Below the pieces are notes generated by a model, which did not search any database, was not told the DNA's origin, and was given only the letters and a program-made list of their open reading frames with translations. A DNA stretch of 64,000 nucleotides from Filosporella fistucella (taxonomy: Eukaryota; Ascomycota; Leotiomycetes; Helotiales), in NCBI GenBank assembly GCA_030077755.1, contig JAQJZZ010000001.1:1945117-2009116 (forward strand), in the 5' to 3' direction. A program made the translations under genes and the position numbers. Below, piece by piece: positions 1-64,000 of this stretch; positions within the stretch are counted from its first letter, which is position 1, and the number at the start of each line of letters is the position of its first letter.

Positions 1-3000
1 CAATTTGCAACACAACGCTGTATCTGTCACAGAACTGCCTGCAATCGACTCGAAATGGCTACGCAAAAACTCCGCCCGGGCCTTCGCAGTTCTGGAACCA
101 CTATTAATGTCGCTATATTGGGATCTGAGGGAGGAGTCTCCAGTCCTACAACTTTGGAATACATACATCAAGGCCATATCGTCTCCCGCCATCCTGGAGA
201 TTAAGGTCCATATTGATGCTCTGTCCTCCCTGGCCACGTTATTTGGCACATTACACAAAGTGTGGAATCTGGGTCCGGAGGGCCTGCAGAAATCACAATT
301 ACACCCAACAGACGCCTCGGAAATGACAGTGTCTACAAGATTTTTGAAAAGTTTTGAGGCGCTTGTGCTCACCGCTATTGAAGGCCTCGATGGACAAATG
401 ATGGCTTTCACTGATAAGCTTCTCTCTATTTCGCATGATACTTTTATTCCTGTCCAAACGCCATCACACCAGCCAAGCAAAATGCGTGCGTCGACCCGAT
501 CTCCGTTGCATCATATGTTCCTTCTCCTACTTCAGCCGTCACCCCAACTCGAATATGATCAACAATTTGCCAAAATGACGCATCGCTTATTCTCACCATT
601 TCTTCACGACAAGAGGAAGACAAATAACAAGTCAAAAATGGACTTTGTAAAAGAACTGGTTCAATGGCTCCCATCAGAGTCTACTGAACCTTGCAAACTC
701 ATATGGCAAGTTCTTGCAGATTTTGCTGCCTTAGTTGTGGATCAGAGAAACCCGGAGGGTACTGGCTACGTTGATGAGCCTCTTGGAGGTTACTACCGGG
801 AAATTGTCAGTATTTTAGAGATTGGCGTCTGCCTCTCTCCACAACGGCCGCTTCCAGGATGGAAGACTCTGTTCGAGACTTTGGTCAATTCCGCTACACT
901 CGATGCTGGAGATGCTGGTAAAGCCATCGTCATCATCGAGCCTATTGCGAGAAGCTTTCTGCCGAGAACCACTGGCACTGAGAAGCCCCTGAATGGATTA
1001 TCATACTTCAACGTACTTCTTGGAAAAACAACCTTTCCCCGCGACCGTCAAGCTCTTGATGCAGCCACCAAGCGTATGTGGGGTACCAAGAATGCAGGGC
1101 AGAGAAACACCGGATTTGATCCATACGTTTATCTGTATGAGTACATTCAATTATCATTGGAGACTTCTTACGGGTCTTTTGATAAACAACGGGTGTTAGA
1201 ATACGCAGACACGATTTCGGCGACAGCTAGTATTTTAGGTCGTTGTCCTTCGGAGATGGTCATGGGAGTGCTTACAAAAATCCAGTCAGGTATCGCGTGT
1301 TGGATTATTGACGGCGATGCAAAACTTCGTGGAGCCACCCCACTGTCTAAATCAGTAAGTTGAAATAGATTTATCTTTCTTGCAATACCTAATAATAAAC
1401 CTAGATTACCTCGCTATGGTCTGTGATATGTCAGCTCATCCCGCGACTACGGGATGGTTATTCACACACAAAAATATTAGCTGATCTGGAAGTACTGATT
1501 TGTGCTGGTTTGGAAAGCAAGCATAAGTCGATTGTGAATGCTACAATCAGCATGTGGAATTCCACCTTCGGTTCTTGTCAGAGCGGTTTGGAGTATCCTG
1601 AGCGTGCCAAAGTTGCGTTTCTTAGGTTACGTCCTGTCGCCGATGTTCATCTGCCATTCTTCCCAGAGAGCCTCGAAGACGAAGTTTCTCTTGACCATCG
1701 ACAACCTTCTGATTTTGTTGATAGTCAGGACGAATTGGGCAATCTCTTGATCCCAAAAGCCATATCTTTCTTCAAACCAGCTCCAGAGTCCACTCTGGAG
1801 CCTGTTTCATTTGAGAGGGTGCGGAAATCTACTCCCCAGGTAATAATCGAATTTGGGAAAGCTGGAGCTCGAAAGAGGTCCAGGGAATCCACTCCTGAAG
1901 TCGGAAGGAGGAAGTCTCGGAAGCGAGAAATTACCCCAACAATTCGACACGATGACTCCCAAGTGCAATTTGAGGCAATTCCATCGTCCCCGATGGCCGA
2001 CAGGGTTGTGGACTCTCAGCTTCTGACAGATAATCAGAAAGAGGTTGCTGAACGACAGCGTGCCGAGGCAGCCATGTTTCCTGACCTTAAATCTAGCCCG
2101 AGAACCAGTGAGAGGTCTGCAAGAAAGTCCACGGCTGATCCTGATCTACCACTACACCGTTCGTCTTCAAGACTGCGTGATCAGATTCCACGCGATACTA
2201 GGCAGACCACACCAACGTTACCTATTCCCAGTGACGACGATCATTTCGTCGCGTCTTCTCCTACTCCAACACGGTCCATTCGCGGCGACATAGAGAATCT
2301 CGATCCACCTTCGTCTCCCCCAGAAGATTCAAGGCGCGACCTAGAGCTGAATATTGACGGCGATATTTCATCATCCCCGCCGGAAAGCACTCCGGAACCA
2401 GGCGATGATCCCACCACTGATGCCCAAACATCGTTGAATTCAAATATCATTGAAGTTACCAACCATGCCCCATCGTCGTTCGTACCACCTCTCCCTGAGC
2501 CACACCCTGAACCGCAATCATCTTTCTATCAATCTGTTGTGGAAGATGGGCAGACAGACTTGGTCGCCGCAGATCATGAAGCTGGATCCGAAATCAATCA
2601 CGAAATCCGAAGGACAAATGAAGAAAATGTGTCAGTTACTCACCAGTCAATGGGCGAGCTCGGCAATGACACAACAATAACAATCGATCCATCTGCGCAG
2701 CTTGACCCGTACACTCTTCTCCAGGACACACCATATTCCGACATACAATATGGACCATCTAGTCGAGAGTCTTCTCCCGCAGACGATCCATCTGACCAAC
2801 TCCGGGCTAGTCAATTAGAGCATGAGGAAATGCTGTCTCGTGCTGATTCGGAAGTCCATGTTGACGAAGTTGGGCAGAAACCGCTTGACCCCGAAAACGA
2901 GCCTAGGGGTGCACCCCTGGCAGGTCTCGAACCTATATATGACCCGCAACCCCCAGGAACTCCTGTTCGACTAATACAGAATCTCCACGAGGCCGAGCAA

Positions 3001-4551
3001 TCGCCAAATACACCTGGCTTACAAGAGTTTCAAGATGCTATGTCAAGCCCTGCTTCATCTGATAAACCATTCGAAGACGCGGTTTCCTCCCCACGCCTCA
3101 ATGTCCAGAAAGCCCAAGCAAAGCAGATTTCCTCGCCACTGAGCGAGATTGACGATTCCAGTATGTTGCGGATTATGGATGAGTATGATCAAGAGCTTGT
3201 AGATGGTGCACACAATGTGTCCTTTGTTGAAGACAAAGAGAATCAGCCACACGAGACGCATCACTCTCCCGCAAGAAAATCATCTGCCAATCTTCCGTCA
3301 TCTGACTTTGTGCCAGCAATTATCCCCAGATCTGCAATGCGGGATCATTTCTCTCCACAAACAGAAGTTCGTAAAGACAAAGACATCATTGGTATATCTA
3401 ATGAGCCAAATACATCTTCTCATCCATCTCTTATTCCTGAGACCCCTGCTCCGAAGCAAAACGAACAGCTAGATATTGCGTACTATGATAGCGATGGCGA
3501 AGAAGTTGATATGACTGAGACTATCGTTGTTGATGCCTCTATTCTCGAGCTTGAACAGCGTCGACGTACATTCAAAAGAAGCCCACGCAAGCGTGTTGTG
3601 TCACAGGCGAGGAAGAGGAAATATCAAGATACCCGGGAGGATACAGCGGACACGAGTGAGATTCCTGACAGCCAGGATCCGGATGCTCTTGACCATGGTA
3701 TGATCAATCTCAACAAGAGCTTATGCATCAAACTGACAAAAGTTTCAGCGAGCGCAAGCAAGAGATCTCCGGCCCAGAAGAAGAGAAAGGGTCCAGGACG
3801 ACCAAAGCGGCGATCAGCCATTGAAGAGACTCAAGTACCACAAGAATATGACGAAAACTACAGTTTCTTATCGGTGGACCTCGATGCTTCGATTCCAGAT
3901 TTGGAAATTAGCCCAAGCCCGAATTCATTTGCTACAGAAGAAGAGCTGGTCGGCTCCCAGAACCTTGCTCAAGTCCAAGAGCAGCAGTTTTCTCCACAAA
4001 AAGAATCGTTTCCAGCTACAGAGAACGCAGAGGGAACTTCTGACGAGAAAATTGGCGCCGTTCCGATTGCAGAGGAGGTTCTACATACAGATACCCTGCA
4101 GGTGCTTTCCCCAAGTGATGAACAGGCGGATTTTCCTCGCCCTGAGATTATTGAGGAAACAACACTTGATGGAGAAGAACCAAGCTCAGCACCTGCCAAG
4201 TCCTATGAGGACGAGCAACGCGGCGTGGCGGAGGAGCTTGCGCAACCCCTTGCCAACACGGATTGCGATTCTAGAGAGGAGATTGTTCCTGCTCCTTCGC
4301 AGACAGTCGAATCTGAAATTTTTGCTAGGGAAGAGGCTTTGCGACCCGACTGCATTACTGAGCCTGACCCACAACCACCCATCACAGTACAAAGTATGAA
4401 GGATAAGCTTCAAAGCTTGATCGATGATTTGAAAAGTACGGCATTGAATAAGTTGGAGGTGTATGCATTGGAAGACATGTTTATGGATGCAAAGAGACAA
4501 TTATATGACGCAGAACGGAGAGGACGTCTGTCAACGGAATTGAATGGTTAA
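1..4551 (+). CDS. RIF1: RIF1 homologue, telomere/replication-timing regulator (5' partial)
   Basis: Two exons are visible, <1-1354 and 1405-4551, joined over a 50 bp intron (GTAAGT donor, CTAG acceptor, phase 0). The reading frame is open at the left edge, so the N-terminus lies outside the window; about 1,500 residues are seen. The first part is a helical, HEAT-like segment of the Rif1 N-terminal type, continuing over the splice (ITSLWSVICQLIPRLRDGY). The long middle is acidic, rich in S/T-P sites and probably disordered. A basic patch with an AT-hook-like GPGRPKRR lies at 3790-3813. The last ~45 residues form a conserved-looking helical tail. Rif1 proteins recruit PP1 to limit origin firing and act in telomere length and DNA repair; this role comes from the family. 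I did not find a clear RVxF/SILK pair. Family assignment is fairly sure, exact orthology less so. Confidence 0.8.
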
Positions 4552-5282
4552 GCTGCATGGCGACGGGAGTTTTTTGCTACACTGAGGTTGGGCCGAGGCA
4601 TTGTAAAAAAGGGAATAACTATGTGCATTGAAGGAGTATCACTGGACTTGAGAATGTAGTAAAGATACCAATATGATTGTGTAACATTGTTTGTTTCTCA
4701 TTCTGAGGCTGTGGTGTCCGAACAGGTTTCACATGCCCATCTTTGATGTCATGATTTCCGATTGTGGTGAGATTTTAAGAAGAGAATGCCCAGTACTGCA
4801 GACATTCCTCTGCAGTCTAATGTGCCTATATCGGGCAGAAGGTTGCAAGCCTCCCGTCCCTCGAAGTTCGATGGACCTCATTCGAACGTTCTGCAGAAAA
4901 GGCCAAACACGCTGTGTCCTGGACGCTTTAAGCGCACGTGACTTAGTGTTAGTCAGCCGATACCAACAACTCCCATTAGGCTCAATTGCGGGCAGGAAGC
5001 TTCAGCAGTTTCAGGTGCTGCAAGGGGGTTCCAATTCAGTTCGCTAACATCCCACATACAGCTGACAGAACCCCGCTACAAGAAGGATCCCACCCGACGA
5101 ACGTCTGCTCTCCCCTCTTGCTCTTCATCGACTGTTTCCAATCTCATTTTCGTTCTGAATACCTTCATATCCAACATACCATCAACTGTATCAGAGTAGA
5201 TTCTAGCGCCACGCCATCTTGCTTCTATACATTCCCTGCCAGCCCTCGATCTCCGCGAACCGCATCTCACACTCTATCAACC
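4552..5282. other. Intergenic region, promoter of the epimerase gene
   Basis: No convincing gene. Short open frames at 4691-5047 and 4986-5552 lack family resemblance; the second runs into the epimerase exon in the wrong frame. The stretch 5090-5280 is pyrimidine-rich with CTCTCC and TCTATC runs, as is usual just upstream of fungal start codons. Confidence 0.6.
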
Positions 5283-6373
5283 ATGGTCGACCGCCCAAAG
5301 AAACCATCTGCATTAGCTACTACACCTGGATTGCCGCCACAGGCACAGGTCAATATCTCTCACAACAATTCACGGGTATCGGCCGTTTTGCCAACAGGTG
5401 AAAGTATAGAAGTACTACTCTTTGGCGCGACAATTATCAGTTGGAGGGACGCAAATGGAGAAGAGAAACTCTGGGTTAGCGAAGCGGCGAAGCTTGATGG
5501 AAGTAAGGCTGTACGAGGTGGTGTGCCTTTGGTGTTCCCGGTATGCCTCTGAAACTACAGCTCAATGTCGACTTCTACTAATATTTATGCACCAGGTATT
5601 CGGAACAGCTCCTGACCACCCTGCGACATCAAAGCTCCCTCAACATGGCTTCGCACGAACATCCAGATGGGAGTTTTTGGGAAAGAGTACATCGGAATCA
5701 TCAACACTCTCTTCTTCGTCTGCTGGCGACGATAGCGTGAAGCTGGACTTTGGACTCAGTCCAAGCAACCTAAGCGAAGAGAGCAAGAAAGCCTGGCCGT
5801 ATGCTTTTGGATTGATCTACAGTGTCACACTGGGTAGAGAAGGCTTGACGACAAGTATCGTGGTTAGGAATGAAGGCGAGCAAGCTTGGGAGTTCCAGAC
5901 CTTAATGCATACATACTTGAGAGTTAAGGTACGTTTCACTGTGCTATGGTCGGACTATCTACTGACACTACGCGCAGGACATATCGAAGGTATCTATCAC
6001 GGGCGTGGAGAGCTCTCCTTATACCGACAAGGTTCTTGGGCCGACAGCCAATGGAAAACCATACGAGTCTCCTGCCGGTGCTTTATCTATTTCAAGCAAG
6101 GTGGACCGAGTCTATACACCTGCTGGAGGACCCAGTGCAGCTGTCATCGTCAGCGAAGGAGGCAAGAAGAAGTATGGAGTTGTCAGGGATAATTTGAATG
6201 AGGTCGTAGTGTGGAATCCATGGAAGGAGGACGCAGAGGGGATCAGCGACTTCGCTCCAAAAGACGGATATAAGGAGATGATTTGTGTGGAGGCTGGAGC
6301 TGTCAAGGGCTGGCAGAAGTTGGAAGCTGGCGAGACTTTCGAGGGTGGGCAGGTTATTATGGCTGCAAACTGA
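5283..6373 (+). CDS. Glucose-6-phosphate 1-epimerase (aldose 1-epimerase family)
   Basis: Three exons, 5283-5540, 5596-5928 and 5978-6373, give 328 residues, the usual size for the YMR099C-type hexose-6-phosphate mutarotase. The enzyme interconverts alpha and beta anomers of glucose-6-phosphate in the cytosol. The start CCATGG at 5283 is preceded by a pyrimidine-rich leader. The sequence has the galactose-mutarotase-like beta fold signature: FGATIISW near residue 48, RGGVPLVFPVFG across the first splice, LPQHGFAR with the candidate catalytic His103, and a C-terminal CVEAGAV with the candidate catalytic Glu302. Intron phases are 0 and 0, and every join restores the conserved sequence. Convergent with the downstream permease. 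A housekeeping gene with no oddities. Confidence 0.9.
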
Positions 6374-6876
6374 GAGCTGAAAAGAGAGCGGAGAAGTGAG
6401 TCAGCTGCGCCGGGAGCTGATTGAAACAGAGACGATGATCACGACTGGCTGATGATGCTTATGGGTCAATTACAGCATACATGGATGGAATACTGAATGC
6501 GGATTACGGAGGGTAGCAATGATAGGACTTTGGATTAGAAATTTGATGTGGCTCAGACTCAATAGAAAGATTCTTATTGTGCTGAACCTGGCCTCGAGTC
6601 ATGCGTTTGTCGACGCGTGTATTGGAAGTCGTCAGAACAATGTCGTCAATCAGCTTGATCCACATTTCGCGTGCTTTATTTTCCACGCTTCCATGCCGTA
6701 TAATACATGTCATACCCCTCACTCCACATACGATCATAGCAATAGAATCATGTTCATGTAGAATTCTTGATGATCACATAAGTCTTAAATGGTTTTGCAC
6801 TATCATTCGATTATTAAATCTTCAACCTCAGTCTCCATATCTCTTGTCATAGTAACCTCCTCCTTGGAACCGTTTC
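6374..6876. other. Convergent intergenic region
   Basis: 3' flanks of two convergent genes. No gene is seen; the small overlapping open frames at 6504-6852 on both strands have no family features. A TGAGTCAGC element at 6397-6405 is a chance-level bZIP-like match. Confidence 0.5.
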
Positions 6877-8709
6877 CTAGATGACATAGCGGAAGAAGAC
6901 CTAGTGGCGCATGGAATTAGCAATTTGCTGCATGAAGGAAGATCTCCGAGAGAACTTACATTCTTTTTGTCAGTGACATTTTCAAATCCTTGAATTCTGC
7001 TTTCCTCCCTCATTGCCTCGATTTCTTCTTCGCTCTTACCCTCGAGGGCTCGGTCACGCTTCTTGTTTTCCATCTGATAGAGAAAACGCAGAGTCAAATT
7101 GAACACGATATTCAAAATAAAACCAATGAGCATAGCCACAATTCCGCCGTGGTAGGACGGAGCTTGCGCTGCTTTGAAGCATTGAGGGCCTAACAATGTC
7201 AGTCCTGACACGTTCCAGTCACACAAAGTTTACTTACCAACAATCTGACCCACACAATACATTACAAAGACCATGGCTGAGGCCATACTCTTCTTCGTGG
7301 TACCTGCAACGTTTGTTGCCAGTAGACCAAGAAGGACCATGAAGCCGGTTGGATATCCAGCTAGTAGCCACACACCGACCAATCGGCCCCATTTATTCCC
7401 CGTATCCAGCTGATTGATCAAGACTGTTCCAATGATGGGTGGAATCATGGCAACCGATCCAACAATCAGTCTTGCATTTGGCAACTTCGTTTGAGCATAT
7501 CCACCAAGCAAGGTGAAGACTGCTTGAAGAAAGGAGAGCGGCATATTCATCAAGGTAGTTTGAAGTGAAGTGAAGCCAAATCCCTTGATAATGATACTTC
7601 CAAAGCTCAATCCTCCTGATGCAACAGCATTGACGAATGAGATCAAAGCCAGGAGTATAATCTTTGGATCGAGAAGGGCTTCAATTGCTTGCTCCTTCAC
7701 AAAAGTCTTGCTCTTGGTTCCTGTCTTATTCTCCACTACACGTTGAATAGCGACCACTCTTTCTTCCTCTGTCAACCATTTCGTAGTCGCTGGGTTGTCC
7801 GGTACAACTAGAATGAACAGGACTCCCCAGACAATAGTAAAAGCTCCTAAGATGATGAAAATCAATTTCCATGTGGCGATGCTTCCTTCGATATGTCCAA
7901 TTCCGAAAGTGATCAGACCACCGATTGTGCCAAAGAAACCCAAAAAAGACACCCAGATTGCAGATCGTGATGCTTGTTCCTCTCTCGTCCACCAGATACC
8001 AGTAATGGCAACGAAGCCTGGTGAGATGGTAGCTTCAAAGACACCGAGCAAGAATCGAACGGTTGCGAGAGATGCGAAGGAGGAACATGCAGCAGTTACC
8101 ATAAGAATACTGGCCCAGAGGATAATATTGACTATATAGATCAGAGAACGCAACTTTGGCGGAGAAAAGGGAGCATACTTCCAAGGAATTTGGCAATAGG
8201 GAATCTTTGCAATAGAGCTACACCTGGATACTCGGCGAACATGTAACCAAAGTAGAAGATGGATCTGGACATTTATGAGCGGCTGGATTGGTGTTCGTTT
8301 CGAGGTACTCACGAAGCCCATGAATAGTCCTGCCCAACTAGATGATTATCCGCAATGATTCCGAATACACTCGAGTATCCCAAAGTGGTTTTATCCAGGA
8401 ATTGCAAACCTTTTTAATTTGTTAGATCTTTCGACGCACTTTTAAGGATATTGAATACTAACCATAGGTAATGCACAGAAAGGGTAAGATGTACATATCA
8501 ATCTTTCTCAGTACCCTCTTCGATATTTCTGCTTCGGCTGGCCCACTTGCTAGGGCTTGAGCAGCCAACTCTCCAGCTTCATCATCTATATGGTGATCAT
8601 TCTTCTGAAAGTCTTCGGCATCGTTTTCGTTCAGGACGGCGATCTTTTCGTTTGCCGAAGTATAATTTTCAGCATCGCCAGCTGTGGCTATCTCTTCTGG
8701 TGACCCCAT
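6877..8709 (-). CDS. Dal5-like MFS permease (allantoate/anion:cation symporter family)
   Basis: Six exons on the minus strand, complement(join(6877..6900, 6960..7189, 7238..8131, 8179..8264, 8313..8409, 8463..8709)), give 525 residues. All phases agree and the joins rebuild the family hallmarks: LPFLCITYGLQFLDKTTLGYSS near TM1, SSIFYFGYMFAEYPGVALLQRFPIAKFLG, VRFLLGVFEATISPGFVAI, and the C-terminal TDKKNVFFRYVI. That last motif resembles the FRYVL end of this family and comes from a terminal exon of 24 bp. About 12 membrane segments are expected. The N-terminus (about 60 residues) is acidic and cytosolic. Members import allantoate, nicotinate, pantothenate, biotin precursors and similar anions; the substrate here is unknown. 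It lies outside the triterpenoid cluster, so a link with it is speculative. Confidence 0.88.
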
Positions 8710-9108
8710 TTTTATAATATACTTTATGGACAGACAGTAATAGACAGCGACTGAGAGAGACGAAACAGTGAAGGAAACAAGTCAAAGTACATTCGAGATC
8801 AAATAAATCGGTGATATTCGCAGCCCACTTTTGACACGCGAGATCGTTGCCCGCATCCTTACCATGTTTAGACAGGTGCGCCCGACATTGCCCCAGATAT
8901 CGTGGTTCTCTACCAGAATGCTGGGAAAACCGTCGCGTGGGAAATTAAATGGATTCTGTGATAAGATAGATGAAGCCTCAAGAATGGGGAAGTGGACGAA
9001 CTGGTCGGGGCTCGGATGTCGCCTAGATAGGGGAGATTTAGAGGACGTGGATTCGATCACATGATGAAATTGGTATGTACTTAGAAACTTTCAGTCTCAG
9101 TGATCTGA
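8710..9108. other. Upstream region of the permease gene
   Basis: Divergent flank between the permease start and the inverted-repeat element. Complementary open frames at 8782-9064 on both strands are of equal quality and match no family I know. No gene called. Confidence 0.45.
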
Positions 9109-9407
9109 TAATCGCCGGTCCCTCCGCCCTTCCTTCGTGCCTCTTTTTGAGAGTCGGTCCATTTTGGATGTCTTTTTTTTTTTTTTAGGATATCATGTAC
9201 CTCTGTTTTTGGGATGCTATAAGTACCTTATTAGGTGGACCGTGCATACCAGGACACGATTTTGTGTTGGATTTTGCACAAAAAAGTCCACACGTAACTA
9301 AGCGATTTTGCCCTGCGATTATTAGGACATCCTAAAAAATAAGACATCCTAGATAGACAAGCTTTCAGAGAGAGGCACGAAGGAAGAAACGGAAGGACCG
9401 GCGATTA
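9109..9407. mobile_element. MITE-like inverted-repeat element with TA flanks
   Basis: The left arm begins ATCGCCGGTCC at 9111 and the right arm ends GGACCGGCGAT at 9405. The arms pair for about 40 bp with few mismatches, and a second block of pairing follows: GGATGTC with a T-run and AGGATATC on the left, against AGGACATCCT with AAGACATCCTAG on the right. The arms together cover about 80 bp each. A TA dinucleotide abuts both ends (9109-9110 and 9406-9407), as expected for Tc1/mariner or Stowaway-type target duplication. There is no coding capacity in the ~300 bp. The extent of mismatch suggests an old copy. The TA duplication is short and could be chance. Confidence 0.7.
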
Positions 9408-9697
9408 TTGGGTCCGGAGTGGGAAAAAAAACTATATTCATATGAAGTTTGATGTTGTCCTCATGAAATACTAGATTTCGGTGTAAATCGACCTTTAGGT
9501 GGAGCCAACCAAAGCTCGTTCTCTTCAAAAAGCCTTACTGTTTGATAATGCTTGTAATCTCTAACCCCTCTCATCGTTGATTGCCATCATTATCAACTGG
9601 CCACCACCATTTTGATAGCACACGCTTGGCGCAAGGAAAACCTTCGTACCTTTATTTCGCAGACAATGTCTGAATCTTCCTTCTGAAATAGGGACTT

Positions 9698-10186
9698 CTA
9701 TGCCAGGAAAAATCCCAGCGGTGCAACCAAGAAGAAAGCGATTCCGGGTATCAAGTGGTGCTTATATGCACCTTTCCTCCCATGCCAGAAAGTAGCAGCC
9801 GCATCTCCCCCAGCCACAAGTGCTGCCGAAAGCGTTACAACAGTACTCAACGCCTTCATTTCATTCATCCAAAGCAATGCCAACACTGAAACACCAAGTG
9901 CTGTTTCTCGTCCAGCAAAAGCAGTCATCCAGCCCACACCAGCTTCGAATTGACGACTTGGACTGAAGCTGGAGCTGCGAGGTTTGGTTTTCAGCCCATT
10001 GACCGATTCATTGTTACCTCGGATTGGAATGCCGAAGTTTGTGGCAAGCAGAACGGGATTAAAAATTGCGAAGATGCCCGTTGCTGTCATTGTGATACCG
10101 AGGAGACAGCATGCTGAGCGGAAAATGGGTAGGAAGATGTTGGAATGTGAGGTGATGAAGTCTTGGAAGGGGGAAATAGACGACAT
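9698..10186 (-). CDS. DUF4267 family membrane protein
   Basis: Intronless, 162 residues. Four hydrophobic segments are visible: about 20-45 (SACCLLGITMTATGIFAIF), 85-105 (FAGRETALGVSVLALLWM), 110-130 (STVVTLSAALVAGGDAAATF) and 143-162. The pattern of an A-G-R-E turn, a polar GD in the third helix and a small K-H-H loop is that of the DUF4267 proteins common next to fungal metabolic genes. No enzymatic role is established for the family. It sits beside the P450 at the cluster edge but reads in the same direction with 608 bp between, so membership is uncertain. Confidence 0.75.
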   Translation of the reverse strand: MSSISPFQDFITSHSNIFLPIFRSACCLLGITMTATGIFAIFNPVLLATNFGIPIRGNNESVNGLKTKPRSSSFSPSRQFEAGVGWMTAFAGRETALGVSVLALLWMNEMKALSTVVTLSAALVAGGDAAATFWHGRKGAYKHHLIPGIAFFLVAPLGFFLA

Positions 10187-10794
10187 TTTGAAAATTGGAG
10201 TATATGTTCGATATTTGTTTGCACTCAGGATGGATGGGGGATATCACCGTGATGAGACAATTCGGGGGGTTCTGATTCATTCAATTTATCCAGCGATAGA
10301 AACACTCCGGCAGTGATTCTAGGTAACTTTGTGCTGCCCAGAAGGAGTTGTAAGGTGGCAAGTCATGTCGGATCTTACGACCACTCGGCTTGCCTTCACG
10401 TAAATCCACTTTATTCCTACGCTGCGTATGTGGATACTCTGCATGCAGTGGAGACTGTCTTGACTGTGCCGCCTCACCTGCGGCATTTAGATCAGACCAA
10501 TGCATGCTTTAAATGCGGGTGGAGGGATCACTAAAGATTGACCGCCTGGCGTACTAAATTCCAGGGTCTGACCGAGCGTGCAGAAGTGCGGATTATCATC
10601 GTCGATACTTTTCGGACATGGGATTTTTAAATCTGCACCGAGGTGGGACATGGTGGATCCAGAAGGGGGAGGGGTAAATCTTTGCCAGTCTACCTGCTGC
10701 TTCACTTCGGTGTAGAAATTCCCCGCGGAAAGTGAAAATTTATCATTCATTTAAATCATAATATCTGAGGTAATGATAGTTGAGGATACTCTAT
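10187..10794. other. Intergenic region, no gene seen
   Basis: Promoter side of the DUF4267 gene and 3' flank of the P450. Small open frames at 10313-10534 and 10487-10750 have no recognisable domain and no splice context. Confidence 0.5.
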
Positions 10795-12589
10795 TTATAA
10801 ACTCTGCCCAATCTTCCTCCTCCGTACTCTAATAACAGCAGACATAGGAGGCAAAGCTGCGTCTCCAACAACTCCAGTCTGCGGCCGAGGACCATCATGC
10901 TCTATATCATAATGTATTGTTATATATGCCATCATAATTTTCAACAGCTGTACAGCGAACCATCTTCCAGGGCTGTCTCATTCATCAGTAACTCCCTGGA
11001 AGTGTTTTGAAACTTGACCTACCATGCATGACGACCGTAACCAAATCCCAGATATGTAGAGGTTGGCTGTCCTGCACTCAAGTCATCGAGATAAGATCGA
11101 GATTTTGAGGACACTGTCTTTTCAGTTTCCAAGTTATCTGCTTCCAATTTTGACTTCGCAGCACTTCTTGGCCGCTCGTCCTTCATTTTCACAAACCTGA
11201 AAGGGTCGTACATTTGAGCGTTCGGATAGAATCTCTCGTCCATATGGAGGCCAAGCACAGGTATGCCCAACCAACCACCTTTCGGGATATGAGTTCCGTC
11301 TGGGAGGTTGAGCCCCTCAGTCCGGAGTACCTCTTTGGTCAAACCTTTAATCAGAATTGGATGATACCGCAGACTTTCACGAATTGTACTGTCCAGAAGA
11401 GTCATTCCTTTGAATACTGCGCCATCATTCCAATCTCGATTGAGTTTAAGAGCATCCACCGCCTCCTCGCGCAGAGTTTCGTATGCATCCATTTCGATAG
11501 GACAACAGATGACATCGAGCAGAAGATTCGAAGCTTGAATGATGGTGGAGGATAATGCTGCGAATCCCTGAAAATGTGAGATTTGAGTTGAGAACCAGAT
11601 GCGGAGGCTTACTCACCATCAACATTATCCATTCAGCGAGCGTACTCGAGTCGGGTGTTCTTTGGGTCTTGCTCATTTTTGCAGACACTTTCGCGGATTG
11701 CATGATGAAATCATAGTTGTTCTCGCCCGCTTTCATCTGGTCTTCCTTGTCCAAAGCTGTCAATTGTCTCTTCACCTCTGGCACGAGAGCTTGTAAGGTC
11801 TTCCATCTATAGTAGCGAAGTGGCAGATTAAACAACGGTACCAGAAGTCCCTTCAAGACCCTTGGAAGCTCGCCAATGACAATTGTGCCCACTCCCATAG
11901 CAAGTACGTATTTTTGAAATGTAACGAGAAATCCTGGATCTAGCCCTAAAGGCAGGCCGAAGAACACTCGACTCATGGCGGGTACAATGATCTCTTGCAT
12001 ACTGCTGTATACATTGATCGATTTCCACTCGTCCTCATTTGCGCCAAATACTTCATCGGTTTTGCGTTTGATTTCCTCGTACATTGGAGCTTGTATCATA
12101 TCCAATTTCCTATTCAGACTGTCTCCAGCAACACGACCTAGAAAAAATGACGTAGAGTTGAACTCAACTCCTTTGTGAAGATATCGTACTGCATGACGCT
12201 CCTTTCGTATTTCGGCACTGGACATGACAGAATCCGGCTGTTCAGCAAACCACTTCACCATTTCTGGAGGAAGCATGACTTCTTGTTGGAAACTCGGCTC
12301 ATGTATTAGGAAGGGTCTCCCATTCTTGGAGTACTATGTAGACATAAGCTTGGGGTATTTTGTTATATCTCTCGCAATTGACTACCTGGTTATAGCCCTC
12401 GGAAAGAGTGGTTACTCCATTTCTCAGCTGCCTGATTCCAGCTCTCGTCGACTTGAATAACTCATTCCTTACACCAACGACCGGAATTGATTTGGGAAAA
12501 TTTATGGGACGATTGTATGACTGAAAAGCGACGAGATAAACGAACAGTAACAAAAACGGTAACACAAGCAAGAGACCATAGATCCCCAT
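10795..12589 (-). CDS. Cytochrome P450 (cluster P450 no. 1)
   Basis: Four exons, complement(join(10795..10972, 11023..11567, 11617..12333, 12386..12589)), give 547 residues. The N-terminal anchor is MGIYGLLLVLPFLLLFVYLVAF. The K-helix motif is ESLR (DSTIRESLRYHP), and the haem-binding loop FGYGRHACPGRWF is rebuilt across the last intron, with Cys489 as thiolate ligand. The I-helix region follows the third exon start (GFAALSSTIIQAS) and lacks the common AGT(T/S), which also occurs in other fungal biosynthetic P450s. It starts 1,382 bp from the divergent cyclase-glycosyltransferase, so the two could share a promoter. In enfumafungin-type pathways, P450s hydroxylate the triterpene skeleton and may cleave ring E; which step this one does is not inferable. 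Splice phases agree throughout. Confidence 0.92.
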
Positions 12590-13971
12590 ATCGAACCGCT
12601 ACTTCACCCATTGAAACAGCGAAAGGTTATAAAACTTTGTTAAGAATAGCTTGCTGGGCCTTTTGGATCAGAATAAATTTGTGGGACAGTATCGGACCTT
12701 GAGCTTTGAGTGGGACCTCTTTTTTTTTAACAGAGATCCCGAGATCTTGGAGCTGATGGTTGATTCTACAAATCAGGCATGTAAAAGGGTGCGGTTATCA
12801 AAGCTAGGAGCAAGTTAAGTGTTAGTTAGCATGCTGCCCCTCCGTACCGTACAGCTAACGACCAACGCTGACTCAGCTGACTACCCTGTAAGCGCTGCTT
12901 GGAAGCCGTTCGCCTAGCCGCCACAAGGGTTGTTATCTTCACTAAAGATAGTGAGCAACAGCCTGAATCAACAATCAGGTGTGGGAATCCTCGTTCCTCT
13001 TACTGTACATTCAACGCCACCCCACTACGACCCTCCTCTTCCGACCTCTCTTCTTCTAATGGTCAATTCTGCTGCAGCCGAGGCTCTTTTCGAACTTACT
13101 CCGTAGCAACACTACTTTAAAGTATGCAACGTATGAGTAGTTTATGTGCCAGCCGAAATTCCACTCTAAACACCTAACCTGCATCTATATTGTCCAAGTT
13201 CCTGAAATCCAGCTGATTGGGCACTTTTAGAAGCAAAACATGCTGTCCGAAAGGATGAATTCAAATCCGATTAGCTAGTTTCGTTACATGGTTTCTTGCT
13301 TTGGGATGAACGATAGACCTCTGCATGGATACATCCTCCCATGTGTCTTTCATGGATGAAATCTACTGGCTTTGATATGATCCTTGCTATCGATAGCCCA
13401 AGAAACGTTTCTTACCAGCCAATCCTGAAAATATAATCAAAGTAGCTAGTCTTTCTTTGTACACTGGTATCCTAAGGACTGCTAGTCAGCTCGTGGGAAA
13501 TCTAGTAACCATGATGCAGCAAGGTTCTCTTCACCCGACTTTCTGCACCTATCTAAGTGGTGGTTATTGCGGCCATGACCGAAATTCCACTTGTACGAAT
13601 AGAATGACCATGCAGAAGTAAGCCCAAACACTTCATTTTTCAACTTGGTACCGCCGTTGGACGTGGAACATCCATGTATAGTACATACTTGGGAAGGATG
13701 AATGCTCTACAAGTTGTATTCAAACTCGGACCTGTCTCCTTTCTTGGTCTTAACTCAGCCTTGCCGACTCGTCGCCCACCGATCATCCCTGAGTCTTTGA
13801 CTAAGGACATTACTATACGGATTAATCTAGTCGGTATAATTTTCTTCAGCCTTGCTCTTGAAGTGCATGTGATTGTTGAGACCTCAACGTAGTGAAAATA
13901 TTCCACCAAGGCTGACCAAACGCCTTCTTACACCTTGCGACTCAATTAAAAGATCCCAATAGCCATCTCCT
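12590..13971. promoter_or_regulatory. Divergent promoter region, P450 no. 1 / cyclase-glycosyltransferase
   Basis: 1.38 kb between two divergent cluster genes, with no convincing gene; open frames at 12899-13120 and 13640-13909 look random. It contains a near-palindromic GCTGACTCAGC at 12867-12877, whose core TGACTCA is a perfect Gcn4/AP-1 type bZIP site. A run of nine T lies at 12721-12729. Regulatory role is inferred only. Confidence 0.45.
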
Positions 13972-16900
13972 ATGACTAAGGAACACAAGATGCCACATGC
14001 AGAGGATCTTCAAGACCATGCTCGCATTGCCTTGGACAAAGCTATTCAATTTTCTTTCGACAATCAGAAGGAGGATGGCCACTGGGTTGCAGAGGTTTCC
14101 GCCGACGTTACGTTCACATCCGAATATGTTATGTTCAAATATGCAATGGGTCTGGATTTGAAGCAGGATGGAGAAGATCTCAAGAGGTGGTTGCTACAGG
14201 ATCAGAAGGAGGATGGTTCTTGGGCACTTGCACCCGACTTACCAGGCAATAACTCGACGACTACCGAAGCATACCTCGCCCTAAAGATACTGGGTGTGCA
14301 ATCAAACCACCCTCAGATGCTAAAGACACAAAGTTTCATGAAGAGCCATGGAGGGGTTGAGAAAGTTCGATTCTTCACTCGATTTTTCCTCTCAACTTTT
14401 GGACTCTTCCCATACTCGGCGATACCACAAATACCCGCAGAGCTGATCTTAATGCCTGCATCGTCACCGCTCAATATTTATACTCTCTCATCATGGGCTC
14501 GAAGCACACTGATACCCATACTCATATTCAGACATCACGAACCAATATACTCCCTTCCAAATGGTCGTAGTGCAAGTAATTCCTTCCTCGACGAGATCTG
14601 GTGCAATCCGGCAGACAAAAATGTCCCTTATGCCCCACCGATGTCGAAAATGTTCTGGGAGAAAGAGTACATAGAGCTTGGTTTCACGGCACTGGATAAA
14701 TTTCTCGGGCAGTTGAATTGGCTCAAAAGTTCCCCTCTTCGAGATATGTCAAGAAGAAAATGTGTTAGCTGGCTCTTGGAGCATCAAGAGAAAGATGGTG
14801 ACTGGGCTGGATTCTTTCCACCTATGCATGGGTCTATCTGGGCACTGATCCTCGAAGGCTTTCCACTCGAAGGCAAGGTCATTCGTCTAGGGTTGGAAGC
14901 AATGGAGCGTTTGACAATTTGTGATGAGCGTGGAAAACGAGTTGCACCAACTGTTTCGCCTGTTTGGGACACTGCGTTGATGATGAATGCACTTTGCGAT
15001 GCAGGGCTGGCATCTGATCCTCGTGTCACGAAAGCTGTAAATTGGGTCAAGGATCGACAGCTATTGAATGATCATGGCGACTGGCGAGTTTATAGCAAGA
15101 ATCAGATTCCAGGAGGATGGTCTTTCGAATACGCAAATACCTTCTATCCTGATGTCGACGATACTGCGGTGGTCGTTATGTCGCTTCTCAAGCATGACCC
15201 ATACTCCATCAATACCAGTTGCGTACTGAATGCCACTGAGTGGATGCTGGGCATGCAAAATCCAGATGGCGGCTGGGGAGCATTTGACACCAAAAACGAC
15301 AAACTATGGTTGCACAAGATTCCATTTAGTGACATGGATAGCCTTTGTGATCCAAGCTCAGCTGATATTACTGGAAGGCTGATTGAATGCTTCGGAATGC
15401 TTCTTACCCACAGAAAAGGATCTTTGGAAGTCGGCCTTCGCCAGAGGCTCATGCGATCATCTCAGAGAGGGTTACTCTGGCTGGAGGAAGACCAGCATTC
15501 TTGTGGAGGATGGTGGGGGCGATGGGGAAATAACTACAATTATGGCACTGGCAATGTGATGAGAGGTCTAGTATACTTTTCCGAAGACAATTTCCGTGTT
15601 CGTATCATGGTAGATAAGGCTACACGTTGGTTTGAAAAATGTCAAAATCCTGACGGTGGGTGGGGTGAGCATTTGAGGTCGTACAACGAGCCAGAATGGA
15701 TTGGAAAGGGGCCAAGCACTTCCGCTCAAACTGCATGGGCACTTCTTTCACTACAACCCTATCGACCACAGTCTGATCCTTTTATCGAGAGAGGAATCAG
15801 GTGGCTTGTTGGCAATCAATCTGTAGATTCGGAAAACGGATCTTCATGGCCAATCGATGTGTACACTGCGACAGGGTTTCCCAATGTTCTATATTTGGGT
15901 TACCCATATTACCACCACTTCTTCTCAATCATGGCATTGAAAAAGTATATTGACGGAAAAGTTCAGCCAAGATACGATGAGATATCTCTTCCTGTCCAAA
16001 TTCCTGCCGCGATGAATCAACCAAATATTCTTGTGATGGTAATTGGAAGTCGTGGAGACATCCAACCATTTCTGAGCATTTCTAGGACACTGAAAGAAAA
16101 GTATGGATATCGCATCAGAATTGCTACACATTCATTCCATCAAAACTTTGTCGAGGATCAAGGAGTGGAGTTCTTTGCAACGGGTGGAGATCCAGAAGCA
16201 TTCGCACGAGCGTTCGAAGATAATCCTAGTATCCTACAATCTGCAATTCGAGGGGAGTATCGGATTCTGTATCGGTCTTTCAATTCCATGCTGCAAAGAT
16301 TTTGGGAAGCAAGCATGGTGAATGACATCAGTCACTCAGAGAAAAAAAACATCCGCCCTTTCGTCGCGGACAGTATTGTCTCCAGCTATTCAACTCTGAC
16401 ACATATTCATTGTGCCGAAAACCTTCAAGTACCTTTGGTTCTAGCTTCACTACAGCCATTATTAGCAACAACTGAGTTCCCAAATGTTTTGACAATGTCA
16501 AAGCCCAGATTTACAACGGGTCGCAAGCTGAATGCTATGACGTCCTTCTTTTTGGATCTTATGTAAGTATCCCCCCGAAAAAGCGGCTCCTTAACTATGA
16601 ATATTAACTGAGTTTAGAAATTGGTGTGTTTTTGGTCCGTTCTTGAACCATCTTCGAGCTCAGGTGTACGGAATGGCCGCGGCCTCCTGGACATGGGCAA
16701 CGGTCGAGCTCCCAAAAATGAAGATCCCTCATATATGTCTATGGTCACCACACTTTGTCGCCAAACCAAGCGATTGGGACTCGAGCGTCACTATCGCGGG
16801 CTATGCATTTCCAGGGGACGTTGCTTATTCGGCACCAGAAGACCTGAAACAGTTTCTTACGTCGGAATGTAACTTGCTTCTCTTCTCTTTCGGTTCCGCC

Positions 16901-17863
16901 ACGATGAGAAACCCGAACCGATTGATGAAAATGATTTTTGAGGCCACTGCTAGATTGGGTGTCAAAGCAATCATCTGCCATGGCTCCACGGATATCGAAA
17001 GCAGTCTGAAGCTTCCAGAACACATTTACATGGCCGAATCAATTCCACATTCTTGGATTCTCCCTCAAGTTCATGGTTTTGTTCATCATGGTGGAGCTGG
17101 GCATACTGCCATTGGATTAAAATATGGCATCCCCCAACTCATCATGCCATTCTACCTGGATCAGAACTTTTGGGCAGCCAAAATTGAACAACTTCAGCTT
17201 GGTCCTGTACCATTGGAACATCAAACTGTTACCATCGAGCAACTCCATTGTTCCCTTCAAGATCTGTTGTCAAGTAAATACAGAGAAAATTGCAGGTCGA
17301 TGGCACACAAAGTTTCTAATGCTAGAGATGGTGCAGAGGTAGCTGCAGAGATGATTTCTCGTGTCCAAGGTTACGTCCACAATGCACCAAAATGTTGCAT
17401 CATCCCATCTCTGAGAGCTCAATGGAAGCACAAATCCGCTGGTCTCCTGCTATCAGGTGCTGCTGCAGCTTGCCTTGTTTCGAATGAAGTCTTGTATTGG
17501 TCAGATCTAGAGCTAAAAGGCATCTATACCTGGCCAGATCAAAAATCTATCGCAACCACTAGCATTATGGGACTTCTGGATCAATTGACCTCCTTTTTGT
17601 CGAAATTGTTCTCCTTGATGTTGTGGGTGCTGTCGCTTTTCACCAATCCTCTAGGTGAAAACGCGCGCAACGAAAAGAATAGCGAACTCATCTGCGACCC
17701 TCTGAGGAAAGCCAAGATGGAGCAAGGAGAGTATGATTTGAGATGGATCAGTCACGAGCTTGGGCTAAACGTAAGCGAAAAGATTGTGTACAATTGGAAT
17801 GCTTTGAGCACTGATGCATTTCATCGTAAGATGGGATTGCATGTTCAGGTTGAAGGAGTCTGA
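13972..17863 (+). CDS. efuA-like: Triterpene cyclase (SHC-like) / UDP-glycosyltransferase fusion, enfumafungin-synthase type
   Basis: Two exons, 13972-16562 and 16618-17863, give 1,278 residues. Residues 1 to ~665 are a squalene-hopene-cyclase-type domain: repeated QW motifs (QKEDGHW, QKEDGSW, QEKDGDW, QNPDGGWGAFD, QNPDGGWGEHL) and the catalytic-acid motif DVDDTA at Asp394-Asp397. From about residue 681 a sterol-glucosyltransferase-like GT domain begins (ILVMVIGSRGDIQPFLSI), with the sugar-nucleotide motif HHGGAGHTA at residues 1020-1028. A C-terminal tail of about 140 residues holds two hydrophobic stretches that may tether it to membranes. The intron falls inside the GT domain and the join gives LDLINWCVFGPF. 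Known fusions (EfuA, FsoA) cyclise oxidosqualene to a fernane-type skeleton and glycosylate it. The same chemistry is inferred here; skeleton and sugar are unproven. Confidence 0.95.
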
Positions 17864-18096
17864 AGTACTTGAAATTTTACAGGGAGCAGCTTGGATAATC
17901 ATACTTCCAAATTGAATGTAGCTGTAGACACGAATTATAGCTAATTAGAATAAAATATTTGGTGTTCATTTGCCCCTTTCCACCTCGCTTACAGCATCTG
18001 TTTGTAAATTCAACAAAGACATCTTATGGTACTGATTGATCTCGGGGAAGACAGGCGTTTGTCTTCTATCTAAATTTGCACCCGAAAATTCTCCAT
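17864..18096. other. Convergent 3' intergenic region
   Basis: Short AT-rich spacer between the fusion gene and the acetyltransferase gene, with AATAAAATA at 17949-17957 as a possible polyadenylation signal for the fusion gene. Confidence 0.4.
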
Positions 18097-19382
18097 TTAC
18101 AAAGCTGTCTTAAAACTGCGGATGAGATTGAATGGCAAAATCGGTTTACCCTCATCTCGTTGCATGGTCGGAAAAGTCCAAACTGGTGTTGTCCAGATAA
18201 GCCAAGCTAGCACCCAAACATATCCCATACATCTTCCTGTCTTACAAAGTACCTGAGATGTTCCACCAAGTCTTACAGCGGTAGCAGTGATTGCATCCTC
18301 CAACATAATTCCTAGCGTTTGCATGCAGAAGAACTGCATTGCTCCGCTCTGACTGAGAGACAGACCTTGAGTCATATCCGAAAACATATGGAAAATTCCT
18401 GAAACTGCAAAAGTACAGAAAATAAACAGATATCTGCCAATCATCCCACCTTTTCGTGCTCTTAGAGTGGCGTAAGTGATGAAATAAGCAATACTTCCAC
18501 AGCCACGACGTATCAACTGGTGGTAGAAAGTCCTATGGATAATTTAGATGCATTTCAAAAGATATCAGGACTGAAATACCCCCAAAAACGCCGAAGTGAA
18601 TAGGAGTCCTTCACAGACCCAAATACCGGCGGCCAAGCCTGAACAGGAGTAATGCCGGATGCAATTGCAACCATGGCAAATGAGGAGTAGACTGCTTGTA
18701 TTATGATGTATTGTACAGCCCAGTACCCAATGATACTGAAAATTCTCGTGTAGAACTCCTCTCTGGTAATCTCCGTGAGGCGAGCGAAGAATGAAATTCG
18801 GCCTTGAGAAAATATGACTGCATTGTCACTTTTCGGGGCAAGGCTGATGCCGTCCAAGATACAGATACAAATGGAGATTTTCACTGCTGAGTCCCTAAGA
18901 AATTGCCCTTTGGTTGGTACGTAATTGTTGTCGCTCGATCTGAATGGTGGAATGTTCTTGATGGGCCATTTGGTTGCAGGAAAGCGACTTTGAAGACTGA
19001 TGTCAGCACCGAAGGTGAGTTTGTCTACAGTGTTGTCGAAAAAACTAGAGTGCTGTTCTTTGATACGTTTCTCTGGATTATACAAAGGAACTGGATTCAA
19101 TCCACCAAGTGATGATGTTGGTCCACCTTCCTTGTAAGTCCATTTGTGTAGAAGGACAGTGTCGACGTATAGAATGTTCACATACACTCCTGCTGCTCCA
19201 ACGAACGCACGAGTGATGCTATTGTGTATCAATCTAACAAAGGGTAACTCCAAGTAGGTACAGAAAGTGACAAGAGGGAGACATCCCAGACGCAAGACTG
19301 AATCCCGTGACGTGAAGCCCAGCACGATGATCATGAGACCAAGCTGAAGTCCAACGAGGCTGACAGATGACTGGAAAGCCAT
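18097..19382 (-). CDS. Membrane-bound O-acetyltransferase, wax-synthase-like
   Basis: Two exons, complement(join(18097..18532, 18580..19382)), give 412 residues from the ATG at 19382 (MAFQSSVSLVGLQLG). The frame stays open to an ATG at 19520, which would add 46 mostly polar residues; I prefer 19382 because a hydrophobic segment follows at once, but this is not settled. The join restores RRFWGTFYHQLIRRGCG, matching the RRFW..(F/W)HQ motif of fungal wax-synthase-like acetyltransferases, and the candidate catalytic His lies in SGIFHMFSD. Several membrane helices are evident. Enzymes of this type acetylate hydroxyls on terpenoids (EfuD and FsoF in the enfumafungin and fuscoatroside pathways, as I recall), and the same role fits here. 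Transcribed toward the fusion gene. Confidence 0.85.
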
Positions 19383-19520
19383 GTCGCCTCGAAACAGAGG
19401 TAATTCTGGAGCTATATCGGACAGTATGGTGCTATACGTGTTGCGTTTGAAAATGTCGCGAACAAGGATTGAACTGGCTATAGTTGTATTTTCTGATCGT
19501 TCTGGAAACCAATGATACAA

Positions 19521-20796
19521 AGGGACAATTCGTGCTCGCGTTCACCCTTACCTGAGATAAGAGATATCTGCAATACTACATTGAGCTGGTTGTATGTGAG
19601 TTGACTCGGCATATTCACTCACCAATTTATTAGCTATCTGTCTGACTTGGTGTTATTGCAACCCTAGGCGAAGCCAACAATTCTACCAATGCATTACGAG
19701 TTGCATTGCATATTATTGATGAAGATATTTCTAGCACAGCGCCAATACGTAAACTCGACAAGGTGTACTAGGGGACTATGCATGAAAGCGTTGTCATCAT
19801 CTTTACCTACAAAGCCTGCGTGCATGAGTCTGCAGATCTTACCAACACCGAGGAGTATGAGAGAAATATCTTTAACAGATGAAGAAGGTCGTTAAGAAAG
19901 ATGACTTCCTGAAAGACGGTGAGTCGGCAATTAATTTCAATTTCCCTCATCGATAAGACTTGAATACGAGGAGCTCAACTTCATTCGCTGTAAAAATCCG
20001 AGCAAGACGCACTGGGCGTGGCAAGGAGGGGACTAATTGTACCAAGCTCCGGTGGTCAGCACTTCTAAAGCTGCATAGATGGGCCCCGAAAAACTAATTC
20101 AATTCCAAAGAGGCGGCCCCGAGTGGTGAGGTACGTTAAGATATGCTTGTAGGTAACTAAGTGGAGAGCTCAGCACTAAATAAAACGAGAAAGAAATCCT
20201 GTGCTAGTGACGACGGCGGCTCCCTCGCTCCCATCAGCCACCCGCCGAAAGGCCCTAGCGAGAATCGTGTAGTGAAGATCTTAGATCCGCTGTCAGCTCT
20301 TTTACCCGGTGCATCTGGAGGGCTGCCCATCCGACGTGGCGTTGCACTACTGCAGGCATAGAATTTCCAGGAATTAGTCCTGGTTCACCAGTACATGCCA
20401 TTTTGATAGAGACACACCTTGACTAGCAATCCCGAATTTTAGATTAGACCTAGCTACCAGTAGGCACTTGGTTGTCCAGGCAAACCTATCTTTCCCAGAA
20501 GTGAACTTGGGGTAGCGGAAACGGAGAGCTAATGCCGGTTGGAAGTGAACTATTTCGGCCCAGAAAATTTGTGATAGGTAGGACTTCCCAAAATTTTGTC
20601 CATAGAAAAATCACCTCGCCAAAGAGCAACCCAGACAGACCCTCCGAGCATCCTCAGACTCGCCATTCCTTTGACTGGCATTCAGGGAGTATCTCATGCC
20701 CCCTCAACTTGGACCACAAGACGTCTATTGCTTCGCCATTGACTTTTCCGGTCATCACATGACAGACTTTAATAGTCCTCCTCAAGAATCAAGAAC
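19521..20796. promoter_or_regulatory. Divergent promoter region, acetyltransferase / P450 no. 2
   Basis: About 1.3 kb without a convincing gene. Two near-identical elements occur, TGACTCGGC at 19602-19610 and TGAGTCGGC at 19920-19928, resembling the TGACTCAGC in the other divergent cluster promoter. Small open frames (19689-19895, 20161-20361, 20532-20762) show no domain. A possible upstream non-coding or coding exon of the acetyltransferase, ending at a GTAAGG donor near 19552, cannot be excluded. Confidence 0.4.
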
Positions 20797-22595
20797 ATGA
20801 TGGCTGGACAAATCTCTGGGATCCTCGGTGTATTGAGCTTGCAATCATTGACTCTGCTCGTCCTTTCTGTTGCAAGTCTTTTTTTGCTCACCTGGTGCAT
20901 TACATCCTGGACTGCACATCGTGCATTCGCCCTTTCCAAGGCGACTGCGCCAGGTCTGAAAAGGCCACCAACTCTTCCATATGCTGTTCCATTTCTTGGA
21001 CATGTCATTGAATTTATGAGAGACGGAAATGGCTTCATGTCAAGAACGGCGTAAGTTATCCTTACTCCCCTACTTATGGCAATCACTCAATAAAGAATCA
21101 GGCAATACTTGGATAGAAACATTCCTGTGCGGATCATCCTGCCAATCTTCTCTAATTATGTTGTCTCAGGTCCTGAGAATGTCCTGGCATACTTTCGAGA
21201 ATCTCACAATCTATCTACAACCACTCGAAGTGTTATTGTCATGAAAAATGCTTTCGGCTGTCCAGGTCACTTGGTTCACCAATTTGAGCCCAGAGTCATT
21301 CCTCTGGGAACAAAGCTGGAAGATAACATTGAACATCAGATTCTCCGTGCTGTCAACTCAGGTCTTTCAGGATCACATCTCGATGGACTTTCTTCCCGTT
21401 TCCAAGAAAATATGGCAGCCAAAATCAGGACAGACCAATCAGACGAGCTGTTTGATAACGAGTGGAAAGCACTTCCTGACATTAACGGTTTTGTCGAGAA
21501 TCGGGTATTTGAAGCTGCCGTGGCGTCTATGTTTGGAACATTTATGGTTTCATTGAATCCTACGCTTGCTGAAGATTTCTGGAACTTCAATAGATATATT
21601 GGGGCTTTGTTCATGGGGCTTCCATCATTTCTAAATCCAAAAGCAATCAAGGCAAGAGAGAAGATGGTTGACAATATCAAGCGTTGGTTGAGATTCACAG
21701 CAGAGAATTGCCCTGTAGAGAGCTTGGGAGACGTCGACTGGGAGCCGTACTATGGGAGTAAATTTACTCGTGAACGCCAAGTTCTGTTAACTAAGCGGGG
21801 AATTGTTGATGAAACTGCCAGAGCCGCTGAAAACTTTGCTTTCTTATGGGCGTAAGTACTCACCTTCATGATCCACATTATTAAGCTGACACAAACTCCA
21901 GTACAAATTCTAATTCAGTCCCAGCTGCAACATGGTTCCTGATAGAATGTCTCCATGATCCCAGTCTGAAACAGCGAGTTCTTGACTGTATCCCAGCCTG
22001 CATCGACGAAGCATCTTCTTTATCAGAACGACCACCAAAATTCGACATCGTAAAGCTTTGTGATGACCCTCTACTATCTTCAGTCTATGCGGAAACTCTA
22101 CGTCTTCGAACAGCAGTTTTGGTAGTCCGTCAACCAACCTCAGACGATTTTTCTTTTCGAGGCTGGCATATCAAGAAGGATGAAGTTCTCAGCCTCTCTA
22201 CCCGTACTGAACAAATGAATGAAGATATCTGGAACTCGAAACACCGCCCACTTGAAGAATTCTACTCTGATCGCTTCATCATTGACCCCAAAGAGCCCAA
22301 TAGTGGCCCCCTCAGAAATCAGAAAGTGAAGAGCAAAGATGGTAAACCTTACTTCGCTATGGACGGCTTGCGTGGATCATGGGTTCCTTATGGAGGCGGT
22401 AATCATCTCTGCCCTGGAAGACACTTCGCCAAAAGAGAGATTATCACTGCTACTGTTATGTTTTTAAGTGCTTATGAGATGGAAATGGTCGACGAAGGGA
22501 AGGGTAAGCCTGAGGTGGACATGAAATGTTTTGGTTTTGGAACCATGCCACCCAACAGGGCTATTCCGTTCCGAATCAAGAGAAGGGAGACATGA
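20797..22595 (+). CDS. Cytochrome P450 (cluster P450 no. 2), CYP7/CYP8-like fold
   Basis: Three exons, 20797-21050, 21102-21851 and 21902-22595, give 565 residues. It has an N-terminal membrane anchor (LTLLVLSVASLFLLTWCI), a proline-rich hinge (LKRPPTLPYAVPFLGH), an I-helix of the form ATNSNSVPAATW at the start of exon 3, the K-helix ETLR (VYAETLRLRT), and a haem loop VPYGGGNHLCPGRHFAKRE with Cys505. The N-for-T pattern in the I-helix is typical of CYP7/CYP8-related sterol and fungal P450s. Both introns are phase 2 and the joins are clean. It is tail-to-tail with P450 no. 3, which has the same first-intron position and phase. Expected to oxidise the triterpenoid; the position is unknown. Confidence 0.92.
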
Positions 22596-22964
22596 AAATA
22601 ATATTAGGCGATTTGAAATATAATAAATGGACGCCTCTTTAATTTGATATAAAACATACATGACTGTTCATTTGTAAACCGTGTTGCTACTACAGGCTTG
22701 ATGTGGGGAAAATTTGGGGGTTGGTGAGAATCTTTCAGCGGGTTTCAGCGTTCATCGTGGGGCAGAAGGCGGGGTAATTTATGCTCATAAATGGGCTGGA
22801 AGGGAAATCTGCTGTGAAACTTCAATACTTCACGCATTGAATATTTAAATGAATGGGCCTTGTAGACAACCACCAGAACTCTCATCGAAAATGTTATTTA
22901 ATTTTTTCAAGCAAACAATTCAGAATCCCAAAGCAGTTCAACACCTGCGCTCAGAACGTCATAA
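22596..22964. other. Convergent intergenic region between two P450 genes
   Basis: No gene. Contains the AT-rich 3' flank of P450 no. 2 (AATATAATAAATGG near 22617) and nothing else of note. Confidence 0.5.
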
Positions 22965-24794
22965 CTATTTGTCATCCTCACTTCTTCGCTTTATTCGCAC
23001 CTTAACATCGCTAGCTGGATGAGGAGCACCAGCTTCCATCCCCTTCTTCACATTCCAGGTCCCATCTGCATTCTTAGGACCCAGATACTCAATATCCCAA
23101 AAAGCGACCATCGCGGCCACAAAAGTCAATACTTCCCTCTCCGCAAATAACCGCCCTTTACACATACTGTACCCGCCTCCAAATGCATAAAGGTGTCTGG
23201 GCATTTCAGCTCTCTCTCTCTTTTCGTCTCGGGGGTCTTGGATAACGAATCGTCGGGAACTGAAGACCTTGGGCTGATCCCATAATCTGGGATCTGTGTG
23301 TGCTGCACCATTATGTATACATACGACATTGCCAGCTTTTAGGTTGTAGGTGCGAGGTACAGCTCCTGTTCCACGTAGGAGGGCTGCATCGGCAGGCGAT
23401 TCTGTGATATTGAAGTCTTCTTGGATGTACTTCTGTTCGACGCCTACAATATCTAAGCGCATGGTTTCAAGCCACGTAGACTTCGTCAACGGACATTGGC
23501 GAGAAAGAGCTGTGTGATTAAAAGATACCTCTCCGCTGGATAGAATCTTGACATGAGGTGCGACTTCTTGACGAATGGCAGCAAGGAGGGTGGGCGACGA
23601 GTAAGTATGGACGATAGTCCAAAAGGTAATAATATTAGCGTTCTGCCCAAGGTTAGATGAGATTGCCAGAGTATGATTTAATACAAACCGTATGAAGACC
23701 CCAAAGAAGACTTAGCAGATTCGCAATGGCTGCTTTCTGGACTTCCTCCCCGCCACTTCTCCAGGTTCTATGTTGCATCTTTGCAAGCTCACTAACATCA
23801 TTCATATCCTCCCAGCCCGGCACAGGCTCTCCTTTCTCATCAATAGCTTGGAAAGCACGAAACCAAGTTTCGATTGCTTTCTTTGACCGATTCAGGGCCG
23901 CCCGAGCATTTCTAATCTTGGAATTGAATGGCGGCATTCCAGTAAGAAGAAGCGGGAACTGAGAGTCAAAGGTGAAAACATCATCCATAAGTTCCGGACA
24001 TTGTTCAATAAGTGCTTTTCCAAACATTGCTGGAGTTGAAGCGCAGTATGCCCAACGAGTAACGAGACGAAAAAGATCTGCTTCAACTTCTTCGGCTTTT
24101 TCTTCAATCATACTGAGAGCACTTCTTTTCCAGGGATGCAAATTCGGACTGCCTCCTGCAACTGATGCGAACGAGAGGATAGATTTGCCTACAGCCGCTG
24201 CGGTGCGGTCAGATGCATCCATCATGGCAGCTTCAGTCATCAAGAGGTTCAGATTCGATGAGATGTGGGAATAAAGATCAGGGACAGTGGCTGTGGTACC
24301 CTCATCGCCGAAGCCATGTTTTGCAAGCCAATGTATCAATGGTTTATTGGAAAGAACTGTTGCCCGTTGTGCAAAGACTTGCTTAGAAAGGGATGGCATC
24401 AAAATCTGATAATGCTTATATCCAACAAGTCTGATTGCAAACGCTCCATCTCTGGTGTTGTCACTACGGACCCATTAGCAAACAATTGACAATATATAAT
24501 GACCTGTACGAACCGTGCATTGGTAAAGAGCCCTGCATTGTTTAAGATGTATGAAAATCCGTGTCCAATCCATGGGAACATATGAGGTAGCATTGGCGGC
24601 TCCTTGGGAGCATCTTGCTTCTGTTCTCTCACATACCTTGCTTCTGTCCAGAGTAGATAAAACAGAGCAAATGCTAATGTTACCACAACTAATGAGAGTA
24701 ACTGGTGGGCTTGAAATAGGTACCATAGATACCCAAGCATCACACCCCCCAATTTCTGTGCCATTGAGGTATCGAAAGAGCGCATCGACCGCAA
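22965..24794 (-). CDS. Cytochrome P450 (cluster P450 no. 3)
   Basis: Three exons, complement(join(22965..23642, 23689..24463, 24514..24794)), give 577 residues. It has a membrane anchor (LLSLVVVTLAFALFYLLW), a hinge KEPPMLPHMFPWIGHGFSY, an I-helix region at the second splice (LLSLLWGLHTNANIITFWT), an ETMR K-helix (WLETMRLDI), and a haem loop FGGGYSMCKGRLFAERE with Cys513; Lys replaces the usual Pro after the Cys. The first intron uses a weak donor GTTCGT; I chose it because it is the only one that keeps phase with DNTRDGAFAIRLVG and it has a GCTAAT branch site. Met1, Met4 or Met11 could be the start. It shares fold type and first-intron phase with P450 no. 2, which suggests an old duplication. 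Confidence 0.88.
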
Positions 24795-25729
24795 TAGGGA
24801 GCAAGCTGAATCTCAAGATGCTTACTCCGCAAAATAAGGTAATTTTCAAGCAGTCAATGGATTCCGTCTCTCGTTGCTGAAGTTTGGAGTGGAAACAGAT
24901 CGGCAGCGATAGGATTGGAAAATGGACCGGTCCGAAGAGCACTCAAGCAATGTTTTGCCATCGAACAGGTCGAATGTCTGACCACCCGCATAATCGGGGT
25001 TTGGGGGTGACTGGAGGATGGCGCTACAGTAGTCCAGCGGGCAGAACTCCATTACAGCTTACTCGTTGCAATGTTACAGGGATGCCGCATGGTAGCTAGG
25101 GAGGTACCTGGATGCCTTACAGGCACTGCTAAGCTCTGATCAGGACACTCTCGCACTATATTCCTTCTCCCTGTCCACTAAATTGGCGCCAGAAATCCTG
25201 CAGCGATAAGAAAATGGGGCTTTTTGTGAGCGCCGGGTTGTGGCGAATAAATCCATATAGTGTCCACTCAGCACTATTTTCGCTGCTGCAACTAACTCGT
25301 CTGGAGACAGGTCTCCGAATAGCTTCATTTACTGAGCAAATCGTTCGCCAGAAAACCAAAAAAATTCGTTGATCCTCTTTGGCAATCCACGCCTAACGGT
25401 AAGAAATTGACGTAAAAATCCCCGTTTATTGTAGACATTTCCATAAAATATATTTCACTCGGACAATGCGGACAGTTCAGGGTTGCCCACGTCCAATGAC
25501 AAGGAAAGGATGGCGGAGAGGCACGATTGTATGAGGCTACCCACAGAGCTAAAGAAAACAGTACAGTTGCATGGACGACCAGGGAAACCCTGGTGGATGG
25601 TGTAAGTCTCTTTGTAATAGCAACCTCTGAGAGAAGTAATCAAATACTGCCATCGAACAGCTTCATATCCTCAGCGTCTGACAACTTCGATAACAGTCCA
25701 CCCCAAAAAGAATATTCATCATTATCATC
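24795..25729. other. Divergent intergenic region, P450 no. 3 / AsaB-like gene
   Basis: No gene supported. Open frames at 25140-25328 and 25527-25763 lack features; the last overlaps the AsaB-like start in another frame. Leader of the AsaB-like gene (25690-25729) is CA-rich with ATCATTATCATC just before the ATG. Confidence 0.45.
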
Positions 25730-26689
25730 ATGGAAGCTTCAGCCACCACACAAAATCCTCTGAACTTTCAAGGGGACGTTGAGACAGTTTTCAATTACCA
25801 TAAGGATGTAAGTCCTGAGCAAGAAAGAGCCATCTATGGTACAGCTCAATTCTGGCGGAAACCCTATGAACAACGAAAGAGTATAGTTCATGATATCAGA
25901 GGCAATGAGAAGGACTTCAAACTTGATGTCCATGGCTTTGAATACCACAAGATTCCCTCCTCGCTCGACGACTTTTCAGATCCGGAGAAGATAAAGAGTA
26001 TCTACTACCCGGAGGTAGAGAGGTATCTCAAGGAAATGTAAGTTCCCGCTCTTCAAATATTGAGCACAACTGACCGCAAAAGTACTGGCGCTTCTCGAAT
26101 CATCTTCATCATACACGTCAACAGGACCCACTCTATCAAAGAAGTAGCAGCTAAAATTGCGGATGTTCCAGATGACTCTGAGAAACTTCTCGGTCTGGTT
26201 CCCCCCCTTCAACACGTCCACGTTGATCAGTCGTACGATGGCATAAACAATATGATTGATTACTGCGTTCCAGCAGAAGAAGCAGATGGTCTGAAGAAAG
26301 TCAGGCATTCAATCATCAATGTATGGAGGCCAATACGCACAGTCACGCGCGATCCACTTGCTCTTTCCGATGCTCGATCCGTGCCGGAGGAAGATCTGGT
26401 CCATGTCACAACACATTTGGCAAAGGGAAGGACCAACATGACCTGGGGAGTACTTCCGCCAGATGTCGACGAGAAAACGGGAAGGCAGGAAAAACATAAA
26501 TGGTATTGGTGTAGTCAAATGACGCCCGATGAGGTATTCCTGTTCAAGATACTGGATAGCAAGCTTGATGGGCGAGCGAGAAGAGATCCGCATTCTGCGT
26601 TCCACATTGACGGTACAGAGGGCGAACCAACCAGAGAAAGCATCGAGATGCGATGTATGGTATTCTGGGAAGCTGAACCAAAGGAGTAG
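25730..26689 (+). CDS. AsaB/CmcJ-like oxygenase (hydroxylase/desaturase family)
   Basis: Two exons, 25730-26037 and 26083-26689 (intron phase 2), give 304 residues, the normal length for this fungal family, which includes AsaB, CTB9 and GA4 desaturase. Visible signatures are GDVETVFNYH near the N-terminus, TGASRIIFI at the splice, HVHVDQSYDG (a candidate metal-binding H-x-D), IINVWRPI, MTPDEVFLFKILDS, and RESIEMRCMVFW near the end. Members are thought to be Fe(II)/2-oxoglutarate-type enzymes that hydroxylate or desaturate specialised metabolites; the mechanism is not proven for all. It follows P450 no. 3 divergently and could perform an oxidation or double-bond step in the cluster. Enfumafungin biosynthesis invokes a desaturase (EfuI), but I cannot confirm that it belongs to this family. 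Confidence 0.88.
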
Positions 26690-27110
26690 GCTCTGGCATG
26701 GAGCGAAATAAAATTGGTGCTTTTATACACTCGGGATGGTAGCAATTTCCATTATGCGATTGCGAATGCCCTCATTTGAGATTGCAATCAAAGTACGCCG
26801 GACTGGGCACGAACATAGCGCTGGAGTGGACGGGATTGATGCGGGTCCTAAGTTGCCCGACAGACGGGTAAGCCTAGGCAGGTATCTAGTGAACCATAAT
26901 CTATCTTTATTGATTGGCCAATGCAAAAGTGTCAAGAGTGGGATATCTAATCGCGCTATGAGAACCTCAAAACTCCAATTCGTGATTTGTTATCCCTACA
27001 TTATCTTGAGCCTCATAACCAATCTTTCGCCCCTCCAGTCATCGGTCCAGTCCTGTCCAAACCACGCCGCCTACTGAGGATTGTAACTTTGCCCTATTTT
27101 AACAGTAACT
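26690..27110. other. Intergenic region, promoter of the M20 gene
   Basis: No gene seen; an open frame at 26736-27077 has no domain. The M20 gene reads in the same direction as the AsaB-like gene. Confidence 0.5.
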
Positions 27111-28582
27111 ATGCAGATTCTGATAGAACTTGTTGACGATGACTATATCGATATCTCAACGCGGGAGGAAGAGCTACATAAAAAATTGTCAGCAGTGAAG
27201 AACAGTACGTGTCGTTCGATGATCCTCCTGTATGATACTAAGGAGGTCACAGCCCAGAAAACCAAACCACTTTTCGACACAAAGTATCTAGATTTTGTCT
27301 CGGGCTACATAGACTCTATCAGTGAAATTCTGAGGCCAATTAGTCTGAGAATTCACGATAATCCAGAGTTGAACTATAAGGAATTCATCGCCCATGAGAC
27401 TCTCACGAAATTCCTCGAAACGAGAAAGGGTTGGACCGTGACACCATCAGCCTATGGCATTGAGACTGCTTTCATTGCTGTATTTGACAGTGGGAGAAAA
27501 GGACCAGTCATCAGTTACAATGCTGAGTACGGTGGGTACAACTCCTTCTCCTGCTAATTGGAAATTGACGATGTTAAGATGCCCTGACTGGAATCGGCCA
27601 TGCTTGCGGGCACAATCTTATCGCCATTGCCTCTGTGGCTGCAGCACTAGCTTCTGGAGCAGCAATAGAAAAATTCTCTATGTCCGGGAAAGTGATACTC
27701 TTCGGAACTCCTGCCGAAGAAGGCGGCGGCGGAAAAATCAAGCTGCTTGATGCCGGCGCATATTCTGATCATAAAGTAGACATCAACCTTATTTCCCACC
27801 CAGGGAAGGTGCAAGATTCTGCTCTCGTCAGGACCAATGCGTATTTGAATTTGAAGATTGAGTATTTTGGAAAGGAGGCCCACGCAGCTGCTGCACCATG
27901 GGAGGGAATCAATGCCCTGGATGCAATCATCACAGCATATAACGCTCTCAGCGTTTTGAGACAGCAAAATATGCCAGGCGATATTATTCAGGGCCACATC
28001 ACAGATGGTGGCAGTGCCCCCAATATCATCCATGCATATACGGCTGGAATTTTCGTAGTTCGAGCGCTGAGCAAGAAGCGATTAGCAGTTCTGAAGGAGA
28101 AGGTATTCAAGTGCTTCGAGGCTGGTGCTGAAGCAACAGGCGCAAAGTTGAAGATCACGACGATGATGGGATACGACGACAACGTCCCAAACAAAGCGAT
28201 GGGGCGTGTTTGTCGAGGCGCGATGAACGCTCTGGGATCTAATATTGCGGAGGAGGAGATTGACTTGATCCGAGGTGCGACTCAAGCAAGTACTGACCAA
28301 GGAAATATCAGTTATGCCATGCCAAGTCTGAGTTTGGGATTCATGATTGAAAGTGAAGATGGGCCTCACAGTCCCGGCTTTACGGCTGCAGCGAGGACAC
28401 GGCAGGCTCACGTTGCAGCATTGAGAGCAGGAAAAGGGCTGGCAGTAACTGGATTAGAGGTGTTGACTGATAACCAGCTGTTGAAAGCCGCGAAGAAGGA
28501 ATTCGAAGAGATGTTGAAAGAGCAAAACTTTCAAGAGCCAGTTGCTATGTATTGTAAACGCAAGTATGGGCTGCCCAGATAA
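27111..28582 (+). CDS. M20 family amidohydrolase/peptidase (M20D2-like)
   Basis: Exons 27111-27204, 27253-27531 and 27579-28582. The first intron (27205-27252) is 48 bp, so it keeps frame whether spliced or not; a GTACGT donor, a GATACTAAG branch site and a CACAG acceptor argue that it is spliced (458 residues) rather than retained (474). The second intron is certain because it rebuilds NAEYDALTGIGHACGHNL. Metal-ligand motifs are GHACGHN and GTPAEEGGGGK; the dimerisation domain and the C-terminal TDQGNISYAMPSLSLGF and HSPGF follow. Family members hydrolyse amide bonds of small N-acyl or dipeptide-like substrates in a di-zinc site. No amide is expected in an enfumafungin-type glycoside, so this may be a neighbour rather than a pathway enzyme. 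The N-terminal ~45 residues are atypical. Confidence 0.85.
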
Positions 28583-29684
28583 AGCAGACGGTTGTCTTGC
28601 CAATATAAACGCATTAGGGCAATGGGAAACAGTTGATCGACGGATCTGTAAAATCAAATGTAAATGGTTCAATGAACTTATGCAACTGAAGTCTTGATAA
28701 GCAATGAGTTTTGCAGAAATGGCAGTAGGCTCAATTTTTAGCCTCGCGAGTTAGACCACAATATTGTCCAAAGGGAGTGTCCTGTCGAGGAGAGCATTTT
28801 ATGAGTAGAAAGGTAGCAATAACAGAGGCAAAGAAGTATATAAACGAAAGACAGAAATGACGCTAAGACGAAATGTTTATCTCGTTTCTAAGCTACGGAG
28901 GCTGCAGATTCCTAACATGCTCCTAATGTAATTATGGTGCTTGACGTGCATTGGGATCTGAGTTTAGAGGGGCACGTTGGTGAACAACGAGTGAGAAACA
29001 CCGTGAGACAAACAGAGTTTCAGGTGAGGAAACGTTTTGACAGAGTGCCAGTGCTTCAACGGCTTGTTGATCCGATTTTATTAAGCTTTGCGGGCGCTAA
29101 ATATCAAGGATCGACATGATCGAGCTTGCCTTCCCTTCCTTCAAATAAGTCCTATATCTCGTTATTTTCCTATCATATGATAAACAGACTTTCAAGATTC
29201 CAACAACATTCATTAATATATGGTCCAGAAATTTCCTTTGTGAAGGTTGCGACGAAATCCAGCACACCATCCTAAACAGCCTATATATAGATTATGCAGG
29301 TCAGCCCAGAATTGCTCTCTTCCTCACTGCTTCCGGGCAAGCGTTTCGCAGAAAACCCATCCCTTTCCCTTCCCCTGAACAATCTGCACAACTCAGCCGC
29401 ACTGAATCTGCGAACCGTCTGGTCTTTTGGGTGTCGCATGTTCGCCGCAGCCTCTTGAATGGCTTGCTAGCTCACCAGCCTGACCCCAAATAATGCTGGC
29501 AGGACGGCTGTTTGGGGTCAGTCCCAGGGCCATGATCTCCATGTAAGCAAAGCCGTCTTTCGTCGCATCTTCCTCACTTCGCACACTTTTTCTTGTGCAA
29601 GCTACACCATCTCTTTCGACCCGGAAGCACATTTTTATCCCGACCTGGTGCTTTGTGCACCTCCTCCTTCATGAACATCGCGAA
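28583..29684. other. Intergenic region, no gene seen
   Basis: 1.1 kb without supported gene. Short frames at 28934-29119 and 29393-29632 look random. The part after 29280 is the pyrimidine-rich leader of the next gene. Confidence 0.5.
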
Positions 29685-31761
29685 ATGGCGACACCCAGGG
29701 CTCCAGCCTATGGTCCCCTAGGCTATTCGAACTTGGATGAAGAAGCAACGGCATATCGAAGTCCTGCTCCATTTTCTCAGCCATTCCCCCACTACGCCCC
29801 AGATGATGCAGATATTTCTGCCGCGTATGAATTGCACGATCGGAGACCAGATACACTGAAGCATAAACAAAGCGAAAACACCGTCTACTCTGGGACCCTA
29901 TTTCCAAGTCCAAACAATAAGTCATCACGTATGTACTTCCTCGAGCCATTCACCTTGTATCTATCGCCTTGTATTCCATTAACTAATGACCACAGAATCT
30001 GACGAGGACCCATTTCTCCGCGATCACTTCCATTCTGCGAATACCTTCCATACTGCCAATGCCTTCGTTCCATACAAAGACAACACAGCTAGACAATTGA
30101 GGCACATCCTCATTGCGAGCTCTGCGCGATGGCTGATTACTGCTACCCTATGTGGTGCATATATTCTTGCTACTCGAATTTGGCAAAACAAAGGGGCGCA
30201 AAGTGAGGGGCAGAAGAAGACATACAATACGATCACAACTGGAATAAGTATTGCCCTGGGTTTAAACATCGCTAGTGCATTCAAAGATATGGCTCTGAAC
30301 ATGCGATGGCCAATTCTTGCAGGGCGTACGAGAAACCTGGTAGAGGCATGTATAACTTATATCAACCAACATGACTATTGCTGACTTGATTAGCTGGATC
30401 TCATTCTTAACGCCGATAGTTTGACGAAACTTGCGAAATTGGCGTTCATTGCCCCAAGACCAATGGTAATATTTGCGTGTGTGTTTTGGCTACTTGCCAA
30501 CATCGTATGTGTTTTGAAGCTTTGCAAGCGGAAACCTTGTACTGACAAGAGCAGCTCGCTCAAGCTGGAATAGCCATGCTCTCCCTCACATATAGCTTCG
30601 ACACAGATAGAACTACGGTCCAGATGGCAAGGGGGAACGTCTCAATTCCAAATATGTCACACTTCTTTCCCCAAGCGGGCGCGCCAAATTCGAACCCTTC
30701 AATTCAAGATGAAGAATATGCAGCACACATGTAAGCAATTCCTATGCTGTCAATCTCCCAGTGACTAACCTGGCAGGTATGGCGAGTACGGATATCAGTT
30801 CTCAGTCAACGAATCTATCTACATGCCCAAATCCGGCGCTATATATCAACCCCGTGGTGCCATGATATGGTCGGACGTGGCAAACAAGAAGATGAGCTTT
30901 GTCTTCTCTGACTCCCCGAAAGGCGAGAAGCTGGGAGAATTTTCAGTATATACAAGCCGAACCATTGATATCAAGTATAGCTGCGACTCTCACAAAGTTA
31001 CTGCGAATGGCACAGGAACGTCTGATTTCCTAGTAGTAGAGGATATTGGCCAGGTCATACTGCCTCAGACAGTGCCACGGTCGCTCACATATTTTACGAA
31101 TGCTAGCCACACATGCGATGGAAGCCAGCGATGCTCCGTAGTGCAGGCATTTGAGTCCTCGGATACTGATCCGTGGTACTATCGATGCAATATAACGCTT
31201 GGCCGCACTGAAAGCGATCCATACAATATATCTTTCGTATCAGATTATATGGCTCGAATTGCCACAGCTTCTATTGCACAGGTTGGATACACAGACTACA
31301 GAGGTGTTGCCTCCCAAATATATCCACAAGATTGCCCATGGGGCATACCACTCCGTGGAAACACGACTGCAATGGGCAAAACTATGGCAACTTTCGGACT
31401 TGGCTCTATAGCAGGGGCTACCATATACAATCCTTATGTTTCGTATTTTGGAGATGCCCCTCAAGCTGGAGTGTATCTTCACGTCGGCCACCCAAAGTTC
31501 TTCTATCTCATCATCTGCCTGATAGCTGGATGCCATCTGACGTTCATCATCGTGGTGGCTATCCTCACAAATCGTGTTGTGGTTGGGCCTGACGGACACC
31601 TTTCAATGAGCTTATTGATGAGGCCTATCGCAGACGCTTTGCATGGAATCAGCAATGGTAAAGAGAACAAACCTTTCAGGGATGCGAAGAGGAACACTCT
31701 AATCATCTATGAGAAAGACCCTATGAGAGGGAAGTGGAGTTTGAATATGGTCAAACGCTGA
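29685..31761 (+). CDS. Fungal multi-pass membrane glycoprotein of unknown function
   Basis: Five exons, 29685-29928, 29996-30339, 30394-30504, 30555-30730 and 30777-31761, give 619 residues. The end of exon 2 (GTAGAG donor after RTRNL) is the least certain join; it is the only one found that gives RNLLDLILNADSLTKLA in phase. The first ~110 residues are polar and probably cytosolic. Hydrophobic segments follow: ARWLITATLCGAYILATRI, TITTGISIALGLNIASAF, MVIFACVFWLLANI, AGIAMLSLTYSF, and near the end FFYLIICLIAGCHLTFIIVV. Between the last two lies a ~300-residue loop with many N-x-S/T sites and cysteines, which suggests an exposed, glycosylated, disulphide-bonded domain. I do not recognise a named family; such proteins recur in ascomycete genomes as hypothetical. 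Confidence 0.75.
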
Positions 31762-32714
31762 AAGAAGATTCACTGCACATATTGATGAAACTGCCCCGCT
31801 GCCCTCAGTTCGGTCAGCTGCTTTACAAACCTTTGGGTACCAACGATGTATGGTGGAATATCCAGTGATCCATGCCTTGCAATTGACTTAGCCTCACGAT
31901 TGTAATTGGTTTAGCTTGGTCTACTGTTCTGGGGATGACATTGGTGCATTCGGAGATTTGGAAACCGCTCAGTTGGGGGTTTTCTGAAGCTTGGCAATCA
32001 TTACTGTCCTAACAACCCAACAGTGACATGAATAAACCAGCTAGAGTACTTTAGATAAGGTTAAACTGAGGATGGGAAGCCCATGGAAACCTCTGGCCAA
32101 GTTCTAGGGAGAAATCCTGCACCGTTCTGGATCCATACAGACCGCGGCCATGATGTTGGGCTAATTTTGAATTTCTCTCTCCCTCTTTCGGCGAGCTTGT
32201 AACATATCAAAGGGTTTGGGAATTTTTGGAATTTTTGTGGTTTGGGGTTACGGCAATGATACCCTTCAGCTATTTGTCAAATTCTTGTATACTTTCTGTT
32301 ACATTACACTCACAATGTCTACTATCGTGATCTTAACGTGCACAACGCGACCAATCTAGAATCTAAACCCTCGCTTTCTGCATGGACTCAAAAATTCCTT
32401 GTTTGACCTTCTGCTACTCTGGAATGATAGTCAGTCTTTCCATAGTATATCTATCTGGTTTGTGCGACCAGAGCAGCAAAACTACGTTGGGAACAATCGT
32501 CCATGCTATACAGCACGAAATTTCCCATGTAAAATCAAGTATGGTAGAACTAACGGACAAAGGTTTCAAAGTCAATGGTGTGGTCGCTGTTCCATGCCGT
32601 GGAGACTCTCGTAGAAGATAATATGACTCTGGCTGTAGTTCGAACAGCCATGAGTTGAATAAACGATCTCCTCCGGTATGTAGTGCTCTGTACAAACAGT
32701 GAAACTTGGAATTT
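31762..32714. other. Convergent intergenic region
   Basis: No gene supported. Overlapping frames at 32382-32621 and 32414-32827 lie on opposite strands and match no family; the second overlaps the PQ-loop gene end in another frame. Confidence 0.5.
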
Positions 32715-33870
32715 TTAATCTCGACTGGCAAAACCTCCAAGATCATGTAGCTGCCTCGACCTGATTGAAACCCTCGAACTAACAGCAGAACTAGGCGTGT
32801 GAAAAACGGATGTTGACGAAGGCACATTATGTAGTGTTAATCCATCCTGTCTTGTCCCAATATCGCCTTGCGGCAGTTCACCAGTGTGATGGTCTGTTCG
32901 CTGCCTTCTGCTTTCCAGCTTTTGCCGAATCCAAGGGGCAAGATTGAAATATCCTCCACACGCAAATACCCCACACCAGAGGACAAACTCTGTGGCATAG
33001 ATGATCATCCCGAGGATATCAAGTTTTGGTTGGAAGACTACACAATATCAATTTGGTATTCGGCGTCACATTGGGGCAACTCACAGACTGACACCAACGA
33101 AAACACATCACCGGCAGCATCAATGCCAACGAAGATGAATGAAATCCCCCGCACTGTGCGGTGAACATATATATCCCAATAGTGTCGCAAAACACCAGCA
33201 GACAGAAGAACCGTAGAAAGAACACCCATAAAAATTACAGCCCAATTCTGGTCGCGGGCGATAGCAGTCTGCAACACGTCAGATTTGGGCGTGCCCTCGG
33301 AACAAGATACCCACCTCTAACGCGTAGACAAACCCAGTTTCGATTCCTCCAAATATAGCACCTATTATCCCAACCACCGTACAGCATTTAAACACACCCC
33401 ATTTCTGAAATATCAACACCTGAAAAGCGATTTTAAAATCCTGAACCACAACTCACGTCATCATAATAATAGCATTGTATCCAAGTAATTAAACTCAGCA
33501 CGGTCAGGATCTGTGGCTGAATCTGCAGTGCTAAGTTGAATTTTCCGGCGATGTTGTATGCTCCTAACGGCACTCCTGCACATGCCCAGAGCAACATCAT
33601 CGAGCGCTGTAGGCCGATTGTGTTGTGGCGTCGGTAGTTGATAATTATTTGGGGAATCAACTGCAAATATGGTCAGGACCATTGGCTGGGGGGCGAACCA
33701 CTTTGAGGAGTGGCATGTGAATGGGTAGGAAATACTTGTATTGACCAGCAAATGGCTCCTATTGTGCCCAAGACGTTGGCAGCGATTGGAACATCCATTG
33801 TGTTGGTCCTGCTCAAAACAAAAAGTGCGAATGCTATGAGTTCAATGTAACAGGCCAAGCCTTGTATCAT
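32715..33870 (-). CDS. PQ-loop repeat membrane protein
   Basis: Five exons, complement(join(32715..33037, 33085..33268, 33315..33404, 33457..33660, 33736..33870)), give 311 residues. The ATG at 33870 starts MIQGLACYIELIAF; the frame upstream has only a TTG. The first PQ-loop is CWSIQLIPQIIINYRR, with Pro48-Gln49. A weaker second one follows the fourth intron as VSVFFQPKLDILGM, with HRTVRGISFIFVGIDAAGD just before. About seven helices are expected, as in cystinosin/Stm1-type transporters and SWEET-like folds. The C-terminal ~70 residues are polar and serine-rich. Family members export basic amino acids or cystine from vacuoles or act as scaffolds; the substrate here is unknown. All splice phases agree. 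Confidence 0.85.
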
Positions 33871-34039
33871 TGGCAACGATGGATGGCGATGAAAATTCCT
33901 GTCTCATCGCAACTCACGTGATCACAGGAAGGGTTCAGAGGTATACTTGTTGCAGAGCCATATTTGCTTTTACATGGTAAGAAACACTTCAAATTGGAAG
34001 AAATTAATGGCACATTGTGGTCAGTAGTATTACCCGGCA

Positions 34040-35779
34040 CTATTGTGTCATAAGCTGGAGGGTCCGAATATCCATATACAAATCGACACCCTTTTCAAAA
34101 TCCAAGTGCTTGCCCCCACTATCCCCAGGAGTGTAAAACATTGAGTTTCCTATATATCGTTTGTTTGCAACCACTGCTCGGCCAACAATCCTGGCATGGT
34201 ATTTCCCTTCCTGGCGAACTACAGCTACTGAATCAGAGTTCCAGAAATGGAATAATCTGTCCCCAATTTTGGCGCTGGCTGGCATCAACCCAATGTTACC
34301 TTCATGGGTTGCAAACAGGTAATGTTGAGATAGGTCAACACTGGCATCATCTGGTGAAAGTGGTCCAAAATTGAACATAGGAATTAGCTCCCAGGCACTC
34401 CTGCTTTCTGTTATAGCGATGCCCATCAATTGGTGTAATTGCTTTGTCCCTTTCCAGGCAAATTTTGGTTCGATGGGCTGAATGCTATCTAGCACTGACT
34501 CTTTCAGTTCGAGCAAGACACGCATAAAACCTTCGTTTTTCAATCGCAGTTTCTCCATATCAGCGTAGCACTTTAACAAGGCAACCTTCCACCGACGTGT
34601 AGCATCGGGGAGAGCAATGAAGTCATTGTAAGAACATCCGACAATGGAGATATTTCCTCCATGTATCCCGAGAACTCGATATGCATTGGTTCGCGTTTTC
34701 AATGCGTTGGATCTCGTCTTGATAGAGTCGAATACTGATAACGGATTCTTTCCGTCAGGGTAATGCTGGAAAACATCTTTCTGTATGGTACGTGGACCAC
34801 CAAATAGATTCTGGACTAATTGACTGAAGTGTACAATGGTTCTGGCATTGGACATTGATGCTGAATTAGACGAACGATACTGAAATCGAATCACATCCTC
34901 GTATATCTCCAGCAGAGATTTAGAATAATCGACCGGAAATGACCCATCCTGGCAGTCGTGAGCAACACCAATAAATCCATAAACCTTGTCTCGAGGCTCT
35001 TCGCACTGGGAATGCTTGCACACTTCCATGAGATTTGCGAGAAGAAAACTGTCACCGTGGCGCCCTTCACGCTGATCAGCAAGAGTCAGAGCAAGATTAT
35101 GCATCTGCTGGCGGCGAATCCGACCGAAAAACCTATCCCAGAGCTCCGTTCTTGATGTCCAGACATCCGATCCACGAGAAGGTCCTTCATCTCTTATCAA
35201 ACCCCAGTTAAGCTGAAGGCTTGTTGCAGCACCAATCTCCTGCACAATCCACACCCGGCCCCAATATGGCTTACAACATAAGGTGTGTGTGTTCAATGAT
35301 TCCGGCTCGTCATTCTCTCCTGAGGCATACACGGATTGGGTGATAATGCCTAGCCACACCTGAACCTGTGTAGCTCGAGAGTATATATATGCCATCAAAA
35401 CCACTTGCTTATTTCTCTCCTCCAAATCATCCTGATTTATGCAGATGGCGTCAATCCAGAGGACTCTTTCTATGGCCGGGTCTCGAAGATGCAGCAGCGC
35501 CAACCATAGATTTTCCCTAACTTCGGAACGGAAGCCGTTGAGCTCGATTTCCTTCCGCAACTTTGGGTCTGGGCTGCCCCATGTGTATGATAATGCTTCG
35601 TATCGAGGTCTTTCGGCGAATGTTCTATTCACGAGATTGATTCGCACTGTCGCGGTCCGAGGACCTGGCAGGAGGGTCGCAAGTCGGAGGGAGGGTTTGC
35701 CCGACAGCTTGAGTGGCTCGTATCGAAATATTAGGTCTTCTTGTGCTGTCACAGCAGGCGTGGGGGACTCAGTGCCCAT
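34040..35779 (-). CDS. HET (heterokaryon incompatibility) domain protein
   Basis: Intronless, 579 residues. The HET domain lies near residues 55-220 with its three hallmark blocks: YEALSYTWG (60-68), VLWIDAICINQDDLEERNKQV (about 106-126) and RVWIVQEIGAA. The middle contains the usual CEEPRDKVYGFIGVAHD block that follows the domain, then a divergent C-terminal part ending in a short region (GDSGGKHLDFEKGVDLYM) seen in many HET proteins. HET proteins trigger cell death on recognition of non-self or pathogen-like cues, but most members, this one included, have no known partner. No NACHT/NB-ARC or repeat domain is fused. The promoter carries a 21 bp tandem duplication. Confidence 0.93.
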   Translation of the reverse strand: MGTESPTPAVTAQEDLIFRYEPLKLSGKPSLRLATLLPGPRTATVRINLVNRTFAERPRYEALSYTWGSPDPKLRKEIELNGFRSEVRENLWLALLHLRDPAIERVLWIDAICINQDDLEERNKQVVLMAYIYSRATQVQVWLGIITQSVYASGENDEPESLNTHTLCCKPYWGRVWIVQEIGAATSLQLNWGLIRDEGPSRGSDVWTSRTELWDRFFGRIRRQQMHNLALTLADQREGRHGDSFLLANLMEVCKHSQCEEPRDKVYGFIGVAHDCQDGSFPVDYSKSLLEIYEDVIRFQYRSSNSASMSNARTIVHFSQLVQNLFGGPRTIQKDVFQHYPDGKNPLSVFDSIKTRSNALKTRTNAYRVLGIHGGNISIVGCSYNDFIALPDATRRWKVALLKCYADMEKLRLKNEGFMRVLLELKESVLDSIQPIEPKFAWKGTKQLHQLMGIAITESRSAWELIPMFNFGPLSPDDASVDLSQHYLFATHEGNIGLMPASAKIGDRLFHFWNSDSVAVVRQEGKYHARIVGRAVVANKRYIGNSMFYTPGDSGGKHLDFEKGVDLYMDIRTLQLMTQ

Positions 35780-35829
35780 CCTTCACCTCTTCATGCTCTA
35801 GTGTGCGCAAGAGAGATAGTTGAAAGCTG

Positions 35830-35871
35830 TGAAATGTTCAAAAAACGCGATGAAATGTTCAAAAAACGCGA
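35830..35871. repeat. 21 bp tandem duplication, two perfect copies
   Basis: Unit TGAAATGTTCAAAAAACGCGA occurs twice head-to-tail at 35830-35850 and 35851-35871, about 50-90 bp upstream of the HET start codon. Each unit contains ACGCGA, close to the cell-cycle MCB box ACGCGT. It may be a promoter element or simple slippage. Confidence 0.85.
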
Positions 35872-36011
35872 GGAAATGCCAGCGGGTTATGAGATGTTGT
35901 GATTGGCTGATTTGCTCACCATATAGTTACAAGGCAGATTTACATACTGATATCCGCAATTTCTCTCCAAGAGACCGGAGCTTCATAAAACCAGTAGAAC
36001 TTCCTCTGCTG

Positions 36012-37051
36012 TCACCGGAATTTGAATACCGACGCAAGTTTATCCCCAATCGTTTCTTTGCCCTGTTCTTTCCGTAGCTTCCGCTCCTCTGCCTGCTTTT
36101 CGTAAATTGTTCCCAACTGCTCCGCAACTTGTTCTCCGGCCTGAATCTCTGCCTTTATTGCACGTTCTTCCAATTCTCTTTCTTCGTCGTTGAGCCCTTC
36201 CAATCTCTTCTTCAGACCCTTCTGTACAGATAGCGGTAAATCCGAGGCCTGAAGTTTATTATCGTCGAGTGTGTTTGGAGGTAATTTTGGCGAAGAAAGC
36301 TTGGGTCTGGAGGACAGGAGAGGGGGGAATGTTGGAACTGGTGCACCTTCGGCTTTGGCAGTTTCGATAGCCTTTTCTTGCTCCAGCATTCGATGGTATA
36401 GAGTGTCGGCATGCATTTGAATCTGTTCGTCAACCTCGGCTGGCCGATCGAATGTCGATAGGTATCCCAGAGCTTTCAAGAATTTCTTTCAAGAATCAGC
36501 AGGGTCCTAGAACCTTTAAAATTGGATGCGCGTACCGCTTGCATAGTGTAACATCTGTCAAGTTTCTGATTCTCTTTCCTACACATTGTCAATCTGCTTC
36601 CCCAATCGCCGTTACGAAAGCAGTCATTGACATCCCATTGCTCTAAAGCGCAATTCTCCAATGCCGCTCTGCCAATTTCCGCCTTTCTGTATTTGTAGCC
36701 TTCTAGCACATCTTGGATCTTCTCTTGGTCCGACTTCGCCGCGTTCTCGACATCTTCTTGGGATTGGTAGGTCTTCCAAAGATGCGCATAACGACCATCT
36801 GGGAACAAGCTCTGCGGGGGGACCTTAGGCTTTGATTCGCTGTCTGCTTTCGAACTTGCTGCTGTGGTAGAAGATTTCTGTTGTGTGTCAGGAGGGGATG
36901 TGGATGGTTGTGTTGGAGCAGGGTTCGAAGTATCGTATTTCACAGGCGATTCCTTCCGAAGAAAGTCCCGCAGGCTTGGATCAAGATCTCTAAGGGGATC
37001 TTGCGACTTGTTCCCATCATTAATATCTGTTGAACCCCAAAACCAGCCCAT
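36012..37051 (-). CDS. Twin-CX9C (CHCH-like) protein, probable mitochondrial intermembrane space
   Basis: Two exons, complement(join(36012..36485, 36536..37051)), give 329 residues. The frame is open to 37186, but MGWFWGS at 37051 is the likely start because the preceding 45 residues look like translated leader. Cysteines form an exact twin CX9C: Cys134-x9-Cys144 and Cys157-x9-Cys167, the signature of Mia40-imported helix-loop-helix proteins. The splice (phase 0) continues YTMQAKFLKALGYLSTFDRP. The first ~120 residues are disordered and P/S/T/Q-rich; the C-terminus (about 245-320) is a charged, probably coiled-coil helix. The organisation is that of a conserved fungal family of uncharacterised function; a role in respiratory-chain assembly or inner-membrane organisation is only inferred from the fold. 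Confidence 0.82.
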
Positions 37052-37656
37052 TGTGTTGATAGTGTTGCGGACTTCGACGATGATGCTGAGGAAAATAATT
37101 TGGTCCAGGCACAATCCGGAGGTAGCATCACTAGCGTGGCTATGCGGAGCCGAAACCTTTTGTTCCGAAGCCTGAACGGCGCACACTCGAGGCCCTCCAG
37201 TGATTCAGCTGCAAGTTATTCCCTAGGTAAGCTCATATATCATATTTAATTCCTCCTGGAGTTGGAACCTAGGTAAAAAATCTGATAGCCCTTACTCGTT
37301 TCCATTTTCTTTCGCTTTGCGTCCTTTATTCGAGTTTATATTTGGTAGTCTAAGTTGCAAAACTGAAAGAGAAATGACAAGTGGTTCGAATTTGAAGAAA
37401 GAAAAGATCAGTTCTTGAAAATTGGCATATTCTGACGTTTGTTGTTATTGGTTTTGTGGTGAATGCTCCGTTCATGTCCGAAAGAGTAGGGTTTATCTTT
37501 TGAGATAACGAGAGAGCAAGCTGTCCGCTGGTACCGTTGATGATAAGGCTTTTAGGGACCACGAGATAGGTCTGCTTTCAAGTCTAGACCAACTGGCAAC
37601 ATGAGCTCGAGAGCCTATGATAGGACTAGCAATTAATTTACGAACACAACTATCAA
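37052..37656. other. Intergenic region, no gene seen
   Basis: Promoter of the twin-CX9C gene and 3' flank of the rhamnosidase. The frame at 37350-37562 has no domain. Confidence 0.5.
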
Positions 37657-39953
37657 CTACGTTTGTTGAAAACCAACAGTAAATGTATGTGACTGGTCAT
37701 CTTCAACAGCAACAACAACATATCCATCATCGTGGCTGGCAGAATCAATCTTAGCTACGCCGCTCGACCAAACAAGTTTAGAGTCCATATAAACAGGGAC
37801 ACTAGTATTTCCAACCGGTATGTATATCATCCCCTTCGTTCCAGCTGGCCCACTCGCACTAAGATAAAACATTCCCTTGTCTGCATTGTTGTTCCAGCTG
37901 ACTTTGATAGGGCCATTTGGTGTTGGAACCAATCCTTTCGCCCATTTCACATCTCCAGACATTGGTTTGATATTGTATGTCGAAAATGCTGGACCTGTTG
38001 GCATGACACCGAGGATGTAGTTTGTAAGGACCGGAACGATACCAGTTGCCCATCCATGAGCGTGGGAAGTAAATCCTGCTTCGTATGGGGTACCGTTGTC
38101 TCCAATCCCTTCCCACATTGTGATTTCGGGATCGTGGGTTGACATCCAGCCATAGAGCCTTCGAATTTCCTCGAGCGCTGAAGATACCAACCCGGTCATG
38201 AACCTCGCTTCGAGTTCAAAGTATGAGATGAAAGCGTACACACGCTGTGAATAGCCGCCACCAATGACATCGTTGTCATAAAATGAATTCCCATATGGGC
38301 GGGCGTTATGCGTGGAAAGGTAAGATAAAACAGATTTCGCTCGAGTGGCGTTCACAGCTCCACTGACAATGCTGAGACTGTTTCCATCCTGGGCATGAGT
38401 TGGGCAGTATGATGTGCCGCAAGTTCCATCAAAGAAGGCGCCGACAGAATTGTCGAAATTATTGGCGTTGATGGCAGCCGATACAGTCCTGGCACGTGCC
38501 GTCCATCGAGCGACATCAGCATCACGACCTCCAAGATATTGGGCGATCGAGGCGGCATTATCAAGAGCTATGACATATAGTGCATTGTAGTAAGTTACTG
38601 GACCCGTACGGCCGAGGAAAGCATAATCGCCATAGCCGCCGGATACTCCAAGGCCCTTTGAAAGAAGGTGGGTTGTTGGATCCGTGATCGAGGGGTAGAA
38701 GGTATCTAGAACCTTGACGAGGTTGGGGTAGTATTTGGTAACATACGCAGTGTCTCCTGTGTACATGAAGAGATCGTAGCTACATGCCACCCACCAGAGC
38801 GGATAGTCTAGGAGGGGAAGAGTGTAGCCATTAATACTCGCTGGAGGTATCCATCCATCCGCTCTTTGATGATCAGCCAGATCAGCGAGAACATTGCGAG
38901 ACGCCTGTGGTACATCGTGACTAAGGTATGAAGTTCTCGAGGAGACGGCAAGATCGCCAACGTAAGGATCACGATCTCTCTTTGCTCCATCGTGGAGGAC
39001 GAGTTTCCCAAGGAGAGTTGGACTCCCTGCATTTCTTGGATCTGTATCATTTGCACGGAAAGTGTCTGTACACATATCGTTTGTGTAGACAGCATCATAC
39101 CACCATTGATTCAATTGATCATCTGAGCTTTCAAACCAGCCAGTGAACGTATCTGCAGTTCCTAGAAATCCGGTGAAGTTGAGAGACATGGATTCGATTG
39201 AGACGGAGCCGTAAGACGTTGTGTATGGCGCATCAGATGAGAGAGCATCTAGATACAACCGAAGATATCTGAATCCATGGAGACCGTCTGCACAAACCTT
39301 ATTTCCAAATTCACAGCCATGGGTATCAGTCCAAGTGTAAGGATTGGGGAGCACAGCAATCTGGTCACGTGAATGAGTTTGATATCGTGTATGTTGGGGG
39401 GCTGGATTATTACCTGATCGCTGCCAGGAGTTATGGTATCTCCCTAAAGCATGTCAGAGATTATAAATATTCTAGGCGCGAGACCTACGTTATCTGAACG
39501 CGAGAAGTCGCTGACATTGGTAAGGTATTGTAATGTCTCTGAGAACGCTAGTCTTATGCCAGGAAGGCCAGAAGTTGAATTGAAGGAACCTCCAAAGTTT
39601 ATGGAGAGAAACCCAGCAATGTTTTGACCAAAGTCAACCACTATACTGGGTGTGAGACTTTGTGATGCGTGAGTATCATCTGCATCCGTTGATGGCCGAG
39701 CGCGGGTCAATATTGTAGAGCCTTTGCCGGTGAGCAGACCGTTCGGATCGGTGACATTTCCTCGTGTCTGATCAGATAGAACGCGAATTGGACGAACAAT
39801 TCGACTGGATGGAGATCGAATGTACTTTTGCCAGTCCTCGCCAGTGTTACTCTGCAATTGGTCTTGCCATTGATACGAAGCTGGTGCTGCATTGGTGGGG
39901 CAGTAGAGAAGGGATACTAAGAAGCATGTTAATATTTGAGTGGGGAGGAACAT
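37657..39953 (-). CDS. Secreted alpha-L-rhamnosidase-like glycoside hydrolase (GH78)
   Basis: Three exons, complement(join(37657..39360, 39414..39443, 39489..39953)), give 732 residues. The second exon is a 30 bp micro-exon encoding GDTITPGSDQ; all three joins are phase 0. A signal peptide is clear (MFLPTQILTCFLVSLLYCPTNA). An N-terminal beta-sandwich part (SIVVDFGQNIAGFLSINFGG) precedes the (alpha/alpha)6 barrel, with the GH78-type acidic stretch VLHDGAKRDRDPYVGDLAV and HQRADGWIPP, and then ITMWEGIGDNGTPYEAGFTSHAHGWATG near the end, which contains a candidate catalytic Glu. Many N-glycosylation sequons fit a secreted enzyme. GH78 enzymes release L-rhamnose from rhamnogalacturonan, flavonoid glycosides or saponins. 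The presence of a rhamnogalacturonan lyase 6 kb away supports a pectin substrate. Confidence 0.87.
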
Positions 39954-41452
39954 AATTTCTGAAGCATGAAAGTTATGCAGTGAAGGTTGAGCTGCGAAGT
40001 AACAATTTCATTGTTCCTTTATGATATACCGAGATGTCGTTCATATATACTTCTCTGTCTCAGATCCACAGCGGCAGTGGCATTCGCGCACGGAGTCTTC
40101 GCCTTGAGGTGTCGGGGTATTTTTAAGATTGGCCGCTGCACGAAAACTGCCTCTTGACCACGAAAACACAAGCTCCAAGCAGGAAACGGGGGTTTGAATC
40201 TCTGAATGCAGAAATACCTTGTATTCTAATCACCATGGTGCCCCGCATGACTTTAAAAACACGCTTTTACATCAAAAACTAGAGAGATCTCCGCATTTTG
40301 AATGAGATACTCGTACCTCGATGCGGAATCCGGGTGCATTTCAACTGCCAGCCTACCTCATCATCCGCAAGGAAAAGGGGGGACAATTTGACATGCCGCC
40401 AATCACAATCTCTTGTCGCGTATAAACTGAACCGACTTTACCTCGCTCCCGTTCATTCCTAGGTATTTGCATTAGAAGAACTCATCTCCTGGACATTAAG
40501 TTATCCTTTTCTCTATTTGAGCCAGGAGTATATTCCCCATGGTTGCGCCTCTAATGCAGGAAACGTTCCATCGTTTTCGCATCACGCACCATTTCAATCT
40601 CAAAGACTCCCCTCTTATGTGTTTCTTGTCATATCACTACCTATTTCTTTGCCTTTCATCTGACTTGCAGGCATATAGGTCTACATCCATTAGTATACTG
40701 ATTCATAGTCAAAAGTTCCTCGTTCAGTTTGCTCAAAGCTTCTAAGCAAAAGCTTTCCCCACACGTTTAAGTTTCGTAGAAGGAGAGTAACAGACTATAG
40801 AGGGCGCAATTGGTCATGCTTGGTACGTCCCAATAGCAGGATACAAGCCATTTTGGCCGAATGCCAAGACTTTGTATATAAGCATAGTTTCATCGCAATT
40901 GTCTAGCAAGAGGTCATAGTTCGTGTGCCTACAATAAATCCACGCAATTTTCGGCCATCTCTTCTGCTCAAAGCTTTCAAAAGTTTAAGGTAAGTTTGCA
41001 GGTGGTGGTTTTTCAAGGTTGCACACCAAATCCGGGCAAAGCTGCCATCAATGTGATCACGTGTGGTATGTATTGCCTCGGTGCTCTTTCATTTCTTTCA
41101 ATGTCCGCGATCCTCTCTTGCCACTATGCATATCAGAATCAAATACTTCTCCCGGCTGCTGTCTGTAGGTTGTAACGATTTTTTTCAGCGTGCTTTGACC
41201 CGACCTGGCATTTAGAGAGATGCTGTGTTACCAAAATTTGTCTGGGGAAATGACCTTGGCAGAGTCATAGGTCGTGTAATAGTGATTGCGGCACAGGCAC
41301 AGCCTACCTTGCCACCAACCTAGAACCAACCAATTGAAGTGTAGGCTGCGAAGCATGGTTTTGGTTCCCAAGGTATAACCATTGATGTCCGCTCCGAACG
41401 ATTTCATTGTTTCTCACATTTATCCTCTAGCATCCGTCGCGAAACGATCATT
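39954..41452. other. Divergent intergenic region, no gene seen
   Basis: 1.5 kb between the rhamnosidase and the coiled-coil gene. One frame at 40539-40745 has no domain. A sequence resembling a tRNA B-box (GGTTTGAATCT at 40192) has no partner A-box, so no tRNA is called. Confidence 0.5.
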
Positions 41453-42571
41453 ATGGCCGAGACAGCTATTCGAGACCGTCTTCAATCCGCTGCTTCTGAA
41501 AATGCACGTCTCCTGAAGATTATATCTGAAACTGATTATTCTGTCTCCGCATGCCAGCAAAGCGAAAATTATGTGAGCACGTTGAAAAAACAGATCGCTG
41601 CAGAGGAGAAGAAATTGAAGGAAGTCAATACACAAGTCGCCAAGGAATATGACGACCATAAAAGGTATCGCGATTCACACATGAAGCGATTGACTTATAA
41701 ACTTGGTGGGAAGAAAGAAAAGTTCGAGCAGCAAGCCTCCAAAGAAGAAAAAGAATGGTTGGAAGCGGTTGGGTTGCAGTTAAAAACTAAGAAAGGCTTG
41801 GAGAAATTGAACGCTGATCTGGCTGAGGCGACCAAGACAACTTCTGAGCTCGTGGATGTGGCCACGCTTCATAATCATACCGTGGTCCAACTTGATGCTC
41901 TGTACAATTCCATCTTTGACGGGCCAACCCCAGGCATACCAGAGGAAGATCAAAAGGAAAATGAAGTCAAAGAGGCCCAGCAGAATTTTCATGTTGTTCA
42001 GCTTCTCCTCAGCACCGAAAATCAGGCTCGTGCTATTTTGGCCGAGGCAGACAAATTTCTCAAGAGAGCTTTTGTTGATATTCAAGAGGCAAAGAGTGCA
42101 GCTACTGCGGATGCGTGGGGAATTGGTGGCACTTTCTCAGAAATGACCGAGTCAAGTGCTCTGAGTCGATGTCAGCAGCATGTTTCTCAAACGGAGATGC
42201 TCATTTCGCAGGCTCAGAGAGTCCAACCTGCAGTACGTAGTATTGGTGACATGAGGGTTGCCAAGCAGGATTTCTTGACCGATATTGTTTTCGACAACAT
42301 ATTTTCTGATATGGCAATGAGGGACAACGTCAAAAATTCCATGGCACAGATCCAGGCAGCGCAGGCAAAAATGAATCAGGAGTTGCAAGCAGCAGATCGA
42401 AGAATTCGATCAGCTCAGGGAGAAGTTGATCGTGCCAAACTCACACTTGACGAAAAGCGAGCAGAATTGCAGCAAATAAGAGGGGCAACTTTCGAGAGAT
42501 TGGCAGCAGATGGAAACAACATGGGCGGGACATCACAGTATACCTCCACCCCTCCAGCTTACACAGCGTGA
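41453..42571 (+). CDS. Coiled-coil protein of unknown function
   Basis: Intronless, 372 residues. Long charged helices with heptad-like spacing run over about 30-145 (VSTLKKQIAAEEKKLKEVNTQ), 175-215 and 305-350 (QAADRRIRSAQGEVDRAKLTLDEKRAEL); a short Gly/Ser/Thr/Pro tail follows. There is no signal peptide or membrane segment. The layout resembles fungal proteins annotated only as hypothetical, distantly like eisosome or BAR-type helical proteins; I would not assign a function. Starts are well separated: the first in-frame ATG gives MAETAIRDRL. Confidence 0.8.
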   Translation: MAETAIRDRLQSAASENARLLKIISETDYSVSACQQSENYVSTLKKQIAAEEKKLKEVNTQVAKEYDDHKRYRDSHMKRLTYKLGGKKEKFEQQASKEEKEWLEAVGLQLKTKKGLEKLNADLAEATKTTSELVDVATLHNHTVVQLDALYNSIFDGPTPGIPEEDQKENEVKEAQQNFHVVQLLLSTENQARAILAEADKFLKRAFVDIQEAKSAATADAWGIGGTFSEMTESSALSRCQQHVSQTEMLISQAQRVQPAVRSIGDMRVAKQDFLTDIVFDNIFSDMAMRDNVKNSMAQIQAAQAKMNQELQAADRRIRSAQGEVDRAKLTLDEKRAELQQIRGATFERLAADGNNMGGTSQYTSTPPAYTA

Positions 42572-42687
42572 GGAGGCTGATGTTGTGTGATGGGTTAGTT
42601 TTCATTTGTCTAGTAACTTCTATCCTCAAATTTGTATCCTGTGCTATCTAACAGTGATGAATATTCTATTACAATCTCATTTTCAAA

Positions 42688-44414
42688 TTAACGCCTGCCC
42701 ACTTGCGGCCTCAAAGCACCTTCCTCGTGGACTGCCCACTTACCATCGATATACTGCCGCATTCTCTTGCCCCAGAACGAAAATGGAATTCCAATACATC
42801 CAACAATGACAATCATGACTCCAATTTCGATGTTCGCCCCCGCATACCCTTGAGACTTCACCCATGGCAGAATGGCGAAGCTCAACCCGAAGCTGGCGAT
42901 ATAACTAAGCCCTCCGACAACCACTAGTGCGGGAGCTGCCCAGCGAGGAAATGCTTCCGTGACCCAAAGAGTGTTTGCTGTTGCTAGAGATGCAAAACAA
43001 AATGCGCTGAGACCATTAGACAAGTAAATCCATATGTAATGCCATTTTCGTTCCGCTGCAATACCATATATCACAACACTCAGAACACCTGTGATGACAG
43101 GCAATATGAAGGCGGGAAGGTAGTGTTCTGCATCTCGCACTCCGTTGTTCCTTTCAGCGAGGCGGCGAGAAACGATTCCTATGAGGACTCCAGACGCTGG
43201 CCAAGCAAGAAGAGATCCAAGGGCTCCAGCAATATTGATCAGACCAATCTCACGTGGAGATAGATTGTAAGGCTCAGCAGTGAGAACGATGGTGTAAGTT
43301 TCTCCAATCGAAAGCATGCTCCCAAACACGAGAGCTTCGAGCAATGCAACCCAGAAGACCAAAGGGTTGAGTGCACATAAGAAAGCTTGTGGATAGCAAG
43401 CCAACATAGCTGGCCAGCCGCCTCTCGTAACTCTCCAGACCAGTAGTTTTTTCACAGTCCGTTTCCAGATCGGTTGACCAGGGTCATCAGGTAAAGCTTT
43501 CCCTCCAGGTACTTCTGCCCAATCTTCGTATACTTGAATCTTCTCCGTGGAGCTCTGAGCCAATATTCGCCCATCAAAAGCAACAGCCGGCCGAATGAAG
43601 TATGTTTCCGGATACAGAAAGAACGCAAGGAAGAGAGACAGACAACAAGGACCAATTGCGTATAGATAAAAGGATCGCCATTCGATAACACCACTAGTAA
43701 TTTGCGGAGCAATGGCAAGGACAGAAAGTGAAACTGCTCCAACAACAGACCATATCATAGCAATTACTTGAGGTCTCTGATGAATGAAGGTGAGGTCGAT
43801 GGCCATCAAGAGGGCCTACGATATTTAGTGAGACTTTCGTTTAATGTAATTGGGAACCACTGACCGTGCTAGTGTTCATCCCTTCTGATAGTCCTTGCAA
43901 AGAGACAGCAACTAAGAGTTGATAAAAACTGCCAGCAGCCCAGGCCCAGATGGTGGAGATGGTCATGATGAGGATGGAAAGCAGAAATACCGGTCTTCTG
44001 CCGACTGCCAAAGAAAGAGGTATCCACAAAAATGCCCCAACTCCCATAAATAAAGTCGGAGACACACAGAGAGTGACTAGTGGGAAAGGTCCCATATCCT
44101 GGACGTGTTAAGAATAATTTTCAATTGATTTAGGGGGAGAATGCATAACTGACCTTGGAAGTGAAGTCGCGTGCGAGTGTAGGAGACATCAGACAGGGAG
44201 CTTGAACGATTGTCAATCCCACGGCAGAAAATACCAGAATCGCAAGAAAGGCGCCTGCTCTTTTGCGCAAACTCCAATTGAGGGGGTCATCGTCAGAGTT
44301 GGTTGGGATAGGAAGGTTGAGAACTCGGCCATCTGATGATATGAGGTAGACACTCCCTGAAATGTCATAAACCGACTCTCTTCTGAATATCGTCGACGAT
44401 GCCGAAGAAGACAT
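42688..44414 (-). CDS. MFS transporter, DHA1-like
   Basis: Three exons, complement(join(42688..43815, 43865..44098, 44154..44414)), give 540 residues. The N-terminal cytosolic part ends in the motif DPLNWSLRKRAGAF, typical of fungal DHA1-type transporters. Motif A is seen as PLSLAVGRRPVFLLS, and the central loop (about 270-310) is hydrophilic between two sets of about six helices. All phases are 0, and splices restore DFTSKDMGPFPLV and GMNTSTALLMAID. Members export toxic compounds or move small metabolites. It lies between the rhamnosidase and the rhamnogalacturonan lyase, so release or uptake of a plant-derived compound is possible, but no substrate can be read from sequence. Confidence 0.88.
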
Positions 44415-46046
44415 TTTTGATTAATGAGACGCACTGCATCTATGCAGTTTGTAGAGGGTCAGAAAGTGGGCACTTATATCTGACAATTGCTTACTCTGTC
44501 GCCAAAGCATAATATAGGAAGGTTTTCTCGACACAGGAACGACACTGAAATTGTGACTTGGCCGCTTCGACCATCCAAGGATGCCGGTACCTGCAAAGGT
44601 CAATTCTGACCTTGGAGTGATTACTGAAACGCACTAACCTTTGGGGGATGAATTTTAAGGTTTTGTTTGAAGACTTGAAACTAAAATCCGGATGTGTAGC
44701 CGAGAAATGTCTGAAGTGGGTGTGATTAATAACATAACTGTGCCTGCATGGAAACTGGACAAGACTGAAAAGTTGGAATTGAAGCGACGATCAGACACAT
44801 CGGTTATATCAAGGTTTATAGGAGATTCTTTTCACTCCGTTACATCGCAAGTTTTTCTTATATAGGGAACTGGATATTTCCAGGACACCTTGGGCCTGTG
44901 TCCTGAGCGGATATCCGGGGAACTTGGTGGGAAACAGAGTTCAAGAAAACCTTTGAGGGAACTACTCGTCCGTGCTGATACGATACCGTCATCAGAAAAT
45001 GACGGTACGCACCTGCGTCGAGGTGACCACGTGAGGTAATTAGACACATATTCCTTCTACCTTTCCGCGGCGAGATCATAATTTGACGACTCCTCTTGCT
45101 TCAGGCAGGTAAGACTACCGATTACGAACAAGTTATTTGATCGCAAAGAGGTCAGGATCGAGACGAGTGATGAAGAGTCTGCCTGGCCTGGGAAGTGGAA
45201 CGAGCAGAAAGGGGTTGATGAACAATACTCCTCTGGGTGATCAGAGTGCTTAGGGGTGGCTGCTAGGGGGCGTCGCGTCGCGAAAATACCTAAAGCCACG
45301 TCGCCCTGTCGGCTTCGCCCGCTTTTTGATTTAACTTTGCTTAGGTACCGGTACCTACATACCTCCCTTGAGTTTTCCACACGAATTGATTTGGATAGCT
45401 TCAAGCAAGATTCGTGTTTTCTGTATACCACGAAGTATATATCTCGGCTAAACTCATTGCTAATCCGCAAGTTTTTTTTTCGTCAAGTCTTGCGTGTCAG
45501 ATTGCCCCAACGCCCTGTACGCAGTTCCTGTGTTTGCGATGCTTTTCATTTGTTCGTTCTGCCCCGCAATGCAAGTTCAAGTACCCCGCAATATCACACG
45601 TTGAATTATATTAATACCGGCAGCCATGGGAGACCAAGCTTCGTTGTCAAATGCGCCGAGATGAGGTACCCGCTTCGGTATTGCGAAATCTTTTATCTTG
45701 CGAAATGGTCCCTAAGTGGTGGAACGAACCATTCCGTACATAATTTCCCCAAGTTCGGATTTGTGAAATAGTTGTATTGTACCATGCTCCTCTAATCTCA
45801 TCAATCAGGCACCCTCATTTCATCCAACCGAATAGATTGACATGAAAATGTTCCCTGAAGCTGTCACCAGTCTGGCTTTTTTCTCCGTTGTCCGGTACCT
45901 GAATTACGTTTCCTCCAGTCACATGCTAGCTTTGACCAAGAATCGCGAGTTCGCACATCCGGAGAATATTGTCATTTTAGATATATGTTGAGGCCTTCAC
46001 CAAAAGTTGAAAGTTGGCAAGTTCGGTTTCCGACTCAACTACAAAT
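44415..46046. other. Divergent intergenic region, no gene supported
   Basis: 1.6 kb between the MFS gene and the lyase gene. The longest frame (45256-45771, 171 codons) overlaps an antisense frame of similar quality, has no family features and unusual composition. A near-palindrome GGTACCGGTACC lies at 45344-45355. Confidence 0.45.
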
Positions 46047-47789
46047 ATGATGTTCTCCATCTTCATCGCCGCCCTTGGATTTGCTGCGACAGCGATTGGC
46101 ATATCTGTTACAACTTCCACCGCGAGTTATACTGTAGACACAGCAGACTCCGATGGATTTGTCGTGGCGATCTCAAGAACTACCTGTGATATTACATCAA
46201 TCTTGTTCCGCAGCACCCAGTATCAATATTCTGGGACTTATAGCCACATTGCATCTGGCTTGGGATCTGCTACGGTCTCTTATACGACAGTTGGTAAGGA
46301 TTGGAAGTCAAATATCAATACATTAATTGATTATTATAGGCACACGCGTGGTCGTGAAATGTGTAGCGAATAATGATTCATTTGATTTGACGCACTACTT
46401 TGTCTTCGAAGATGGGACGAGTCTTATCTACATGGGAACCTACACCAACTCTGAGCCTACAGTAGGAGAACTTCGATTTATATATCGTCTCATCAATTTG
46501 CCATCCGCATATAAGGAGGGCGATGTTTCAAACACGAATGGAGGCACTGCAATCGAAGGATCTGATGTCTACACCGTCGGATCCGCGACACGTAGCAAGG
46601 TATGTTGAGACATCTAATCGATGAGTAAACGCTGACCTTGTAGTTCTACTCATCTGAACGATTCATTGACGACGATGTATACTGCGCCTATGCATCAGAC
46701 TCGTCAGTCCATGCTTGTTATGTCACAAATGCCCTTTCACGGGAAAAGAGTTCTGGTGGCCCATTCTTCCGCGACATTAACCTCAATTATGTTGGCAGCT
46801 ACCAATCCACAACATTTTATATGAACTCTGGACACGTGCAAACAGAAGCCTACCGCATGGGTTTCCATGGTCCCTACGTGATGAGCTTTTCCAGGTCTGG
46901 TATTCCAAAGGCTTCGGACATCGACACCAGCTTCTTTGCAGACCTTGGACTTACTGGATATGTTGGACCTTCTGGCCGTGGAGTTGTGAAGGGCACTGCT
47001 TCTGGTGTGTCGACCAGCTTACCGATCGTGGTTCATTGGTACAATAGTAATTATCAAAACTGGGTCACTGCTTCCTCAGGATCTTTCACGTCCCCTCCTT
47101 TGGTTGCCGGGACTTATACTCAAGCTCTATATCAGAATGAATTCCTGGCGGCCACTACGACCGTTGTAGTTCAAGCAGCTGCAACTGTCACAAAAAGCAT
47201 TTCCGCTACTAACGCAGTTATAACCGCATCTCATACCACTGTCTTCAAGATTGGGGAGTATGATGGAACACCAACTGGTTTCTTGAATGCCGACAAACAA
47301 CTTCGTATGCATCCATCTGATTCTCGAATGTCTTCTTGGTCACCTGGAACATACAAAGTGGGAACAAGTTCTGCTAGCTCATTTCCAATGGCTTTATTCA
47401 AGAGTGTCAACAGCCCTCAAGCACTTACCTTCACATTGTCATCAGCGATCACCACATCTGCAACCTTTCGCATTGCCACTACTTTGTCATTTGCCGGAGG
47501 CCGACCTCAAGTCACCATTAACAGCTATGCTTGTGCTGTCCCAGCCGCGCCAACAACAATTGATAGCCGTGGTGTAACGAGGGGAGCATATCGAGGTTAT
47601 GGAAACGTTTACGACTGTGTAATTCCTGCTGGAACTTTGGTATCTGGAACCAACACCGTCTCAATTGCCGTGGCATCTGGTAGCAGTGGAGACGCTTTCC
47701 TCAGCCCGAACTTTGTAAGTCCATTCTCTATGGTGCTAGGTATGACTAACCTTTTGTAGATATTCGATGCCATAGAATTATTCCATTAG
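46047..47789 (+). CDS. Secreted rhamnogalacturonan lyase (PL4)
   Basis: Four exons, 46047-46293, 46340-46599, 46644-47714 and 47760-47789, give 535 residues, the usual PL4 length. The start [18 protein letters not shown] is a signal peptide; the frame upstream has only a TTG. Exon 4 adds just IFDAIELFH and the stop. Matching PL4 features are a beta-rich catalytic N-terminal half ([24 protein letters not shown]), the conserved [11 protein letters not shown] near the centre, a fibronectin-like segment (about 300-370) and a C-terminal carbohydrate-binding jelly roll ([19 protein letters not shown] onward). The enzyme cuts the galacturonate-rhamnose backbone of RG-I by beta-elimination outside the cell. 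It would work with the nearby alpha-L-rhamnosidase. Confidence 0.88.
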
Positions 47790-48674
47790 TTTATACTGTG
47801 TCTGAATGATATCTGGTGGGATGACATGATAGGTATCTAGACAAGTTGCACCACCACTATGGTATTGATTTCCTGTCGTGCGCGATCCCAAGAGGAAAAG
47901 CTTTTAGTAAGGAGAGTAATACAATATCTCCCTACTCGATTTCCAATGGTTGCATCTGTGTTGACTCTTAGATTGATGATAAATTTGGTGTTTGGAACGT
48001 CACATACACGTAGTAATTATAAATCCTGATGCATCACTGCGAGATGAGCTGGATATAAGTTATGGATCCCTTGCAGACCTGTCTGCTGTTTAATACCCAG
48101 AGCCCGCGAGGTACAGATCTAAAATGGACTGCGCGGTTGTGTTCCGAAATTTATATTGCGATCAAGTGACTATTTTGTGAGAATGTAGCTTGGTTGCTAG
48201 GGATCAGCCTCATCAAGCTGCGACATTTCAGTCTCAATTGATCAGATATAGTAGGCTTCATTAAGTATACAGGCCATCACATGATGCTCTTCAACCAATT
48301 CTTGGAACAGACGTAAAACCTAAGGATGCTGTAAGATTTTGCAGATGGCCGGCCCGCCTCAGGATTAAAAAGCCACAGCAGGAGACAACCATCATTTTCA
48401 ATTCATTGGTATGCAGCGGCCGTCGCAGTATAATCATGTGGCAGTTCTCTGTATTTGAAGTGCGTTGTCCAAGTCCCTGTCGAAGGATCCATTGAGAGGG
48501 CTGAATATAGTATTCGTCAGACCACGCCAAGATGGCAAATCTTTCCCCCGCGTCGAGATATTTTTAGGCTTGAGTTTGCTTGAGCTGAATTATGGGCTGA
48601 ACAACATTTCATTGTTAATTTGACGGCAGGGACAATATTTGGGGAAAGTTTCGAACCATTCGCGATAAGGAGTT
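47790..48674. other. Intergenic region, no gene seen
   Basis: Flank between lyase and arrestin-like gene; only short frames (48291-48530, minus) without features. Confidence 0.5.
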
Positions 48675-49925
48675 ATGTCTATCAAATTCAACGTCGATAG
48701 GGTCCGGGATAGCGGTCTCTTCTACGCTGGGGATGAAGTTCGAGGGACGGTGAAAATTACAGGTCCTCTTGATTTTCCTTCTTATGATGATAGCAAAGTT
48801 AGTATAATTTTCACTGGATCTAGCGAAACGGCGCACGCACTTGGTAAAAGCACTTTTACCGACAACGCAGTCTTTTTCCAAGATGAAAACGTCCTATTTC
48901 TTGGAACCTTGAACCTCAGAAGCGGTGCTTGTCAGACATGGCAGTTTTCCTTCAGATTTCCAGAGATGACTGAGTCTGGTTGGGGGCAGACAAAGATCAA
49001 TCGTAAGAAACGATATGAGGGCTTTTTGATGCTGCCGCATCCTTTGCCCCCAAGCGCAGCTCTCTCGGACAAAGTCTTTACTCGATGGCAGGTGCTTATT
49101 TCGTATACCCTTCATGCAAAGGTATCGGGCAAGTGGGGTTGGCGAGAGGATAGAGGAGCAGTCACAGTTGTCCCCAAACCACACAGTCTCGCTCCGCCCA
49201 CCGAATTAGCTGCACAGAGCCAAATGTTCACTCATTCGTCATCCCGACTCTTGCCCGAAGAAGCAGCACATAAGCGCTCTATGAACAAGTGGTTGAGCGA
49301 CAAGCTTTCTAGCAATACTCCGAAAGCTGTATTCACCATCACAGCTCAGACCTTGCAAACTTTGACGCCCGGCGAACGCATTCCCATTCACTTACAACTC
49401 AATTACGACACCAAGCAGTCCAACCTATCTTCCCTTCCGCACCTACGCTTACTCGATATACGATACGATATCTTTTCCAAAACCGAGATATGGGGTGATG
49501 ATTTTATGTCGTTAGCTTTATATAGGGAGCGTGCAGGACGGCTAGCTCCTCCAATACAAGAATACACGTCATACCTGAATTTCGATTCTCAATTCCTCGC
49601 CAATGGGCAGAATATCGATGTCAATCAGTTTCAAGCAGAAGATGGTACTATTCGCCATGTCTTTCTGGATCGATCTTTAGTCTCACCGTTCAGAACGTAC
49701 AATGTCACAAGAAGCTACGAAGGGTTGATAAAATTGAATTTCGAGTGTGGTGGGAAGAAATACACAGCGAAGTTTTCATGGCCGCTAATCATCAATTTCA
49801 ACGAAGACTACAAACCGCAGACTCAGTTGAATTCGAACAATGATGACTCAGAAGATGTCAAATTTGTTGGAAAAATGGTTCTGAAAGGGGTAGTCACAAT
49901 TGTGACAACCGTCCTAGGTGGCTAG
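48675..49925 (+). CDS. Arrestin-like protein (arrestin N-domain fold)
   Basis: Intronless, 416 residues. The N-terminal half (about 1-165) has the arrestin-like pattern: an FNVD strand, AGDEVRGTVKITG, VSIIFTGSSETAH, then WQFSFRFPE and a strand pair KVFTRWQVLISYTLHAKV. The second beta-sandwich covers about 215-385. Unlike many yeast alpha-arrestins it lacks a visible PPxY motif, so recruitment of a Nedd4/Rsp5-type ligase is not evident. Fungal members are mostly uncharacterised and may act as adaptors in transporter turnover or signalling. It lies between two plant-polysaccharide-related loci; no functional tie is shown. Confidence 0.8.
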   Translation: MSIKFNVDRVRDSGLFYAGDEVRGTVKITGPLDFPSYDDSKVSIIFTGSSETAHALGKSTFTDNAVFFQDENVLFLGTLNLRSGACQTWQFSFRFPEMTESGWGQTKINRKKRYEGFLMLPHPLPPSAALSDKVFTRWQVLISYTLHAKVSGKWGWREDRGAVTVVPKPHSLAPPTELAAQSQMFTHSSSRLLPEEAAHKRSMNKWLSDKLSSNTPKAVFTITAQTLQTLTPGERIPIHLQLNYDTKQSNLSSLPHLRLLDIRYDIFSKTEIWGDDFMSLALYRERAGRLAPPIQEYTSYLNFDSQFLANGQNIDVNQFQAEDGTIRHVFLDRSLVSPFRTYNVTRSYEGLIKLNFECGGKKYTAKFSWPLIINFNEDYKPQTQLNSNNDDSEDVKFVGKMVLKGVVTIVTTVLGG

Positions 49926-50508
49926 GTAACCTCGCCCAGGCTTAGATAATTTCGATTTTCCTTGACGTGTGCAAGTCTAATTCAGATGAATGCCAGCATT
50001 CTATACAACAGACGAGAATTTTACTTTTGGGACGTACTCTACAAGAAAATCCTGATCCTGCTTATTCGTGCCTCACACTTTGCTATTCTTTCAGCAAGTC
50101 ACAAATATTGTCGTTTACCACTCCACTTTCATTGTCAAACCCCCATCTTGCGATAACAATCGCAACTCCGAAACCCCACTTTACATCGTTGATGCGATTA
50201 AGAAGTCGGGTTTTGAGGAATTTGGCCCAAAGTGATCGTCACGCATGGATTGACTCCTATCGTCGTCGTATCTTCAACCATGCGCCGCGGGTGATAAGAT
50301 ATTCGATACTCGCAATAGTGGAGGAATAAACTTCTGAAATGTAGGTTATACAAGTAATAGAGTATTGTTCCAAATCTTCAGGACTTATAAGTTATAAGGA
50401 TACGCTCCTTGGATATTGTTGCTTCGCTGTCTTTAATTTTTTTTCAAGTACCAGGGACCGAAGCATTTACTGCAAACCCAGACAATCTGATCCGTTCCTT
50501 TCTCCACC
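49926..50508. other. Intergenic region, no gene seen
   Basis: Upstream of the sugar transporter. Two overlapping frames at 49962-50329 look random. Confidence 0.5.
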
Positions 50509-52308
50509 ATGGGCGTAGCACCAGTATCCTCTCCTTTCGACGTCAATGACATACCCAACAACACCAATACAGTCTGGTACAAAGATGCAGGTATCAGGAA
50601 AACAGTCTACTTCTCCTGCATCATATTTGTCGCTCAAATCACAGCTGGATTTGATGAAGTCACCACTGGCTCCTTCCAGGCTATGGCTCCATGGCAAGCC
50701 GACATGAATTATCCTGACGCCTCCAGACTGGGTCTCATCACTTCAATGCTATTTGTTGGTGGAATTGTTGGCTCAATCATTGGTCCATATATTGCTGATA
50801 CATGGGGTCGTCGTACTGTGTTGGCAACTGGGGCTGCATGTTGTCTCTCTGGATCAATATTGCAAAGTGCATCTCAGAATGTTGGCATGTTCATTCTCAG
50901 CCGCGCTCTGATTGGTCTCGGAGTTGTGCAGACCTTGGTCGGAGGGCCCAGCTTAGTCGCTGAATTATCTCACCCTCGTGTGAGAGGAAGTGTTCTTGCA
51001 TTCGTGAGTACTTGTACCTGAAGCTTGACTTAACTGACCTCCTCCTAGTACAATGTGCTATGGTATGTGGGAGCTATTCTTGCTTCATGGCTCACATTCG
51101 GAACAGGCCACCTGGAGACTTCATGGAGTTGGCGTGCCGCATCCATGTGCCAAGTTATTCCTTCTTCTTTCCTGCTCATTATGCTTTGGCAAATCCCCGA
51201 GTCACCTCGGTTCTTGATAGCCAAGGGCAGAAGAGAGGAAGCACATAACACGATTGCTAAATATCATGCCAACGGCGATCACAACGATGCACTCGTACTT
51301 CACGAAATGCTTGAGATGGATGCTTCGGTGGAGATGGAATCTGGTCATAAGAAGCAGTCTCTGAAAGTGCTATATAACGGACCCAATGCACGGAAAAAGA
51401 TGTTCGTTGTCATCTGCGTGGCCATCTTCGTTAGCTTTTCAGGTCAAAATATCATCACGTACTACTTTGTACCAATATTAAACAGTGTCGGCGTCCGTGG
51501 GACGAATCAACAGTAAGATAGCCAAGACCTGCAAGGCTATCAACACTGATATTTGGCAGAACGGGTATCAATGGGGGTATGCAAATTTGGAACTTGTCCT
51601 GTGCAATCTTTGGTGCTGTTTTGGTGGGGAAAATTGGTCGACGTCCGGTATGGATTGCTTCATTTGCAGGAATGATCTTAGCCAATATTCCTTTGATTGC
51701 CACCAGCGCTGGTAAGCTGCACCGCGGTGCTAAGAAGTGAAATTTCATGCTAACTACATATAGTATACGCAAACTCGGGCTCCAAGCCTGCTGCAGTTGT
51801 TAGCATTGTTACTTTGTTCATGTACAATGCTGCCTTCAACATCGGTTGCAACCCATTACCTTACTCTTATACGACTGAGATTCTGCCATATAACATGCGT
51901 GCCAAAGGCCTAGGCATCTTCAATATTTTGTGCTGGAGTTCTTCAGTCATCACCCAATATGTTAATCCCATTGGTCGTAAGTTGCACCTCTTCAAGTATC
52001 TGTCCCAAGGCTGATGAAAATGAGTCGACAATATCAAGTGGGGGTTCTATGTAGTATATCTTGTTTTGGACGTCATCTTTGTGAGCAGATTGGACATCCT
52101 ACAAGAAAACGTACCTGTACTAACATACCAGCAGCTCCTTATCATATACTTCACATTTCCAGAAACCCAGAATCGGAGCTTGGAAGAAATGGAAATATCC
52201 TTAGAGGGCACCTCCAAGAACTTATCTCCCAGGAATAGCTTCACGGTAATTGATGGTGTTGAGAAGGCTGGTGATGTGAATTTTTCCGAGGTGCCGGTGA
52301 AGAGCTAG
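50509..52308 (+). CDS. MFS sugar transporter (hexose/lactose-permease-like)
   Basis: Six exons, 50509-51003, 51049-51512, 51560-51711, 51764-51976, 52025-52080 and 52132-52308, give 518 residues. Sugar-porter signatures are clear: DTWGRRTVL after TM2, IGLGVVQTLVGGPSLVAELSHPRVRG (the family's R-G..P.Y.AE-like segment), IPESPRFLIAKGR, GKIGRRP, YTTEILPYNMRAKG and the terminal FPETQNRSLEEME. The fifth exon is only 56 bp; choosing donor GTAAGT at 51977 and the acceptor at 52024 gives IGLDNIKWGFYVVYL in phase. The last acceptor is a CAGCAG tandem, so one Gln may be optional. The protein resembles fungal lactose/hexose permeases. Import of sugars released from rhamnogalacturonan is a reasonable but unproven role. 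Confidence 0.87.
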
Positions 52309-53636
52309 AGCTGGACAGCCTGGGGAAAAAGTCCAACTCCGTCGCGGTAGCAACAATACCCTATAAGCGGGTGGCTTTGGACTGTCCCCTCCCCCCTCAA
52401 TGTCTTCAATCTGTCATTCGCGATATAGGGGTCAGGGAGATAAGAAATGTACCTTGCCTTGAGGCAAATGTTCATACATAAGCTGAATCAATATTACAAG
52501 GCTTTGTTGTAGTGGTTCAGTTTTATAGCCACTTACCAAGCTACCGCTATCATAGTACAGTAGATGCACTTAGTCTCACCATTGATGTCCTCTATTGTGT
52601 GAAGATTTTTAGCCGTTATCACGGAAAGACCTAATGACGCCTGCAATTGTGCCGGCCGCGTCTGCCGTCCTTTGCGCGCCGAAAGCCACTCAGTCTAGTC
52701 TATATGACAGCGGGTATTCTATCAATTTCCTGGGTTTCTCTTGATAGTTTAGGGTGTCATGGTCCTCTAGTGCCACATTTCCGATTCGTTGAATGCTGGA
52801 CAGTCATTTCTAGCAAGGATAATTAGGAATGAAAGAAGAAAAAGTCGATGCTATAAGTAGGATAGTTAACGTCGTGGTGTTGGTCAAGAAAACTCTATTT
52901 TGCACGCACAAGTGAAAATCAAGGTGTCATCCAAGTCTGAACTTTGCTTTTTCAAGCCCCCTTAATTCGGTTACCACATCCTCATGTGGGGAGCTTCTCC
53001 ACACCGGCACGGTACGGAACAGACCGAAAAGCAAGTTGAACGGCAAAGTTCCAACCAATGGTTGTTCTTTGATTCGTGCCGATGAGCAGCAGCAGGAAGA
53101 ATAGTCCTGCCTCCGGCTTGCCTCCCCGGCTGCAAGGGAGCATCCGAAAAAGGAATTTCGTATCAAGCAAGTGGCACAAACTCAATATTGACATAATACC
53201 ATAATCCGGGCCAATGGAATCTCGAACGATGCCTTCGCCAATACTGGCGTGGTTTTGAAGTTTTCGACAGACAATGCGACTCAGACGCAAATGTGAGATG
53301 TTACAATTTTCAGGGGGAATCGAATCGTTATTGCACTATTATTTTCTTTTCCTCCAGCTCTAGAGTCCGGCTTGGACGCGAATTTGCCATCCTTTTTTTC
53401 GTGTTCATCAAATCGTGCTGGTCATTGAGAAGAAAAAGAACACTTGGAGTTGATACTAGATTCTCCCCGGCAGCATATAAGCTACTCAGTCTCTCATTTG
53501 AAAATATACACTCAGACACACAGCCAACTCAAAGTTTAGATCACTTGCATTTATATGCAAATCAGGGTTTTGCATTCAGAACTTCAACGCCTCCCTCTCA
53601 GACTATCACTTCGCGCACATTCAATCATACCCCGCA
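52309..53636. other. Intergenic region, no gene seen
   Basis: 1.3 kb; frames at 52927-53166, 52982-53290 and 53293-53706 overlap on both strands without a domain. The last 120 bp form the leader of the rhodopsin-like gene. Confidence 0.5.
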
Positions 53637-54964
53637 ATGGATCCTAATATGGCAAATCAAGATTTGTCCGAAAATAAACAACTCAATCTGCGATCGACTA
53701 ATATAACACTCGTCATTCTTGCTGGAATTTTCGTCGGACTTCGTCTGCTTTCGAGATGGATGAAACAAGTTTCCATTGGTATTGATGATTACTTCATTAT
53801 ACTTGCATATGTAAGTGCTTGTGCCTAAGTTTGTAATATTTTGATGTCTGACATGTACCCAGATAGTTTTGGTTGCCCTTTTAGTTTGTGGTCTACTAAG
53901 TAAGTTTTGCATCCTCTTCGCAATCGGGATATCATTTATTAATATATGATAGTGATTCATTATGGGTTGGGGATGCACGCTGCGGCACTACAAATTCATC
54001 AGCTCATATCAGTCGGTAAAACTCTATTAGCTTTCGAGTGTATTTATGTGACTACCGTCGCTCTCACCAAAGTTTCTTTGCTCCTCATGTATTATCGCAT
54101 ATTCCCTGTCAATAGTATGCGAATCGGCTGCTGGATTCTTGGTGGCCTGTCTGTGGGCTGGGGTATCTCAATAATAATGGTCTCGATCTTCCAATGTACA
54201 CCTGTTTCCAAGGCGTGGAATCCGACCATTCCTGGACATTGCATCAATCTCAAAGGATCATTCATTGGAAATGCCGTGCCGAATATTTTGACCGACATTG
54301 CTATCTTGTCATTGCCCATGCCGCACGTATGGAGATTACACACAACCTTGATTCAGAGATGTCAGCTGAGTGTTGTGTTTCTCCTTGGAAGCTTGTGAGT
54401 ATCTTTGCCATCGGTGACGCATTTGAGAGCTGATATCATTTTCCAGTGTCGTGTTCACAAGTATCTACCGCTTCACTACCCTTTTCGAGTTCAATCCTTC
54501 GGATCTTACTTGTATGCACCTCTCCTCCATCTCATCATCAGATCCCAGACTGACCTTTTTCAGGGACACTTGCGAAAGCTTGCACATGGGTCATTGTTGA
54601 ATCATCTGCTGGCGTGATCTCAGCGTGTCTGCCAACTCTTGCGCCTCTTATCCGCACAGTGAACTTCCCATGTTTCGGAAAAAACAAATCGTCCTCTAGT
54701 AGTTCCCCCTCAAGGGACGCGGATGGAATCATCACCATCGGTGGCAGTGGGAACACCAGCAAAATCAGATCCAAAAACTCCTACTTTGAACGTTTGGATG
54801 AGAGTTCGCTTCGGGACGAAGATTTGAGACCTGACCTATCAAGTATCACATACCACAGCGCTGGAAGCAGAGAAGTGAAGGAGAATCAAGATAGTGGTGA
54901 TGAGATTCCACTGAATAGTATCCAGAAGCGGGTGGAAGTAGTTTGGAGCGAGCAGGTCAAGTAA
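53637..54964 (+). CDS. Rhodopsin-like (SAT4/PTH11-type) seven-helix membrane protein
   Basis: Five exons, 53637-53810, 53863-53899, 53953-54394, 54447-54511 and 54564-54964, give 372 residues. The second exon has 37 bp and the fourth 65 bp; phases agree. Family marks are RLLSRWMKQVSIGIDDYFIILAY at TM1-2, HYGLGMHAA, KVSLLLMYYRIFP, FQCTPVSKAWNP with the Cys, GHCINLKGSFIGNAVPNILTDIAILSLPMPHVW, and YRFTTLFEFNPSDLTW before VESSAGVISACLPTLAPLIR. The C-terminal ~100 residues are polar and Ser-rich. There is no CFEM domain. Such proteins resemble PTH11, a sensor of surface cues in rice blast, but most are of unknown function. Confidence 0.9.
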
Positions 54965-55385
54965 ATCTGATAGAGAATTGAATTGAGAATATCAAGTTCA
55001 AAAAGTTTTATTCGTGAGCAGTTGTAATAATTGAATTAGTTTAAGAATCATGCTTTTAGAGAATATAAGGAAGATTTTCTAGAGTTGAAAAGAAATAAGT
55101 ACGCTAGCGCTATATATAAATTTATACAAGAGAGATTTTGATTATATAAACTATTATTAAATCTTGAAAAAAATTATTACTTTCAATTAATAAAATCAGG
55201 CAATAGGACTAATAATATATATTATATAAGACTAGCACTTTTATTAACTAAGAGCTTCGTGCTTAACTTCAAATAGTGTTCTATATACTTAGTAATAGGA
55301 CAATTAGAAGCGTCTTTATAATACACCTAACCCTTACCTAGAACCCTACGTATATTAGCCTGTAGAGCAATCGTTACACTTGCAT
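54965..55385. other. AT-rich, RIP-like island
   Basis: This stretch is strongly A+T-rich and dense in TATA/TAAT words compared with both sides, in the same style as the decayed region near the telomere. No frame is open over any length. It may be a small RIP-mutated relic of a repeat; the parent cannot be recognised. Confidence 0.5.
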
Positions 55386-56291
55386 TAGAATCCATGCTAT
55401 GGACCGGCTTCTCGAAGATAACTGCAGTAGTCTTGCTTCAAATTTTTTTCATCTTTTCGAATCACCAGCGTTTTGAATATGTGTATCGCTCGAAGTTATG
55501 GCGAACTGTAACGAGAGTCTGTTGCTACTAGCTTGTTTGTTCCATACGTCCTATCTCTTGAATTGTACCCCACCATCTGCTACTGCGCGACAAGTTCTAC
55601 CAAAACACTTTGGTCATTACTGCCATGATGTCGCGATAAGCTGGCGCCTTGGAAGTCTTGGGTATATGCCGCATTACTGTTCTCTTGGCGATATGTGTCC
55701 TTCCTCATTCGGAATAACTCGCTCTTGGAGGTAACATCAAGTGGCTTGGAAATAATAACCAGCTTCCAACAACGGCCTCGCAAACATGGCAAACGTTCTT
55801 AGTCTCTTGAACGTTTATGAGGAGGGTGAGCCAGTGTCTGCAAATATCCCTGCTCGTACTGTGTGGTACCTACTTTTGCTTCTGTAAATAACAACTCCGA
55901 TTGGGCCTTTCAGGGCCAAGGACATCTTATTATATGTTTTATTTGGGCGCAGTATATGCAAGCAGGATCATTAGACGATCAAATTTGCCACAAACCCCAA
56001 ACTTCTACCGAAATTCTTGTTTCCTTCCTTTCTCAGTACTTCTCTTCTATCTTGCAGCAAGAGGACATCCTGGAATCTAGAAGCAACGGCTTTAACGGCT
56101 GTCTTTGAACGGATATTGAGTGGAAATCTATCGAGGATGTCGAGGAACTAGATGGGAGCTACGCAACTATATAAGCCAACATGCATGCGCAATTTTGAGC
56201 TCTTTTTACTCCACGACAAACCTCCCACGTCCATAATCCCATTGCAAGTGTATCCTGAAAGCTTGTATCACCTAAGGTTCACTCCATCACA
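55386..56291. other. Intergenic region, promoter of the choice-of-anchor-B gene
   Basis: No supported gene; frames at 55498-55734 and 55863-56108 have no features. Confidence 0.45.
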
Positions 56292-58216
56292 ATGCTTTTT
56301 ACACCCTCAGTCCTTGGGGCGCTCGCCCTTGTGAGCGGTGCTGCCGCAGTGGAAATGGCAGTTAATGAGGAACTCGCTAGTTGTGAGTATGCCGCCCTTC
56401 TTGCTAAGTGGTTGCTCATGATGTTCTAGCATTCTACAACTCCGGGCTTGCCATGGATCAAATTATGACGGCCAAATTAGCACACTGGGAAATGGAGGAG
56501 GAGATGGGTATTATGGCAGCTGAATTCCCACCATGGCACAAAAGGGTTCGCTGCTCAAACGGCATCGCCGATGCCCTTCCTGGTGTACCAGGTCATCAAT
56601 TCAAGTGTCGGAATGTGAGTCAACAAACATCCTCTGTGACCCTGCGATTTAATGACTTCCAAAGATGGATTTGTACTCCTTCATACCCATGGCGGATCTT
56701 GGTTGCCCGAATGCAATGGGTTCTGGATCATGGGGATGGACTGATGAGGAATCAGGACGTGAGTTTGTAGCCGCCGGTTGCTATTATGGTACCTCGTTCT
56801 TGGAGATACTCCCTACTGGACAGCTGGTCAAGCTCGGATTCCTGTAAGTTAGACCGCCCCTGGCTCACCAAAGTATGTTTTAACGGTTCCCAGAACATCA
56901 TATGCAGCACTTGGATCTGGTTCCCGCTGGAAGGAACTCCGCGGCTACAAGAATTACATGGTTATTGGAAGTGAGTTGAACGACCACGGTGTTCAAATCT
57001 TCGATATGAAGAAACTCCTTACAGTCGACCCTGCTAGCCCGGTTACATTTGATGGTACCAATAGCACTACCAGTGACTTGACGAGTCACATCCAGCCATC
57101 CGTGTTCGGACGTTCTCACAATGTCCATGTCCACAACTCTCTTCCATACTTTGTCACCGTCGGAATGGGTCCTAGACTTCAGGGTGAGCCAACTTGCTGG
57201 TCTGGTATCATCTTTTGGGACATCACCGACATTGAGAACCCCAAACGTGTTGGATGTGCTGGAGAGGACGGATATGTCCACGATATTCAGTGCTTAATAT
57301 ACAAGGGACCTGACACCAAGTATGTCGGCACTGATGTCTGCTACGGCTACAACGAGGACACCTTGACAATCTACAACGTCACTGACAAGGCCGCTGCCAC
57401 GATCATCTCGAGAACTTCCTACACTGGAGCATCGTACACTCATCAAGGAGAGGTTCTTGACAAGGAATGGCAACAATACATCATCCTTGATGGTATGCTA
57501 ACTTCCTGCTAACAATTCTTCATGCTGACCTGAATAAGATGAGACAGATGAAGTCAATTCCAGAGGCCCAGCTGCCGACAAGTACCCTGTCACCTACGTC
57601 TGGGACATCTCTTCCCTTGAAGCACCAAAGCAGACTGGTATCTACAAGGGCACAACCACCACCATCGACCACAACCAGTACGTGATTGGCGACTACGTCT
57701 ACCAATCAAATTATGGTTCCGGCCTCCGTGTTTACGACATCTCATCCATTCCAGAGAACTCCAAGGGCACAGATGTCTGCGAGGTTGCCTACATTGACAT
57801 CCTCCCAGAAGATGATATACTCCCAGGCGGCGGCAACGTCACCTACTCCGGTACCTGGTCACATTACCCATATTTCAAGTCTGGCTTCATCTTCGTGCAC
57901 ACGTAAGTTTTTACTCCTTCAAAATCCCTACCTCACATACTGACTGCGAAATAGCATTGAACGTGGGGCATTCGTCGCCAAGGCTGCTGGAGCCTTCCCC
58001 AAGTGCAAGAAATCCTGCAACGCTGACAACTGTCTCCGTGGCCTCCGTTCTGCGGAAAAGGTTAAAGAGAGCAAGAGATTTTGCGGAGATTTCACCAAGA
58101 CTATCAATGTCAACGTAACTGCTCTTGCTTCTACCGTTCCTTACGTGGCTTCTGCTTGCTCTGGCAACGTCATCTCGAGGGTCAGCTCTGCCTGCGCTTG
58201 CTTGCCCACTATGTAG
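56292..58216 (+). CDS. Secreted LVIVD-repeat / choice-of-anchor-B family protein
   Basis: Six exons, 56292-56382, 56430-56614, 56665-56843, 56894-57492, 57539-57902 and 57955-58216, give 559 residues. The signal peptide is MLFTPSVLGALALVSGAAA. The body is a repeated beta-propeller-like pattern with D-I-s/t motifs (GIIFWDITDIENPKRVG, LTIYNVTDKAAATIIS, VTYVWDISSLEAPKQTG, LRVYDISSIPENSKG), typical of LVIVD repeats. HNVHVHNSLPYFVTVG and HDIQCLIYKGPDTKYVG are conserved blocks of the fungal choice-of-anchor-B group. The C-terminal ~75 residues carry six or more cysteines (CKKSCNADNCLRG, CSGNVISRVSSACACLP), probably disulphide-bonded. Function is unknown; cell-surface or matrix roles are suggested for relatives. 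Confidence 0.88.
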
Positions 58217-58416
58217 AGTTGTAATGACAATAGGGATACAATGAGAAGGATAGGGCCGTATTTGGAAATATAGGATTCGAGGTCTGTTTTGGAGAGAGGT
58301 GGTGGGAGGGTTACTGGAGGAGCTATGGCTGGTGTATCTATGACTTTTGCCGGAGTGTTATTCGGTGGCGCTTTCTTCTTTGATGGAAACTTGAAGCAAT
58401 TCTTGATAGAAGACAT
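58141..58416 (-). CDS. Possible small single-pass membrane protein
   Basis: A 91-residue frame, MSSIKNCFKFPSKKK followed by a Pro-rich segment and one membrane helix (YGPILLIVSLLSLQLYIVG, about residues 54-72). Its last 25 codons overlap the 3' end of the choice-of-anchor-B gene in antisense. The helix and basic N-terminus look real, but no homologue is recognised and the tail may be an unspliced artefact. Confidence 0.4.
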   Translation of the reverse strand: MSSIKNCFKFPSKKKAPPNNTPAKVIDTPAIAPPVTLPPPLSKTDLESYISKYGPILLIVSLLSLQLYIVGKQAQAELTLEMTLPEQAEAT

Positions 58417-58779
58417 TCTTGCTGATGTATAAGGAGGAAGTTTACGAGTAACATTTTAGGATGTGGGAAGTTGGTTTATTTGATGCTGGCTGAGAGACAA
58501 TCATGAGACAAGGCGTTCAGCTGATATTCAGCCTTGTGAGAGAATGAGGTGGAGAGAAAGGTTATTGGTGGTGCTGCTGCACATGTGTGCGAGAGGTTGC
58601 ATGAGTGGCGGATGGTTGGGTGCTGGTCGCTTGATCGGGTGACGAGGCTTGAGCTGAAAGCGTGAGGGTGGTTGTATAGCATTATAAACGGCGAGGGAGC
58701 TGCAGAAATGAATAGAATTTGAGAAAGTGAAAATCATCGTAAATAAATCTTTAAGCTCGTTGAATTTTCGCCCTATACA

Positions 58780-61700
58780 TCTCATATAAGTCTCTTGGCT
58801 ATTATATATATTTAGATGCTAACTCATATCAAAGCGCCTATTCTTAAATAATAGCCTTGCGCTAAATAAAAAGGGCTTAATTAAAGGGAGTCTAATTATT
58901 TAATTAAACTTGAATACTTAATTAAGTATAAAAAGTATTATAATCTATTTGAGGCTCTCTAGCCTAAGGTCTAATTTCTTAATTATAGCATTTCCTATAT
59001 ATTAACCTATAATAATGCCTAAAAATCTAATACTTATCCTAATATTAGTTATTGTCATTTACACCGTAAATGGGTTTTTTTATAGTGGTGAAATTAAAGT
59101 GTGGTCTATGCCTAGTTATAGCGTGAATGGGTTAACCTTAAATAACCCCAAACCCATTATTACCGCTTACATATTGCCTAAAATCATTTTAAAATACCAT
59201 AAATAGCTAAGGAGCTATGGCTTAACCTATCCCTAAAGCATTAAATCATATTATTACGTTAAACGTTAAGTTTGGCGTATTGATTTATTTATAGTGCAAA
59301 TATGTAGTTTTGCCCACCGCCATTTCCCGATATTTGGGTAATAAGTATAAAACCCTAATCGAATTATGAAAAGAATTAAATAAATATGTTTAAATATTTC
59401 CGTTTTAATATAATTATATTAGTATATAATTGCCTAGTAATGGATTAGCGCCCTAGCCCATTATTCCCATTTTAAACGGCCATTTATATTAGGATTGCCT
59501 ATATATGAGCTAAAACCGAGACATTATATGGTAGTATGGGAATAAGATTTATAGTAAGAAAAGGGTTTCCGATAAAGAATTATTTAAGATAGTTAAGTTA
59601 TAATTATGGTTTAATGATTAATAAGCCCGATATTAGATTATTGACTAGAGTAAGTAATATAAGCAAGAGCGGTAGAGGCGCCGAGCCATAATATGTGATA
59701 TTAGAGAAGAAACCGATAATTTAAATTATAGTAATAATAATAATGTTAATAATAGTGAGAGCGACTAGGATAATATTAATAACCAGATTATCCAGGATAT
59801 TGAAAAATAGAAGGGTAAGGCCTAGGAGCGGCGATTACGGATATTAAAAGAGGTGCCCATTATTAAAATAGATTTATGGTTATGGTATATAAAGTGGAAT
59901 GAGGTATTAAGCTAATTTAAGCATAATTTGGTTAAGATATTCCATTATACCCGTATGCCCGACCTAGATAAACCGCAATTAAAGCGATTATTACGTGCAT
60001 GGAATCGAATTTTAGAGCGTTATTTAGATATATTAAAAGCAACTAACTATAAAGACGCATTAAAGTGGTGGGCATTACCCAAAAATGAAGCCGCGGACTA
60101 GCGCTTATTTGAGTTATTATAAAATGCTAAAAGCGTTAATAAGTATAATGGAATTTTTATATATTTCATTTATTATATAATACGTATAGCGCCATTAAAA
60201 AATCATATAAATGAAACAGGTATATTAAATTATTTTTAATAATTTAAATATAATTTCCAAAATATAATAGAAAATTTGACCACGATTATAAAAACCGGAA
60301 TAAAATATACTAATGTATAATAGAAGTGCATCTAAAGAATCCGGAGTGAATTAGATAAAAAAGTAATAGATAATGATATAAAAGATTAACCATTAACTAG
60401 TGCATTAATATATTTGTGTATATTAACCATAATATAGGATATTAGCCGAATTAGATTATATTATTCACTTATAATGCATTATTTAGCTATTTGAGGTATT
60501 AATAAGTAAAGCTAATTATTATAATTCGCATTTTTTTATACGCCTATTTTAGTAGGCATATTATGGATTAATCGATTAATTATATTAAAAGTGGCCATCC
60601 TATATAAGCTATAGCCGGAATTAAAATTGAATAGTAAAGCTGATATCGATTCCGTGCCCGATTAAATCTATAAGTTATAATAATTGCATTTGTGTAAGGG
60701 TTCATTTTTACCCATATCTAGTATTTTGACGCAATTGGCTATAGGAAAGAAATTTAATAAAATGCACTAGTTACCATTTAATATCTATTAGTCGGATAAT
60801 AAATAAATGATTAATTATTTAGGCTAGTCAATTATATTAGCTAAGGTCTAGAGCATATATTACGCATTGATTAAAGAATTGCAGGAATTAATAAAAGTGT
60901 TAATATTTAAATCCCTAGTGCCCCTTATTAATTTGAGTTGAATTATTAATAATATGATATAGAGCCAAGCATTTTGGTGGCAGAATTTTAGTTTTATTAA
61001 TTATGCCTAAAATTAGGACTAAATAGGCGGGGATTATAAGTTTTTATTAAAGCGAGCACGGAAAAGAGAGGGCTAATAGAGGTTATTAAGGATAAACCAC
61101 GTTACTAAGAAAGTTAAGTAGGTGGATTCGCAAGTTATATTATATTTGATTAAGGAATATTAATTTTTACGGAAGTTAATGGTATATATGTATATTACTA
61201 GTATATCCGCCTATTCTATCCATTATACGGTTATTTATTAAATTAGGAGGCTAGCCCGCACGTGGACCTGAATTAGGATCTATTAAAATAAGTAATAATA
61301 TATATTTGGCACGTAATATATATATTATAAATGGTTGGATATATTTTTTAACTATATATAATAAGGCGCGGAAGAGAAGAGGGAATATAGAGTATATTAT
61401 ATGGTATTTATTAGACGATGTTAGCCAAATCGTAGCCTAGTATTTAATATGAGTTTAACCATTTGCCTAGGCATTAGATTATTATGAGTTAGAATATTTA
61501 TTTGGGGATTTATAAGGACTATGGGCCGGGGAGGAGTTAAGCTAGGCGTTAGGGAGCGTTATTAGAAAGCATTTAAGAGTATATTTAAAGGCATCCAGAT
61601 AGAGGCATACCATAATTGGAATTGTTACCCGGAAGTTAATGCGGGCTAGTAAGACGTGGGAAAAGGAGCATGAGGAGCCTAAAAATGGAGTTAAAGAGTT

Positions 61701-63903
61701 TATTAAAGGAAATAATAATAAGGAATTAAAGTTAAATATATTTTAATATATTATGGTCCGGTAGGTTTAATTTCCTTAGCCGGGCGGGGGAAATGATATA
61801 TATAGAATATTTAATTAATATAGAATATAGGTAATCCGGATATAGATATAGGGTAGCGCAAGCGCATTATGCTATTAACGGGGCATTTTTATATTAATTA
61901 GGGCCCGAGTTAATTATGGCATATAAGTAAGCATTAATAGCATAGCATGGATTATGGAAGTTAGGCCGTAATAGCATTGGCAATAGTTATAATATAGGAG
62001 GAACCGGTTATTGACGTGAAGCTAGCTAATAATTAGTTAGTCGGCCTATTAAGAGAGAGCGGATTAAAGGATCTAATCTAGCATTAGTTGGATTATAGCG
62101 GATATATCATAATTCCTAAGCTAAACCATGATTAAAAGGATAGGCGTTAGCATTATAATTAATCCATTATTCATTTAAAATATAACCGTTAATTATCGTA
62201 TTACCTATTAGTAGTGGCAAGTTAGCATTATTTTTTTTAGTGGCAGCGATGACCTAGCAGCAGACGGTCATCGTTATAGTGCCATTTGCCGCATTAGTGG
62301 ATAATATTATTATGCGTGGGCAAGTAGCTGGTTTAGATTGCGAGGAATGGATTAATAAGAAATCCGGACACGAATTATAATAATTGATTATAGTTAGCGT
62401 AAACCGGGTAGTCTAAGGGGAGTTTTTATATTACGCTAAGGGGTTAGAATTAGAAGGGCAATTAGCCTATATATTTTTTAATAAAGTCCATATTACATTT
62501 ATAAATATATTATACCGCGAGCGGTTATGAGATTTATAGATATTATGATATTTGAATTGCCCGTTTACCGGATTAATAGTAACGTTAATGGTTAATTTGG
62601 AAGATATATTACGCGAGCGGTTATGCATTGATAATGCCTAGATATTCCGGTAAAATATAGCGCGAAAGACTATTCGATATTAGGTGAGAGATAATAAGAA
62701 TAAGGTGCCGTTGGACGTGGCCATTAAATTTATTTAATAAGCACATTTGGGCGTAAGGAAGAGAGGTGTTATATACGTATGGAGTTATGAGATAGGAGGA
62801 GTGGTTAGTTAAGCATTGGATTGCCCGTTTTATTAAGCACGAGTAGAATCCAAAGGGGAGGTATTATAATAGTGGGTTTAAGGTGCTAGCGGATGGATTA
62901 TTGCTACCGGGGCATTAGGGATAGGAATTAATATTAAAGGGATTATATATATAATTTATATTAGGCGATCATATAGGTTAATTAGTTTTATTTAGTAATC
63001 CGGACGTGGGGGGCGGAATAGAGAGGTTAATAAGTCAATTATTATTACGCGGGTTAAGAATAATAGCGGATAAAGACGAAGCGAAATCATAAGTGAGTAT
63101 TCTATTAAGTAAATTAATAAGGATGCTATAATAAAATTTATTTAAGGGCAAGGGTATTAACGTTAGGTTTTAAGTTAACATATGGACGGAGATTAAGACG
63201 GGAGCAGTTATAGCCAAATGGATAGTGTATTTTATAACCGGTATAAGATGAGTAATAAGGTAAGGGGCCTGAAAGGAGAAGAGTTAGTAGAGAAGCCCGG
63301 GATGCATATTATAGAAAATAGCATAGCAATTAAGGGAGCAGATATTATTTAGGGTAGGTTAAGGGAAGTGTAAGCATCGTAAGATTAGATAATTGAGATT
63401 ATGGATCGATTATAAGGCGATTGCATATATTATGGATTAATGTATTATAAGTAGGCGAGAGGTAAGGCATACGCATATAAGGATTGTTTATAGGCAATTG
63501 CGTCCGGGTGCGGGATTATAGTATATAAAGCATGGAGAGCGAATATGGATTTAAGAGAGTTTTAATATTATTAAAAGTATGGATTATTATAATAAATATG
63601 CCGGCGTTTAGAAAACGATGGGTGGTGTAAGTACCCCGAGGTGATATTGCCCGGGATATATATATTATATTAGTAATAGCATTTATAGGTAATTATTGAG
63701 GCAGCGGGATTTTAAGGGGATTATGCGGTTAACGTTTAGGAGTGGTTAAAGGAGGTCGGAGAGGGGTTTGGTTAAGATTAGGAGAGTAATTGGATAAAGA
63801 TATGGCGGATGACATGTGAGATATATAGTAGAATGAAGGAGGAGGATAAATAGGTATAGAGAGGATATATTAAGACTGATAAAGATTAGAGGCCAGGGGG
63901 AAT
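58780..63903. other. AT-rich, RIP-decayed subtelomeric region
   Basis: The composition changes at about 58780 from ordinary gene space to AT-rich DNA dense in TA, TTA and TATA words, continuing to the telomere. Coding potential is interrupted by stops in all frames; a 63-codon frame at 59015-59206 is not considered a gene. Stops often stand where a Gln codon would fit (TAG for CAG, TAA for CAA) and Asp/Glu sites read as Asn/Lys. That pattern is expected from C-to-T changes on both strands, i.e. RIP. Confidence 0.8.
59850..63200 (+). pseudogene. Relic of a telomere-linked RecQ-type helicase (TLH)
   Basis: Despite many stops, the + strand still shows the family. Near 59946 a YTRMPDLDKPQLKRLL-like block and DALKWWALPKNEAAD belong to the N-terminal region common in fungal telomere-linked helicases. 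In one frame further on lie a Walker A-like PISSGKLALFF (62204 on), a Walker B position at 62480-62491 reading NKVH where the family has an acidic DE.H box, ATGALGIGINIKG near 62903 (motif V) and SGRGGRN from 62999 (motif VI) preceded by two stops where QQ is usual. The N-terminal block is in another frame, so at least one frame change or lost intron separates them. Boundaries are approximate. Such genes sit next to telomeres in many ascomycetes and read toward the chromosome end, as here. Confidence 0.82.
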
Positions 63904-64000
63904 GGGTTAGGGTTAGGGTTAGGGTTAGGGTTAGGGTTAGGGTTAGGGTTAGGGTTAGGGTTAGGGTTAGGGTTAGGGTTAGGGTTAGGGTTAGGGTTAG
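63904..64000. repeat. Telomere, (TTAGGG)n
   Basis: Uninterrupted GGGTTA/TTAGGG units, about 16 copies, run to the last base. The G-rich strand reads 5'-to-3' toward the right edge, the orientation of a right chromosome end. No degenerate units occur in the array; it starts abruptly after AAT. Confidence 0.98.

What the first reader, a model, noticed from the sequence alone, without database searches (positions are those of the whole stretch)
10795..28582. Subtelomeric enfumafungin-type triterpenoid glycoside gene cluster
A cyclase-glycosyltransferase fusion, three P450s, a wax-synthase-like acetyltransferase and an AsaB-like oxygenase lie together within ~16 kb (plus an M20 amidohydrolase). 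The set matches the core of enfumafungin/fuscoatroside pathways (fusion + P450s + acetyltransferase), whose products inhibit beta-1,3-glucan synthase. But no dehydrogenase (EfuE type), terminal reductase, regulator or transporter is visible next to it, and an M20 hydrolase is added. The product may therefore be a new congener. The enzyme architecture is known; this gene set and its place ~36-53 kb from a telomere may not be described.
Basis: partly seen in the sequence, partly recalled or inferred. Interest (0 to 1): 0.85.

Follow-up and report, generated by a model that had tools for sequence, protein, structure and literature searches.

The report
Subtelomeric enfumafungin-type triterpenoid gene cluster
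Near the end of a fungal chromosome lies a compact, intact set of six genes that probably makes an acetylated triterpene glucoside related to enfumafungin, the parent of the antifungal drug ibrexafungerp; it is a new member of a known kind of gene cluster.

Summary
Window 10,795-26,689 carries six intact genes in three head-to-head pairs: P450a/cyclase-glycosyltransferase fusion, MBOAT_2 acyltransferase/P450b, P450c/Fe(II)-2OG oxygenase. The fusion's best relatives are proteins of Oculimacula yallundae (74%) and Rhynchosporium secalis (72%); its cyclase lies in a supported group that also holds the published Hypoxylon rubiginosum fernane-cluster cyclase. (1) The 'AsaB-like' oxygenase scores well above cut-off in NCBI's family CmcJ_NvfI_EfuI, named after EfuI, which forms the enfumafungin hemiacetal in vitro (PMC12667498). 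The set thus matches the efu core better than fso; orthology to EfuI is untested (best listed relatives 44%). (2) The M20 hydrolase is a widely conserved gene, 84% identical in Rhexocercosporidium; in O. yallundae its relative is on another contig. It is most likely a neighbour. The contig ends in TTAGGG repeats 37 kb beyond the oxygenase. EfuA and FsoA were not among the listed hits, the glucan-synthase (self-resistance) search did not complete, and there are no expression or product data. Verdict: a genuine enfumafungin-type cluster, a new member of a known kind.

The parts
10795..12589 (-). P450a, cytochrome P450, 4 exons, 547 aa; weak hits to varied solved P450s; role unassigned (third P450, EfuB/FsoB-like only by elimination)
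   Evidence: models; PF00067; heme motif; own-genome search
12590..13971 (.). 1,382-bp stretch between the divergent genes P450a and TC-GT (presumed shared promoter region)
   Evidence: length from the models; no word shared by the three divergent stretches above chance
13972..17863 (+). TC-GT fusion: squalene-hopene-type cyclase fused to a sterol-glucosyltransferase-like UGT, 2 exons (intron 16563-16617), 1278 aa
18097..19612 (-). MBOAT_2 / wax-synthase-like O-acyltransferase, 3 exons, 472 aa (FsoF/EfuH1-like role inferred)
20797..22595 (+). P450b, CYP7-like P450, 3 exons, 565 aa; candidate 2-alpha-hydroxylase (FsoD/EfuH2-like, inferred)
22965..24764 (-). P450c, P450 nearest to a sterol 12-alpha-hydroxylase, prostacyclin synthase and CYP7A1 among solved structures, 3 exons, 567 aa; candidate E-ring-cleaving P450 (FsoE/EfuG-like, inferred)
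25730..26689 (+). Fe(II)/2-oxoglutarate oxygenase of the CmcJ_NvfI_EfuI family, 2 exons, 304 aa; H149, D151, H273 and R293 invariant in the alignment
27111..28582 (+). M20 amidohydrolase, probably a conserved neighbour gene and not a pathway gene; three-exon model with introns 27205-27252 and 27532-27578, 458 aa
   Evidence: a 53-bp version of the first intron broke the frame
63904..64000 (+). telomere repeat (TTAGGG)n at the end of contig C1

Best explanation
A six-gene subtelomeric cluster in an unnamed, probably helotialean ascomycete that makes an enfumafungin-type acetylated triterpene glucoside. Inferred order, taken from the published pathway: the cyclase domain folds 2,3-oxidosqualene into a fernane-type alcohol (fernenol, isomotiol or a relative); one P450 hydroxylates C2; the MBOAT enzyme acetylates that hydroxyl; the glycosyltransferase domain of the same fusion then glucosylates 3-OH; a second P450 cleaves the E ring; and the EfuI-family oxygenase oxidises methyl carbons (C24/C25), giving a hemiacetal or a related oxidation pattern. 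The product is expected to inhibit beta-1,3-glucan synthase. Shown here: gene content, open frames, families and catalytic motifs. Not shown: every chemical step, expression and product.
For: Fusion with DVDD and UGT motifs. Cyclase part best matched by squalene-hopene cyclase and GT part by sterol 3-beta-glucosyltransferase among solved structures. Window sequence in a 34-row group (SH-aLRT 100) of fungal fusions and close relatives that holds H. rubiginosum, whose cluster is published as fernane-type. Acyltransferase and three P450s, two of them nearest to sterol hydroxylases and prostacyclin synthase. Oxygenase in CmcJ_NvfI_EfuI, with its presumed metal ligands and arginine invariant over 31 sequences. 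Three head-to-head pairs with 965-1,382 bp between. The four tailoring enzymes have only distant other hits in the own genome: P450a 31% over its longest hit and up to 40% over short ones, P450b up to 37-39%, P450c up to 36%, acyltransferase 27% over 271 aa and 42% over 58 aa. Pathway order and EfuI function: PMC12667498, parts 1-3 of 5 read.
Against: No efu or fso reference protein was available, so orthology is untested for every gene. The oxygenase's best listed relatives are 44% identical, and none of the 120 listed (of 311) is from O. yallundae or R. secalis, although both have the fusion; the family is broad. In the tree the outgroup rows did not form one side of a branch, and some rows of the 34 have no GT domain annotated. 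No regulator, dehydrogenase, reductase or glucose-oxidase-type gene was found in the ORFs scanned. No promoter word shared above chance. In A. oryzae EfuI gave only traces of enfumafungin (PMC12667498). No expression or metabolite data; glucan-synthase search unanswered.
Confidence: 0.75

Rival explanations
1. The cluster makes a fuscoatroside-like or other seco-fernane glucoside, and the oxygenase performs a different oxidation (another carbon, or a desaturation) than EfuI does; it was recruited independently from the large AsaB/NvfI/CmcJ family.
For: Best listed relatives of the oxygenase are unspecific family members at 44% and below; one search lists 19 further matching stretches in the own genome at 26-49% over partial lengths, so the family is large here; no O. 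yallundae or R. secalis relative in the 120 listed although both have the fusion.
Against: Same NCBIfam family as EfuI, same kind of gene set, and a place next to the P450/acyltransferase block.
Confidence: 0.35
2. The M20 hydrolase is a pathway enzyme that adds a step unknown in efu/fso.
For: It starts 421 bp downstream of the oxygenase on the same strand; no closer own-genome copy than 48% over 269 aa or 56% over 129 aa.
Against: Relatives at 72-84% in Rhexocercosporidium, Phialocephala, Mollisia and Cadophora, and at about 60% across many other ascomycetes; the O. yallundae relative (VTL71DRAFT_7391) is on a contig of another length than its fusion gene (VTL71DRAFT_9167). It is in tandem, not in a head-to-head pair.
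Confidence: 0.1
3. A silent or decaying subtelomeric cluster with no product.
For: Subtelomeric place; no regulator family seen in the Pfam scans; no expression data.
Against: All seven modelled frames are open with intact motifs; dinucleotide ratios at the cluster are like those of the neighbouring genes, unlike the last 8 kb.
Confidence: 0.15

Closest known systems
efu cluster (enfumafungin, Hormonema carpetanum)
   Same: TC-GT fusion, three P450s (EfuB, EfuG, EfuH2), acetyltransferase (EfuH1) and the Fe(II)/2OG oxygenase EfuI, as named in PMC12667498; the window's oxygenase is in the family that bears EfuI's name
   Different: accessory genes of efu (efuJ from passages of PMC9476466; dehydrogenase, reductase, regulation and transport genes recalled) were not found beside this cluster; identities to efu proteins could not be measured
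fso cluster (fuscoatroside, Humicola fuscoatra)
   Same: TC-GT fusion, three P450s, acetyltransferase (PMC12667498)
   Different: fso has a glucose oxidase gene fsoC, and no such family was seen here; the paper's list for fso names no 2OG oxygenase, and this cluster has one
Hypoxylon rubiginosum fernane cluster (PMC8403587, passages)
   Same: TC-GT fusion (cyclase part 66% identical), two P450s and an acetyltransferase
   Different: it has an O-methyltransferase and FAD-dependent enzymes; the window has a third P450 and the oxygenase
Fusion proteins of Oculimacula yallundae and Rhynchosporium secalis
   Same: closest relatives of the fusion, 74% and 72%
   Different: their surroundings could not be read here; no relative of the window's oxygenase from either is in the 120 listed hits
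CmcJ/NvfI/AsaB oxygenases (PDB 7EUS, NvfI 7DE2)
   Same: aligned HxD, distal His and Arg; 7EUS E = 8e-57, NvfI 1e-13
   Different: substrate of the window's enzyme unknown

Membership tests
enfumafungin-type triterpenoid glycoside cluster | squalene-hopene-type cyclase fused to a C-terminal glycosyltransferase | tested here: met
enfumafungin-type triterpenoid glycoside cluster | DXDD motif in the cyclase | tested here: met
   DVDD at residues 394-397, invariant in 12 of 12 aligned sequences
enfumafungin-type triterpenoid glycoside cluster | cyclase in the clade of EfuA and FsoA themselves | tested here: inconclusive
   inside the group of fungal fusions with H. rubiginosum (39 named hits that I chose out of 120 listed of 1019, plus the window); EfuA and FsoA were not available
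enfumafungin-type triterpenoid glycoside cluster | clustered acetyltransferase and P450s for the C2 and E-ring steps | tested here: inconclusive
   families met; orthology to FsoD/E/F or EfuG/H1/H2 not testable without their sequences
enfumafungin-type triterpenoid glycoside cluster | product is an acetylated seco-fernane glucoside | not testable with these tools
   needs expression and LC-MS/NMR
efu subtype (hemiacetal) | Fe(II)/2OG oxygenase of EfuI's family | tested here: met
   NF041278 CmcJ_NvfI_EfuI 216.7 bits, cut-off 80; alignment of 31. A broad family, so this is not orthology
efu subtype (hemiacetal) | oxygenase orthologous to EfuI | not tested
   no sequence named EfuI among the 120 listed hits
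efu subtype (accessory genes) | dehydrogenase, reductase, regulator, efuJ-like gene next to the core | tested here: inconclusive
   none among 50 ORFs scanned with Pfam (46 of the 66 plus 4 others), but genes in short exons or without a Pfam family would be missed; passages on the H. rubiginosum cluster say that beyond the core genes no other gene is shared with efu
fso subtype | glucose oxidase gene fsoC | tested here: not met
   no such family among the same 50 ORFs or the seven modelled proteins

The most novel reading that the evidence does not exclude
A helotialean enfumafungin-type pathway in which a divergent CmcJ/NvfI/EfuI-family oxygenase, not found in the nearest relatives that have the fusion, was added independently of EfuI and makes an oxidation pattern not yet known for this drug class.
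Probability: 0.3. Interest if true: 0.6.

Novelty: new member of a known kind. Interest (0 to 1): 0.4.

Why it matters
Enfumafungin is the parent of ibrexafungerp. According to PMC12667498 the native fusion EfuA gave little fernenol and no glucoside, and EfmA gave nothing, in A. oryzae, so new natural fusions and a further oxygenase of EfuI's family are useful parts. The closest relatives of the fusion lie in O. yallundae and R. secalis, known (recalled) as cereal pathogens; I met no description of such a cluster for them in the searches that I ran (of which only 42 named these genera) or in the passages of PMC5118889. That raises a testable question about glucan-synthase inhibitors made by plant-associated helotialean fungi.

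Tried and rejected
Shared promoter word among the three divergent stretches: one shared 8-mer against 1.8 expected from 200 first-order resamplings, and none of 9 to 12 letters (0.15 or fewer expected); no signal. M20 as a pathway enzyme: disfavoured by its conservation and by the O. yallundae location. ORFs 30,769-31,758, 1,405-4,548 and 41,345-42,568: no Pfam family; translated and not followed. Kuhnert et al. 2018 (PMC6237087) is not held; what I say of its gene list beyond the passages of PMC9476466 and PMC11371599 is recalled. The search for PDB code 7EUS listed one paper, on AlphaFold predictions in general, not opened. Passages on echinocandin self-resistance (PMC10296638) prompted a look for glucan synthase (PF02364) in the own genome: eleven identical requests did not complete, so nothing is claimed.
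Full report
What is there. The window is the last 64 kb of contig C1 (2,009,116 bases) of a 45.77-Mb, 19-contig genome and ends in 97 bases of TTAGGG repeat. Between 10,795 and 26,689 lie six intact genes in three head-to-head pairs, with 1,382, 1,184 and 965 bp between the starts: P450a/TC-GT, acyltransferase/P450b, P450c/oxygenase. An M20 hydrolase starts 421 bp further on. The spliced frames are open and carry their catalytic motifs. Splice sites are predicted, not observed.

The core enzyme. Residues 16-661 match squalene-hopene cyclase (TIGR01507, 550.6 bits; PDB 1GSZ, E = 4e-122). Residues 688-1111 match sterol 3-beta-glucosyltransferase (PDB 5XVM, E = 1e-39). DVDD at 394, HHGGAG at 1020 and PFYLDQ at 1041 are present; the DVDD, the HHGGAG and the D-Q pair are invariant in 12 aligned sequences. 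Of 1019 database hits the 120 best were listed; by my count of the Pfam column 22 of these 120 carry a C-terminal UGT-type domain (PF00201 or PF06722). By score the best are O. yallundae (74%) and R. secalis (72%), then lichen-forming fungi such as Caloplaca and Xanthoria and Aspergillus ellipticus at 55-58%. A quick maximum-likelihood tree of 39 named hits that I picked from the 120, plus the window, puts the window with those two (SH-aLRT 100) inside a 34-row group (100) of fungal fusions and close relatives; a few of those rows have no GT domain annotated, several rows have long branches, and the outgroup did not form one side of a branch, so the root is unsure. H. rubiginosum, whose cluster is published as fernane-type (PMC8403587, passages), is in that group. 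EfuA and FsoA were not among the listed hits.

The tailoring enzymes. The acyltransferase is MBOAT_2. P450b is nearest among solved structures to CYP7A1, P450c to a sterol 12-alpha-hydroxylase, both also to prostacyclin synthase; P450a has only weak hits to varied P450s. The three P450s are 20-23% identical to one another, and their other hits in the own genome are distant. The oxygenase scores 216.7 bits against NF041278 CmcJ_NvfI_EfuI (cut-off 80); H149, D151, H273 and R293 are invariant in 31 aligned sequences; that these are metal and 2-oxoglutarate ligands is inferred from the alignment to NvfI and 7EUS and general knowledge of the superfamily. Its best listed relatives reach 44%, and none of the 120 listed of 311 is from O. 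yallundae or R. secalis. The own genome holds 19 further matching stretches at 26-49%, so the family is large in this fungus and family membership alone is not an EfuI assignment.

What it probably does. PMC12667498 (parts 1-3 of 5 read; passages) reports for fso/efu enzymes: cyclisation, C2 hydroxylation (FsoD), acetylation (FsoF), then glucosylation by the GT domain, which needs the acetyl group, then E-ring cleavage (FsoE); EfuI converts the seco glucoside to enfumafungin in vitro, but only traces formed in A. oryzae. The window has a family-level counterpart for each of these steps. Giving C2 to P450b and the E ring to P450c is inference only: the acyltransferase stands next to P450b, and the names EfuH1/EfuH2 suggest that acetyltransferase and C2-hydroxylase genes are neighbours in efu; no map of efu was seen.

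The M20 hydrolase. It is 84% identical to a Rhexocercosporidium protein and 72-83% to proteins of Phialocephala, Mollisia and Cadophora; these genera do not appear among the named fusions listed. In O. yallundae the relative VTL71DRAFT_7391 lies on a contig of another length than the fusion VTL71DRAFT_9167. The own genome has no other copy above 56% over a partial length. It is best read as a neighbour, though a recruited neighbour is not excluded.

The flanks. Fifty ORFs were scanned with Pfam: 46 of the 66 listed (the other 20 overlap the modelled cluster genes) and 4 more. To the left lie an MFS exon, a DUF4267 ORF and aldose-epimerase-like exons; to the right a HET gene, a rhamnosidase-like gene, an MFS-like ORF below the curated cut-off, a rhamnogalacturonan lyase, a sugar transporter and a fungal-rhodopsin gene. 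No regulator, dehydrogenase, reductase or glucose-oxidase family was seen; short exons and genes without a Pfam family would be missed.

Limits. No expression, no product and no reference efu/fso sequences were available. The glucan-synthase request did not complete (eleven calls). That nothing is described for O. yallundae or R. secalis rests (listings) and passages of PMC5118889, which reports one terpene cyclase gene in Rhynchosporium without saying which kind.

Judgement. A genuine, intact enfumafungin-type cluster; new member of a known kind. Its main points of interest are the oxygenase of EfuI's family without close relatives and the fusion's nearest kin in cereal pathogens.

Noticed in passing
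60001-64000 (window): The last 4 kb before the telomere has GC 0.33, TA/AT 1.11 and (CA+TG)/(AC+GT) 0.90, in the direction expected of RIP-mutated repeats, with strong G skew.
   Followed up: partly
7233-8345 and 9701-10243 (window, - strand): MFS transporter exon and a DUF4267 ORF immediately left of the cluster; they might serve the pathway or be unrelated.
   Followed up: no
34040-35782, 37657-39453, 46011-47759, 50491-51516 (window): HET-domain gene, alpha-L-rhamnosidase-like gene, rhamnogalacturonan lyase and sugar transporter between the cluster and the telomere.
   Followed up: partly
1405-4548 (window): Long acidic, serine/proline-rich ORF without Pfam match; from memory it recalls the C-terminal part of a Rif1-like telomere protein, not tested.
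   Followed up: no
G000 C11:204850-205887: The only other squalene-cyclase C-terminal match reported in this genome (147.8 bits); presumably the lanosterol synthase, not tested.
   Followed up: no
database hits: Many hits from metagenome sources are about 855-880 aa long, near the length coded by the window's exon 1 (863 aa, before its single intron); this suggests a conserved intron position in the fusion family and unrecognised fusions in metagenomes.
   Followed up: no
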